The notes beneath the pieces were generated by a model. It ran no database searches. It was not told the DNA's origin and was given only the letters and a program-made list of their open reading frames with translations. The translations under genes and the position numbers were made by a program. From Marchantia polymorpha subsp. ruderalis (taxonomy: Eukaryota; Streptophyta; Marchantiopsida; Marchantiales; Marchantiaceae), in NCBI GenBank assembly GCA_037833965.1, contig AP031355.1, positions 9,449,501 to 9,513,500 of the forward strand: DNA of 64,000 bases, in the 5' to 3' direction. Shown piece after piece: positions 1-64,000 of this stretch (position 1 is its first letter; every line of letters begins with the position of its first letter).

Positions 1-261
1 GCCTCCAGCAAGGCGCCGACGGATAAGGAACGCGCCAGCGGCGACACGCCTCCGGTGATGGAAGGGTTAGGAAAAGACAACATAGCCGACGTATACCCTG
101 CGGCGGACTCGAGTCCGGAAGGCGGCGACGGCGGGAGAATTCAACATTCACACATGCGAATGCGCGCAGTGCGGAGACGTGAATTCGCGCATGCAAAGGG
201 CAAACCGTTAGGCCGTATAGCCGGCTGCGTACGTTGTAACCAGTAAGAACGTTGGACGTTC

Positions 262-2983
262 TTGAATTCGGAGAAGAAAAGACTGCGCTCCAGTCTCATT
301 CTCTCATTCTTGATTTTGCGATTTCCAGCTTCCAAGATTACGCGCAAGGGCGGAGAGACCTGCAGTGAGAGGAGAGAGTGCGGAGACGAGTTGCGCAAGG
401 ATCTTGACAGACCTTGGAGAGAATTGCGAGTAGCGAACTTGAGCGTGAGCGAAGAGAGAGTGAGCAATCAGTGCTTGAGCGGCCGACGCGCAGTGGCGAT
501 TGTGAGAGAGCGAGCGAAAGGGAGAACGTTTGTGTGTGCAGGAAACGGAATGTCAAAGGTTCCCCATCTGCGAGTGTCTCCACTCAGGGTGCCGCAGATC
601 GGTCTACGCGCATTTCAAGATGTGCTGCTGGGGCTGAAGCTCGATTTCCTTCTATGGGGGTGGAACTGGACATGTCCGGAGATGGTGCGTGAGTATCTGC
701 AGGAGAGACACAAGCCCTCACGCGGATTCCGTCCACATCCAGAAAGATGGGACATTTGTAACTGGGCGCAGGTGTTGGGCAGGTGTGCCGGCGAGGAAGG
801 GGATCTCCTCTTCGAGGCCGATAGCGTGAAGGTGTTCCAGGAGGAAGAAATCTCCTACAATGAGCTCTTCAAAGTTGCCAGGCATCCCAAGAACGGTTTC
901 CGGACACGGGATTACAAAGATCGATTGCGGAGAAATGTCGCGACTGCATTGCTGCAGATATTGCAGCCGACCAAGACCGCTTACATGCATGGTTGGCAGG
1001 TAGAATTTGTGGAGCTAGTGTTGTCAGGAGCTCCAGTGCATTGGGCACGGCTCATGTGGAAGGTGACGCGCCAACATGCGCAAGAAGAGAGAGGAGGAAC
1101 CCTCAATCATCTTTCGCCTTACTTGATTGTGTTTTATCGGGCGATGGGATGTTTGACAAATTCAGAGCGGACACGGTTTCCGCTGCTGACCCAGAGCTAT
1201 CCAGGTAGATACTCACGGGAGGCCGAAGTAGACACGGATCCGGACGAGGAACCTGCCAGTCCGTCTCCGGATCCGGCCCCAGCAAGAGCAACAGAAGAAC
1301 GTCGAAGTGAGCGCATTCCGCGAAAGCGGAAGTGGGATGAGAGACCTGAGGACAGGCAGCCGGAAGTGCCAGCTGCGCCGACTTGTGGTCGGCCCACCCA
1401 CGAGCCTCACAGTCGACCAAAACAGAGGGCACGCAAAATGCCAACTAGTACTAAGGAGACCGGGCGTACTCCGCTCCGGCGGAATCCCACGCAGGAGGAG
1501 ATAATCGCGCAGATTCTAGGGAAGTCGACAAATACCTCTGCGCAGAAGGCACCAATGCCTTCGGAAGGAGATGGACGGACTGACAGTCGGCCGACTCGTA
1601 GTCGGCCGACAAGCGGAAGGAAGGCCAACTGAACGGCGCGTTGAACCGGACAGCAGGCCGGAAGCAGAAGAGAGTTTGGCTGACGAGCCAACAACCCTCA
1701 GAAGGTCGTCTTCGGCGGAAGGCACTTCTGGGAAAACGCCACCAGCAAGCAGGCCAAGTGGAGTGAAGACGCGCAGGGTGTATCCGACTCCCAGTCGGAC
1801 AACTGCTGGTCGGCCGACTGCGAGTCGGTCAACAGAGAGACGGCCGGATTCGCCGACTGCGAGACGGACAGGGCCGGCGACCAGTGTGCGGACGCCTTCG
1901 GCGGACGCACCTTCAGCGAAGACACCTTCCGCGCAGATTGCGCCGGAAGGGCAGGCAGCAGAAGCAGGCGGTGCAAAGGTGACAAGAGTCACTGCGGCGT
2001 CGACCCCTTCGGAGACCGAAGATCGAGCCGGAACAGGGGCTCAAGCAGTGGGATCCCCCACTGCCCTGGATATTTTAGCAGGCAGTGGAGCAGCAGTCGC
2101 AGCGGAAGCTGCTGCGCGCCACAGTTCCAGGGAGTCGCCAAGGGATTCGGTGGCGACTGAAATCCTCGAGAGTGAGGATGAGACGAGCTCGGAAGAGCAG
2201 GATGCGGATTCTGTGCAGAAAACGCCAACAGGGGTGTTGTGCGAGCAGATAGTCCCACTCCTGCGATATCTGGATCGCAAGACATCCAAGTACGCGGGTA
2301 CTGGAAAACCGCAGTCTTATGTGGAGACTATCAAGCGAAGGACGAGGAGCAAGGTGGCCATTTGGGCCTCTAGGTGCCAAGTATATGTGGATAGGAACAC
2401 CGCCCTCCGACAACACCTGGCGGTCACACAGAAGCTATACCAAGCCTTGCAGCAGCAGAGGGAGGATGCGGCGACGAAAAGTCAGGCGGATGCCGAGCTA
2501 ATGCGGGCAAAGATCGAGTCGGAATTGCAGGAAGAGCGGAGACAAAACCGCATCCTAGCAGCCGAGCTTGCGCGCCAGACGCGCGCCTTAGAAGAAAGTC
2601 AAAGAGCCCGCAAGGAGGATGAGGAGTTGTTGCGCAACTTGCAATCCGAGTGCTCGGATTTGAGGGCGCAGCGTGCGGAAGCGGAAATGCAGCTAGCAGA
2701 GGTGGAAGGCAGTTGCAGGGCGCGAGAAGAGTTGGCGACGCGGGTGATTCACTGCCTAAAAGGATACGCCCATTGGGAGGTGGCAGCTCAAGAGAGGATC
2801 ACACTCAGGGAGTTTGAGCTTCGGGCGGCGGCATTGACGGAGGGTGACAGTCGGAGTCGGCGGCAAGTGGCGAGGAAATTAGAAACCTTCTTGTCGGGTG
2901 CGCGCGACACTATGGCGCACTTAGAGTCGGAAGTCACTGCAGCCCTCCGACGTCTGGGGTTGCGCAGCCGGTCGGAAGACTAG
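262..2983 (+). CDS. U3-encoded reading frames of the LTR, divergent subfamily
   Basis: Two long overlapping frames (456 and 470 codons) fill the U3 part of this LTR. The first holds a globular-looking domain with blocks shared with the other LTR copies: LDFLLWGWN, RTRDYKDR, GTLNHLSP. A basic patch (IPRKRKWDER) follows, then a linker rich in Pro, Ser and Arg. The second frame ends in a coiled coil of roughly 250 residues with the shared blocks HCLKGYAHWEV, TLREFELRA and GDSRSRR, and stops just before the LTR TATA box. By eye only about half of the residues match the copy at 53940-57047, yet both are long and open, which suggests past selection on the protein. The function is unknown. I recognise no enzyme motif. 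Whether the two frames are linked by splicing in this subfamily cannot be seen. Confidence 0.6.
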
Positions 2984-3126
2984 CAAGGTAGAGACAGCGA
3001 GCGGAGCAGTCCGGCGCGCAGGAGGCGCAACACCGGATCCGCCGAGTGCAGTAGTATAGTTTGGTTTCGCGCAGATGTTGCGAGTAGTAGATAGGATAGC
3101 GTAGTGCTAGTTAGGACCTTTGAGGG

Positions 3127-3155
3127 TATAAAGTAGATCAAGGCGTTTTGCCTTG
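3127..3155 (+). promoter_or_regulatory. LTR TATA box and adjoining hairpin
   Basis: TATAAAG at 3127 is followed by CAAGGC, a GTTTT loop and GCCTTG (3139-3155). The same arrangement, TATA then a six-base-pair stem with the identical loop, occurs in every LTR here. In the young copies the stem is CCAGGC/GCCTGG, so one pair has changed on both sides. This is the likely core promoter of the element, with R and U5 downstream. Confidence 0.6.
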
Positions 3156-4051
3156 GGACTCTTCCAGTTTTGGAAGTGCAGATCAGGAACTCACTTTCTT
3201 GGCGTGTTTGTGCATTTTGGTCCTGGCACCACGTAGAGAAGCTGCAGCATAGCGAAGTTACCGTATGTTGTAGTTGAAGGCCTTTGGCTGAATGTTCAGA
3301 GCTAGCACCCGGTTAGAGACTTGAGTAGTGCGGATCTGCACCTGCGGGTGATTTCTGATGCTCAGAGCCCGCTGCGAGTTAGATACTTGAACAGTTCCCC
3401 CTTACTCCTTCGAGTGACATATCCTGATTGTACTCCTACGGGAAGTTTCCCCTGAATGCCAAAGTGAAGTTTTATTACTTCGTGTAAGCCTTGGTTTGCA
3501 ATTCAGGTTGTGTGTGTGTTACTGGATCGTGTCTCAGTTAAGTTCTCAGTCGGGCCTGCACTCCCTGCGTTTGGTGTGAGAATCGAGGGTGACGTCCACG
3601 GCGTATGAAGAGGCTTCGTTCCGAAGTGGGAAGTCCAGTCCGGGTACCCTACGCTAGTTCCTGGCGGAAGGGCAGTAAAAGCCGGAGTGGGAGTCACTAC
3701 CTGCAGAACCTCTGAGTGAACTTTTGAGACACCTTCCTCCTGAAATCCGAAGCGGAGGTCCTGACCGACCTCCGAGTTGTGCTTTTTGCCAGTTTCAGGT
3801 GTGTGTGTGTGTGTGTTGAATGACCACGCTGTACCGTGCATCCTCCGAGCATCCTCCGAGTCGAGATCCTCCTCCGAGTCGAGCCTCCGAGTCGAGCACT
3901 GCAGTATTTCTGGGAGTGACAGTCGCCTAGAATTCAAACTCTACAAAAGTCTGTTAAACGTGACACTTTTACTCTGTGTGTTGCCTCTGTCCCTGTGGGT
4001 TTGATCTTTTTACCACCATACTGCAGTTTTAGCCTTTGGTGGGTTATTACA

Positions 4052-5412
4052 GCGCACTCAATTTTCTTTCAGCCACCGAGTAACTCTCCGCGCGGTGATG
4101 TCTAGAACGTCTCTCAGCTAGCAGGTGGAGGCATGCAGCTCGCACCAGAAATTGAAATCGCAAATTCAAGAATGGGGCGTCCTCTGTCTCCTCGTAGGAG
4201 GTCATGGTCGGCTCTCGGTCGTGAAGGTCGAATCACTTGATGGCCGCTCCGGCTCCACGGTATAACGGCCTTCTCTCTCACGCGCGGCCTCACGCTCCGC
4301 CGACGTCGACTTCACTCACACGCTCAAATTGGTAATTTGAACTCCGCCAGCGTATCACGCCGCGGCCATGGGCGCGCAGCGCCGAAGGCGGATTTGTCGC
4401 CGGCGCGCTACACTCCTTCGTACTTCAATTGGGCTAGTCCCGCTCCGCCGAAGGCGTTCATCCGCGCATAGGACAAAAGTCGAACTCCCTTCTGCGAAGG
4501 CGGAATCCTCGGCGGAGTTTCCGCCGGCGCAGAACTTCATCTGCCTGTGCGTAGGCGAATTCCGTCTGCACACAGGACGTTCGTCCGCGCAGGTCCCTCG
4601 CCGCAGGCGCAGCGCCGAAGGCGGCTGTGCCGAAGGCGTTGACCGCGGTTTACGGACTCCGTCCAGTCTGTCCATTTCTCTCGCCTCTCCGTCGGCGCTC
4701 TTGTCTCCGTAATCCCGACCGGCCGAAGGCGCACTCGTCCGTTCCGTCCGTACAATCCGTACGGATTTTACTACTCCGTTGGATCCTCGCCCATCCGTGA
4801 TGCGCTGGTGCCGAAGGCGCCGTACAAGTTCCAACCCCGAAGGCGGATTTCTAGGGCTGAAGGCGGACTTCACACCGACGCCGAAGCGCCTATGCATAGG
4901 CGATTCCCGTTCGCCTATGCCTAGGTGCAAATCCTCCTCGCCTATGCGTAGGCGGCATTCTCGGCGGACACCCCGCCGACGTCAAGCCCTATTTCGCCTA
5001 TGCGTAGGCGAAGATCTTTGTATCTTTCGACCGTCACAACTCCCTGAGTTCTCATCCGTTCCAGGCGTTCTTGGGCTCGTTAGAATCAGCGCGTCAAGCT
5101 CTTTGTAATGAAACCCTAACCAAGTCAAGGCGTTTGGAAATTGATCAGATCCTGAGGGATTTCTCTAGCGCCGGAGGCGGCTTAGGCGCCTTGCGCCGAA
5201 GGGATACTCCTTCAGAGCCCGTCGTTTAGGGCGGCGTCTGTCCCAGACGATGCGCCCAACTCTTGGATTCTACGAGATTCTTTGAGATTCTCCGAGATCA
5301 TCCAGTTTCATTCTATTTTGATGCACCGATGGCTATTTACAGTGCTACGGTACAGTTTTCCAAAAATGTTTTTTTTAAAATTCCGCAAAAACACCAAAAG
5401 TGGGGTACCACA
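4052..5412 (-). repeat. Older minus-strand LTR remnant, split by the LTR at 1-4051
   Basis: This stretch matches the start side of the minus-strand LTR at 47281-52551 (its 51207-52551 part) and ends at 5412 with GGGGTACCACA, the reverse complement of the LTR start. Its other half would lie left of the window, beyond the inserted plus-strand LTR. It carries several palindromes of the form CGCCTATGCATAGGCG (4888-5010), a variant of the CGCCTGTGCACAGGCG motif of the younger copies. It is more diverged from the other copies than they are from one another, so it is probably among the oldest insertions here. Confidence 0.8.
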
Positions 5413-5454
5413 CTGTGATAGAGTTTTTTTCCCCAATCTTCTATACTTACACAT

Positions 5455-5490
5455 GGTTTCTACTCTTACATGCTATTGAGAGTAGAAACC
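5455..5490. repeat. Perfect 12-bp inverted repeat
   Basis: GGTTTCTACTCT at 5455-5466 is exactly reverse-complemented at 5479-5490, with a 12-base spacer. It lies 43 bases outside the old LTR end. It could be a small foldback element or chance; no target duplication was identified. Confidence 0.6.
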
Positions 5491-5600
5491 ATTTTTACTT
5501 TTCTTGGTTCCACGACTTCTGTTCTTGAAATGCAAGACAGACCTAAAATACAATACACCTGATATCTGAGATGCTAGGTTTATTACGAGAACCGAAAAAA

Positions 5601-5700
5601 TTGCGTTAAATATTGAGATATTTGAAGATATATATTGCGTTAAATATTGAGATATTTGAGATTTTATATTGCCTTAAATATTGAGATTGACGTTATTCCA
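5601..5700. repeat. Three tandem copies of a 34-bp AT-rich repeat
   Basis: Units beginning TTGCGTTAAATATTGAGATA recur at 5601 and 5635, with a third, altered copy at 5669. No coding potential is seen. Confidence 0.7.
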
Positions 5701-7189
5701 TTGCAATTACTTATTTCCATCCTTTTCCAAGTAATGCTCGCATCAAAATATTGAAGTAATATTTAGGTTGCAATCACCAATGGAGACATTTTTCTAACTA
5801 CAGCTTGCACTCACGAATCAATCTCTAATCCACTAGTCGTATACTTTAGTTCGATTACCATTGTCACTTTTACTCCACTTTTACTCCACTCAGACACCTC
5901 TAGAACACATTCTGGGCTGTTTTTCTACCCAGCACAGTAGCGCCATGAAGTCTGCAACCTTGAAACCGCCACCTCTACACTTTCATGCTGTTTCAAATCC
6001 TGCAATTGAGAAAAAACGTAATTTTATTCTCAATACAGCTCCAAGGGGGAGACTAGAGCATTGTGGGGTTATTCTTGTACACAGCATAACGGCGAGGTTA
6101 AGGCTGCAAAGCTGAAACCGCCATTTGTCCTAAGCTTTCTTGGATTCACGAGCTCAAATACTGCAATTGAAAGGAAAATCAAGCATAAATAGCAAAAATG
6201 AAAAAAATTCGATTGTGATTGCAAAACCGTTTGAACTTTGTTCCAAAAAAACAACAGTAGATATCGGATTTTATAATTTTGATTCTTACCTTGACACTTT
6301 TCATGGGTCCAGTAAGTGACGAACTATGGAGCAATGGTGAGAGCAACCTCATGAGACTTGCAAGTATTTTTTTGTGTTATAGATCCCAAAGTTGTTGGAT
6401 CCCGAGACCTGAAAGGATGCAGCCAAGAATCATCAGTGCAGGAGAGTCAGACAAGATCATCACTTACTGACAATAAAAAGAATTGGCTAATGTTCAAATG
6501 GGTGAACATTCTCCTCATATCGATTACCTCGTCTTCTTCCGTAAAAGTAATCAGAACAATTAGTCCATAAGAAGACTTCAAAGTGCTGCTCAGATCTGTG
6601 AAGCGATTTCCAAGCGTCAGGCAGAGCAAGTTCTCAACAAGCTTTCCCAAATCACAGCAGAGCAGGAAACTCTCCTGGTAATCACAGGTCTGCACACCAC
6701 AAGACAAGGGTTAGCATAAGGAGACAAGAGTGTCAAAAATCACAAGAATTAATTGCATGGAAGAATTAATATAATTCCAATGTTTAATTGTAGAATGATT
6801 CAATGCAAATAATCTACCCCAGCTTTATGCCCACGTATACAAGTACTCCATGCAGACTCTCTTTATCCGACAAATCGAGGAGCGAAACCTGATGGAGCAG
6901 GCCACGCCCTCAGGATTGCATTTGTGCCAATGATATTGATCCCCAGCAAGCCATCTCGGAACTGCAAACAGACTGCAGAACTCAAGCGGCAGGCTTGAAA
7001 TCAACATCGTAGTGACGTCAAAAGACAGCATGAGCGAAACTCCTGGTACAGATGTGGAATGACTGACTGCCCGATCATATCCGAACTAGATCCGAAGCGT
7101 TACGAGCTAGCCAAGTACTCTAGTAAGTAATCGATCGAACGACCTGCCTCAGCGAATCCGAAGTCCAGGGAGTTATCATCATGCGAATG

Positions 7190-7860
7190 GCCCAGTAGCT
7201 CAATGCGAGAGCCTTCCAAGCTATGGATCTGTGCTGCGGGTTCAAGTCCTGCCTGGGCTGCTATTCTTTTTGCTGCCTGTTTTGGTGGCTGTGACTGAAA
7301 CATACCTGAGTGTACTCTAGATTCCTCAATTGTTTCAATACATGAGTATGCTTTATCTTCTAGTGAGTCATCATGTCTCTTGATGTGAATGGCCCAGTAG
7401 CTCAATGCAAGAGCCTTCCAAACTATGGATCTGTGCTGCGGGTTCAAGTCCTGCCTGGGCTGCTATACATTTACTGCCTGTTTTGGTGGCTGTGAGTGAA
7501 ACATACCTGAGTGTCCTGTAGAATTATCAAATCTTAGGCCAGATGAGCTTGCTTTTTCTTCTTGGAGTGAGTCGTCATGTTTTATCATGCGAACGGCCCA
7601 GTAGCTCAATGCGAGAGCCTTTCAAGCTATGGATCTGTGCTGCGATTCATGTCCTACCTGGGCTCTATCAATTTTTTTTTATGTTTGGCATCTATATATT
7701 CTCGAATCTACAGCAGATTCATTAACCTTTGCACTCGACTAGTCCCGGAACACCAGTAACTTTTCTTGTAACCAGTCGGCAATTTTTCTCTATGTGAATG
7801 GTCCAGTCGCTCAATATCGGAAACTGGGATAATCCTATAAGACCGTATACGACTAAAATG
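7190..7860 (+). repeat. Tandem tRNA-like modules, plus strand
   Basis: A 72-base module beginning GCCCAGTAGCTCAATGCGAG recurs at 7190, 7392 and 7596, with a decayed copy near 7799, so the repeat unit is about 202 bp. Each module has a tRNA-like 5'/3' acceptor pairing (GGCCCAG with CTGGGCT), a GCTC/GAGC D-stem, and a perfect T-arm GCGGG-TTCAAGT-CCTGC that fits the Pol III B box. The anticodon arm is not canonical: a TCC or GCT triplet can be placed, but not with a clean five-pair stem in most copies. The spacer between modules is also shared between units. This is a tRNA-derived repeat, not a set of ordinary tRNA genes. Confidence 0.75.
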
Positions 7861-8149
7861 ATTGGGCTTAACAAAAGGAGAAAAGCATCAGAAGCTTAAA
7901 GAGCAATGAACATTGTGACTCCATCAAATTCCCTCCACAGCAGTTAATATCACCTATTCAACTGCCCCAATGTCACATGAAGAACCCTGTGATATATCAC
8001 AGTGTTTTGAAAGTTCGATAGAGCTTAGGAATGGTTTTGTCAAAGATCCGACCCTAGCATCTTGGAAGTCTCAATACACGGTTCTCCGGAACTCATACTC
8101 CGTAACAGTTGAAGAATCTACACCCCAATCCGTTGTGTTAACAAACCAA

Positions 8150-8960
8150 AACTGGTGCCTCCTAGGGCAGGACTTGAACTAACATCACATCTCCATAGCT
8201 TGGAAGGCTCTCGCATTGAGATACTAGGCCACTCACATAAAGAGTCAGACGACTTACTACATTGAGAAGCATACTCTGGGACTCATAGTATGTAATAACT
8301 GAGGAATCTGCACCACAGTCCGTATGTAATCGTTCAAAAACCTAAATTTCTGCGAACAAGACAGGACTTGAACTCGCTGCACAGATTCATAGCATTGAAG
8401 GCTCTCGTATTGATTTAATGGACATTCCCATAAAGAGACATGACGACTCACTACAAGAAGAAGCAGACTCATGCACTGTAACAGTTGATGAATATTAATA
8501 CACTGTTATATTTAGATAATAGAATACAAAACAATAGAACCAGGCAGGACTTGAACCCACAGCACAGATCCATAGGTCTTAAGGCTCTCTCATTGAGATT
8601 CTGGGACATTCGCCTGAAGAAACATTATGAGTCACTACAAGAAAAAGCATACTCATAAAGTGTAACATTCGATCAATCTACAGTACAATCTGGTATGTTT
8701 GGATGATGGACACAAAAATCATCACTGCCCAGGCAGGATTTTGAACCCGCGACTCACAGATCCATAGCTCGGAAGGCTCTCGCTTTGAGCTAATGGGCCA
8801 TTCGCATGAGGAGACATGATGACTCATCACAACATAGATTATACTCATGTAGTGCAACAGTTGTTAAATCTACAGTACTCTCGGGTACGTTTAGATTACA
8901 GCCAGCAAAAGAATCGCAGCCAAGGCAACACTTGAACAGAATAAATGATATACCAATTGA
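8150..8960 (-). repeat. Tandem tRNA-like modules, minus strand
   Basis: The same module appears in reverse orientation at about 8157-8230, 8353-8425, 8539-8609 and 8727-8799, with a remnant near 8900. Spacing is about 185-195 bp. The T-arm (plus strand reads CAGGACTTGAAC) is the best-kept part. Copies are more diverged than in the plus-strand block, and the block is inverted relative to it. Confidence 0.7.
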
Positions 8961-9191
8961 CTACAAAGAGATATAGTGACCCGATTTAATCGAGTGTAAA
9001 CGTGTAGCTCAATGCGAGAGCCTTCCAAGCTATGGATCTGTTTGTTGCGGGTACAAGGCTTTTGGTGTATCATCTTTTTAATGGGATCGACAAATTGGCA
9101 GGCTTCGGATCACCTTCAAAACATCTGCTGGATTGTCTCAATCATATTAACAGGAAACTTTGTTAAAACTGTAAGAGAAAAATGTTGTGTA

Positions 9192-9264
9192 TGGAGGTGC
9201 GGGGCATCGATCCCCGTGCCTATCGCATGCAAAGCGATCGCTCTACCATGTGAGCTACACCCCC
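9192..9264 (-). tRNA. tRNA-Ala (anticodon UGC)
   Basis: Read on the minus strand, this 73-base gene folds as a full cloverleaf. The acceptor GGGGGTG pairs with CACCTCC and includes the G3-U70 pair that identifies alanine tRNAs. The D-arm is GCTC/GAGC, the anticodon loop TTTGCAT gives UGC, and the T-arm has GATCGAT in the loop closed by a five-pair stem. The discriminator is A, and CCA is not encoded, as expected for a nuclear gene. A run of five T lies about 10 bases downstream and can serve as the Pol III terminator. It stands between inverted blocks of tRNA-like repeats but is not one of them. Confidence 0.93.
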
Positions 9265-9393
9265 TGCCATAAAGCTTTCAGTATAACAACAATTTAAACC
9301 CATTATGAAGTAGATCCATCAACATATGCACTCGATTAGACTCAGAGCATTTTATCTTGTTTTAGTCAGTTGGCATATCATTTGATTTGAATG

Positions 9394-9464
9394 GCCCAGT
9401 AGCTCAATGCCACGGCCGTCCAAGCCATAGATCTGTACCGCGGGATCAAGTCCTGCCTGGGCTA
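9394..9464 (+). repeat. Single tRNA-like module
   Basis: This is a diverged copy of the GCCCAGTAGCTC module, with the T-arm and 3' CCTGGGCT retained. It lies 130 bases from the tRNA-Ala gene in the opposite orientation. Confidence 0.65.
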
Positions 9465-9656
9465 AATCAACTTATTGGTTTCTACGTATAGCAGTCGGAG
9501 TAAAGCAAATAGAAATGCAATTTTCAGCAGAATCGTCACATTTTGGTAATTGAAGTGTCAGTAGTGAGAATAAATGCTACTCGATTTTTTTTGGTGAAGG
9601 GCCGCGCGTACGCGAGCGCCTCTGTAACAAATTGTGACGTGCACTTTCCCATACAG

Positions 9657-9745
9657 GAAGTGCTAGGATTTGCCAAGCCTTGGTGCAATGGGTCAGCTGG
9701 TCCTAGGCCATCGTCCTTCTCGATCAACGATATACCCCCGCCCAG
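9657..9745 (+). other. Candidate isolated exon (89 bases)
   Basis: The segment is preceded by a pyrimidine-rich tract ending in CCCATACAG and followed by CAG/GTAAGTATG, close to the consensus acceptor and donor. It is open in one frame, giving a peptide that reads LGFAKPWCNG then SSFSINDIPPP. I do not recognise the protein and see no partner exons nearby, so it may be a relic or chance. Confidence 0.25.
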
Positions 9746-9999
9746 GTAAGTATGATTCTTCGTCATGATCCATATAGAATGTATGAGACTTATGAACACC
9801 TTCCTTGCTACGTGCATGGGTTAATACATGGGTATCACAATATAGGAGTTTGAACATCACATGCTCAATTTTTAGTCCAGGATGTAAACCCGGATAAGAA
9901 ATAGAGAAAGAAGAGTTCAAATTCACTTTAGATGGAGAAACAACATGCGACGAAAGACAGTGAAGTTTTGAAGTGAAATTTCTTAAGAGATCTTGGAAC

Positions 10000-10330
10000 G
10001 CTCTCCTATGAAGCTACTGGGCTGTTTTCATGGATAGACATGATTACTCACTACAACATGAAGCATTCTCATATAGTGAAACAGATGATGAATCTACAGC
10101 ACACGGGTATGTTTGACTCACAGCCAGCAAAAGAACAGCAACCCAGGCAGGACTTGAACCCGCAGAATAGATCCAGAGCTTGGAACGCTCTCCCATGGAG
10201 CTACTGGGCCATTTGCATGATTAATCATGATGATGACTCACTACAACATGAAACTTACTCATGTAGTGAAACAGTTGATAAATCTACAGTACACTCGGGT
10301 ACGTTTTAGATGACAGCCAAGAAAACACTT
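10000..10330 (-). repeat. tRNA-like modules, minus strand
   Basis: A partial copy ends near 10025, and a well-kept one lies at 10138-10210. In the latter the anticodon arm can form five pairs (AGAGC/GCTCT) around a seven-base loop with TCC in the anticodon place, which points to a glycine-type ancestor. Its D-stem then competes for the same bases, so a standard cloverleaf is still not possible. Confidence 0.6.
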
Positions 10331-10419
10331 GAACAGTATAAGTGACATACCCATTGACTAGAAAGAGATATGGTGACCCGGATTAGTCGAATTTAAACGT
10401 TGATGAATCCACTGTTCCA

Positions 10420-11505
10420 GGCAGGGTCTTTTGCTGCCTGCAAGTGAACTGCAGATTCATCAACTGTTACACTACATGAATATACTTCTTCATATATTCA
10501 GTCATCATGTCTCTTCATGTGAACGGCCCAGTAGCTCAATGCGAGAGCCTTCCAAACTATGGATCTGTGCTGCGGGTTCAAGTCCTGCCTGGGCTGCTAT
10601 ATTTTTGGTGCTTGTTTTGTTGGCTGTGAGTCAAACATACCCGACTGTACTGTATATTCATCAACTGTTGCATTACATGAGCATGAGCATGCTTCATCTT
10701 CCAGTGAGTCGTCATATTTCTCTATGTGAACGGCCCAATAACCTTCCAAAACATGAATCTGTGCTACGGATTCAAGTCCTGCCTGGTCTGCAAGTCTTTT
10801 GGTGTATCATCTAAACATATCGAATCTACACTATAATTATCGACATTTCCCTACCACTAGTCTAGGAGTATCCTTGTTTTTCTAGTCAGTCGACATGTCT
10901 CAGTCGGATCATGGATCTGTGCTGCGGGTTCAAGTCCTGCCTGGGCTGAAGACTTTTGGCGTGTCATCTAAACATAGGCGAATCTACAGTAGAATCATTA
11001 AATGTTTTCACAATATGAGTTTGCTTCTGGTTGCAGTCAGTCATCATGTTTTCCATTGTGAATGGCCAAGTTGCTCAATTTGAGAGGCTTCCAACGTATG
11101 GATACATGCTGTGGGTTCTGCCTAGGCTGCGAGTCTTTTGCTGTCTTACATGCAAACATTCTCGTGTCTCTTCTGTTCTTTCATTTTGAGAACATACCAG
11201 ACTTCGGTGTAAATTCATCAATTTTTACACCACATATGTATGCTTCTAGTTTTAGTTAGTCGTGATGTCTCTCCATGTGAATGGTCCAATAGCTCGATGC
11301 GAGAGTAAGTCAAGGATCTGTGCTGCAGGTTCAAGTCCTGCCTGGGCTGCGCTCCTTTTAGTTTCTTACATCCAAATATACCCGATTGTACAGTAGAATC
11401 ATGATCGTTTGCACTCGTTTAGGCGCGGAGCATGATACCTTCTTGTATTCAGTGTTTATGCTTGTTCATGTTAATGACCCATTAGCTCAATGCAAGAAAC
11501 TTATT
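10420..11505 (+). repeat. tRNA-like modules, plus strand, decaying to the right
   Basis: Modules begin at about 10526 (near consensus), 10733, 10900 (3' part only), 11064, 11283 and 11474 (5' part only). Spacing is 165-220 bp. Shared spacer words such as GTCATCATGT precede most modules, so these are copies of one longer unit rather than independent tRNA insertions. Confidence 0.7.
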
Positions 11506-11536
11506 CTTGTTAAAATCTGCTGCAAAGATTGCGTCT

Positions 11537-11610
11537 GGTTTTATGGTGTAGTTGGTTTTCACGTCAGTCTAATACACTGAAGATCTCCAGTTCGAGCCTG
11601 GATAAAGCCA
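11537..11610 (+). tRNA. tRNA-Val-like gene with AAU anticodon
   Basis: This 74-base sequence matches the plant tRNA-Val(AAC) pattern as I know it: the GGTGTAGTTGGTT D-arm, CAGTCTAA in the anticodon arm, and a TTCGAGC T-loop. All stems pair: seven acceptor pairs with one G-U, five perfect anticodon-stem pairs and five perfect T-stem pairs. The anticodon reads AAU instead of AAC, and the usually conserved A21 is T. A T-run follows directly. With AAU it would read isoleucine codons while keeping a valine body, so it is either a mis-reading tRNA or, more likely, a tRNA pseudogene. I know of no CCA-encoded or organellar feature here. Confidence 0.75.
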
Positions 11611-11687
11611 TGAACTTTTTTTTCTGATATGCTGAAGGTCTCCAGTTCGAGCCTGGATAAAGCCATGAACTTTTTATCTGATATGCT
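11579..11687 (+). repeat. 55-bp tandem duplication of the tRNA 3' half
   Basis: The 3' half of the tRNA-Val-like gene plus its T-run (from 11579) is repeated from 11634. The second copy keeps GAAGGTCTCC, as in ordinary plant tRNA-Val, where the first has GAAGATCTCC. It lacks the 5' half, so it cannot be a gene. Confidence 0.8.
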
Positions 11688-13375
11688 GCCTGGGCCGCAC
11701 AAGTTTTGCATATTAGTATATGTATGATAGAATACAATTGATCTTTGATTATTAAATATATAATTTTTTTTTCAATTATATAATTTGATTATCTAATTTA
11801 TTGGTTTCAGGCTGCATAACAATAAATTCAACCTCGACAAAGAAACTTAGACAAACTCATTTTGTCAAATCACACCCGGATTCCATTGATGAAATAAAAT
11901 TTTTATATAACCTAAAAACCGGAGATTAATACACAATCGATAAGAAAACTCTACATAAGCACGTGTATACACGTGCGTTGAGATTTCCAAGCTGACCAAG
12001 TGGTGATATTCAAATAAGGACATGAACCGAATGCGACATCTGGAGCCTAAAAAACGATTCCAAACGACAATTAAAAGACATTTAGAGTCATAGGTTCCAA
12101 TATTCATCCTTGTTAAGCTTCACTTTGTTTTTTCTCCTATTCTCACTGCTGAAAAATATTCGAATCTGAGATATAAAGGTATATGCGCAGAAAAAAGGTG
12201 AAGATGACCTCTAACACCACTCCAATACTCTCATTGATAATCACAGGTGTTTTCGGCTATCTTCCTCGTCGAGATCTTCACAGGTCTAACATGCGGTGGT
12301 GTACAGTCAATATGACACATGTATGTGAGACAGGTCAGTTTCAAATTGCTGAGTATTTGTTCTGATATCTATAGCGATACTGATTCCAAATACTCGTCCT
12401 TGCGAAGATAGCAACAATTTAAGTGTGAATCTTCATTATATTGATATTGTACGTTTTATTAATTAATTTATTGTTAATATTAACTTTGAAAAAATTGAAA
12501 TTTCTATTGAACTCTCTTTTTTTCTAGAAATTTACATCAATATAAGTGATTTGAATATCTCAATATTACTATTGATAGTTTCATTCAATTGATCAAAGCA
12601 TTAATTACAGAAAAGCTTTAGTGAACTTGATAATCTATATGTATGTAGTAACATGTCAGATCAACACTAATGTTTATTAAGTTATAGCGAGTACTATGCT
12701 TTAAAATTACAACATTATAATCTGAAGTTATTCCTTAATCAAAGTTAATTTTAACATGAATATATTGTTGATAATTATTATAAATATTAATAAAATATAT
12801 CATAAAATATTTTTTTAAAATGATATTAAAATATCAAAAATATACATAATCAAAGTTATTATAAAGCATTTCAGATTTTAGTTATTTTACAATCATTACA
12901 AATAGATAACGTCGAACTTATTACTAGAATAATTCTTTCAAAACTAGAATAAAATAGACAAATTTGTAATAATGATTGAAAATTATTATGACTTTTGTTT
13001 TTATTATCTTGTTCTTTAGGAAAAATGAGATAAATAGAATAAATAACTATCAACAATTAAAATTGAAGATCATGATGGCACCATATCTCTCTGAATTACT
13101 CTAGATGGAGGCGCGTATTTCACATTCGTGGAGCAGTCGAGCTGGTTGGGTGGACAAGGCGTCTGTCATGGTTACTGATACTGTGTCGGTAATCTACTCC
13201 ATGATTCTCTGTGGCCACAACGGGTACACGTGCTGGATGCGGCCAAAGAAAAAAAGGTCCCACAAACTTTGTGGCACTTCTGCTCCTCAGAACAGGAGTT
13301 CTGAGTTCAAAGAATGCAAGAATTGATGAATGATTCAGGGCTCCCACAAGGTTCAGATATTCTCATAGGTGTACT
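11688..13375. other. AT-rich intergenic DNA
   Basis: This is very AT-rich, with long runs of A and T between about 12430 and 13060. No gene, RNA or mobile element is recognised. Confidence 0.5.
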
Positions 13376-13800
13376 ACCAAAGCTTTCGTCATTGACTAAG
13401 TCACCATTGAAAGTGACAAGCTCACGTTTGTGACTTTCAACGACCAAAGCTTTCGTCATTGAGTAAGTCACCGTTGAAAGTGACAAGCTCATCTTTGTGA
13501 CTTTCAACGACCAAAACTTTCGTCATTGACTAAGTCACCGTTGAAAGTGACAAGGTCACGTTTGTCACTTTCAACGGTTTCGCTTTCGGCATTGACATTA
13601 GTCAATGCCGAAAGCGATGGAAGACTAAATTGACCTCGTCCTTTTCCAGTTCAGAGGATGCTTCTCTATGGGACATCGCGTAGGTATATCGGTCTCGATT
13701 AGCAATAAGTGAAAGGAATAATCTGAGAAAAGTCATGGTAGTTCAAGAATCATAGCCAGAAAGGAACGGTGTCTCAGTAAGATGTACTTTGCGTCCCACT
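13376..13800. repeat. 67-bp foldback repeats with TTGAC motifs, copy 1
   Basis: Three units start at 13376, 13443 and 13510 (period 67). Each contains GTCACCGTTGAAAGTGAC-type sequence and its reverse complement, so each can fold back. A fourth, partial unit ends in a perfect 17-bp inverted repeat (13580-13596 with 13601-13617, four-base loop). Several TTGAC cores, the WRKY W-box core, lie in it. The following sequence to about 13800, including CATCGCGTAGG and AGTTCAAGAATCAT, is repeated after copy 2 at 15118-15455. Confidence 0.75.
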
Positions 13801-15117
13801 GCGACTCATGAATGGGAGATTTGACACATGTGATTGTATTCGCCATAAGCAGCATGGCTAGAACAATGTTACTGTGGAAGAGGTATCATCGTAGTGCTGT
13901 GCTACTACGCTCACGAACCGATGGCCGCAGACGACTGATTTCTAGTCAGAAAATGGATGAAGGATCGAAATGTAGACATCCCCAGGAATAACCCAGTTGC
14001 TGTACTCGTATGGGAAAAAATTTCACCAATGCTTCACTTCATTGTCAAATCCTTATTACTGGCCAGATTGTTCACGGCTGAAAAGCTTCATTGTGAAATA
14101 AGAGGCTGCGGAGAGCACACTGTGCCTAGACTTGAGCCACGTGACGGCGTGGGTCTTCAAGAAGAAGGGAGACGAAGAAGAATTCTAAACCTTGAGGTCA
14201 ACCAATCACGACATCAACCAGAAGTCATTCCATCCAGAGTAAGCATCTGAATAATCAGGCCAGCGTAAGCATCTGGATAATCAGGAATGCGACGTGGCAT
14301 ACCTGCAAGCGATCAAGCAGCATGGCTGCTTGATTGGCGAAGAAATAATCTACGTTGAGTCATAACGCGATTCCAGAAAGTTATCAGAGTCGTTCCTTTT
14401 TGTGTCTGACAGTGCCTGGCCCTGTCAGCTCTTCTTCATCTCGAGATCTTGACTCAACTGAGCTGGAAATTCAGATTTCTTGAAAGCCTTACGAGAGCAG
14501 CTGGACAATTGCATTCGAAGATTGACTGATCCTGAGTCGTAATTCCGAAGTGTGGGATAAAGTATAGTGGGATGCTGTACATGATGAACATATTCATGGT
14601 ACGTTTCGTACGAGCACACTCTACTCTACAACGAGAATATAGATTCCGTAATGTTCTAGGTTCACGACAACCAAAAGCTGTTTATGTTCTTTCATTATTT
14701 TATCTATGTCTTTTTGTTTCAAAAAAATTTGAATTTTTTTTGATATTCTAGAACTAATTGAACAATTTTTAACGTATTCAAAGCTACAAATTACCGAGAC
14801 AATATATTATAACTAGCCTAGTTGAACTCATCCGATGTCACCGCCAAATTATAGTTGAATAGTTTTGTTAGTTTCTCTAGTAAAGCCACCAAATCAACAA
14901 AGGTTTGGTTGAGTATTTATGTTAGGTTCTCTAGTAAAACAACCTCGATCAACAAGGACATGGTCACAAAAGTAACCCCAAAGTTTTAGTTGAGTGATTT
15001 GATTAGTTTCTCTAGTAAAGCCATCTAGATAGCAAAAGCTTTTTTTGTTAGAAATAAGTAAGCGTGTGAGAGTGAACTTGAGAGTCCAACTGCCATATTT
15101 AGAGAGGACTGTGTATG
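13801..15117. other. Intergenic DNA between the two foldback copies
   Basis: No gene is recognised. A 97-codon open frame at 13957-14250 lacks any family resemblance. GTAAGCATCTG..ATAATCAGG is repeated twice at 14240-14283, and a 35-37-base segment containing TTCTCTAGTAAA recurs three times (14852, 14907, 14988). Confidence 0.45.
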
Positions 15118-15455
15118 ACCAAAGCTTTCGGCATTGACTAAGTCACAGTTGAGAGTGACCTGCGTGAGCTTCTCAGTGACAACTTCACTGTTGTCACTTT
15201 CAACGGTGATTCATTGACTAAGAGTGAGTCAACGGTGAGTGTAAGTCAATGCCAAAAGCAATGGCAGACTGCCCCTTCTTTACCACAAGCCCTAAAATGA
15301 CATCACCTTTTTCACCTTTGTGGGTCATCGCGTAGGGATCTCGGTCTCGATTATCAGTTAGAGAACAGGATGATGTCAGAAAAATCGGCGTAGTTCAAGA
15401 ATCATGGCCAGAAAGGAAATGTATCTCAGTACAGTAAAATGTACTTTGTAAGAGT
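15118..15455. repeat. Foldback repeat with TTGAC motifs, copy 2
   Basis: This is a shorter, diverged copy of 13376-13800 in the same orientation. It opens ACCAAAGCTTTCGGCATTGA, closes with the inverted GTCAATGCCAAAAGC, and carries the same trailing sequence (CATCGCGTAGG, GTTCAAGAATCAT). It ends about 300 bases before the receptor-like protein gene, so it may be part of that gene's upstream region. Confidence 0.7.
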
Positions 15456-15758
15456 TTGAGTTAGCTCGCGGAGATCACAGCTTTGAAGCTCGAAAACGGT
15501 GGAGGACCAGTGGTGGTTGAGATGGTTAACACTCAGCCCCATAACGCCTGCCAGCTTCTCTCTTACGTTCATGTCGAGGGGTCTGAGTGCTTGTCATGTC
15601 CTGCGTTGAAAACCTTAGTTTCCAAGCTCACATAGTTCAGGCAACATTCATTTTACGTTTTTGTGTTCACATTTGGGCCACACATTTGGGTTCACATTGA
15701 CATCGAGAAGCTCACTGTCATCCCTGGATTTCATAATCTTCAAACTCCTTAGTCCAGT
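15456..15758. other. Upstream region of the LRR gene
   Basis: No clear TATA box or other motif is seen. The sequence contains no competing reading frame. Confidence 0.4.
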
Positions 15759-18320
15759 TTGTTGGCGGAGGCACTGAACGGAATGTTGTACAATGGGACT
15801 GTGCTGCGACCATGGTTCATCTGGGGATTTTGGTTGGTGAGCGTTGTGTGTGTTCAAGCGTATCCATCTTTGGAAGCTGAAGCTCTTTTCTGTCTGAAGG
15901 GGACGTATATTTCTGGATTGGAGTCATGGACACTTTCAACAGTTCCCTGTGATGGCTGGGTTGGGGTGAAGTGTGACCCTGTCACAAAGAGAATTATCGA
16001 AGTAAATGTGACCGGGTTGGGAATTCGAGGCACGGTAACTAGTGATTTGTGCCTGCTAGAAGATTTGCGAGTGCTTTGTCTGAGTCATAACCTGTTCGAG
16101 GGCGAGCTGCCGTCGTGTCTGTGGAACATGACACGGTTGCAGAAACTGGAGGCTGCAAATTTGAATCTGAATGGTTCTCTGTCGGGGATTTGCAATCTGG
16201 AGAAGCTGGAAGTTTTGGATCTCAGTTTCAATGATGTACGCGGTGACGTGCCAGCTTGTTTGTGGAATATGGCACAACTGCGGTCTCTGGACTTGTCCAA
16301 CAACTTGAACCTCGGGGTGGAGGGTCTCCCCGCCAGTGCTTCTGTGACTCTGCTTCAAAATCTGGCGCTCTCGAACTTGCAACTATCTGGATCGCTGCCT
16401 GCGTGGCTGGGCAGCCTACACCAGCTTGAAGAGCTCGACCTCTCTTTCAACAATATTTCGGAGCTTCATTCTTCAGTTGGTAATTTGTCAAGCTTAAGGA
16501 CTTTGAACTTGAAGCACAACAAATTAACACAGATTCCACCCTCCATCGATGGATTGTTAAGCATTGTGAAGATGGACTTTTCTGAGAATTTTCTGACAAG
16601 TGTACCAAGTTCATTGAGCAAAGCTGTCAGACTAGAAAGTCTCAACCTGAATTCCAACTATCTATCAGCTATTCCTACCTCTTTGGGAAACCTTCAGTCG
16701 TTGAGAAAGCTGCTTTTTGCCTACAATCTCTGTACCGACCTCCCGTCTTCTTTAGGTGCTCTGGGTAGCCTCGACGAGCTCGATGCCTCGGACAATAAAC
16801 TGGTTGGATCATTCCCCACATTCATACAAAATATGACCAGTCTGCAGACGCTGAATCTGGCTGGTAACTATCTCAGCGGAGATATACCCACATTCGTCTA
16901 CTCCGGTTCCGGGTTTCGACTTCAGAGTCTGAATGTTTCCAGAAACTCCTTCAAAGGAAGCGTGCCAGATTTTTCCTGGGGTAATTATTATGCCATTCTG
17001 GACCTAGCTCACAATTTGTTTACGGGCGTCCTACCTCCACTGAATAACTGCACCTTCAGTCTGCTCCGACTTTCCAGCAACAGTCTGACTGGTGGCATTC
17101 CGCTGTCCTGGAGAAACAGCACTGGCTTGCAAATGCTCGATGTATCCAACAATCGGTTGACAGGGCCTGTCCCTGGATTCTTTGGGTTCATGAAGTTGTT
17201 GGAGGTTTTTGATTTGTCAAATAATGAATTTTCAGGCACTCTGCCTTCTAGTTTGGGAAATTGCACCAAACTTCAGAGGATGAGACTTGGGGACAACCTA
17301 CTCATGACAGGACCTATCCCTGCCACAATGTGCAGTCCAGGAGGTTCGCTGCTGACATTGTCCTTGGCTTACAGCAACTTTGTGGGTGAAATTCCATCAT
17401 CGCTGGGTAATTGCACGGGATTGAAAGTTCTAGATTTAAGTGGCAATCAGTTCAGTGGAAAACTGCCCCTCAGTCTGCAAGATCTTTCAAGTACATTACG
17501 AGTTCTCATTGTCGCAGGCAACAGACTAGAAGGACTTTTCCCGGAATGGATAGTAAATCTGAGATCTCTGCAGGTACTTGACTTGTCTAAAAACAGTTTC
17601 GTAGGGAAGCTGCCCAGAGACTACTCTCAGCTGGAGGGATTCAGGAGTAGTGCAAGGATGGCCTCGAAGGATACACTTTACTTTGACGATCTCATAATCA
17701 ATTTCAAAGGGGGTCTTTTGGATCTGCAGTACCTCCTGTCCGCACGAACGTCTTTCGATGTTTCCAGCAACTTGCTGTTTGGCAATATTCCAGACGAGCT
17801 CGCAAAATTATACGGCCTGTTACACTTGACCCTGTCCGAGAATAACTTATCTGGCACAATTCCCGTCAGTCTAGGTAACTTATCAAATCTTGAGTCTCTA
17901 GATCTGTCCAGAAATAGCTTGTTTGGGGCAATACCAGAGGAGATTGGTCATCTATCATCACTGACATACTTCAATGTCGCTCACAATCATCTTTCGGGAG
18001 TGATACCCTCAGGACCTCAAATGAGCTCATTTAACTCTTCGTTATATGCTTATAATGATGGCCTCTGCGGTTCTCCCTTGGCCCGTTGTGTCAACACGGC
18101 ACTTCTTCAGAGCTCCCAGCAGAATCATTGGCTTGCAAACAAGTGGATTTCTTTTCCGGCAGTTTTGGCGGGTGCAGTAATAGGGTTCTGGACAATGTCT
18201 GCGATCATTATCCTCAACAGGAGTCTCAGGGTATTCTTCCTCCAGGCTCCATCTGGGAAGGCCTATATCAGACACTACACTAACGGAAGACCATATGGTA
18301 TGTACAGACCTCCGAAGTGA
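15759..18320 (+). CDS. LRR receptor-like protein (RLP), no kinase domain
   Basis: The 853-residue product is a plasma-membrane LRR receptor-like protein. A signal sequence (hydrophobic core about residues 19-32) precedes an LRR N-cap with the Cys pair C64/C72. I count 22 LRRs, an island region (around YFDDLIINFKGG), four more LRRs, an NDGLCGSPLARC C-cap, one membrane segment (about 799-820) and a short basic tail. The 22 + island + 4 layout is that of Cf-9-type RLPs. The membrane segment has GAVIG (805-809), a GxxxG motif of the kind that in angiosperm RLPs binds the adaptor kinase SOBIR1. LRRs 6-10 lack the plant-type G-x-IP step and look like the shorter intracellular class. Met9 (15783) would also leave a good signal peptide. 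The gene is intronless. Its ligand is unknown; defence or development roles are both possible. Confidence 0.92.
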   Translation: MLAEALNGMLYNGTVLRPWFIWGFWLVSVVCVQAYPSLEAEALFCLKGTYISGLESWTLSTVPCDGWVGVKCDPVTKRIIEVNVTGLGIRGTVTSDLCLLEDLRVLCLSHNLFEGELPSCLWNMTRLQKLEAANLNLNGSLSGICNLEKLEVLDLSFNDVRGDVPACLWNMAQLRSLDLSNNLNLGVEGLPASASVTLLQNLALSNLQLSGSLPAWLGSLHQLEELDLSFNNISELHSSVGNLSSLRTLNLKHNKLTQIPPSIDGLLSIVKMDFSENFLTSVPSSLSKAVRLESLNLNSNYLSAIPTSLGNLQSLRKLLFAYNLCTDLPSSLGALGSLDELDASDNKLVGSFPTFIQNMTSLQTLNLAGNYLSGDIPTFVYSGSGFRLQSLNVSRNSFKGSVPDFSWGNYYAILDLAHNLFTGVLPPLNNCTFSLLRLSSNSLTGGIPLSWRNSTGLQMLDVSNNRLTGPVPGFFGFMKLLEVFDLSNNEFSGTLPSSLGNCTKLQRMRLGDNLLMTGPIPATMCSPGGSLLTLSLAYSNFVGEIPSSLGNCTGLKVLDLSGNQFSGKLPLSLQDLSSTLRVLIVAGNRLEGLFPEWIVNLRSLQVLDLSKNSFVGKLPRDYSQLEGFRSSARMASKDTLYFDDLIINFKGGLLDLQYLLSARTSFDVSSNLLFGNIPDELAKLYGLLHLTLSENNLSGTIPVSLGNLSNLESLDLSRNSLFGAIPEEIGHLSSLTYFNVAHNHLSGVIPSGPQMSSFNSSLYAYNDGLCGSPLARCVNTALLQSSQQNHWLANKWISFPAVLAGAVIGFWTMSAIIILNRSLRVFFLQAPSGKAYIRHYTNGRPYGMYRPPK

Positions 18321-18519
18321 GGCACATATCCACTGTTGTCTCGATGAGACATACATTTTGTAAGAGAGTGGAACTTCATAAGAAGTTTTGGAGGAGAGTT
18401 CTTCTGAAACGTGTCGGCATGTCGTTCTATGAACTGGTAACATGGGAAATGATATCAATTCAGTGTGCACAGTTTTGGCATTTGTCGAATCTTAAAACGT
18501 AGACAGGCCCTTCAATGCA

Positions 18520-18525
18520 AATAAA
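18520..18525 (+). terminator. Probable poly(A) signal of the RLP gene
   Basis: AATAAA lies 200 bases after the RLP stop codon, in the usual range for a plant 3' UTR. It is a single-motif call. Confidence 0.4.
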
Positions 18526-20094
18526 GTGTATAGCTGTAGATGAACACTTGCTAAAATACTGATGGCAATACTTCGCTCGACGTGGAGATATCTCTGAGCT
18601 CAAACATGCCGAGCTGAATATTAATTACTTATTTCTGTGTTTACGTGTTTTGTTTATCTCCATTTTTCAAGTCAGCCAATAATTTTTTCCGATGAAATTA
18701 CGTATCGGTGACGTGCAACACGGTGATCGCTAAAAAAAATCTTTTAACAATGGTTGCTATTTGTTTTCAAAGTATGGCCAAGGGCTCGGGTTATGTCATT
18801 TTCTGTTCATGCAACTAACACATTGCCTTGTGATATAAGTGACACATCTCATCCTTACTTCAAGTACATTTTCTTACTATGGGAACCAAAATTACCCAGA
18901 GCCCTGCTACTTTTCTATTCATCTGGTGAGCCAGGACCAACGCAAGTATTACTTCCTCACAGTTTGAGCACAATTCCTAGAATGCCCAGAACAAGAAAGA
19001 GAAGCGTCTCGCTCCAACGCTTGATGAGCCGGTGCTTGGGAACTTCACGGTACATTTACACACCGCATCAACGGCACCGGATCTCATCAACGGCATAAAG
19101 CTGTTTAGTCATCTCTTGAAGGCCATTAAACCACCAAGTTCGACCTTCGTCGTATCCCCAACATTTGTGACAAAGTATGATCGCATGAATTCAAGCGGAG
19201 ATGTGATTGTAAGCTAGAGCTCAGACTAACTGGTGTGTAACTCGGAGTCCAACTATCGATCCCTCCGATCCTGCTATCATGACGTAGTATCTGACCTGCA
19301 AACCTGATGGTAAAGTTCAACCAGATTTTATCAATGATTGTTTCAGCACTGGGAGTAGCAGGGTCAAACTTAGAATGACGATTTATGGAACGAATATGAA
19401 TGGGAGCTGACAGATGAAGTGAACAATCTATGATCATGTTTACAACCAACCGGATTTCTGTGCTCAACGGAATTGTTCATCAGGCGAGCCTCGTCTAGCC
19501 AGCGGCTACCAAATGGCGAGGGCAGCGAGCTCGCTTCTCAACTCCATTCAGAAGCTTTAGCCGGGACCGTTCTGGACGGTTCCTTTGTATATGGAGTGAT
19601 GTGGATTAAAATCCTGAGCATTGGCATTGGCAGGACTGCTTCATGGCCGTAACTTTTGCTCGGCTCGAGGATTTCTTGCAAATAATCTCAGAAAGGGACC
19701 CGACGAGGAGATTATCGGGAGAAATATTTCGGCCTCTTCTTGGAGTTTGGGAACTCATGAGGCCGTGTTTCAGTTCGAAAGCACGGGCGCCGTCATAGCG
19801 GGTTTCCTGTACAGCAGTCGTGGCGTATCGTTGGGTTCTTCTTCGAACTATCGAGTGATTTGAAGTAGCCCATGGGCAGTTCTGTCAAGTGATTTGATTA
19901 CCGGTGATACCGGCTGCGGGCGCGGGCAGGATCTCGGATGTAGGCTAAATATAGTCTCACTCGGTTAATGACAGATGAGCGAATGCAAGACAACTTCGTC
20001 AGTCAGAACTATTCAACTCTGGACTACGTGAACCGCAACTGCACTTGCATTCAATTGTAACTTCGTACCTACACAGTACGCACTGCCGTGTTAT
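18526..20094. other. Intergenic DNA
   Basis: No recognised gene. An 80-codon open frame at 19621-19863 and a 79-codon open segment at 18981-19217 (listed separately) are the only candidates. Neither resembles a family I know. Confidence 0.4.
18981..19217 (+). other. Weak candidate terminal exon
   Basis: An open segment of 78 codons and a stop follows TTCCTAG. The peptide (containing LGNFTVHLHTAST and SSTFVVSPTFVTKYD) has protein-like composition, but no upstream exon or homology was found. Confidence 0.18.
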
Positions 20095-22101
20095 CAGATC
20101 CATATCTGTAGCCACTTCTCCGGGACCAAATTCCTGTGAAAAGGATGAATTACAGAGAAATTGAATGACATATCATCAGAGCTACTGTAGAATGCGGAGG
20201 GACGTTGTGCGCATTTGAATAAAACCTATAATTTTCAATCCCACAATTGCTTCAACCTCAAGCCTGTAGATGGGAGCACATGCCTGACAAAAGTCTAAGA
20301 CTCTAACGAAGAAGAAAGTGGTTCGAGCACCATGAATTTCCTAAGCAGACGGAGGCTTATCGGAGATGTGAAGAAAATTTGAGACATGTGTTCAGATGTT
20401 TCTCCATCACTTCTATTAGCCAGGGGCTAAATGCAAGACGCGCTGCATAATTAACAATTACAAATGATTTTGTTTTGTATAGATTTTGTTCCCACTCTTC
20501 GCCTTTGGCCGATCGATGCACGCTTTTTCAGTGCTGCAGCTTTGCTTTTGATTCTCATTCAGATTTCGTTGACCTCTGAGCACGTGATTCTATCAGCGAC
20601 GACAAGCTGCCTGGATGATAATGATGCCAAGTTTATGATTTCCCCTCAGTCTGAAATCTCTGGTTGGAAACCTCGCTCGCAGAGAGAGAATGTAGATGAT
20701 CACCCATCATCTTCTCAAGCATTGATCTTGATGAAAGTTACTGCCTGTGGTCACCTCTCAGACGTTCCGAGTGGATCAGATTTCCAGATTAGAGCCGATG
20801 AGCTAACATTAATTTGAACGCAGAAAAATCATCCATCTTTTTCAAGATTCGGATTGGATCCATCTTGCATTTCACAAGTAAATAGTCCGTCTGAGTGCTG
20901 TGTCCAAACTTCAGGCCATAAAGAAAGCAGCCATATCGCGCGTTTGCAGTTGTGAGCTTGAAGATGTAGAGACCCTTCGCAGGTTTCATACCTACCTAGA
21001 CCGAGTTTTGAGAGCATCTTTAATGGTAAATAGATCAAGCCCGTGGGACCCAAAGGGTCAAAAGGCTAAAAAACACAATACAAACAATCCAACTCCAAAC
21101 TAGGAGAGAACCAAAAGAACCCCCTGAAAGAACCCCCTTTGAACAAACAAATATAATGTCGATCATGAATGAGTCTATTTCAAGTTCAATGTTCTTTCAC
21201 ACCGCAGGCGCTGACTATAATGATACATTCAAGTTAACCTTCCACCCTGTAAGATCAGTGCAGGGGTTCCAGTGCAGGTAGAGCAACCATGATACCACTT
21301 GGACCTCAGTTCACATGATAATGCCACTCTTTGGCCTTCCTACTTGTGGTACTTGGTTTCCCCGTGAGAGGAAAGAGGGCTGCGCCTGCCAAGGACATAG
21401 TGCAATACCAAGGCGACGCTGGCGAGTCCGAAGCAGCAAGCTGCACCGTTGGACTCGCACCCGTGAGAGAAATTAGATTAATATCGTAAGGGTCGATGAC
21501 CCTCGTATCAGATATTAAACTGATAAGAACAGATACTACACTTGATCTTAGCCAAAAGGCCGAGAAAGGTATAGAGAACTGGCTGGGCTCGCGAGTCTAT
21601 GTATCTCACGAGAAGCGCCCAGGTTCTGCCTCTGTTATGGGTTTAACTCAACTATATACTGTTCCTTATCCATGACTTGACTATAATCCCTTTCCTCACA
21701 GGGCCAATGTATCTTGACTTGTTCGTTGATTCTATATCTTTCCTTATTCACACATTTCCCCATCCTAAGAGACACAAGCTTGCACCTGGTCTGTGCTAAT
21801 CGTCGTAAATTTTCTTTTTTTAAAAGACATTGAGGTGTCTTGGAACTCAGAGTTCATTGCAACTCCCTTACCTCCAAACTTGACGATTATTACTGTTTCT
21901 AAACCACGGACTAGTGTGGAATACTAACTGTCTTGGTGCCCAAGAGAAAGGGCATCCAGCTCAATTTGTTTTTACACGTATTTTTCTCTATCCACGCACA
22001 TAGTTGGTCCAAATCGAAGTGTTCCATTTTTTCTCCACATTCATCACAGTACAGTAACTGATCCTGTCAGCCGCATGCTGTTATTCGTCTATTGTTGCAG
22101 A
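20095..22101. repeat. Segmental duplication, copy A (with U2 gene)
   Basis: From CAGATCCATATCT to TATTCGTCTATTGTTGCAG this segment is collinear with 25814-27717 plus 45460-45480, with substitutions and indels throughout. It contains the intact U2 snRNA gene. Short frames in it (117 codons at 20464 on the plus strand, 66 codons at 20789-20989 on the minus strand) are kept or lost between copies in a way that gives no clear sign of coding selection. It also shows what the copy-B site looked like before the retroelement inserted. Confidence 0.8.
21379..21572 (-). ncRNA. U2 spliceosomal snRNA
   Basis: The minus strand from 21572 begins ATACCTTTCTCGGCCTTTTG and continues through the branch-point-pairing GTGTAGTA and the invariant TATCTGTTCTTATCAGTTTA, which are U2 hallmarks. 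A stem with GGGTCATCGACCC (IIb), an Sm-like AATTTCT, stem-loop III (GCGAGTCC/GGACTCGC) and stem-loop IV (with TTGGTATTGCACT) follow. The length of about 194 agrees with plant U2. U2 pairs with the intron branch point and with U6 in the spliceosome. The 3' end is approximate. I could not identify the plant upstream sequence element with confidence. Confidence 0.95.
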
Positions 22102-23830
22102 ATTTGTATTTCCTCTTAGCGCACAGCTGGACAGTACCTCACATTCCAGACTTTCCTCTGCAATAAGGTAACAATGGCTGAATGTGTCCATGGTTAAGAG
22201 GCCTAGGTTCAAATGTTGATGCCTCTACAGCTTTTCTTCCCATGTTTGAGTTATTCTTTCTGCAACACCGGAATCATTGTGAATAGCTACAAGTTCTCTT
22301 CACTAATTCAGGGTGTATGCTCTGTATTTGACCGTCAATCGCCTTTGAATTTGAGGATCTTTCAGTGGGTGTAAATCAGTTTCATGCAGTCATCCGTTTC
22401 ACGGCATTTATTGTACTGGTAAAGGATAGGTCGTAATGTTGGTTACCTAAAACCTTGTACCCATATATATACGACACCTGAAACCCTTGGTTTCGATTAC
22501 CATGTAAAGTTGCAAAATTACTGGTATCCCTGATATTACAAACTCATCTTAATTCTCGGACGAATGTTCAGAGCACATTCACTCTTCTGGAATCTCAATG
22601 AACTTGTATCAAAGAACATGGCTACTAAGATTTTGATCGAGCACTGCTTCTCCTCTAGTATTAGAAATTCTTCAAACACCATGCACATGAGCAATCTACC
22701 AACAATCAGGATTTATCAGTCTCAGAAAGACTGAACAAAATATCAAGTATTAATGTAAACAGTGAATCTTACTTCAGTAGTAACGTACTGCGACTGTTGA
22801 GTATGTTTCAAACACTTCCATAGGGTTTAGCTGGATTCTTCGACCCGTCTTGATTAGCTCAGAAAGATATGTAACCATCTGCAAAAAGTGTTTATTTTTT
22901 GCCGGTATTGAGACCGTATACATTTATGGTAAAACAGTGGAGATAGAGAATACAAGATTCCAGTCACCGAACAGTATGTGAAGTTTGGAAATCCGCGGCC
23001 ATAGGAGAAGGTGAGATGCAGCTCCAATCAGTATGGGCCTGTGAAAATAAGTGGAGATGACCTGACTACCACTGGTGGGGGAGGAGGAGGAGAAAAGCTT
23101 CTCTTGTGAAGTGGAATTAGATGTGTGGGGAACACAACAGGAGGTGGATGTGGTGACTCTGCAGCATCAGAATTCATGACAGCAACGGGAGATGGAGAAG
23201 GAGGAGGAGGACGGGTTTAGCTGGTGTCTGATGCTTCACGTCCGCTGCAGGCTTGTAAGGATTGGGTCCTTTTTTCCACTTCGTGGCGCAGTCGCTTCCT
23301 TCCTCTTGCTTCGTCTTTCCATCTCTGTTACGTGCATGTCGGCCGTCTTAGTCATGATCTCCGACATGTCTATCAGCATCACTTCTGTATTTGTGGTCGT
23401 CTTCGTGGTCATGCTTCTCGTCTTTGCCGTGGACCTCTGTGCTCTTCTTCTTGTAGTGCTCATCGTTGTGGCTATAACTTGCGGTTGCGCTTACAGTCGT
23501 GTTTTCTCCAGCTGAGCACCTCACCCTCCCAGTAATAACAAGTAGCGTCAGATCTCGCCGATGTAGACCTACTGATATGTACATTCTAGAAGCACCCCAT
23601 GTTTTGAATTACTGTTCCCTCATGAGTGAACTCAGGGTTGCGCTTGCCACGAAGGCAGCGGGAGGCCACACTGGTGACTGCGATGCAAAGATGTTTTTAA
23701 TAACAGGGCTACTATATTCCTGAGATCCACTGTAGTCTCCAACGTGCTATTACGGTTTGACTCATTACACACAAAACATGTCACGAAACGAAACCCTTGG
23801 CATGCTGCAACCATCCCGGCAACTAGATTC
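22102..23830. other. Intergenic DNA downstream of the LBD gene
   Basis: No recognised gene. On the minus strand at 23348-23584 there is a 78-codon frame rich in His, Lys and Asp, with a similar composition continuing beyond it. It resembles no family I know and may be low-complexity sequence. Confidence 0.4.
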
Positions 23831-24259
23831 CTAATGATGATTATTATCTCCGGTCGAGGGATTCGGGGTACTACTTGACTCCTGAGTCTGCCTCATGCGC
23901 TTCTTATCCTCTAAATAGTTTATTTGGTCCATCAGTTCCTGAACTTCTTCTTGCAACTCCTTGATTCTTGTCTCCATCAACGAAATGGAGCCCGAACATC
24001 CGTAAACCGGATCCTTCATTCTCGCCTCGGCCTCGAAAGCCAACGAAGTCACCGCATCTGCTCGGCTCGATTCTGGCAAGTCCTGCAATATCTTGGTGAC
24101 ATTGCTGGCCCCGAAGATTTTATGCACATTAGCAAACTTCAAAGGCTGATCCGCAGGAAAGTGAGGCGCGAATACGCACTCGGCCGTGCACTTCCGTCGT
24201 AGAAATTTACATGCCGCGCAAGGCGAGCTCGAAGAGCTCGCTTCGCTAGTGTGGGACAT
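23831..24259 (-). CDS. LOB-domain (LBD) transcription factor, class I type
   Basis: The 142-residue product is a nuclear DNA-binding protein of the plant-specific LBD/ASL family. It has the zinc-binding CX2CX6CX3C block (C14, C17, C24, C28), the GAS block (FGASN at 49-53, Pro62), the DPVYG motif (83-87) and a heptad-like coiled coil from about residue 92 (M95-X6-L102-X3-V106-X6-I113) that stands in for the class I leucine zipper. The tail after the coil is only about 25 residues, shorter than in most LBD proteins, and no intron is needed. Family members act in organ boundaries, lateral organ formation and auxin-driven root growth in angiosperms; the role here is unknown. An array of 61-bp repeats begins about 220 bases upstream of the start codon. 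Confidence 0.93.
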   Translation of the reverse strand: MSHTSEASSSSSPCAACKFLRRKCTAECVFAPHFPADQPLKFANVHKIFGASNVTKILQDLPESSRADAVTSLAFEAEARMKDPVYGCSGSISLMETRIKELQEEVQELMDQINYLEDKKRMRQTQESSSTPNPSTGDNNHH

Positions 24260-24476
24260 CGTGCGAACTGGCGATACCTCCCGTGCGGGTCGACAATCTG
24301 AGGTATATTGTGACCATTATACACTATATGCGAAATAAAAATGCGGTCTATTGCCCCAAATTTGGGTACCAGAACAGTCCCAACTTTGTTTTGCCGAGCC
24401 GCGTTAGAGTCATCAGGGGACCAGTAGTGAGCATCTTCCCATCTGTTCGTTGCACCGACATGTTTTCTAGGATGTT

Positions 24477-25385
24477 ACGGATTTTAGAATATAACCGATA
24501 AATGTGAAGAGAACTAATCTGGGTCCAACGAGAGTTTACAGATTTAAGAATATTACCGATAAATGTGAAGAGAAGTAATCTGGGTCCAACGACAGTTTAC
24601 AGATTAAAGAATATAGCCGATAAATGTGAAGAGAAGTAATCTGGGTCAAACGACAGTTTACAGATTTAAGAATATAACCGATAAATGTGAAGAGAAGTAA
24701 TCTGGGTCAAACGACAGTTTACAGATTTAAGAATATAACCGATGAATGTGAAGAGAACTAATCTGGGTCCTACGACAGTTTACAGATTTAAGAATATAGC
24801 CGATAAATGTGAAGAGAACTAATCTGGGTCAAACGACAGTTTACAGATTTAAGAATATAACCGATGAATGTGAAGAGAACTAATCTGGGTCCTACGACAG
24901 TTTACAGATTTAAGAATATAGCCGATAAATGTGAAGAGAAGTAATCTGGGTCAAACGACAGTTTACAGATTTAAGAATATAACCGATAAATGTGAAGAGA
25001 AGTAATCTGGGTCCTACGACAGTTTACAGATTTAAGAATATAGCCGATAAATGCGAAGAGAACTAATCTGGGTCCTACGACAGTTTACAGATTTAAGAAT
25101 ATAGCCGATAAATGGGAAGAGAAGTAATCTGGGTCCTACGACAGTTTACAGATTTAAGAATATAGCCGATAAATGCGAAGAGAACTAATCTGGGTCCTAC
25201 GACAGTTTACAGATTAAGAATATAGGCGATAAATGTGAAGAGAACTAATCTGGGTCCTACGACAGTTTACAGATTTAAGAATATAGCCGATAAATGCGAA
25301 GAGAACTAATCTGGGTCCTACGACAGTTTACAGATTAAGAATATAGGCGATAAATGTGAAGAGAACTAATCTGGGTCCAACGACA
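24477..25385. repeat. Array of about fifteen 61-bp tandem repeats
   Basis: Units contain GAATATAGCCGATAAATGTG, then AATCTGGGTC and ACGACAGTTTACAG. The period is 61 with occasional 60-base units. Variation is in patches (AACTAATC or AGTAATC; GGGTCAAACG or GGGTCCTACG), and the variants alternate along the array, as expected from unequal exchange. The array lies in the upstream region of the LBD gene. Each unit holds CGACAG, i.e. TGTCG on the LBD coding strand, which resembles an auxin-response (ARF) half-site, and GATAA. Confidence 0.9.
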
Positions 25386-25813
25386 CTGCACTTCCAACGC
25401 ATCTTGCGCTACGTGGTTCAAGTCGGCGGCTGTGTATACCAAATACAAACGGGAAATCTCCAAGCTGCGCGACGTGGATCCCGTCGAAGGCTAACACTAC
25501 AAGAACTTTCGAAGCCAGCATTAGCAACGCATCTGGGAGCTTCGACCGACACTCCTGCGACCCCCTCGCCCCGTCACTTGGAGATTGATTGCGGAAGGGC
25601 ACGGCTCAATTGCGCTTACAGGCGCAACCGCAAGCTACAGGTTGGTTTGCTACAAGTAAGGTTGCGCTTAAAGGCGCCGCCTGCTCATCGTATGCGGAGG
25701 AGGCTTCAACGGAGCTGCACAGCTGTGATTCCTACAATCGCTATCAGAATCCCTTGTCTATGATCCTAAGCCAGAACTAGCTGGAGAAGAAGCAATGTTA
25801 AGTAATTTCAATA
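25386..25813. other. Intergenic DNA after the repeat array
   Basis: This is locally GC-richer with overlapping short frames on both strands (to 135 codons), none recognisable. It may contain a relic exon, but I cannot support a call. Confidence 0.35.
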
Positions 25814-27717
25814 CAGATCCATATCTTTAGCCATTCTCCGGGCCAAATTCCCGTGAAAGATGAATTACAGAGAAAATGAACGACATATCATATCGTCAGA
25901 GCTACTGTAAATTACGGAGGGATGCGAATTTGAATATAACCTACGCTTTTCAATCCCACAAATGCGTCAACGTCAAGCGTGTAGATGGGAGCACATGCCT
26001 GTAACGAAGAAAGTGGTTCGAGCACCATGGATTTCCTAAGCAGACGGAGGTTAATTATACAAGATTGTGAATTAAGAAGTTAATTATATATTTTGTTCTC
26101 ACGCATATTTTGTTCGTATTGCTCCTTTGCTTTTGATTCTCATTCACGTTTTGTTGACCTCTGAGCACGTGATTCTATCAGCGACGACAAGCTGCCTCGT
26201 TATCATTATCATCCGATAATGATGCCAACTCATGATTTCCCTTCAGTCTGAAATCTCTGATTGGAAACCTCGAAAGAATGTACATAATCACCCATCATCT
26301 TCTCAAGCATTGATCTTGATAAAAGTTACTGCCTGTGGTCACCTCTCAGACGTCCGAGTGGATCAGGTATCCAGATTGGAGCCGATGAGCTAAAATTAAT
26401 CTGAGTGCAGAAAAATCATCCATCTTTTTCAAGATTCGGTTTGAATCCATCTTGCATTTCACAAGTAAATAGTCCGTCTGAGTGCTGTGTCCAAACTTCA
26501 GGCCAGACAAAAAGTAGCCATTTCGAGCGCTTGCAGATGTGAACTTGAAGATGTAGAGACCCTTCGCAGGTTTCATACCTACCTAGACCGAGTTTTGAGA
26601 TCTCCTTAAGCTTTTCTTGAGAACGTTAAGATATTGCCTTCAGAAGGTTCGAACCCTCACACTGTCAAGCGCAAGGACTTCATACTTTTCATAGAGGGTG
26701 GGATCCGTGTTTTCAGATTCCCATGCAACGTTCACTTCAGATACAGATTCAGCTCAGACTGGCGTATTTTGTCCACTTTCCCAATGTCACTTTCTACTTA
26801 CTATCAGTCGTCACGGCTGCAATCGCTGTACTTCTTCCTGCACTAGTGGTCGACGGCATCGTTTTGACATAATTGGTGCTGGATTTGACGAAGGCTTCAA
26901 GCCCAACCTACGTCCATGGAAGGCCAGGTCAATGCAGTGTGCAGATAGGGCAACCATGATGCAGGTTTGCCCTCAGTTTCAAGAGAGATCAGTATGCCAC
27001 TCTGCAGCCTTCCTTGTTGTGGTGTTTGGTTTCCTCGTGAGAGGAAAGAGGGCTGCGCCTTCCAAGGACATAGTGCAATACCAAGGGGACGCCGGCTAGT
27101 CCGAAGGAGCAAGCTGCACCGTTGGACTCGCACCCGTGAGAGAAATTAGAATAATATCGTGAGGGTCAAGGACCCTCGTATCAGACATTAAACTGATCAA
27201 AACAGATACTACACGAGCGGCGGAGAAAGGTATATTTAACTGGCGGGGCTCGCGAGTTTATGTATCTCACGAGAAGCGCCCAGGTTCCGCCCCTGCTATG
27301 GGTTTAACTAAACGATATACTATTGCTTATCCATGACTTTGATTACAATCCTGTCAATGTTTCTTGATTCTACATACTTCCTTATTCAACACATTTACCC
27401 ATCCTACTAGACACATGCTTGCACCTGGTCTGTGCTAATCGTCGGAAATGTTCTTTTTTCCAAGACATTGAGGTGTCTTGGAACACGGAGTCCATTGCGA
27501 ATCCCTTGCTTCTAAACTTGACGATCATTATCGTTTCTAAACCAAGGACTAGTGTGGAATACTAACAGTCTTGGTGCTCAAGAGGAAAGGAATCCAGCTA
27601 AGTTTGTTTGTACAAGTATCTTTCTCTATCCACGCGCATAGTTGGTCCAACTCAAAGTGTTCCATATTTTCTCCACATTCATCACAGTAACTGATTCTTT
27701 CAGGCTCATGTTGTCAT
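25814..27717. repeat. Segmental duplication, copy B (with U2 pseudogene)
   Basis: Collinear with 20095-22090 and more decayed. It contains sequence at about 26600-26880 not found at the same place in copy A. The LTR element at 27718 inserted into its far end; the last bases of the duplicated segment resume after the element at 45460. Confidence 0.8.
27051..27233 (-). pseudogene. U2 snRNA pseudogene
   Basis: It matches the U2 gene at 21379-21572 over its whole length, but the region just after ATACCTTTCTC that forms stem I and pairs with U6, about 10-20 bases including GGCTAAGATCAA, is missing or replaced. Substitutions are spread over the rest. The branch-point-pairing GTGTAGTA remains, but without the U6-pairing stretch it should not work in splicing. 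It arose with the 2-kb duplication, not by retroposition, since flanking DNA is shared. Confidence 0.88.
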
Positions 27718-28962
27718 TGTGGTACCCCACTTTTGGCAATTTTGAGGAAATTAAAACATTTTTGAAAAACTGTACCCTGGCAGCATTGTAAATAGCCTTC
27801 GGTACATCAAAACAGAGTGAATCCGGAAGATCGCGGGGATTCTCGAGGGATCTTGTAGAATCTGGGATTTGGGGTGCCGCAGTAAGGACAGGCACCACCC
27901 TCCCTGCGAGCTCCGCAGTTAGGATCTCTACGGCGCAAGGCGCAAAACCCGCCTTCGGAGGTTGCGTCCGCGGCTGTAGGGAAGCCCCCGTAATTAGGTC
28001 AACCCTTGGGCGCCTTGACCAAGTTAGGGTCCCGTTGGAAAGAGCTCGACGCGCTGATTCTAACGAGCCCAAGAACGCTTGGAACGGACGAGGACTTAGG
28101 GAGTTATCGCTACTGGAAGAAACGGAGGCGGTCGCCTACGGCGGAAGGAGTTCGCCACCGGCGCGAATTCCGCCTACGCGGAAGGGGGATTCAAGTTTTG
28201 TCCTATGCACGGACGAAGGCGTTCGCCTGTGCACAGGCGAAGTAGGGTTAGGGAAGGCGCGAAGTCCGCCTACGCACAGGCGTACGCTTGTGCACAGGCA
28301 CTTCGGCGTCGCGGAAAATCCGCCTTGGGCCCTAGAAATGCGCCTTGTGAGGTAGAAAGTGTACGGCGCCTTCCGCGCCAGCGCAGCGCCGCGTACGTCG
28401 GAAGAGCCGCCAGAGTAATCCAACAGGTACGGACCGTGCGGACGGCACGGGTGGATGCGCTCTTGGACGGACGGAGTTGCGGCGGCGGAAGCGCCGACGG
28501 AGAGACAAGGAACGGACAGACTGGACGGAGACGGCTGACCACGGTCAACGCCTTCCGCGCCAGCGCAGCGCCGCGGACGGAATTCGCATGCGCACAGGCG
28601 AACGCCTGTGCACAGGAGGATGTTCAAGTTCCGCGCCGGCGGAGAATCCGCCGAGGCCCCTGCCTGCGCACAGGCAGGAGTTGAATTTTTGTCCGACATG
28701 CGGACACACGCGTCAAGGCAGAAGGAGATTGGCCGAGGGGCGGTACGAACAAGTGTACCGCGCAAGGCGGAAAACTCGCCTTCGGCGCTACGCCCCCATG
28801 TCCACAGGGTGACACGCTCGCGGAGTTCAAATCCGCCAATTCGAGCGTGAGAGTTTAATCGACGACGGCGGAGCGTGAAGCCGCGCGTGAGAGCGAAGAC
28901 CGTTCCAGCGTACAGCCGGCGCGGCCATCAAGTGAGACGTTCTTCACGACCAAGAGCCGACC

Positions 28963-31165
28963 ATGACCTTCGACCGGGCGGCGGAGAACGTCCCATTCTT
29001 GAATTCGCGATTCCAATCTCTTGTGCGCGCTGCGCGCATCCATCTGCTGGCTGCGGACCATTCTCGACGTCGTCACACAGGAGATTTCTTGTTGATTGAG
29101 GGAGAAGTGAGTGCGCGTGATTTGGAATTGAGAGCGATTAGAGTTTGCCGAGAGAGAAAGAAACGCGGACAGTGCGGAAGTAGAATGAGCGGGCGAGCGA
29201 ACCCCAGGAACGCAATGACGAGACCGAGCAGATTGCGGATGGTGCCACTTCGCCTGCCGCAGAACGGGCCACGCTGCAACCTCGTCGGGAGAGAGGCCGC
29301 CTACGGGCCAAGGGCCTCCGGAGTTACCACGTGCGATGCGGACAGATGTTCCGTTTGCGCACAGGCGAACCTCCGCGGACGGACGAGCCTCCGCGGACCG
29401 GCGAACACAAGTGGACGTGGATCTACGCTTACGCGTGGGAAGGAGCAGTCCGCCTGTGCACAGGCGCTCGCCTGTGCACAGGTCGCCTGTGCACAGGACA
29501 CCTCCACATGTGCCGCCTGTGCACAGGCAAGAATCACCCCCGTTCCAACGCAGGAAGGGGAAGGAGCCGGCGGAAGAACCGCCTACGAGACACCGGCCCT
29601 CGGGGCCAGACCCTCCGGCGCACCACGCGCCGCAATTTGCGCCTTCGGCACCAGGGCCTTCGAGCCGAGGAGATACGAGCAGAGAGCGTGCGGAGGCCGC
29701 ACCATCGGCGGGAAGTCCGCCGATAGATGCGCCTTCGGCGGTAGGGCCTATAGGCCAAGGAACATCGGGCGTGCGGCCCCCGGCCATGTCGCCTTCGGCG
29801 ATAGATGTCCGCGGCGCTACGCCTGCGACGGACAAGGCGCCGGCAAATGCGCCTACGCACGGGCCGGGCACAGCCCCCACGGACCGATCGAGGGAGCAGC
29901 AGACGGAGGAGCGGAGTGACTGTCCGCGGGATGAAATCTCGATACGCGATGCGCAATCCAACCCCGCGCAGCCACCCTCCGCTCAATCGCCTTCGGCGAC
30001 GGACGACGGCGACAGAGAGAATGCGGTAGGCAATCAACCAGCGAGCGACGGGGATGCCGCTTGGATACATTCGCCTTCCGCCTTAGACATTTTGGCGACG
30101 AGCAGCGAGGCTGCAGCCGTGCCTTCGCAGGCAGCACACGTCGAGGACGTGCAGCCCCACTCGGGGCAGTCGCCGACACAATCAATGGCGACTGAAATTC
30201 TCCACTCGGATGATGACGACGGAGGCTCCACGGAAAAAATGTCAGGAGCAGAAGACACCGAGGAGGAGGAGGAGGAAATTGTTGGAGCGCCGGCGGCGGC
30301 GCTCTCTGAGCAGGTGATTCCGTTGCTGCGGTACTTGGATCGCAAGGTCGATAAATACGCCGACCCACTCCAGCCGGGATCTTACATCGAGTTAGTGCGC
30401 AGGCGGACTCGCACTAAAGTCCACACCAGCAAGCTATTAGTTAGAGTGGACCAGGAGTTGAGGGACTTGAAGGAGAAGCATGAGTGCTTGTGGGGACAGT
30501 ACAAGCTTAATCAGAAATTCTACAAGCACTCCGAGAAGATGAAGGATGAGAAACTGGGCGAGCTCACCAAGGAGCAGGTGAAGGTCAAGGAAGCACTCGA
30601 TTCTGAGCAGGCCCAGAATCGGATTTTGTCAGAGGAGCTCGTGCGACAGACGCGGTTGTTGGAACAATGTCAGCTCGCACGGCAGGCGGATGAAGAATTA
30701 ATCCGCAGTTTGCAGTCAGAGTGTGGCGAATTGAGAGCGCAACGTGCTGAAGCCGAATCGCAATTAGTGACGATTGAAGAGGATCGCAGGAAGGAGGCGG
30801 ATCGCACGAAGGTGGAGACGGCGAGGCGAGTCGCCCACTGTCTCAAGGGCTACGCCCATTGGGAAGTGAAGGCGCAGGAGAAACTCACACTGCGTGAGTT
30901 TGAATTGCGCGCAGTCGGGTTGTTGTCAGGCGACAGTAGGAGTCGGCGGAAGGTAGCGAAGAAGCTCGAGGCCTTTCTGTCGAAGGCACAGGATACCATG
31001 TCCGCCCTCGAGGGGGAGGTGTCCGCGGCGTTGCAGCGGTTGGGACTGCGTAGTCGAGCGGAAGAGTGGCAGGGTAGGGAGTTAGTGCGCGGCAGTCGGC
31101 CGCGTAGGAGACGTAGTACAGGTTCCGCGGAGTGTAGTGTAGCGTGGTTCCGTGCAGGCGTGTAG
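28963..31165 (+). CDS. U3 reading-frame region in the 5' LTR (shortened variant)
   Basis: It starts at the same MTFDR codons as the minus-strand copies and ends at the same place before the TATA box. The N-terminal domain is largely absent in this LTR variant; the Pro-rich linker (PPVHR-type repeats encoded by the palindromes) and the C-terminal coiled coil are open over 609 codons (29336-31165). The coiled coil carries HCLKGYAHWEV, TLREFELRA and GDSRSRR. Function unknown. This copy is broken as a full-length gene. Confidence 0.55.
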
Positions 31166-31201
31166 CGTAGTGCAGTGTAGTGCTAGGAAGGACCTAGAAG
31201 G

Positions 31202-31229
31202 TATAAAATAGTTCCAGGCGTTTTGCCTG
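31202..31229 (+). promoter_or_regulatory. LTR TATA box and hairpin
   Basis: TATAAAA at 31202, then CCAGGC-GTTTT-GCCTGG (31213-31229). Same layout as at 3127, with a paired change in the stem. The 3' LTR has an identical copy near 44480. Confidence 0.65.
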
Positions 31230-32198
31230 GGGTTCTTTCCCAAACTCAGAAGTATAGATCAGGAACCCATTTCCTTTGCGTGTTTGTGTCCTTGAGTTCT
31301 GTCACCACGCACGAGGAGTTACAACTTAGCGTTCCGCATTTTGTAGCTGAAGGCCTTCGGCCGAATGTTCAGAGCTAGTATATTGGTTAGAGACTTGAGT
31401 AGTTCGGAATTGCACCTGCGGGTGACTGCCGATGCTCAGAGCCAGTGACTAGTTAGATACTTGAACAGTTTCGCCCCTACACCTTCGAGTGTTTCTTTCT
31501 GATTGTACTCCTTTGGGATTTTTCCCCTGAATGCCAAAGTGAAGTTTTGCTACTTCGTGTAAGCCTTGGTTGTAAATTCAGGTTACGCTGCAGCAGGTGC
31601 CTTGAGGGTAACCCCTGTAGTATTTCTGGGAATGACAAGTGCCTGAGAATTCAAACTCTTCAATAGACTGTTGTTGTGTTACTGGAATGTTTCACAGTGA
31701 GTCCTTCAGTGCGGACCTGTGTTCTCTGTGCGTTTTGTGAGTTGAGAATGTTGTTCACCGCGTCTGAGTGACTTCGATCCGAAGTAGGTAGTCCAAACCG
31801 GGTTTCCTACACTAGCAGCAAGCTAGTGGAAGCGTTGTAAAAGCCGGAGTTGGAAGTCACTGCCCGCAGCTTTGCCGAGTGTGCTCGTGAGAGACTTTCC
31901 CCCTGAAATCTTGAAGTAGAGGTCCTAACGGATCTCTGGGTTGTGTTTCTGTAGTTTCAGGTGTGTGTGTGTGTGTGTTACGCTGCACTGTGCGACCTCC
32001 GAGTGCGCTCCGAGTGGACACTTGCAGTATTTCTGGGAGTGACAGTCGCCTGAGAATTCAAACTCCTCAATAGTCTGTTAAAACGTGACACTTTGTACCC
32101 TGTGTGTTCCTCTGTCCCTGTGGGTTCGACCTTTCTACCACTATATTGCAGTTTTAGCCTTTAGTGGGTTATTACATAAGAAGCCGACAACTTCTTTT

Positions 32199-32216
32199 TG
32201 GCGCCGCTGCCGGGGA
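32199..32216 (+). other. Primer-binding site, tRNA-Asp type
   Basis: TGGCGCCGCTGCCGGGGA is complementary to the 3' end of plant tRNA-Asp (TCCCCGGCAACGGCGCCA) apart from one base. It begins 23 bases after the LTR end. Confidence 0.85.
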
Positions 32217-32262
32217 CAGTTGCGTCAACACCGGGGTTTTTACGAGCAGCCATGCTCGGTGA

Positions 32263-35094
32263 ATGTCGACTGGGGCTGGCGGGAGCAACCTAAGTGCTAG
32301 AGCTGTCCGCAAGTTCCGACGAGATTCAGAGAAGGCCGTGGAAGAGACACGGCGTCAAAACAAGAAAACACCAAAAAGAGTACCTAAGCCTAGTTCGGCC
32401 GACATCCTTGGGGAACCTACCCCCGACGACTCGGAACCAAACTTGGTGCTTACAGTTCTACTAGATATTCCTTGCACGGACCCGCCTAGTGAAGTAGAAC
32501 CGACCGCCCGAGAACCGTCGACAGACACACCGATGGCGGACGGACAAGCCAATGTGCGGCTACCTCAGCCGATTACTAAACATTCCTACCCGAAGTACAA
32601 AGGGAGTGGGGATGACGACGATGCAGATTCATACATCAAGTTATTCGAGTCGGTGTCTATTGCCAATCGCGAGATCGCAGACGACGACCGACTAAGGATC
32701 TTTCCAAGCCTTCTGCGGAAGAAAGCGAGGAGTTGGTATAATCACGAGAGCATCGATCCGACTGGGTTGACAACATGGGCCCAGCTGAAGGAGAAGTTCC
32801 TTCGCCGCTTTCGCGAGCTCGGCTACAACAGCCGGGTTTTGACGAAGTTACGTAATTTGCAGCGAGAGAAGAAGGAGAGTCTGCGTGACTACACTGAGAG
32901 ATTTCTGGACCTCCTCGACAGAATACCGAAAACAGGACCAGGGTCCCCTTTCTCGGTACAACAAGCTGTGGATTGGTACGTGACCGGTTTAACTCGGGAG
33001 ATGGAGACTTTTTGCCGACGTAGCAAGTGCGACACTATTGAGGATGTGATTGCATCGGCAGAAGCCTTCGAAACTTCCACTCTCAACCGAAGAGGGAGAG
33101 AGAGACGGGAGTCGAAGGAGCGAAAACCGAAGGGAGGGCGAAGACGACGTAGAGGTACAACTCCGTCATCGGAAGAATCGTCTTCGGACGAGAACCGTTC
33201 CTCACCCGAAGAAGAGGAAACCTCATCGTCGGAGGAGGAGAAGAAGAGGAGGAAGCATGGGTCAGCGAAGAAAAAGGGCACCCGACGAGTGACTACGGAC
33301 AGAGCGCCGGGAGATATAGCTTCGAAGATGGAGACCCTTGTGAAGGACTTCGCCGATCTCAAGGTTCAAGTGGTAGGCGGGCATGATCGCAGAAAATCAC
33401 CCGGGAGAGTGCGAGCGAACTTATGGTGTACTACGTGCGGGGCGGTGGGACATGCAAACACCGAGTGCCTTACCACCCGGCCGTCATATCCAGTCAACGC
33501 AGTAGAGTGGGCGCAACCGTACTATGGAGAGCACCCTCAGTACTATGGAGAGGCTAGCGAAGAGACAGCCTACGCCGTCCAGTCGGTTCCTACCCCTCCT
33601 GCAGTTTCAGCAATGCAAGTCCCACGATATATTCCGGTGGATCGGGCCACTACGGTACCTGTGAGGCGGAGAGCACCTCCAGGGACGTTTGACCCACCGC
33701 CACCGCGAGCTTGTTATAATTGCGGGGAAGTTGGGCACTTCTCACCGCAGTGTCCCCATCCAAAAAGGCGAAACGATTATGCTCCGACCTGTAGTAATTG
33801 CAAGAAGTTCGGGCACACTGCGCCAGAGTGTGATCAGCCACCAGTCCCTCGGCCAGTGGTACGATTTGTGAACACTCCTGCCAAGGAGGACGTGCAAGTT
33901 AACCAGGTCGAAGTAGGTTCAGACGGGGATGGCGAAGACGAAGAATGGCCGGCTGAAGAGGTTATGTGTGCACGGGTCGAAACTCGTAGCTCCAAGAAAT
34001 CCAAGGAGCAAGAGCGTGACACTCGCAAGCATGAACGGAGAACCGCCGACCGGACGGGAAAAGGAAAGGAGAAGACATCCAGCAAGTCCGACTCGCGACC
34101 TGCTCGGAAGTCTTCGGCTACGCGGGAGGCACCAGCAGTGCGCCCCCAGACAGCAGTCGAGGACGAGCCAGTGCGCCTACTGAAACGGGACTATGCTCCG
34201 GATATCCGCAACGAGGTAGCCAACCTGTTGAAGGAAGCGATCCGCACGCAAAAGGACCCACCGCGGCCAGACTTGACCTCCTCCCTTGGGGCGAAGTTGG
34301 CAGCCACCGTGGAACCTCGCAGAGCGTCGCCGACCCCGGCGACCCAACGCGCCCACTATGACTTGGTTGAAGATCTCGGGAGTCGAAAAGTGAACATCAC
34401 GTTCAAGCAGCTCTTGGAGGACAATAAGACGTATCGGAGAATGTTGATGCTTTCGCTACGGCATCCGCGGAAGCCGCGCGCATCCACATCCTCTCAAGTA
34501 TATCAAGTGGAGAGCGAAGACCAAGGGCCACCCGAGATCGATGTGGAAATAGCAGGGTGTTGTGTACGCAGAGTGCCAATCGACTCTGGATCAGGAGTCA
34601 ACATAATGACGGAGGATACAGCGAGAGCCTTGGGGTTCAGTCAATACGAACCCTCGAAGCGTGTGTTGAGATTAGCGGATCAGACGCGGAGAATGCCTGC
34701 AGGTATGCTGCGCAATGTCAAGACAATCATCGGGGGTGCGGACTTTCGGTTGACGTATATCATCCTTCAACCGATGATGAAGCAGGGCTATGACGTTCTG
34801 CTCGGGCGACCATGGCTATATGGTGCACAAGTCAGATGTGATTGGCGAAGACATCGCCTTAAGTTTCCTCATCCTTCGGAACCGACCAAAACCATTACGG
34901 TGCCCTGGAATAGGGTCAGGCACGAAGGAGAGACCCCATCGACAAGTGCAGGTTACACATCGGGCGAGGACAGTGAGTCGACCGCGCGATCGGATTCCAG
35001 TGGTACCGAATCCGATTACTTCGTGGGATTCGTTGCCTGCTGTTCGGTGGGAGAAGAAGAAGAGCCGGAAGCTATTCAGCCGGAAGACGAATAG
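32263..35094 (+). CDS. Gag-protease polyprotein of the Gypsy element
   Basis: The 943-codon frame encodes the capsid/nucleocapsid precursor and the aspartic protease. The retrotransposon Gag core lies around residues 110-260 (YKGSGDDDDADSYIKLF, W-x-x-LKEKFLRRF). A charged Ser/Glu stretch follows, then three CCHC zinc knuckles at about residues 389, 484 and 510 (CTTCGAVGH, CYNCGEVGH, CSNCKKFGH). The protease active site is DSGSG at 774. The frame looks whole. It starts 46 bases after the primer site. Pol lies in the same frame after the stop. Confidence 0.93.
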   Translation: MSTGAGGSNLSARAVRKFRRDSEKAVEETRRQNKKTPKRVPKPSSADILGEPTPDDSEPNLVLTVLLDIPCTDPPSEVEPTAREPSTDTPMADGQANVRLPQPITKHSYPKYKGSGDDDDADSYIKLFESVSIANREIADDDRLRIFPSLLRKKARSWYNHESIDPTGLTTWAQLKEKFLRRFRELGYNSRVLTKLRNLQREKKESLRDYTERFLDLLDRIPKTGPGSPFSVQQAVDWYVTGLTREMETFCRRSKCDTIEDVIASAEAFETSTLNRRGRERRESKERKPKGGRRRRRGTTPSSEESSSDENRSSPEEEETSSSEEEKKRRKHGSAKKKGTRRVTTDRAPGDIASKMETLVKDFADLKVQVVGGHDRRKSPGRVRANLWCTTCGAVGHANTECLTTRPSYPVNAVEWAQPYYGEHPQYYGEASEETAYAVQSVPTPPAVSAMQVPRYIPVDRATTVPVRRRAPPGTFDPPPPRACYNCGEVGHFSPQCPHPKRRNDYAPTCSNCKKFGHTAPECDQPPVPRPVVRFVNTPAKEDVQVNQVEVGSDGDGEDEEWPAEEVMCARVETRSSKKSKEQERDTRKHERRTADRTGKGKEKTSSKSDSRPARKSSATREAPAVRPQTAVEDEPVRLLKRDYAPDIRNEVANLLKEAIRTQKDPPRPDLTSSLGAKLAATVEPRRASPTPATQRAHYDLVEDLGSRKVNITFKQLLEDNKTYRRMLMLSLRHPRKPRASTSSQVYQVESEDQGPPEIDVEIAGCCVRRVPIDSGSGVNIMTEDTARALGFSQYEPSKRVLRLADQTRRMPAGMLRNVKTIIGGADFRLTYIILQPMMKQGYDVLLGRPWLYGAQVRCDWRRHRLKFPHPSEPTKTITVPWNRVRHEGETPSTSAGYTSGEDSESTARSDSSGTESDYFVGFVACCSVGEEEEPEAIQPEDE

Positions 35095-35100
35095 CAATTA
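35092..35100 (+). promoter_or_regulatory. Tobamovirus-type read-through stop context
   Basis: The gag-protease frame ends UAG CAA UUA, the exact context that gives read-through in tobacco mosaic virus and fits the UAG-CAR-YYA rule. The frame stays open into pol directly after it, and the minus-strand element has the same nine bases at the same junction. Stop suppression of this type is known in the plant LTR element SIRE1 (for its env-like frame). Its use for pol here is inferred. Confidence 0.7.
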
Positions 35101-35103
35101 ACT

Positions 35104-38100
35104 GTGGGACTGGGAAGGAGTGAGACGAGTCACACTGAGGGCATTGTCGACCCTAGTGACTGTCACGAAGTACAACTCAGTCCCGGCAAGTGCTTGAAGG
35201 TATCAAGCGCAGTGAGAGGAGACGAGCTAAGGAAAGTACAGGCCTTCCTTAGCCATTATGTCGACGTTTTCGCCTGGAAGATCGAAGACATGAAGGGGAT
35301 ACCTGCACGGTATGGGGAACACCGTATCGATTTACTGGACGACTCAGTACCCATACGACAGCGCCAGTATCGCCTCAACCCAAAGTACTCCTTGCTAGTG
35401 AAAGAGGAGATAGATAAGTACTTGAGCGCTGGTATTATTTACCCTGTGCTCAGCAGCGAGTGGGTGTCGCCGATTGTTATCGTTGTGGTAACCCACTTTT
35501 TGTTTTTTGTCGGAACTAAAACATTTTTGAATAGTAAGTACCGCGGCAGCAGCTCTAAATAGTAATCGGTACGCAAAACCAGAGGATCGAAGACAGTCAA
35601 GGGGTTTTTGGGCTTAGGCCACAGTGGGACGCTTGGGACGGAACGGGCGGTTCATGCTGCAGGATCCGCTTCGAGCACCTTCGGCGGTTGATCACTCATA
35701 ACTTTCTCAATTCGTAACGCCTTGAGTTGCTTCGGGTCTTGTTGCAAAGAGCTCGCAACGCTCGTTCTAACGAGACCAAGAACTTGTGAAACGGATGAGA
35801 GGTCACTGAGTTATGAGTGCCGGAAGTTACTGATGGGGGGGGCCTTCGGCGGTAGAGCGACTTTGGCGGTACGCCTTCGGCGGAAGAACCGCCGGAAGAT
35901 GCGCCTTGGGCGGTAGACGCCTTCGGTCAACGCCTTCGGGTCAACGCCTTCGGCGATACGGGAGAGTGCATTCGGCGGAAGAGTGAAACCCTCATAACTT
36001 TCTCAATGCGCAACGCCTCGACTTGGTTCGGGTCTCGTTGGAAAGAGCTCGACGCGTTGATTCTAACGAGCCCAAGAACGCCACGAACGGAAGAGAATTC
36101 CGGGAGTTATGAAGGTCGCAAGATACTCAGCTTTCCGCCTGCGCACCGGCGAAGAAAGTTTTGTCCTATGCGCGGACGAAGGAAGTTCACCTCCACACGT
36201 GCCGCCTGTGCACAGGCGCTTCGGCGTCGGCGGGAAATCCGCCTTGGGCCCTAGAAATGCGCCTTGTGAGGTAGAAAGTGTACGGCGCCTTCTGCGCCAG
36301 GTCAGCGCCGCGTACAGCCAGGTCATCGCCGCGGACGGACTGTGGATAGGCGAACGCCTTCGGCGGAAGAGTAAAACCGACATTACTTTCTCAATTCTTA
36401 GCGGTTTGACTTGATTCGGGTCTCGTTGGAAAGAACTCGACGAGCTGGTTCCAACGAGACCAAGATCTCTTGAAACGGATGAGGCATCACCGAGTTAGAA
36501 GCGCCGGAAGTTTCTGATATGGAGGGCCTTCGGTGCTAACATTTAGAGGGGCCTTCGGCGTTAACACTTAGAGAGGCGGCTTACGCCGCGGACAGACGCG
36601 GACGCCTGTGCACAGGCAGGCCTTCGGCGGAAGGGTAAAATTGACATAGTGTTTTCAATTCTTAATGGTTTGCGGTGGTTAGGGTCTCGTTGGAAAGAGC
36701 TCGCGACGCTCGTTCCAACGAGCCCAAGAACGCCTGGGACGGATGGGAATTTAGGGAGTTAGGACTATCGGAAGATACGTAGACGTTCTCCTTCGGCCCT
36801 AGATGTTCGCCTTCGGGGTTACGCTTCCGGGAATTCCGCCTTCGGAGGTAGGGAGATCGACTTTTGTCCGATGCGCGGACGGACGCCTTCGACGGTTGCA
36901 GGCCTTCGGCGGAAGAGTAAAACAGTGATAACTTTCTCAATTCTTATCCGTTTGACTTGGTTAGGGGCTCGTTGGAAAGAGCACCACACGCTCGTTCCAA
37001 CGAGCCCAAGAACGTTGCAAACGAAGCAGGGATCCGGGAGTTATGGGCGTCGGGGTGACTGTTAGAGATTGACAAGGTGTGGAAGTGCGTCTTTGGCGGT
37101 TGGACGCATTCGGCGGTGCGCGGAAGGAGATTTCCTCCGGCGAGGATCGGGTGGTCATGAATGTAGAATGTTCAGGTGTGGCAGTGGCGGCCTGCGAGTA
37201 GGCGGCTTGCGTGTAGGACGCGTGGAACCCACAGTCCTCGGATTTTGGAGAAGGAATTTTGGCCTAGGTTCAGAGATCTTGCGGGGCCCATATCTTGGCG
37301 ATGGACGGTCGGATGGATCTGAAATTTTGTGGGGCCGTTGATCTCGGCCGGCCACGCATGCCTGCAAATTTTCAGCCTCAGATCTTGGATGGTAAGGCGC
37401 TGGCGGCTCTGTACAGTAGGCTTAGGATTCAAATTTAGGGTTAGGGTTAGATTTAGGTTGTAAGTTAGAGGGAAAGGCAGCAGCCGCCGACTCCTCAGGT
37501 GTAGGATCTGTTGCGGCTCGCACCATGGCATTGCAGTGTAGTGTTAGGTAGGACTTAGAAGGTATAAAATAGTTCCAGGCGTTTTGCCTGGGGTTCTTTC
37601 CCATCAGAAGTGCAGATCAGGAACCCATTTCCTTTGCGTGTTTGTGTCCTTGAGTTCTGTCACCACGCACGAGGAGTTACAACTTAGCGTTCCGCATTTT
37701 GTAGCTGAAGGCCTTCGGCCGAATGTTCAGAGCTAGTCCATTGGTTAGAGACTTGAGTAGTTCGGATCTGCACCTGCGGGTGACTGCCGATGCTCAGAGC
37801 CAGTGACTAGTTAGATACTTGAACAGTTTCGCCCCTACACCTTCGAGTGTTTCTTTCTGATTGTACTCCCTTGGGATTTTTCCCCTGAATGCCAAAGTGA
37901 AGTTTTGCTACTTCGTGTAAACCTTGGTTGTAAATTCAGGTTACGCTGCAGCAGGTGCCTTGAGGGTAACCCCTGTAGTATTTCTGGGAATGACAAGCGC
38001 CTGAGAATTCAAACTCTTCAATAGACTGTTGTTGTGTTACTGGAATGTTTCACAGTGAGTCCTTCAGTGCGGACCTGTGTTCTCTGCGCGTTTTGTGAGT

Positions 38101-40991
38101 TGAGAGTGTTGTTCACCGCGTAGGAGTGACTTCGATCCGAAGTAGGCAGTCCAAACCGGGTTTCCTACACTAGCAGCAAGCTAGTGGAAGTGTTGTAAAA
38201 GCCGGAGTTGGAAGTCACTGCCCGCAGCTTTGCCGAGTGTGCTCGTGAGAGACTTTCCCCCTGAAATCTTGAAGTAGAGGTCCTAACGGATCTCTGGGTT
38301 GTGTTTCTGTAGTTTCAGGTGTGTGTGTGTGTGTGTTACGCTGCACTGTGCGACCTCCGAGTGCGCTCCGAGTGGACACTTGCAGTATTTCTGGGAGTGA
38401 CAGTTGCCTGAGAATTCAAACTCCTCAATAGTCTGTCAAAACGTGACACTTTGTACCCTGTGTGTTCCTCTGTCCCTGTGGGTTCGACCTTTCTACCACT
38501 ATATTGCAGTTTTAGCCTTTAGTGGGTTATTACAATCGTACCCAAGAAGTTGACGGGTAAGATACGAGTGTGTCAGGATTTCCGGAAGTTGAATGCAGCA
38601 ACACGCAAGGATCATCACCCGTTACCATTCACGGATGCCATTCTAGACCATGTCGCAGGACATGAATGTTATAGCTTCCTGGATGGGTTCTCAGGTTACA
38701 ATCAGGTGTCTATCCGTGAACAGGACAAGGATAAAACTACGTTCACAACCGACTGGGGAACTTACGCATACCACAAGATGCCCTTCGGTCTGTGCAACGC
38801 GCCTGCCACCTTTCAACGGATGATGACCAATATCTTTCAGGAACAACTGAGGAAGTTCCTGGAGATATTCATAGATGACTTCTGTGTCTTTGGGAAGCGG
38901 TCTGAACACCTAAGTCACTTGAAGCAGACCTTCGATAAATGTAGAGAGAGCAGTTTATCACTGCATCCCGAGAAGTGCTTTTTCTTTATGACTAGTGGGA
39001 TCTTGTTGGGTCATCGGGTCTCGGCAGACGGCATTGCGGTGGACATCGAGAAGGTCAAGGTTATACTCGAGCTTGAGCCACCCACGAATCTAAAGGAGCT
39101 GCGAGCATTCCTGGGTCATGTGGGCTACTACCGAAGATTTATACACATGTATGCAATACTGGCGGCGGACCTGACCAAGTTGTTGAAGAAGGACGAGCCT
39201 TATGCTTGGGGTGCGAACCAGCAGTCAGCATTTGAGGCTCTAAAAGCAAAACTCACGACTGCTCCCGTACTAAGGAGTCCAGACTGGAATCGACCATTCC
39301 ATGTTTACGTTGACACATCGGCATTCGCCATCGGTGTAGTACTGAGTCAAAAGGATGACAACAAAAAGGACTATCCGATATACTTCGCGAGCCGACAGCT
39401 GTCTCTAGCAGAGCGGAAGTACACCACGACGGAGAGAGAAGCGTTGGGGATGGTGTACTCCTGTAAAAAGTTCCGTCACTACCTAATCTGCTACGAGTTT
39501 GTGTTCCATGTGGACCACTACGCATTGCAACACCTAGTCAAGAAAACCGACCTATCCGGTCGGATCGCCAGGTGGGTGTTATTACTACAAGAGTTCACCT
39601 ACACGGTCCAGACCAGGAAAGGGGTGCACCACGAAAATGCGGATTACTTGTCCCGATTATGGACACAGCCGACAGAGGAGGAATTGGTGGACGATTTTCC
39701 AGATGAAGAGTTATTTCAGTTGTCTGCAGGACATGAGTCCCGCTATGCCGACCTGTATCGATATCTGCTAACCCTCCAGTGTCCCGAAGGCATGGATTTG
39801 GAACAGCGAACTGTCTTTATTCATAAGGCAGGCCCGTACCAACTCCAGCAGGGGGTTTTGTTTAAGAAGATGGCAGATGAGCGCTTATGCAGGTGCCTGG
39901 AGGAAACAGAGGTACCAAGAATAGTGAGTGCGATGCATACTTAGGAGGCGGGTGGACACTATGCCACCAGGAACACGGTCACAAAGATCCTAAATGCGGG
40001 GTATTGGTGGCCGACCATGTTTAAGGATGTTCTCGATTACATCCGCAAGTGCGACAGTTGCCAGAGGACGGGGAGACCGACGCCTACAACACGCTGGCCC
40101 CTGACTGCCATCATGCCTCTAGCACCTTTCGAAAAGTGGGGTATTGACTTTGTAGGGCCGATACAACCAGTGACTAGAAGTACACGAAGGCGCTACATTC
40201 TGGTAGCAACGGACTATGCCACCAAAATGGTAGAGGCCAGAGCCACCAGAAAGGATGATGCTGCCACAGTGGCAGCATTCTTGTTTGAGTCAATCATCAC
40301 ACGCTACGGATGTCCCTTAGAGCTAGTCAGCGACCGGGGCACGCATTTTCTGAATCAGATCATCGAAGATCTGACACGGTACTTCCACATCAAGCACCGG
40401 AAGACTACTTCCTACAATCCCAAGGCAAATGGACTGACGGAGAAGTCCAATGGTCTGCTGTGTAAAATACTACTCAAGGTCACGGTGAACCACGCTCACG
40501 ACTGGGATACGAAGCTAGCAGCCTCTCTATGGGCGTACCGCACAGCTGAGAAGATCACGACCAAACAGACACCATACTTTCTGGTGTATGGGCAACACCC
40601 GATCCTCCCGATCGAATTTGAAGTACCCACCCAACGAACGTTGGATTTTCAGAGGATGGGCGCAGAGGAGAGTCAGCTCTACAGGTTACAGGAAGTCACG
40701 CTGCTGGATGAGAGGAGAAGAGACGCCGAAGATCGCACCAAGAAAATCCAGCTCCGCCGAAAGGAGAGATACGATAAAAAGATCAAACCGGTACTCCTGC
40801 AGGCGGGTGATTTGGCATTGCTCTACGACAGCAGGCATGCCAGATTCCCAGGCAAACTGCACCTAAGGTGGATGGGACCTTACAGGGTTGTCGAAGTCTT
40901 CCCGAATGGATCCATCCAACTTGCGGACCTGGCCGGCGATTTGTTAGGCACTCGAGTGAACGGGTGGCGGTTGAAGAAATACCACATGTGA
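35104..40991 (+). pseudogene. Pol region: RT, RNase H, integrase; split by a nested LTR
   Basis: Domains in order are reverse transcriptase (MPFGLCNAPATFQRMM; catalytic FIDDF), RNase H (FHVYVDTSAFAIGVVLSQ), integrase zinc-binding region (CDSC), integrase core (GIDFVGP, SDRGTHF, NGLTEKSN) and a C-terminal GPY-type module (RWMGPYRVVEV). No chromodomain and no envelope gene follow. The reading is interrupted by the solo LTR at 35484-38534 and is broken about once more. It ends 25 bases before the polypurine tract. Confidence 0.9.
35484..38534 (+). mobile_element. Nested solo LTR with an expanded, ORF-less U3
   Basis: It starts TGTGGTAACCCAC, ends GTGGGTTATTACA, and is flanked by ATCGT (35479-35483 and 38535-38539). 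The last 1 kb (TATA, R, U5) is nearly identical to the young LTRs. U3 differs: it holds five irregularly spaced copies of a conserved block (near 35735, 36029, 36418, 36679, 36961), then about 470 bases (37069-37540) unlike any other LTR here, and no U3 protein frame. It entered an already young element, so it is the more recent event. Confidence 0.92.
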
Positions 40992-41015
40992 GTGTTCGCG
41001 TGGGCGCTCACAATT

Positions 41016-41026
41016 GAGGAGGGGGG
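41016..41026 (+). other. Polypurine tract
   Basis: GAGGAGGGGGG lies just before the 3' LTR (starts 41029) and would prime plus-strand synthesis. The mirror-image tract is next to the 3' LTR of the minus-strand element (about 58296-58306). Confidence 0.85.
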
Positions 41027-41028
41027 CA

Positions 41029-44000
41029 TGTGGTACCCCACTTTTGGCAATTTTGAGGAAATTAAAACATTTTTGAAAAACTGTACCCTGGCAGCATTGT
41101 AAATAGCCTTCGGTACATCAAAACAGAGTGAATCCGGAAGATCGCGGGGATTCTCGAGGGATCTTGTAGAATCTGGGATTTGGGGTGCCGCAGTAAGGAC
41201 AGGCACCACCCTCCCTGCGAGCTCCGCAGTTAGGATCTCTACGGCGCAAGGCGCAAAACCCGCCTTCGGAGGTTGCGTCCGCGGCTGTAGGGAAGCCCCC
41301 GTAATTAGGTCAACCCTTGGGCGCCTTGACCAAGTTAGGGTCCCGTTGGAAAGAGCTCGACGCGCTGATTCTAACGAGCTCAAGAACGCTTGGAACGGAC
41401 GAGGACTTAGGGAGTTATCGCTACTGGAAGAAACGGAGGCGGTCGCCTACGGCGGAAGGAGTTCGCCACCGGCGCGAATTCCGCCTACGCGGAAGGGGGA
41501 TTCAAGTTTTGTCCTATGCACGGACGAAGGCGTTCGCCTGTGCACAGGCGAAGTAGGGTTAGGGAAGGCGCGAAGTCCGCCTACGCACAGGCGTACGCCT
41601 GTGCACAGGCACTTCGGCGTCGCGGAAAATCCGCCTTGGGCCCTAGAAATGCGCCTTGTGAGGTAGAAAGTGTACGGCGCCTTCCGCGCCAGCGCAGCGC
41701 CGCGTACGTCGGAAGAGCCGCCAGAGTAATCCAACAGGTACGGACCGTGCGGACGGCACGGGTGGATGCGCTCTTGGACGGACGGAGTTGCGGCGGCGGA
41801 AGCGCCGACGGAGAGACAAGGAACGGACAGACTGGACGGAGACGGCTGACCACGGTCAACGCCTTCCGCGCCAGCGCAGCGCCGCGGACGGAATTCGCAT
41901 GCGCACAGGCGAACGCCTGTGCACAGGAGGATGTTCAAGTTCCGCGCCGGCGGAGAATCCGCCGAGGCCCCTGCCTGCGCACAGGCAGGAGTTGAATTTT
42001 TGTCCGACATGCGGACACACGCGTCAAGGCAGAAGGAGATTGGCCGAGGGGCGGTACGAACAAGTGTACCGCGCAAGGCGGAAAACTCGCCTTCGGCGCT
42101 ACGCCCCCATGTCCACAGGGTGACACGCTCGCGGAGTTCAAATCCGCCAATTCGAGCGTGAGAGTTTAATCGACGACGGCGGAGCGTGAAGCCGCGCGTG
42201 AGAGCGAAGACCGTTCCAGCGTACAGCCGGCGCGGCCATCAAGTGAGACGTTCTTCACGACCAAGAGCCGACCATGACCTTCGACCGGGCGGCGGAGAAC
42301 GTCCCATTCTTGAATTCGCGATTCCAATCTCTTGTGCGCGCTGCGCGCATCCATCTGCTGGCTGCGGACCATTCTCGACGTCGTCACACAGGAGATTTCT
42401 TATTGATTGAGGGAGAAGTGAGTGCGCGTGATTTGGAATTGAGAGCGATTAGAGTTTGCCGAGAGAGAAAGAAACGCGGACAGTGCGGAAGTAGAATGAG
42501 CGGGCGAGCGAACCCCAGGAACGCAATGACGAGACCGAGCAGATTGCGGATGGTGCCACTTCGCCTGCCGCAGAACGGGCCACGCTGCAACCTCGTCGGG
42601 AGAGAGGCCGCCTACGGGCCAAGGGCCTCCGGAGTTACCACGTGCGATGCGGACAGATGTTCCGTTTGCGCACAGGCGAACCTCCGCGGACGGACGAGCC
42701 TCCGCGGACCGGCGAACACAAGTGGACGTGGATCTACGCTTACGCGTGGGAAGGAGCAGTCCGCCTGTGCACAGGACACCTCCACATGTGCCGCCTGTGC
42801 ACAGGCAAGAATCACCCCCGTTCCAACGCAGGAAGGGGAAGGAGCCGGCGGAAGAACCGCCTACGAGACACCGGCCCTCGGGGCCAGACCCTCCGGCGCA
42901 CCACGCGCCGCAATTTGCGCCTTCGGCGCCAGGGCCTTCGAGCCGAGGAGATACGAGCAGAGAGCGTGCGGAGGCCGCACCATCGGCGGGAAGTCCGCCG
43001 ATAGATGCGCCTTCGGCGGTAGGGCCTATAGGCCAAGGAACATCGGGCGTGCGGCCCCCGGCCATGTCGCCTTCGGCGATAGATGTCCGCGGCGCTACGC
43101 CTGCGACGGACAAGGCGCCGGCAAATGCGCCTGCGCACGGGCCGGGCACAGCCCCCACGGACCGATCGAGGGAGCAGCAGACGGAGGAGCGGAGTGACTG
43201 TCCGCGGGATGAAATCTCGATACGCAATGCGCAATCCAACCCCCCGCAGCCACCCTCCGCTCAATCGCCTTCGGCGACGGACGACGGCGACAGAGAGAAT
43301 GCGGTAGGCAATCAACCAGCGAGCGACGGGGATGCCGCTCGGATACATTCGCCTTCCGCCTTAGACATTTTGGCGACGAGCAGCGAGGCTGCAGCCGTGC
43401 CTTCGCAGGCAGCACACGTCGAGGACGTGCAGCCCCACTCGGGGCAGTCGCCGACACAATCAATGGCGACTGAAATTCTCCACTCGGATGATGACGACGG
43501 AGGCTCCACGGAAGAAATGTCAGGAGCAGAAGACACCGAGGAGGAGGAGGAGGAAATTGTTGGAGCGCCGGCGGCGGCGCTCTCTGAGCAGGTGATTCCG
43601 TTGCTGCGGTACTTGGATCGCAAGGTCGATAAATACGCCGACCCACTCCAGCCGGGATCTTACATCGAGTTAGTGCGCAGGCGGACTCGCACTAAAGTCC
43701 ACACCAGCAAGCTATTAGTTAGAGTGGACCAGGAGTTGAGGGACTTGAAGGAGAAGCATGAGTGCTTGTGGGGACAGTACAAGCTTAATCAGAAATTCTA
43801 CAAGCACTCCGAGAAGATGAAGGATGAGAAACTGGGCGAGCTCACCAAGGAGCAGGTGAAGGTCAAGGAAGCACTCGATTCTGAGCAGGCCCAGAATCGG
43901 ATTTTGTCAGAGGAGCTCGTGCGACAGACGCGGTTGTTGGAACAATGTCAGCTCGCACGGCAGGCGGATGAAGAATTAATCCGCAGTTTGCAGTCAGAGT

Positions 44001-45454
44001 GTGGCGAATTGAGAGCGCAACGTGCTGAAGCCGAATCGCAATTAGTGACGATTGAAGAGGATCGCAGGAAGGAGGCGGATCGCACGAAGGTGGAGACGGC
44101 GAGGCGAGTCGCCCACTGTCTCAAGGGCTACGCCCATTGGGAAGTGAAGGCGCAGGAGAAACTCACACTGCGTGAGTTTGAATTGCGCGCAGCCGGGTTG
44201 TTGTCAGGCGACAGTAGGAGTCGGCGGAAGGTAGCGAAGAAGCTCGAGGCCTTTCTGTCGAAGGCACAGGATACCATGTCCGCCCTCGAGGGGGAGGTGT
44301 CCGCGGCGTTGCAGCGGTTGGGACTGCGTAGTCGAGCGGAAGAGTGGCAGGGTAGGGAGTTAGTGCGCGGCAGTCGGCCGCGTAGGAGACGTAGTACAGG
44401 TTCCGCGGAGTGTAGTGTAGCGTGGTTCCGTGCAGGCGTGTAGCGTAGTGCAGTGTAGTGCTAGGAAGGACCTAGAAGGTATAAAATAGTTCCAGGCGTT
44501 TTGCCTGGGGTTCTTTCCCAAACTCAGAAGTATAGATCAGGAACCCATTTCCTTTGCGTGTTTGTGTCCTTGAGTTCTGTCACCACGCACGAGGAGTTAC
44601 AACTTAGCGTTCCGCATTTTGTAGCTGAAGGCCTTCGGCCGAATGTTCAGAGCTAGTATATTGGTTAGAGACTTGAGTAGTTCGGAATTGCACCTGCGGG
44701 TGACTGCCGATGCTCAGAGCCAGTGACTAGTTAGATACTTGAACAGTTTCGCCCCTACACCTTCGAGTGTTTCTTTCTGATTGTACTCCTTTGGGATTTT
44801 TCCCCTGAATGCCAAAGTGAAGTTTTGCTACTTCGTGTAAGCCTTGGTTGTAAATTCAGGTTACGCTGCAGCAGGTGCCTTGAGGGTAACCCCTGTAGTA
44901 TTTCTGGGAATGACAAGTGCCTGAGAATTCAAACTCTTCAATAGACTGTTGTTGTGTTACTGGAATGTTTCACAGTGAGTCCTTCAGTGCGGACCTGTGT
45001 TCTCTGTGCGTTTTGTGAGTTGAGAATGTTGTTCACCGCGTCTGAGTGACTTCGATCCGAAGTAGGTAGTCCAAACCGGGTTTCCTACACTAGCAGCAAG
45101 CTAGTGGAAGCGTTGTAAAAGCCGGAGTTGGAAGTCACTGCCCGCAGCTTTGCCGAGTGTGCTCGTGAGAGACTTTCCCCCTGAAATCTTGAAGTAGAGG
45201 TCCTAACGGATCTCTGGGTTGTGTTTCTGTAGTTTCAGGTGTGTGTGTGTGTGTGTTACGCTGCACTGTGCGACCTCCGAGTGCGCTCCGAGTGGACACT
45301 TGCAGTATTTCTGGGAGTGACAGTCGCCTGAGAATTCAAACTCCTCAATAGTCTGTTAAAACGTGACACTTTGTACCCTGTGTGTTCCTCTGTCCCTGTG
45401 GGTTCGACCTTTCTACCACTATATTGCAGTTTTAGCCTTTAGTGGGTTATTACA
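41029..45454 (+). repeat. 3' LTR of the element
   Basis: Nearly identical to 27718-32176, with one palindrome cluster shorter. Same termini. Its U3 would be at the 3' end of the genomic RNA, directly after pol. Confidence 0.95.
42274..44443 (+). CDS. U3 reading-frame region in the 3' LTR (shortened variant)
   Basis: Counterpart of 28963-31165, with a 598-codon open frame (42647-44443) ending in the same coiled coil. It lies about 1.3 kb after the end of pol, in the 3' LTR copy that would be carried in the element's RNA. Broken as a full-length gene; function unknown. Confidence 0.55.
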
Positions 45455-47280
45455 GTCATTCGTCTATTCTTGTAGAGTACATGGAATACATATTTTGAAT
45501 TTTCATGTTTTTGGATGATGTATGGATTTGAGTCAAATTTTTTCATACAATTTGACTTGAACATCTTTATGACAATCAAGCAAAAGTAGAAAAAGACAAA
45601 TGAAATACAAACCATTCAGTCTCGCCAGCAACAACACATAAAGTTGGGGAAGCTCGAGCTATGGCCATTGTACAAATGGAGCCAGTTCAACAGTTGCATC
45701 AAAAGTATCACGTGGAACCAATTGAAACTCACAATTTGAAGATATTCAAAAAGTTGGTTAAATGATGTTTTTTTATGCAATTGGATATAAGAGTGCTAGA
45801 AAAAAGTTTCTATTTTAAGTATTTTGGTTTTTTTATAGTTGAGAGAGTGTGAAAAAATTTCACTTATGATATCAAGGAGTTAGACAAATTGTGTCTAGCC
45901 TTCGGCTGTTCGGATCCAGGAAGGAATATGACATTTCAATATGTCAACCTTCAGGGTACAAAGGTGGTCTTCATCCTGCAAAGGTATATACATCGCATCT
46001 TTATTTAAATTGCAGAAACCACGAAGGCTTCTCTTGTTTGGCTTAAAGTTGCCGAGTTGATAACTTGGGCTGATTTGCTGTGTACTTAGTCTGGCTGGTT
46101 CACGAGGAATTTAGAATACAATATTTGTTCATCTGCTTCCAGAGTACTAGCTACAGTTGTTCAAGATAATTCAAGAGTTAATTTGCTTTTTTCTACATGA
46201 GCCATAGAATTTCTGCAAGTGTTACAGTTTTTACTCACGCTTAATTTCTAACTGTATTTCAATTGAATTAGCTCCAACAAGTTGAAATCATTTCATCTTA
46301 GATGAAATTCTAATTAAATCTAATTAGTTATGACTAAGTGTAGTTAGTTATAATTAAATTTATCTACTGTTAATTTAGTTTAGTTAAAATCTATATATTT
46401 GGAAAAAGAATAATGGTAAACAAAAATTTGAGTATACACTTCTATTTTATCTCTTACTAAAATCTAGATTTCAAGAAAAAATACTTTTGATTATATGATT
46501 AGTTTGACTAAGGAATGAAAATTTCAATGGTTAAAATAACTTCAAAATTGACTTAATGGAAGTGTAAATAGTAATTAGGATTTGTTACTATGATACTAAA
46601 GTAGAAAGATATATAGTTGCCTCTGAAGCAAGTTTGAAAAGTTCATTTTGTGAGTATTGATTTTATTAATTTGAGTTGAAATTTCACCATACTTTTTGAA
46701 TATCGATGAGTGTTTGCAATTGAGTGATGAGTGCAAAGTATGTGTGAAAGTATGTCTTAGACACTAGCATATAAGAGAATCTTTACTTTCTAGAATCATG
46801 ATAAGTCATCAAAAAAATGATCTGAGGTAAATCTAAGTGAGATCAATCCATAGATCACAATCCTAACTAACTAAATATGGTTGCAACTCATGGATGATTA
46901 AATGAGTTATAATGATGTTCATAAAAAAATTGTTTTGAAATATGAGCAAGTTGTACATTTATGTTATCTTTTTTGGCCCATGATGAAATACCAAAAGAGC
47001 ATCTATGATAAACTTGAGTGAAAATCAACCTTGTGATCTTCACACTTACTCTCATTTAGGTTTAGGGTTAATATCGATCTGGAAATCACAGGGCTGACTT
47101 TTAGTCGAATTTATATTAAATGGCTTTTTGGTAATTCATCATGATTCTAAAAGTTAAGTATTCTTCAATGTAACCGTGTTCAAAACATATACAAATTTCT
47201 TGCTCTTCATTCAAATCTAATCACTCATCAATGTTAAAAATGATATTTAAACATAGTCTTATATTGATGAAACAAATTTT
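45455..47280. other. AT-rich intergenic DNA
   Basis: The first 25 or so bases are the end of duplication copy B, including the GTCAT target duplicate. The rest has no open frame of note and no RNA or element that I recognise. Confidence 0.5.
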
Positions 47281-50200
47281 TGTAATAACCCACTAAAGGC
47301 TAAAACTGCAATATAGTGGTAGAAAGGTCGAATCCACAGGGACAGAGGAACACACAAGGTACAAAGTGTCACGTTTAACAGACTATTGAAGAGTTTGAAT
47401 TCTCAGGCGACTGTCACTCCCAGAAATACTGCAAATGTCCACTCGGAGCGCACTCGGAGGTCGCACAGTGTAGCGTAACACACACATACACACACACACA
47501 CCTGAAACTACAGAAACACAACCCAAAGATCCGTTAGGACCTCTACTCAAGATTTCAGGGGGAAGGTCTCTCAAGAGTACACTCAGCGAAGCTGCAGGTA
47601 GTGACTCCCAACTCCGGCTTTTACAACACTTCCACTAGCTTGCTGCTAGCGTAGGAAACCCGGTTTGGACTGCCTACTTTGGATCGAAGTCACTCATACG
47701 CAGTGAACAACACTCTCAACTCACAGAACGCGCAGAGAACACAGGTCCGCACTGAAGGACTCAATGAGAAACATTCCAGTAACACAATAAAAGTCTATTG
47801 AAGAGTTTGAATTCTCAGGCACTTGCCATTCCCAGAAATACTACAGGGGTTACCCTGAAGGCACCTGCTGCAGCGTAACCTGAATTTACAACCAAGGCTT
47901 ACACGAAGTAACAAAACTTCACTTTGGCATTCAGGGGAAAAATCCCGAGAGAGTACAACCAGAAACAAACACTCGAAGGTGTAGGGGCGAAACTATTCAA
48001 GTATCGAACTAGTCACTAGCTCTGAGTTTCGGCAGTCACCCGCAGGTGTAGATCCGAACTACTCAAGTCTCTAACCAATGTACTAGCTCTGAACATTCGG
48101 CCGGAGGCCTCCAGCTACAAAATGCGGAACGCCAGGTTGTAGCTCCTCTTGCGTGGTGACAGAACTAAGGACACAAACACGCAGAGAAAATGAGTTCTTG
48201 ATTTGCACTTCTGAAATTGGGAAAGAACCCAAGGCAAAACGCCTTGAACTACTTTATACCTTCTAAGTCCTAACTAGCACTACACTGCACTACGCTACAC
48301 GCCTGCACGGAACCACGCTACCCTACACTCCGCAGAACCGGTGCTTCGTCTCCTGCGCGACGGACTGCCGCGCACTAACTCCCTACCCTGCCAGTCTTCC
48401 GCTCGACTGCGCAGTCTCAAACGCTGCAACGCCGCGGACACCTCCACCTTGAGGGTGGACATGGTATCCCGCGCCTTCGACAGAAAAGAGTCTAACTTCT
48501 TCGCCACCTTCCGCCGACTCCTACTGTCACCTGCCAACAACCCGGCTGCACGAAGCTCTAACTCACGCAGTGTGAGTTTCTCCTGCGCCGCCACTTCCCA
48601 GTGGGCGTAGCCCTTGAGACAGTGGGCGACACGCCTCGCCATCTCCTCCTTCGTGCGATCTGCCTCTCGCCTGCGATCATCTTCAATTACCACCAACTGC
48701 GATTCGGCCTCCGCACGCTGCGCTCTCAATTCCCCGCACTCCGACTGTAGCCTGCGGATTAAATCCTCATCCGCCTGTCGTGCGAGCTGACACTCCGCCA
48801 ACAACCGCGTCTGTCGCACGAGCTCCTCTAACAGAATCTGATTCTGAGTTTTCTCAGAAATCAATTCTGTCGTAGTCTTCACCACATCCCTGGTGAGCTC
48901 TTCCAGTCTCTCCTTCTTCATCTTGTCGAGGGCGTGTGATTTCCTCACAAGGTTGTACTGACCCAACAAACAGGCATGCTTCTCCCTCAATTCCTTCAAC
49001 TCCTGGTCCACCCTAGCTAGTAGCTTGCTGGTGTGGACTTTAGTGCGAGTCCGCCTGCGCACTAATTCGATGTAGGATCCCGGCTGGAGTGGATCGGCGT
49101 ATTTATCAAATTTGCGATCCAAGTACCTCAGTATTACCTGCTCAGAGAGCGCCGCCGCCGGCGCTCCAACAATTTCCTCCTCCTCCTCCTCGGTATCTCC
49201 TGACCCCGACATTGCTTCTGTGGAGCCTCCGTCGTCATCATCCGAGGGAAGGATTTCAGTCGCCATTGATTGCGTTGGCGACTGACCCAAGTGGGGCTGC
49301 ACGTCGTCTACGGGTTCTGCCTTCGAAGGCACACCTGCAGCTTCGCTGCTCCCCGCTAAAATGTCCAAGGCGGTGGGTGAATGTGGCCGTGCTACACCCT
49401 CATTGCCCGCCTGTCGATCGTCGACTGTATCCTCTTCGCCGCCGAAGGCGATCGAGCGGAGTGTGTCTGCGCGGGGTGTAATTGCGCATCGCGCACCCGA
49501 ATTTCGTCCCGCGGACAGACAGTCCGCTCCACCGTTAGGTCCTGCTCCCTCGATCGGTCCTGCGCGAAGGCTGTGTCTGGCCTGTGCGCAGGCACAAATA
49601 CCGGCGCCTTGTCCGCCGCAGGCTCAGTGCCGAAGGCGTCTATCGCCGAAGGCGACATAGCCGGAGGTCGCTCGCCCGATGTCCCTGGCCCCGAAGGCCC
49701 TACCGCCGAAGGCACATCTACCGGCGGATTACCCGCCGAAGGGGCGGTCTCCGCACGCTCCCTGCTCACATCTCGTTGACCCGAAGGCCCTGGCGCCGAA
49801 GGCGCAAATCGCGGCGCGTTGTACGCCGGAGGGTCTGGTCCCGAAGGGCCTTGATCCGTAGGCGGATCTTCCGCCGGCTCCTTCCCCTTCCTACGTTGGA
49901 CCGGGGGTGAATCCTGCCTGTGCGCAGGCGAACGCCTGTGCGTAGGCGGACTTTCTCTGCCTACGCGTAGGCGTAGGTCCACGTCCGCTTGGGGTCGCCT
50001 TTCCGTTGAAGCTCGCCTGTGCGCACGCGGAACACTCGTCCGCATCGCACGTGGTTACTCCGGAGGCCCTTGGCCCGAAGGCCGCCTCTCGTCCGTCGGA
50101 GGTGCAGCGTGGTCCGTCGCTCCTGCAGACGTCCGCACTCCCTCGTTTCTCCCCGGCGACGCACTCCCTTTCTCCGTGGCAATCGTCGCCGTGTCCGCGC

Positions 50201-52551
50201 TGCTGGCTGCTAACACAAGCCTGCGCGCCTTCTGCTTCGGTCGGCTGCACACTTCGTGCAATGGCCGCTGTCGAATGGGAGCAGTGGGTTCCCGGTGCTG
50301 CTCCTCTTCAGACTCCTCTCTCCATCGACGCTTCCGCGGCACTCTTGCTGCGGGTGTGTTTCTTCCCTCGTCCCTCCGCCTCGGTGGAGTAGAAGCTGGT
50401 GACTCCTCTACGTCGGTGTCGACCTCGTTATCCCGCACATACTTCCCGGGATGGTCGACGGACAATGGCGGAAAGCGAGCAAGCTCCTCCGCGGTCAAAC
50501 AATTTCGTTGTCGATAAAAATTGATCAGGAAAGGGGAGAGGTGATTGAGAGTTCCCCCCTTCTCCTCAAACGCGTGTTGCCGCATCACTCTGTGCAGGAT
50601 GCTCGCCCAGTGAATTGGAGCTCCCTCGATGATGAGCTCCACAAAAGAAACCTGCCACAATGTGATGTAGCAGGCGCGGTGTGGCTGCAGTAATTGCAGC
50701 AGTGCCGTCGCCACAGTACGGCGGAAGCGATCTTTGTAGTCGCGGGTCTTGTACCCATTCTTGGTAGACCTCTCCCGCTTGAACAACTCCACAAATTGCG
50801 CCTCGTCATGCTTCGACACCTTGACGCTCTCACTATCAAAGAGGAGGTGCCCTGGGATGCCGGCACACCTTCCCAATGCCTGCGCCCAATCTTGGACGGT
50901 CCACCGATCAACATGGGGACGCAATCCGCGCGAAGGTGGTCGCTGTGGCTCCAGCCACTCGCGCACCATATCCACACAAATGTAGTTCCATCCCCATAGC
51001 AAGATTTTGAGCTTTCTTGCAATCAGCCGTTCCTCGTAGGCGCACAACCCGTTCTGTGGAAGCCGGAGCGGCAGCATCCGCAATCGGTTCAGCTTCGACA
51101 TTGCGTTCTTGGAATTCGCTTGCTCGCTAATTCTCTCTCTGCTCCGCTCGAGCTCCTTGCTCCCTCGGCAAACTCTAATCTCACTCAATTCCAAATCGCG
51201 CGCACTCAATTCTCTCTCAATCAACAAGTAATCCTCTGCGCGGCGATGTCTGGAATGCTTAGCAGCTAGCAGATGGACGCGCGCAGCTCGCACTAGAAAA
51301 TGGAATCGCGAATTCAAGAATGGGGCGCTCTCCGTCTCTCGGTCGAAGGTCATGGTCGGCTCTTGATCGTGAGGGTCGAATCACTTGATGGCCGCGCCGG
51401 CTCTACGCTAAAACGGTCTCCGTTCTCACGCGCGGCTTCACGCTCCGCCGACGCCGATTTTACTCACACGCTCGAACTGGCAAATTTGAACTCCGCGAGC
51501 GTACTACGCTGCGGACATAGGTGCGCAGCGCCAAGGCGTCTTTTCCGCCTTGCGCGGTACACTCGTTCGTACCGCTCCTCGACCAATCCTCCTCCGCCTA
51601 AGGCGATCGTCCGCGCATCGGACAAAAGTTAAACCCCCGCCTGTGCGCAGGCGGAATCCCCGGCGGAATCTCCGCCGACGCGGAACTTCACCCGCCTGTG
51701 CGTAGGCGCTTGCCTGCGCGTAGGCGAATTATGTCCGCGTTGCTGCGCTGGCGCGGAAGGCGTTGACCGCGGTCAACAGACTCCGTCCAGACTGTCCGTC
51801 TCTTGTCTCTCCGTCGGCGCTCTCGCCGCCGCAACTCCGTCCAACCAAGAGCGCATCCATCCGTCTTGTCCGTACAGTTCGTACGGTCCGTACGGATTTC
51901 ACTACTCCGGCGGTTCCTCGTCCGTCCGCGCTGTTGCGCTGGCGCGGAAGGCGCCGTACAATTTCTACCTCCGAAGGCGCATTTCTAGGGCCGAAGGCGG
52001 ATTTCCCGCCGACGCCTTAGCGCCTGTGCGCAGGCGATCGCCTGTGCGTAGGCGACATTCGCGCCTACGTCAAAACCCTATATCGCCTGTGCGCAGGCGG
52101 ACTGCTTTCGTCCGCGCATAGGACAAAACTTTCTTCGCCTGTGCGCAGGCGGAAAGCTGAGTATCTTGCGACCTTCATAACTCCCGGGGTCCTCATCCGT
52201 TCGTGGCGTTCTTGGGCTCGTTGGAATCAGCGCGTCGAGCTCTTTCCAACAAGACCCTAATCAAGTCGAGGCGTTTGGAGATTGACCCAATTCTGAAGGA
52301 TTCTTCTAGCGCCGAAGGCGGATTTTGCGCCTCGCGCCGAAGGGATCATACCTTCAGAGCTCGCAGGGAGGGTGGTGTCCGTCCCTGACGTTGCACCCTA
52401 CTCCTAGATCCTACGAGTTCCCGTGAGAATCTCTGCGATCTTCCGAATTCACTCTGTTTTGATGCACCGAAGGCTATTTACACTGCTGCCGCGGTACAGT
52501 TTTCCAAAAATGTTTTAATTTCCTCAAAAATACCAAAAGTGGGGTACCACA
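47281..52551 (-). mobile_element. Solo LTR, 5.27 kb, minus strand
   Basis: Both termini are present (TGTAATAACCCAC at 47281, GGGGTACCACA ending 52551), flanked by ATTTT on both sides, with no internal region, so it is a solo LTR left by LTR-LTR recombination. It carries the full-size U3 with its reading-frame region and palindrome clusters (for example 52021-52160). It is more diverged from the young element than the element at 52931 is, so probably older. Confidence 0.93.
48295..51353 (-). CDS. U3 reading-frame region in the solo LTR
   Basis: From MTFDR at 51353 a 432-codon frame covers the N-terminal domain (LLWGWN, RTRDYKDR, GTLNHLSP, basic VPRKRRW); a 217-codon frame covers the linker, and a 357-codon frame (49368-48295) the coiled coil with HCLKGYAHWEV. 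The region is broken a few times. It confirms the domain order of the full-size U3 protein. Confidence 0.6.
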
Positions 52552-52930
52552 ATTTTCATATAATAAACTCTCCAAACTTGCTTGAGATTCTATTTTTTAA
52601 CTCACGAACAATTAGCCATTCAAGGTAACCCATATCCAGCTCGTAAGACCTATTCCAACTGTCAAATAAACTTTAAGTAATACTGCCTAAGTTACCGACT
52701 CAAAGAACTGACATTATTCGAGTCGTCAGCGACTCTATATCCACAGAACTGAAACCTCAGCTTAATGTCTATATTTAGTATATACGGAGTACATGAAAAA
52801 GAAGTTGGCTGCTTGAATCTGTCACTTTAGATCTTTATGTGTTTGAAAGCAAAGCAAAGTCAAGATCTTGTTTCAAAATATTCTCATACTCAAACAACTA
52901 GTCCATTATAGTTGCTGCATTCTGACTTAT
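52552..52930. other. Short intergenic gap between two LTRs
   Basis: AT-rich, no gene or repeat recognised. It begins with the ATTTT target duplicate of the solo LTR and ends with CTTAT, the expected left target duplicate of the next element, whose partner is outside the window. Confidence 0.5.
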
Positions 52931-55900
52931 TGTAATAACCCACTAAAGGCTAAAACTGCAATATAGTGGTAGAAAGGTCGAACCCACAGGGACAGAGGAA
53001 CACACAGGGTACAAAGTGTCACGTTTAACAGACTATTGATGAGTTTGAATTCTCAGGCGACTGTCACTCCCAGAAATACTGCAAGTGTCCACTCGGAGCG
53101 CACTCGGAGGTCGCACAGTGCAGCGTAACACACACACACACACACACCTGAAACTACAGAAATACAACCCAGAGATCCGTTAGGACCTCTACTTCAAGAT
53201 TTCAGGGACAAAGTCTCTCGCGAGCACACTCGGCAAAGCTGCGGGCAGTGACTTCCAACTCCGGCTTTTACAACACTTCCACTAGCTTGCTGCTAGTGTA
53301 GGAAACCCGGTTTGGACTGCCTACTTCGGATCGAAGTCACTCCTACGCGGTGAACAACACTCTCAACTCACAAAACGCGCAGAGAACACAGGTCCGCACT
53401 GAAGGACTCACTGTGAAACATTCCAGTAACACAACAACAGTCTATTGAAGAGTTTGAATTCTCAGGCACTTGTCATTCCCAGAAATACTACAGGGGTTAC
53501 CCTCAAGGCACCTGCTGCAGCGTAACCTGAATTTACAACCAAGGCTTACACGAAGTAGCAAAACTTCACTTTGGCATTCAGGGGAAAAATCCCAAGGGAG
53601 TACAATCAGAAAGGAACACTCGAAGGTGTAGGGGCGAAACTGTTCAAGTATCTAACTAGTCACTGGCTCTGAGCATCGGCAGTCACCCGCGGGTGCAGAT
53701 CCGAACTACTCAAGTCTCTAACCAATGGACTAGCTCTGAACATTCGGCCGAAGGCCTTCAGCTACAAAATGCGGAACGCTAAGTTGTAACTCCTCGTGCG
53801 TGGTGACAGAACTCAAGGACACAAACACGCAAAGGAAATGGGTTCCTGATCTGCACTTCTGATGGGAAAGAACCCCAGGCAAAACGCCTGGAACTATTTT
53901 ATACCTTCTAAGTCCTACCTAGCACTATACTGTACTACGCTACACGCCTGCACGGAACCACGCTACACTACACTCCGCGGAACCTGTACTACGTCTCCTG
54001 CGCGGCGGGTTGCCGCGCACTAACTCCCTACCCTGCCAATCTTCCGCTCGACTGCGCAGTCCCAAACGCTGCAACGCCGCGGACACCTCCACTTCGAGGG
54101 CGGACATGGTATCCTGCGCCTTCGACAGAAAAGCATCGAGCTTCTTTGCTACCTTCCGCCGACTCCTACTGTCGCCTGACAACAACCCGACTGCGCGCAG
54201 TTCAAACTCACGCAGTGTGAGTCTCTCCTGCGCCTTCACTTCCCAGTGGGCGTAGCCCTTGAGACAGTGGGCGACACGCCTCGCCGTCTCCACCTTCGTG
54301 CGATCCGCCTCCTTCCTGCGATCCTCTTCAATTATCACTAATTGCGATTCGGCCTCAGCACGTTGCGCTCTCAATTCGCCACACTCTGACTGTAACCTGC
54401 GGATTAACTCCTCATCCGCCTGCCGTGCGAGCTGACATTGTTCCAACAACCGCGTCTGTCGCACGAGCTCCTCTGACAAAATCCGATTCTGGGCCTGCTC
54501 AGAAATGAGTGCTTCCTTGATCTTCACCTGCTCCTTGGTGAGCTCGTCCAGTTTCTCATCCTTCACCTTCTCGGAGTACTTGTAGAATTTCTGATTAAGT
54601 TTATACTGACCCCACAAGCATGCATGCTTCTCCTTCAATTCCCTCAACTCCTGGTCCACTCTAGCTAACAGCTTGCTGGTGTGGACTTTAGTGCGAGTCC
54701 GCCTGCGCACTAACTCGATGTAAGATCCCGGCTGAAGTGGGTCGGCGTATTTATCGACCTTGCGATCCAAGTACCTCAGCAACGGAATCACCTGCTCAGA
54801 GAGCGCCGCAGCCGGCGCTCCGACAATTTCCTCCTCCTCCTCCTCGGTGTCCTCCGCTCCTGACATTTCTTCAGTGGAGCCTCCGTCGTCATCATCCGAG
54901 TGGAGAATTTCAGTCGCCATTGATTGCGTCGGCGATTGCCCCGAGTGGGGCTGCACGTCGTCGACGTGTGCTGCCTGCGAAGGCACGGCTGCAGCCTCGC
55001 TGCTCTTCGCCAAAATGTCTAAGGCGGTAGGCGAATGTGCCCGTGCGGCATCCCCGCCGCTCGCTTGTTGGTCGTCTACCGTGTCCTCTCTGCCGCCGAC
55101 GCCCGCCGCCGAAGGCGATCAAGCGGAGGGTGGCTGCGCGGGGTTTGATTGCGCATCGCGCATCGAAATTTCATCCCGCGGACAGTCACTCCGCTCCTCC
55201 GTCTGTTGCTGCTCCCTTGATCGGTCCGTGGGGGCTGTGCTCGGCCTGTGCGCAGGCGCAAATGCCGGCGCCTTGTCCGCCGCAGGCGTAGCGCCGCGGA
55301 CATCCATCGCCAAAGGCGACATGGCCGGGGGCCGCTCGCCCGATGTCCCTTGGCCTATAGGCCCTACCGCCGAAGGCGCATCTATCGGCGGACTACCCGC
55401 CGATGGTGCGGCCTCCGCACGCTCCCTGCTCGTATCTCCTCGGCTCGAAGGCCCTGGCGCCGAAGGCGCAAATTGCGGCGCGTGGTGCGCCGGAGGGTCT
55501 GGCCCCGAGGGCCGATGTCTCGTAGGCGGTTCTTCCGCCGGCTCTTTCCCCTTCCTACGTTGGAACGGGGGTGATTCTTGCCTGTGCACAGGCGGCACGT
55601 GTGGAGGTGTCCTGTGCACAGGCGGACTGCTCCTTCCCACGCGTAAGCGTAGATCCACGTCCACTTGTGATCGCCTGTCCGCGGAGGCTCGTCCGTCCGC
55701 GGAGTCTCGTCTGTGCGCAAACGGAACATCTGTCCGCGACGCACGTGGTAACTCCGGAGGCCCTTGGCCCGTAGGCGGCCTCTCTCCTGTCGAGGTTGCA
55801 GCGTGGCCCGTTGCTCCTGCGGTCGTCCGCGCTTCCTCATGCTTCTCTGGCGACGCACTTCCTTTCTCCGTCGCAATCGTCGCCGTGTCCGCACTGTCGG

Positions 55901-58293
55901 CTGGTAACACCAGTCTGCGTGCCTTCTGCTTCGGCCGGCTGTATGACTCGTACAGCGGCCGCGGTCGAATGGGAGCAGAGGGTTCTTGATGCTGCTCCTC
56001 TTCGGACTCTTCTCTCCATCGCCGCTTCCGCGGCACTCGTGCTGCAGGAGTGTTTCTCCCTTCGTCCCTCCGCCTTGATGGGGTAGAAGTCGGTGACTCC
56101 TCTGCATCAGTGTCGACCTCATTCTCCCGCACATACTTCCCGGGATGGTCGACGGACAATGGCGGAAAATGCTCAAGCTCCGCCGCTGTCAAACAATTCC
56201 GCTGTCGATAAAAATTGATGAGGAAAGGAGAAAGATGGTTTAGAGTTCCCCCCTTCTCCTCAAAAGCGTGCTGTCGCATCACCCTGTGCAGGATGCTCGC
56301 CCAGTGAATTGGAGTTCCCTCGATGACGCACTCCACAAAAGAGACCTGCCACAATGTGATGTAGCAGGCGCGGTGTGGCTGCAGTAATTGCATCAGCGCC
56401 GCGGACAAAGTCAAGCGAAATCGATCCTTGTAATCACGGGTCCTGTACCCATTCTTGGTAGACCTCCCGGTCTTGAACAGCTCCACAAATTGCGCCTCTT
56501 CCTGCTTGGTCACCTTGATGCTCTCACTGTCGAAAAGGAGATGCCCTAGCATGCCAGCACATCTTCCCAACGCCTGCGCCCAATCTTGGACTGTCCACCG
56601 ATCAACATGCGGACGCAATCCGCGCGAGGGTGGTCCCTGTGGCTCTAGCCACTCGCGCACCATATTCGCACAGATGTAGTTCCATCCCCATAGCAAGAAA
56701 TCGAGCTTTCTTGCTATTAAGCGCTCCTCGAAAGCGCGCAGCCCGTTCTGTGGTAGGCGAAGTGGCACCATCCGCAATCTGCCCGGTCTCGTCATTGCGT
56801 TCCTGGGGTTCGCTCGCCCGCTCATTCTACTTCCGCACCGCCCGAGCGCCTTTCTCTCTCGGCAAACTCTAATCGCCCTCAATTCCAAATCACGCGCATT
56901 CACTTCTCCCTCAATCAACAAGAAATCTCCTGTGCGGCGACGTCGAGAATGTTTAGCAACCAGCAGATGGATGCGCGCAGCGCGCACAAGAGATTGGAAT
57001 CGCGAATTCAAGAATGGGACGCTCTCCGCCGCCCGGTCGAAGGTCATGTCGGCTCTTGCTCGTGGAGAACGTCTCACTTGATGGCCGCGCCGGCTCTACG
57101 CTGAAACGGTCTCCGCTCTCACGCGCGGCTTCACGCTCCGCCGTCGTCGATTAAACTCTCACGCTCGAATTGGCGGATTTGAACTCCGCGAGCGTATTAC
57201 CCCGCGGACATGGGGGCGTAGCGCCGAAGGCGAGTTTTCCGCCTTGCGCGGTACACTTGTTCGTACCGCCCCTCGGCCAATCCCCCTCTGCCTTGACGCG
57301 TGTGTCCGCATGTCGGACAAAAGTTCAACTCCTGCCTGTGCGCAGGCAGACTCCTCGGCGGATTCTCCGCCGGCGCGGAACTTGAACATCCTCCTGTGCA
57401 CAGGCGTTCGCCTGTGCGCAGGCGAATTCCGTGCGCGGCGTCGCGCTGGCGCGGAAGGCGTTGACCGTGGTCAGCCGTCTCCGTCCAGTCCGTCCGTTTC
57501 TTGTCTCTTCGTCGGCGCTTCCGCCGCCGCAACTCCGTCCGTCCAAGAGCGCATCCACCCGACCCGTCCGCATGGTCCGTACAGATTTGATTACTCCAGC
57601 GGCTCTTCCGCCGTACGCGGCGCTGCGCTGGCGCGGAAGGCGCCGTACACTTTCTACCTCACAAGGCGCATTTCTAGGGCCCAAGGCGGATTTTCCGCCG
57701 ACGCCGAAGCGCCTGTGCACAGGCGAACGCCTGTGCGTAGGCGGACTTCGCGCCTCCTCAAACCCTACTTCGCCTGTGCACAGGCGAACGCCTTCGTCCG
57801 CGCATAGGACAAAACTTGATTCCCCCTTCCGCGTAGGCGGAATTCCCGCCGGTGGCGAACTCCTTCCGCCGAAGGCGACCGTCTCCGTATCTTCCAATAG
57901 TGATAGCTCCCTAAGTCCTCATCCGTTCCGAGCGTTCTTGGACTCGTTGGAATCAGTGCGTCGAGCTCTTTCCAACGAGACCCTAGCTTGGTCAAGGCGC
58001 CCGAGGGTTGACCTAATTATGGAGGACTTTCCTACCACCGCGGACGCAACCTCCGACGGCGGGTTTTGCGCCTTGCGTCGTAGGGGTCCTAACTGCAGAG
58101 CTCGCAGGGAGGGTGGTGCCTGTCCTTACTGCTGCACCCCAAATCCTAGATTCTACAAGATCCCTCGAGAATCCCCGCGATCTTCCGGATTCACTCCGTT
58201 TTGATGTACCGAAGGCTATTTACAATGCTGCCAGGGTACAGTTTTCCAAAAATGTTTTAATTTCCTCAGAATTGCCAAAAGTGGGGTACCACA
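52931..58293 (-). repeat. 3' LTR of the minus-strand element
   Basis: Termini TGTAATAACC and GGGGTACCACA, 5363 bases. R and U5 match the young plus-strand LTRs closely. The extra length against those is in the U3 reading-frame region. Confidence 0.94.
53940..57047 (-). CDS. Full-size U3 reading-frame region, best-preserved copy
   Basis: The longest open stretch is 652 codons (57077-55119; likely start MTFDR at 57047). It is followed in the same orientation by a 357-codon stretch (55013-53940). It shows an N-terminal domain of about 330 residues (LDFLLWGWN, W-x-VQDWAQALGRCAG, RTRDYKDRFR, HWASILHRVMRQHA, GTLNHLSPFLINFYR), a basic patch (VPRKRRWREE) that could be a nuclear signal, a Pro/Ser/Arg linker, an acidic run (TEEEEEE), then the coiled coil. 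The coiled coil carries RYLDRK, HCLKGYAHWEV, TLREFELRA and GDSRSRRKVAKKL. There is no enzyme, membrane or signal sequence that I can see. The N-domain may be related to the 'putative plant transposon protein' families; I cannot check. It ends just before the LTR TATA box. Confidence 0.65.
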
Positions 58294-58330
58294 TGCTCCC
58301 CTCCTCAATTGTGAGCGCCCACGCGAACAC

Positions 58331-61161
58331 TCACATGTGGTATTTCTTCAACCGCCACCCGTTCACTCGGGTGCCTAACAAATCGCCGGCCAGGTCCGCA
58401 AGTTGGATGGATCCATTCGGGAAGACTTCGACAACCCTGTAAGGTCCCATCCACCTTAGGTGCAGTTTGCCTGGGAATCTGGCATGCCTGCTGTCGTAGA
58501 GCAATGCCAAATCACCCGCCTGCAGGAGTACCGGTTTGATCTTCTTATCGTATCTCTCCTTTCGGCGGAGCTGGATTTTCTTGGTGCGATCTTCGGCGTC
58601 TCTTCTCCTCTCATCCAGCAGCGTGACTTCCTGTAACCTGTAGAGCTGACTCTCCTCTGCGCCCATCCTCTGCAAATCCAACGTTCGTTGGGTGGGTACT
58701 TCAAATTCGATCGGGAGGATCGGGTGTTGCCCATACACCAGAAAGTATGGTGTCTGTTTGGTCGTGATCTTCTCAGCTGTGCGGTACGCCCATAGAGCGG
58801 CTGCTAGCTTCGTATCCCAGTCGTGAGCGTGATTCACCGTGACCTTGAGTAGTATTTTACACAGCAGACCATTGGACTTCTCCGTCAGTCCATTTGCCTT
58901 GGGATTGTAGGGAGTAGTCTTCCGGTGCTTGATGTGGAAATACCGTGTCAGATCTTCGATGATCTGATTCAGAAAATGCGTGCCCCGGTCGCTGACTAGC
59001 TCTAAGGGACATCCGTAGCGTGTGATGATCGACTCAAACAAGAATGCTGCCACTGTGGCAGCATCATCCCTTTGGTGGCTCTGGCCTCTACCATTTTGGT
59101 GGCGTAGTCCGTTGCTACCAGAATGTAGCGCCTTCGTGTACTTCTAGTCACTGGTTGTATCGGCCCTACAAAGTCAATACCCCACTTTTCGAAAGGTGCC
59201 AGAGGCATGATGGGAGTCAGGGGCCAGCGTGTTGTAGGCGTCGGTCTCCCCGTCCTCTGGCAACTGTCGCACTTGCGGATGTAATCGAGAACATCCTTAA
59301 ACATGGTCGGCCACCAATACCCCGCATTTAGGATCTTTGTGACCGTGTTCCTGGTGGCATAGTGTCCACCCGCCTCCTCAGTATGCATCGCACTCACTAT
59401 TCTTGGTACCTCTGTTTCCTCCAGGCACCTGCATAAGCGCTCATCTGCCATCTTCTTAAACAAAACCCCCTGCTGGAGTTGGTACGGGCCTGCCTTATGA
59501 ATAAAGACAGTTCGCTGTTCCAAATCCATGCCTTCGGGGCACTGGAGGGTTAGCAGATATCGATACAGGTCGGCATAGCGGGACTCATGTCCTGCAGACA
59601 ACTGAAATAACTCTTCATCTGGAAAATCGTCCACCAATTCCTCCTCTGTCGGCTGGGTCCATAATCGGGACAAGTAATCCGCATTTTCGTGGTGCACCCC
59701 TTTTCTGGTCTGGACTGTGTAGGTGAACTCTTGTAGTAACAACACCCACCTGGCGATTCGACCGGATAGGTCGGCTTTCTTGACTAGGTGTTGCAATGCG
59801 TAGTGGTCCACATGGAACACAAACTCGTAGCAGATTAGGTAGTGACGGAACTTTTTACAGGAGTACACCATCCCCAACGCTTCTCTCTCCGTCGTGGTGT
59901 ACTTCCGCTCTGCTAGAGACAGCTGTCGGCTCGCGAAGTAGATCGGGTAGTCCTTTTTGTTGTCATCCTTTTGACTCAGTACTACACCGATGGCGAATGC
60001 CGAGGTGTCAACGTAAACATGGAATGGTCGATTCCAGTCTGGACTCCTTAGTACGGGAGCAGTCGTGAGTTTTGCTTTTAGAGCCTCAAATGCTGACTGC
60101 TGGTTCGCACCCCAAGCATAAGGCTCGTCCTTCTTCAACAACTTGGTCAGGTCCGCCGCCAGTATTGCATACATGTGTATAAATCTTCGGTAGTAGCCCA
60201 CATGACCCAGGAATGCTCGCAGCTCCCTTAGATTCGTGGGTGGCTCAAGCTCGAGTATAACCTTGACCTTCTCGATGTCCACCGCAATGCCGTCTGCCGA
60301 GACCCGATGACCCAACAAGATCCCACTAGTCATAAAGAAAAAGCACTTCTCGGGATGCAGTGATAAACTGCTCTCTCTACATTTATCGAAGGTCTGCTTC
60401 AAGTGACTTAGGTGTTCAGACCGCTTCCCAAAGACACAGAAGTCATCTATGAATATCTCCAGGAACTTCCTCATTTGTTCCTGAAAGATATTGGTCATCA
60501 TCCGTTGAAAGGTGGCAGGCGCGTTGCACAGACCGAAGGGCATCTTGTGGTATGCGTAAGTTCCCCAGTCGGTTGTGAACGTAGTTTTATCCTTGTCCTG
60601 TTCACGGATAGACACCTGATTGTAACCTGAGAACCCATCCAGGAAGCTATAACATTCATGTCCTGCGACATGGTCTAGAATGGCATCCGTGAATGGTAAC
60701 GGGTGATGATCCTTGCGTGTTGCTGCATTCAACTTCCGGAAATCCTGACACACTCGTATCTTACCCGTCAACTTCTTGGGTACGATAACAATCGGCGACA
60801 CCCACTCGCTGCTGAGCACAGGGTAAATAATACCAGCGCTCAAGTACTTATCTATCTCCTCTTTCACTAGCAAGGAGTACTTTGGGTTGAGGCGATACTG
60901 GCGCTGTCGTATGGGTACTGAGTCGTCCAGTAAATCGATACGGTGTTCCCCATACCGTGCGGGTATCCCCTTCATGTCTTCGATCTTCCAGGCAAAAACG
61001 TCGACATAATGGCTAAGGAAGGCCTGTACTTTCCTTAGCTCGTCTCCTTTCACTGCGCTTGATACCTTCAAGCACTTGCCGGGACTGAGTTGTACTTCGT
61101 GACAGTCACTAGGGTCAACAATGCCCTCAGTGTGACTCGTCTCACTCCTTCCCAGTCCCAC
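58331..61161 (-). pseudogene. Pol region of the minus-strand element
   Basis: The same domain order as the plus-strand copy: RT (FIDDF), RNase H, integrase zinc-binding region (HTEEAGGHYA then CDSC), integrase core with its D, D and E blocks (GIDFVGP, SDRGTHF, NGLTEKSN), and the GPY-type end. It is not split by a nested element. It looks almost whole, with about one break. Confidence 0.9.
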
Positions 61162-61170
61162 AGTTAATTG

Positions 61171-63377
61171 CTATTCGTCTTCCGGCTGAATAGCTTCCGG
61201 CTCTTCTTCTTCTCCCACCGAACAGCAGGCAACGAATCCCACGAAGTAATCGGATTCGGTACCACTGGAATCCGATCGCGCGGTCGACTCACTGTCCTCG
61301 CCCGATGTGTAACCTGCACTTGTCCATGGGGTCTCTCCTTCGTGCCTGACCCTATTCCAGGGCACCGTAATGGTTTTGGTCGGTTCCGAAGGATGAGGAA
61401 ACTTAAGGCGATGTCTTCGCCAATCACATCTGACTTGTGCACCATATAGCCATGGTCGCCCGAGCAGAACGTCATAGCCCTGCTTCATCATCGGTTGAAG
61501 GATGATATACGTCAACCGAAAGTCCGCACCCCCGATGGTTGTCTTGACATTGCGCAGCATACCTGCAGGCATTCTCCGCGTCTGATCCGCTAATCTCAAC
61601 ACACGCTTCGAGGGTTCGTATTGACTGAACCCCAAGGCTCTCGCTGTATCCTCCGTCATTATGTTGACTCCTGATCCAGAGTCGATTGGCACTCTGCGTA
61701 CACAACACCCTGCTATTTCCACATCGATCTCGGGTGGCCCTTGGTCTTCGCTCTCCACTTGATATACTTGAGAGGATGTGGATGCGCGCGGCTTCCGCGG
61801 ATGCCGTAGCGAAAGCATCAACATTCTCCGATACGTCTTATTGTCCTCCAAGAGCTGCTTGAACGTGATGTTCACTTTTCGACTCCCGAGATCTTCAACC
61901 AAGTCATAGTGGGCGCGTTGGGTCGCCGGGGTCGGCGACGCTCTGCGAGGTTCCACGGTGGCTGCCAACTTCGCCCCAAGGGAGGATGTCAAGTCTGGCC
62001 GCGGTGGGTCCTTTTGCGTGCGGATCGCTTCCTTCAACAGGTTGGCTACCTCGTTGCGGGTATCCGGAGCATAGTCCCGTTTCAGTAGGCGCACTGGCTC
62101 GTCCTCGACTGCTGTCTGGGGGCGCACTGCTGGTGCCTCCCGCGTAGCCGAAGACTTCCGAGCAGGTCGCGAGTCGGACTTGCTGGATGTCTTCTCCTTT
62201 CCTTTTCCCGTCCGGTCGTCGGGTCTCCGTTCGTGCTTGCGAGTGTCACGCTCTTGCTCCTTCGATTTCTTGGAACTACGAGTTTCGACCCGTGCGCACA
62301 TGACCTCTTCAGCCGGCCATTCTTCGTCTTCGCCATCCCCGTCTGAACCTACTTCGACCTGGTTAACTTGCACGTCCTCCTTGGCAGGAGTGTTCACAAA
62401 TCGTACCACTGGCCGAGGGACTGGTGGCTGATCACACTCTGGCGCAGTGTGCCCGACCTTCTTGCAATTACTACATGTCGGAGCATAATCGTTTCGCCTT
62501 TTTGGATGGGGACACTGCGGTGAGAAGTGCCCAACTTCCCCGCAATTATAACAAGCTCGCGGTGGCGGTGGGTCAAACGTCCCTGGAGGTGCTCTCCGCC
62601 TCACAGGTACCGTAGTGGCCCGATCCACCGGAATATATCGTGGGACTTGCATTGCTGAAACTGCAGGAGGGGTAGGAACCGACTGGACGGCGTAGGCTAT
62701 CTCTTCGCTAGCCTCTCCATAGTACTGAGGGTGCTCTCCATAGTACGGTTGCGCCCACTCTACTGCGTTGACTGGATATGACGGCCGGGTGGTAAGGCAC
62801 TCGGTGTTTGCATGTCCCACCGCCCCGCACGTAGTACACCATAAGTTCGCTCGCACTCTCCCGGGTGATTTTCTGCGATCATGCCCGCCTACCACTTGAA
62901 CCTTGAGATCGGCGAAGTCCTTCACAAGGGTCTCCATCTTCGAAGCTATATCTCCCGGCGCTCTGTCCGTAGTCACTCGTCGGATGCCCTTTTTCTTTGC
63001 TGACCCATGCTTCTTCCTCTTCTTCTCCTCCTCCGACGATGAGGTTTCCTCTTCTTCGGATGAAGAACGGTTCTCGTCCGAAGACGATTCCTCCGATGAC
63101 GGAGTTGTACCTCTATGTCGTCTTCGCCCTCCCTTCGGTTTTCGTTCCTTCGACTCCCGTCTCTCTCTCCCTCTTCGGTTGAGAGTGGAAGTTTCGAAGG
63201 CTTCTGCCGATGCAATCACATCCTCTATAGTGTCGCACTTGCTGCGTCGGCAAAAAGTCTCCATCTCCCGAGTTAAACCGGTCACGTACCAATCCACAGC
63301 TTGTTGTACCGAGAAAGGGGACCCTGGTCCTGTTTTCGGTATTCTGTCGAGGAGGTCCAGAAATCTCTCAGTGTAGT
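61171..63377 (-). pseudogene. Gag-protease of the minus-strand element, cut by an insertion
   Basis: It carries the three zinc knuckles, the basic linker and the DSGSG protease, nearly identical to 32263-35094. The junction to pol has the same UAG CAA UUA context. The N-terminal third is beyond the nested LTR. Confidence 0.9.
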
Positions 63378-64000
63378 TGTGGTAACACACTTTTTGTTTT
63401 TTTTGCAGAATTTAAACAATTTTAGAAAACTAGTACCAAAGCAGTGTTTGTAGCTAGAGAAGGGTACGCTAAATAGAGTGGATTGATGAGATCGTCACGA
63501 GGGCACCAAGAATCACGTAGTCGGATGTACCAACGCCAACATCTTCGGCGCCTTCGGCAAAAGCTCCTTTTTGAGGTGTCTCTACTCACGCGCCTCTAGC
63601 GTATAAGGAAGCTACGCTTCCGGCGCAGACACCTCAGGAGGGGGTTTTGCTAAAGACGTCAGGAGAAGGGCCCGGACCTCTAAAGGCATCCGACCATGAG
63701 TGCGCCTTCGGCGAAGCGCCGCTAGCGCGGAAAGGGAAAACCTTCATAACAATCGGGATACACGGTAGATCCAGTTGGTTGAAGTTGCATTAGAAAGAGC
63801 TCGGGACGCTCGTTCTAACGAGTCCAAGAGCGCCGGAGATGGATCAGGAATGGAGAAGTTATGAGCGTCGGAAAACTCGTAGTCGGACATGCGCCGTTCG
63901 CGCTAGGGTTCACAGCCGGAAAGGATTCCCGTACGCCCTCGGCGATGCGCCTTCGGCGGAATCACGCGCTCACAGGAGGAAACCAACTCAGAGTCGGAAG
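63378..64000 (+). mobile_element. Left end of a nested plus-strand LTR, runs off window
   Basis: It starts TGTGGTAACACACTTTTTG, a variant of the start of the solo LTR at 35484. The flanking GTAGT (63373-63377) is the expected target duplicate; its partner is outside. It contains the conserved U3 block (near 63786, AGCTCGGGACGCTCGTTCTA) once. Whether it is a solo LTR or a full element is unknown. Confidence 0.82.

What the first reader, a model, noticed from the sequence alone, without database searches (positions are those of the whole stretch)
53940..57047. LTRs carry a long protein frame in U3, upstream of their own promoter
All full-size LTRs here hold the same frame: conserved N-domain, basic patch, Pro-rich linker, acidic run and coiled coil, ending just before the TATA box. 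Transcription from the 5' LTR would place it at the 3' end of the genomic RNA, after pol. MMTV sag is encoded the same way, and the position matches the env-like frame of Athila elements, but here it is inside the LTR. A diverged subfamily (262-2983) keeps the domains with only about half the residues matching, which argues for selection. I know of no described plant LTR family with this layout.
Basis: partly seen in the sequence, partly recalled or inferred. Interest (0 to 1): 0.9.

Follow-up and report, generated by a model that had tools for sequence, protein, structure and literature searches.

The report
Liverwort retrotransposon gene inside its LTRs
A family of jumping elements in a liverwort carries a whole protein-coding gene inside its terminal repeats, just upstream of its own promoter; the gene looks selected and is intact in many copies, a layout known from a mouse retrovirus but one I did not find described in plants.

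Summary
Confirmed and extended. Every named protein relative is from Marchantia polymorpha. The LTRs are real: TG...CA ends, 5-bp target duplications, PBS, PPT. Their U3 holds a sense frame ending 35-39 nt before the TATA box. All window copies are damaged; the named one has one in-frame stop. Elsewhere in the same genome 42 of 68 and 49 of 150 scored copies of two subfamilies keep the whole frame. Of 20 fetched LTRs, chosen for long frames, 17 had both ends recognised, and in all 17 the frame lies inside the LTR. From a conserved Met (window 56795) the protein is 851 or 945-962 aa. Between window copies D and C dN/dS is 0.20 (N-domain) and 0.28 (C part); wrong frames give about 1.3. A third, decayed family has the frame followed by R-U5-like sequence in 4 of 6 loci, so the layout is old. 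No Pfam domain and no named relative outside Marchantia was found. No membrane segment was predicted, so I favour a nuclear accessory protein made from spliced RNA; this is inferred. New variant of the plant extra-ORF kind.

The parts
52931..58293 (-). LTR D, 3' LTR of the element whose pol lies at 59002-63390; carries the named frame
55119..56795 (-). U3 frame in D, N part from the conserved Met to the in-frame stop at 55119-55121
53940..55118 (-). U3 frame in D, C part (acidic run, charged C-domain) in the same frame, to its own stop
56106..56795 (-). conserved N-domain of the U3 protein in D
53897..53903 (-). TATAAAA box of LTR D, 39 nt after the frame's stop codon begins
53875..53891 (-). 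hairpin CCAGGCGTTTTGCCTGG just after the TATA box
47281..52551 (-). LTR C, solo LTR with target duplication AAAAT; frame broken by a stop and a frameshift
50412..51101 (-). N-domain in LTR C
27718..32176 (+). LTR A, 5' LTR of element A-B (target duplication GTCAT); about 930 bp of the frame deleted
41029..45454 (+). LTR B, 3' LTR of element A-B, same deletion; 10 substitutions and 33 gap columns from LTR A
35484..38534 (+). LTR F, solo LTR (target duplication ATCGT) inside element A-B, nearly without the frame
1..4051 (+). LTR E, diverged subfamily II copy, 5' end off the window; N part and C part of the frame in two different frames
550..1239 (+). N-domain in LTR E
32199..32216 (+). primer binding site TGGCGCCGCTGCCGGGGA, 22 nt after LTR A; tRNA-Asp type (tRNA sequence recalled)
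32263..35094 (+). gag, zinc knuckle and protease of element A-B
38550..39944 (+). reverse transcriptase and RNase H of element A-B
40017..40991 (+). integrase of element A-B, ending 37 nt before LTR B
41014..41028 (+). polypurine tract before LTR B
59002..63390 (-). zinc knuckle, protease, RT, RNase H and integrase zinc-binding part of the element ending in LTR D

Best explanation
Shown: a Ty3/Gypsy element family of (inferred host) Marchantia polymorpha carries in the U3 of its LTRs a sense gene of about 850-960 codons that bears the marks of purifying selection and is open in many young copies. Because U3 is copied from the 3' end of the RNA into both LTRs, the gene is present twice per element and once in every solo LTR. 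Inferred: it is expressed as the last gene of the RNA that starts at the 5' LTR promoter, probably through a spliced RNA whose 3' splice site lies about 10 nt before the ATG. Inferred and less certain: the product is a nuclear accessory protein (basic patches, acidic run, long charged proline-free C-domain, no membrane segment) that acts on element RNA or chromatin and can work in trans, so that copies lacking it still move. Rough odds: selected U3 gene 0.95; accessory rather than env role 0.65; nuclear RNA or chromatin role as stated 0.4. The confidence below is for the gene and its layout with an accessory role of some kind.
For: The frame lies inside the LTR in 17 of 17 fetched LTRs with both ends recognised, of 20 fetched and chosen for long frames; the integrase end lies directly before 8 of these LTRs and gag begins 84-87 nt after 7. 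Whole frames: 42 of 68 and 49 of 150 scored copies. dN/dS of D against C: 0.20 N-domain, 0.28 C part, 0.34 overall. Subfamilies I against II: N-domain 0.18 with dS about 2.1. Start context and TATA position shared between subfamilies. Frame followed by R-U5-like pieces in 4 of 6 loci of a third family. No membrane segment in 4 proteins; basic patches. Putative splice sites. Element A-B carries the same deletion in both LTRs, so it most likely moved with a broken frame.
Against: No RNA or protein evidence. No known domain and no usable fold model, so the function rests on composition. Low within-subfamily ratios come from copies ranked by protein score and lean low. Element A-B and solo LTR F show that the frame is not needed in cis. 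The linker is weakly constrained (0.50; 0.56 within subfamily II). The heptad test was not significant.
Confidence: 0.8

Rival explanations
1. Env-like or virion protein: the frame is the 3' extra ORF of Athila-type elements, swallowed by growth of the LTR, and serves a membrane or particle function.
For: Same order after pol and same sense as the env-like ORFs of OTA elements (PMC6317226, PMC7264820, passages); tRNA-Asp-type PBS as in Calypso and Diaspora (PMC1142308, passage); long charged C-domain.
Against: No hydrophobic window typical of a membrane segment in 4 proteins; no Pfam match to Athila ORF-1.
Confidence: 0.15
2. Stand-alone gene: a promoter in the first 1.3 kb of U3 drives the frame, so every LTR, solo ones included, is its own gene, as MMTV promoter P2 does for sag.
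For: Whole frames occur in solo LTRs with target duplications (4 among the fetched copies); 11 to 24 ATGs precede the conserved start in the LTR, which disfavours plain scanning from upstream; MMTV precedent (PMC9412291, passage).
Against: No TATA-like box in the U3 leader was shared by the five copies examined. TATA-less promoters were not tested.
Confidence: 0.25
3. Suppressor of host silencing: the protein counters methylation or small RNAs of the host.
For: Nuclear-looking composition; named relatives only in one species, and a fast linker, would fit an arms race.
Against: No homologue with such a role and no direct evidence.
Confidence: 0.15
4. Chance open GC-rich region, or a passenger sequence without function.
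For: Linker weakly constrained; GC-rich short palindromes fill the LTRs; deletion derivatives have moved.
Against: Frame lengths far above shuffles; dN/dS 0.20-0.28 in the two domains against about 1.3 in wrong frames; domains kept across three families.
Confidence: 0.03

Closest known systems
MMTV sag/naf, encoded in U3 of the LTR
   Same: A sense gene in U3, hence in both LTRs (PMC9412291, passages).
   Different: An animal retrovirus; Sag is a type II membrane protein (PMC11998498, passage). The proteins were not compared by sequence.
Env-like extra ORFs of Athila and other OTA elements (eORF-3'F)
   Same: Sense ORF after pol on the RNA; PBS of tRNA-Asp type (PMC6317226 and PMC1142308, passages).
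   Different: Described between pol and the 3' LTR; here inside the LTR, pol ending 37 nt before it. No Pfam match to Athila ORF-1, plant mobile domain or Transposase_28.
Retand antisense ORFs with the TRP28 domain
   Same: Extra protein near the 3' LTR, thought to bind DNA and regulate (PMC11963269, abstract and discussion).
   Different: Antisense and in the internal region; here sense and in U3.
CERV of Cer1 (C. elegans)
   Same: Accessory protein of an LTR retrotransposon from a spliced RNA; the model for the function I infer (PMC10309623, abstract).
   Different: No sequence comparison was made; nuclear location is shown for CERV only.
[not shown]
   Same: Tat-lineage elements without additional RNase H in both Marchantia genomes studied (PMC10508981, section 5); this family also shows none.
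   Different: That section does not mention a gene in the LTR; clade membership was not tested here.
Retrosat2 of rice
   Same: LTRs over 3.2 kb and one extra ORF (PMC3485330, abstract and passages).
   Different: [quoted passage not shown] the passages do not place it in the LTR.

Membership tests
LTR retrotransposon, Ty3/Gypsy | paired LTRs with TG...CA ends and target duplications, PBS, PPT | tested here: met
LTR retrotransposon, Ty3/Gypsy | gag, protease, RT-RNase H, then integrase | tested here: met
Chromovirus | chromodomain after integrase | tested here: not met
   no chromodomain at E 0.01 in the integrase frame 40017-40991, one element
Tat with additional RNase H | second RNase H domain | tested here: not met
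   only the native RNase H models match in the frames scanned; sequence beyond 63390 was not scanned
OTA superclade (Athila/Tat) | position in an RT tree | not testable with these tools
   no reference sequences at hand; the pol search of the genome did not complete
OTA superclade (Athila/Tat) | PBS of tRNA-Asp type as in Athila-type elements | tested here: inconclusive
   TGGCGCCGCTGCCGGGGA, one difference from my recalled tRNA-Asp complement, but 22 nt after the LTR against 5 bp in Diaspora and Calypso (PMC1142308, passage)
Athila env-like ORF | Athila ORF-1 domain | tested here: not met
   no match to it (E up to 10, HMMER filters on)
Athila env-like ORF | membrane segments | tested here: not met
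   no 19-residue window of 1.6 or more in 4 proteins; simple hydropathy only
MMTV sag-like layout | sense gene wholly inside U3 | tested here: met
   17 of 17 fetched LTRs with both ends recognised; TATA after the frame
MMTV sag-like layout | expression by splicing or a U3 promoter | not testable with these tools
   motifs only; no RNA data

The most novel reading that the evidence does not exclude
A plant retrotransposon lineage has evolved a complex-retrovirus-like accessory gene in U3, shared by at least three families of one host, that works in trans from many scattered LTRs, solo LTRs included, so that the LTR itself is a self-spreading gene that helps or steers the whole family.
Probability: 0.45. 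Interest if true: 0.85.

Novelty: new variant of a known kind. Interest (0 to 1): 0.73.

Why it matters
[quoted passage not shown] This one is recognisable across three families, is constrained, and sits where reverse transcription duplicates it, so each insertion, and each solo LTR left behind, carries a whole gene. Such LTRs should then be read as genes and not only as promoters, and gene sets may hold them as hypothetical proteins. Marchantia is a genetic model, so the role of a plant retrotransposon accessory protein becomes directly testable.

Tried and rejected
Chance frame: disfavoured. Known domain: Pfam and NCBIfam scans and PDB sequence searches of the U3 protein gave nothing near a curated cut-off (best Pfam E 0.025). 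Relatives elsewhere: three searches of a large protein database; 23 of 25 hits named M. polymorpha, 2 unnamed; 79 of 97, 18 unnamed; 98 of 118, 20 unnamed. In some searches only the candidates sharing most words were scored, and the method needs shared 5-residue words, so distant relatives in other plants are not excluded. Fold: two AlphaFold jobs gave mean pLDDT 40 and 44, so no fold search was run. The integrase dN/dS was dropped (11 stop-bearing codon pairs, a misaligned frame). The heptad statistic was not significant: 24 to 38 of 300 shuffles reached it. The tree is weak (10 of 17 inner branches open) and is not relied on. A genome-wide search for pol copies did not complete.

Literature: no plant LTR with an inner gene appeared in the listings of searches; these cover open-licence PMC papers and fixed words only, and most listed papers were not opened. 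In the review of plant extra ORFs (PMC7264820, passages) 'in the LTR', 'within the LTR' and 'inside the LTR' occur 0 times.
Full report
WHAT IS THERE. The window (G000:C6:9449501-9513500) holds several copies of one Ty3/Gypsy family. LTRs were delimited by mutual matches and by their ends, TG...CA with 5-bp duplications: A 27718-32176 and B 41029-45454 belong to one element (GTCAT); C 47281-52551 is a solo LTR (AAAAT); F 35484-38534 is a solo LTR inside element A-B (ATCGT); D 52931-58293 is a 3' LTR whose element runs off the window; E 1-4051 is a diverged copy whose 5' end is off the window. A primer binding site follows LTR A and a polypurine tract abuts LTRs B and D. Pfam finds gag, zinc knuckle, protease, RT, RNase H and integrase, and in the frames scanned no second RNase H and no chromodomain. 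The integrase frame ends 37 nt before LTR B, so there is no room for a gene between pol and the 3' LTR.

THE FRAME IN THE WINDOW. In D the frame covers LTR positions 1199-4351 with one in-frame stop after position 3172. C has a stop and a frameshift. A and B share a deletion of about 930 bp. E has the two parts in different frames. F has almost nothing of it. So no window copy is intact.

HOST AND RELATIVES. All named protein relatives are Marchantia polymorpha: 23 of 25 hits, 79 of 97, 98 of 118, the others unnamed. It has 241,466,482 bases in 9 contigs.

THE FRAME IN THE GENOME. The D frame scored 68 copies in the same genome (D itself among them): 60 without a stop in the matched part, 42 with a whole open frame of at least 1022 codons (tally). 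The E-type N-domain scored 150 copies (E among them): 119 without a stop, 49 of these with an open frame of at least 886 codons (tally). Only the best candidates are scored, so these are not genome totals and they lean towards good copies. I fetched 20 LTR regions, of the 218 rows of both tables, chosen for long frames. Both LTR ends were recognised in 17, and in all 17 the frame lies inside the LTR (5 LTRs of 5350-5395 bp, subfamily I; 12 of 4860-4877 bp, subfamily II). In the other three (L040, L042, L046) only the LTR start was recognised. Three LTR pairs and one triplet share 5-bp duplications at their outer ends, and four solo LTRs have theirs. The integrase end lies directly before 8 of these LTRs and gag begins 84-87 nt after 7; two are middle LTRs with both. 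LTRs of one element or array differ by 0 to 7 substitutions over 4872-5359 aligned bases. The gene is therefore present twice in young elements.

THE PROTEIN. From the conserved N-domain Met the protein is 851 aa in 10 of 10 subfamily II representatives and 945-962 aa in 6 of 6 of subfamily I (all chosen for open frames). This Met is the first in-frame ATG in 13 of 14 subfamily II copies. The parts are an N-domain of about 226 aa, basic patches (PRKRRW and RPKQKARR in subfamily I, similar in II), a Pro-rich linker, an acidic run, and a C-domain of which 225 aa hold no proline. No 19-residue window reaches 1.6 on the Kyte-Doolittle scale in 4 proteins. My heptad test was not significant, so 'coiled coil' stays a guess. 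Two AlphaFold runs gave no usable model.

SELECTION. Window copies D and C were not chosen for open frames. Between them dN/dS (Nei-Gojobori, bootstrap intervals) is 0.20 (0.13-0.31) in the N-domain, 0.50 (0.35-0.74) in the linker, 0.28 (0.20-0.39) in the C part and 0.34 (0.27-0.42) overall. The N-domain stretch read in the two wrong frames gives 1.36 (0.83-2.74) and 1.31 (0.77-2.28). D against A gives 0.37 (0.27-0.53). D against E gives 0.23 in the N-domain with dS about 1.7; dS of the C part is saturated (all). Subfamilies I against II give 0.18 in the N-domain with dS about 2.1, with the C part again saturated; within subfamilies the N-domain gives 0.09 (I) and 0.06 (II), the linker 0.37 and 0.56, the C part 0.19 and 0.29. 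In 7 and 20 copies not picked by frame length the N-domain gives 0.12 and 0.08, one of the 20 having a stop. The within-subfamily sets were ranked by protein score and so lean low. For scale, between the two window elements gag-pro gives 0.27 and RT-RNase H 0.09, from few changes (24 and 12). Two intact LTRs have sense frames of 891 and 1044 codons; 200 shuffles each reach at most 228 and 320.

AGE OF THE LAYOUT. A third family was found with P0207, an unnamed 484-aa frame with the same N-domain, linker and beginning of the C-domain. It is about 41% identical in the N-domain to a subfamily II-type copy in L056. Of its 20 best rows in the genome 19 contain stops: an old, decayed family. In 4 of 6 of its loci (L049, L051, L053, L054; L055 is a longer stretch of L049's place) the C-domain is followed on the same strand by pieces in the order of R-U5 at 73-85% identity; L050 and L052 do not show it. 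So the order frame, then R-U5, seems to predate the split of the three families. The LTR ends of this family were not delimited. L055 and L056 also hold LTRs of the other subfamilies.

HOW IT PROBABLY WORKS. In the five copies examined a TATA box begins 35-39 nt after the first base of the stop codon, and 11 to 24 ATGs lie between the LTR start and the conserved Met. A transcript from the 5' LTR thus carries the gene at its 3' end, after pol, and plain scanning is unlikely to reach it. In subfamily II a T-rich stretch ending in GCAG|G lies just before the ATG, in subfamily I CCCCAG|GAACGCAATG, and R-U5 holds GTAAGT (II) or GTGAGT (I) sites. Splicing would solve the problem, as reported for Bagy2 (PMC7264820, passage) and Cer1 (PMC10309623, abstract). 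This is inference from motifs. Lacking a membrane segment and having basic and acidic regions, the protein fits a nuclear accessory role better than env; Cer1's CERV, required for nuclear export of genomic RNA, is my functional model. Element A-B carries the same deletion in both LTRs, so it most likely moved with a broken frame; the function is then supplied in trans or is dispensable.

VERDICT. A real and selected gene inside the U3 of a liverwort retrotransposon family: a new variant of the plant extra-ORF kind with an MMTV-like layout. Its function is inferred.

Noticed in passing
53875-53891 (-) and fetched LTRs: A hairpin directly after the TATA box: CCAGGCGTTTTGCCTGG in 5 of 5 subfamily I copies, CAAGGCGTTTTGCCTTG in 11 of 12 of subfamily II, a compensatory change; in L039 one side has changed.
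   Followed up: partly
LTRs of the window: Short GC-rich palindromes are confined or nearly confined to the LTRs, in the U3 leader and in the linker of the frame: GCCTGTGCRCAGGC 20 of 20, GCCGAAGGC 19 of 19, GCCTTCGGC 21 of 25.
   Followed up: partly
27718-45454 and 35484-38534: Deletion derivatives of the frame seem to have moved: element A-B has the same gap in both LTRs, and solo LTR F is nearly without the frame.
   Followed up: partly
G000 contig C1 (5.6 Mb of 241 Mb): 8 of the 20 best rows of the decayed third family lie on this short contig; it may be a sex chromosome (guess).
   Followed up: no
G000 C4:14471500-14499840 and C5:20406040-20430101: LTR-internal-LTR-internal-LTR arrays with shared middle LTRs.
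   Followed up: partly
4052-5412 (-): An inverted piece of about 1.36 kb from the 5' end of an LTR abuts the end of LTR E, probably a nested insertion.
   Followed up: no
7176-11611: A cluster of tRNA-Gly (three), tRNA-Ala and tRNA-Ile genes in direct and inverted repeats.
   Followed up: no
24353-25385: A tandem array with a 61-bp period.
   Followed up: no
15759-18320 (+): A frame of 853 aa with leucine-rich repeats, like a plant receptor-like protein.
   Followed up: no
20095-22085 and 25814-27718: A duplicated stretch, 81-88% identical, about 5.6 kb apart.
   Followed up: no
protein P0082: A Marchantia gene model joins integrase residues to the U3 N-domain, as expected if pol runs into the 3' LTR; it may be an annotation artefact.
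   Followed up: no
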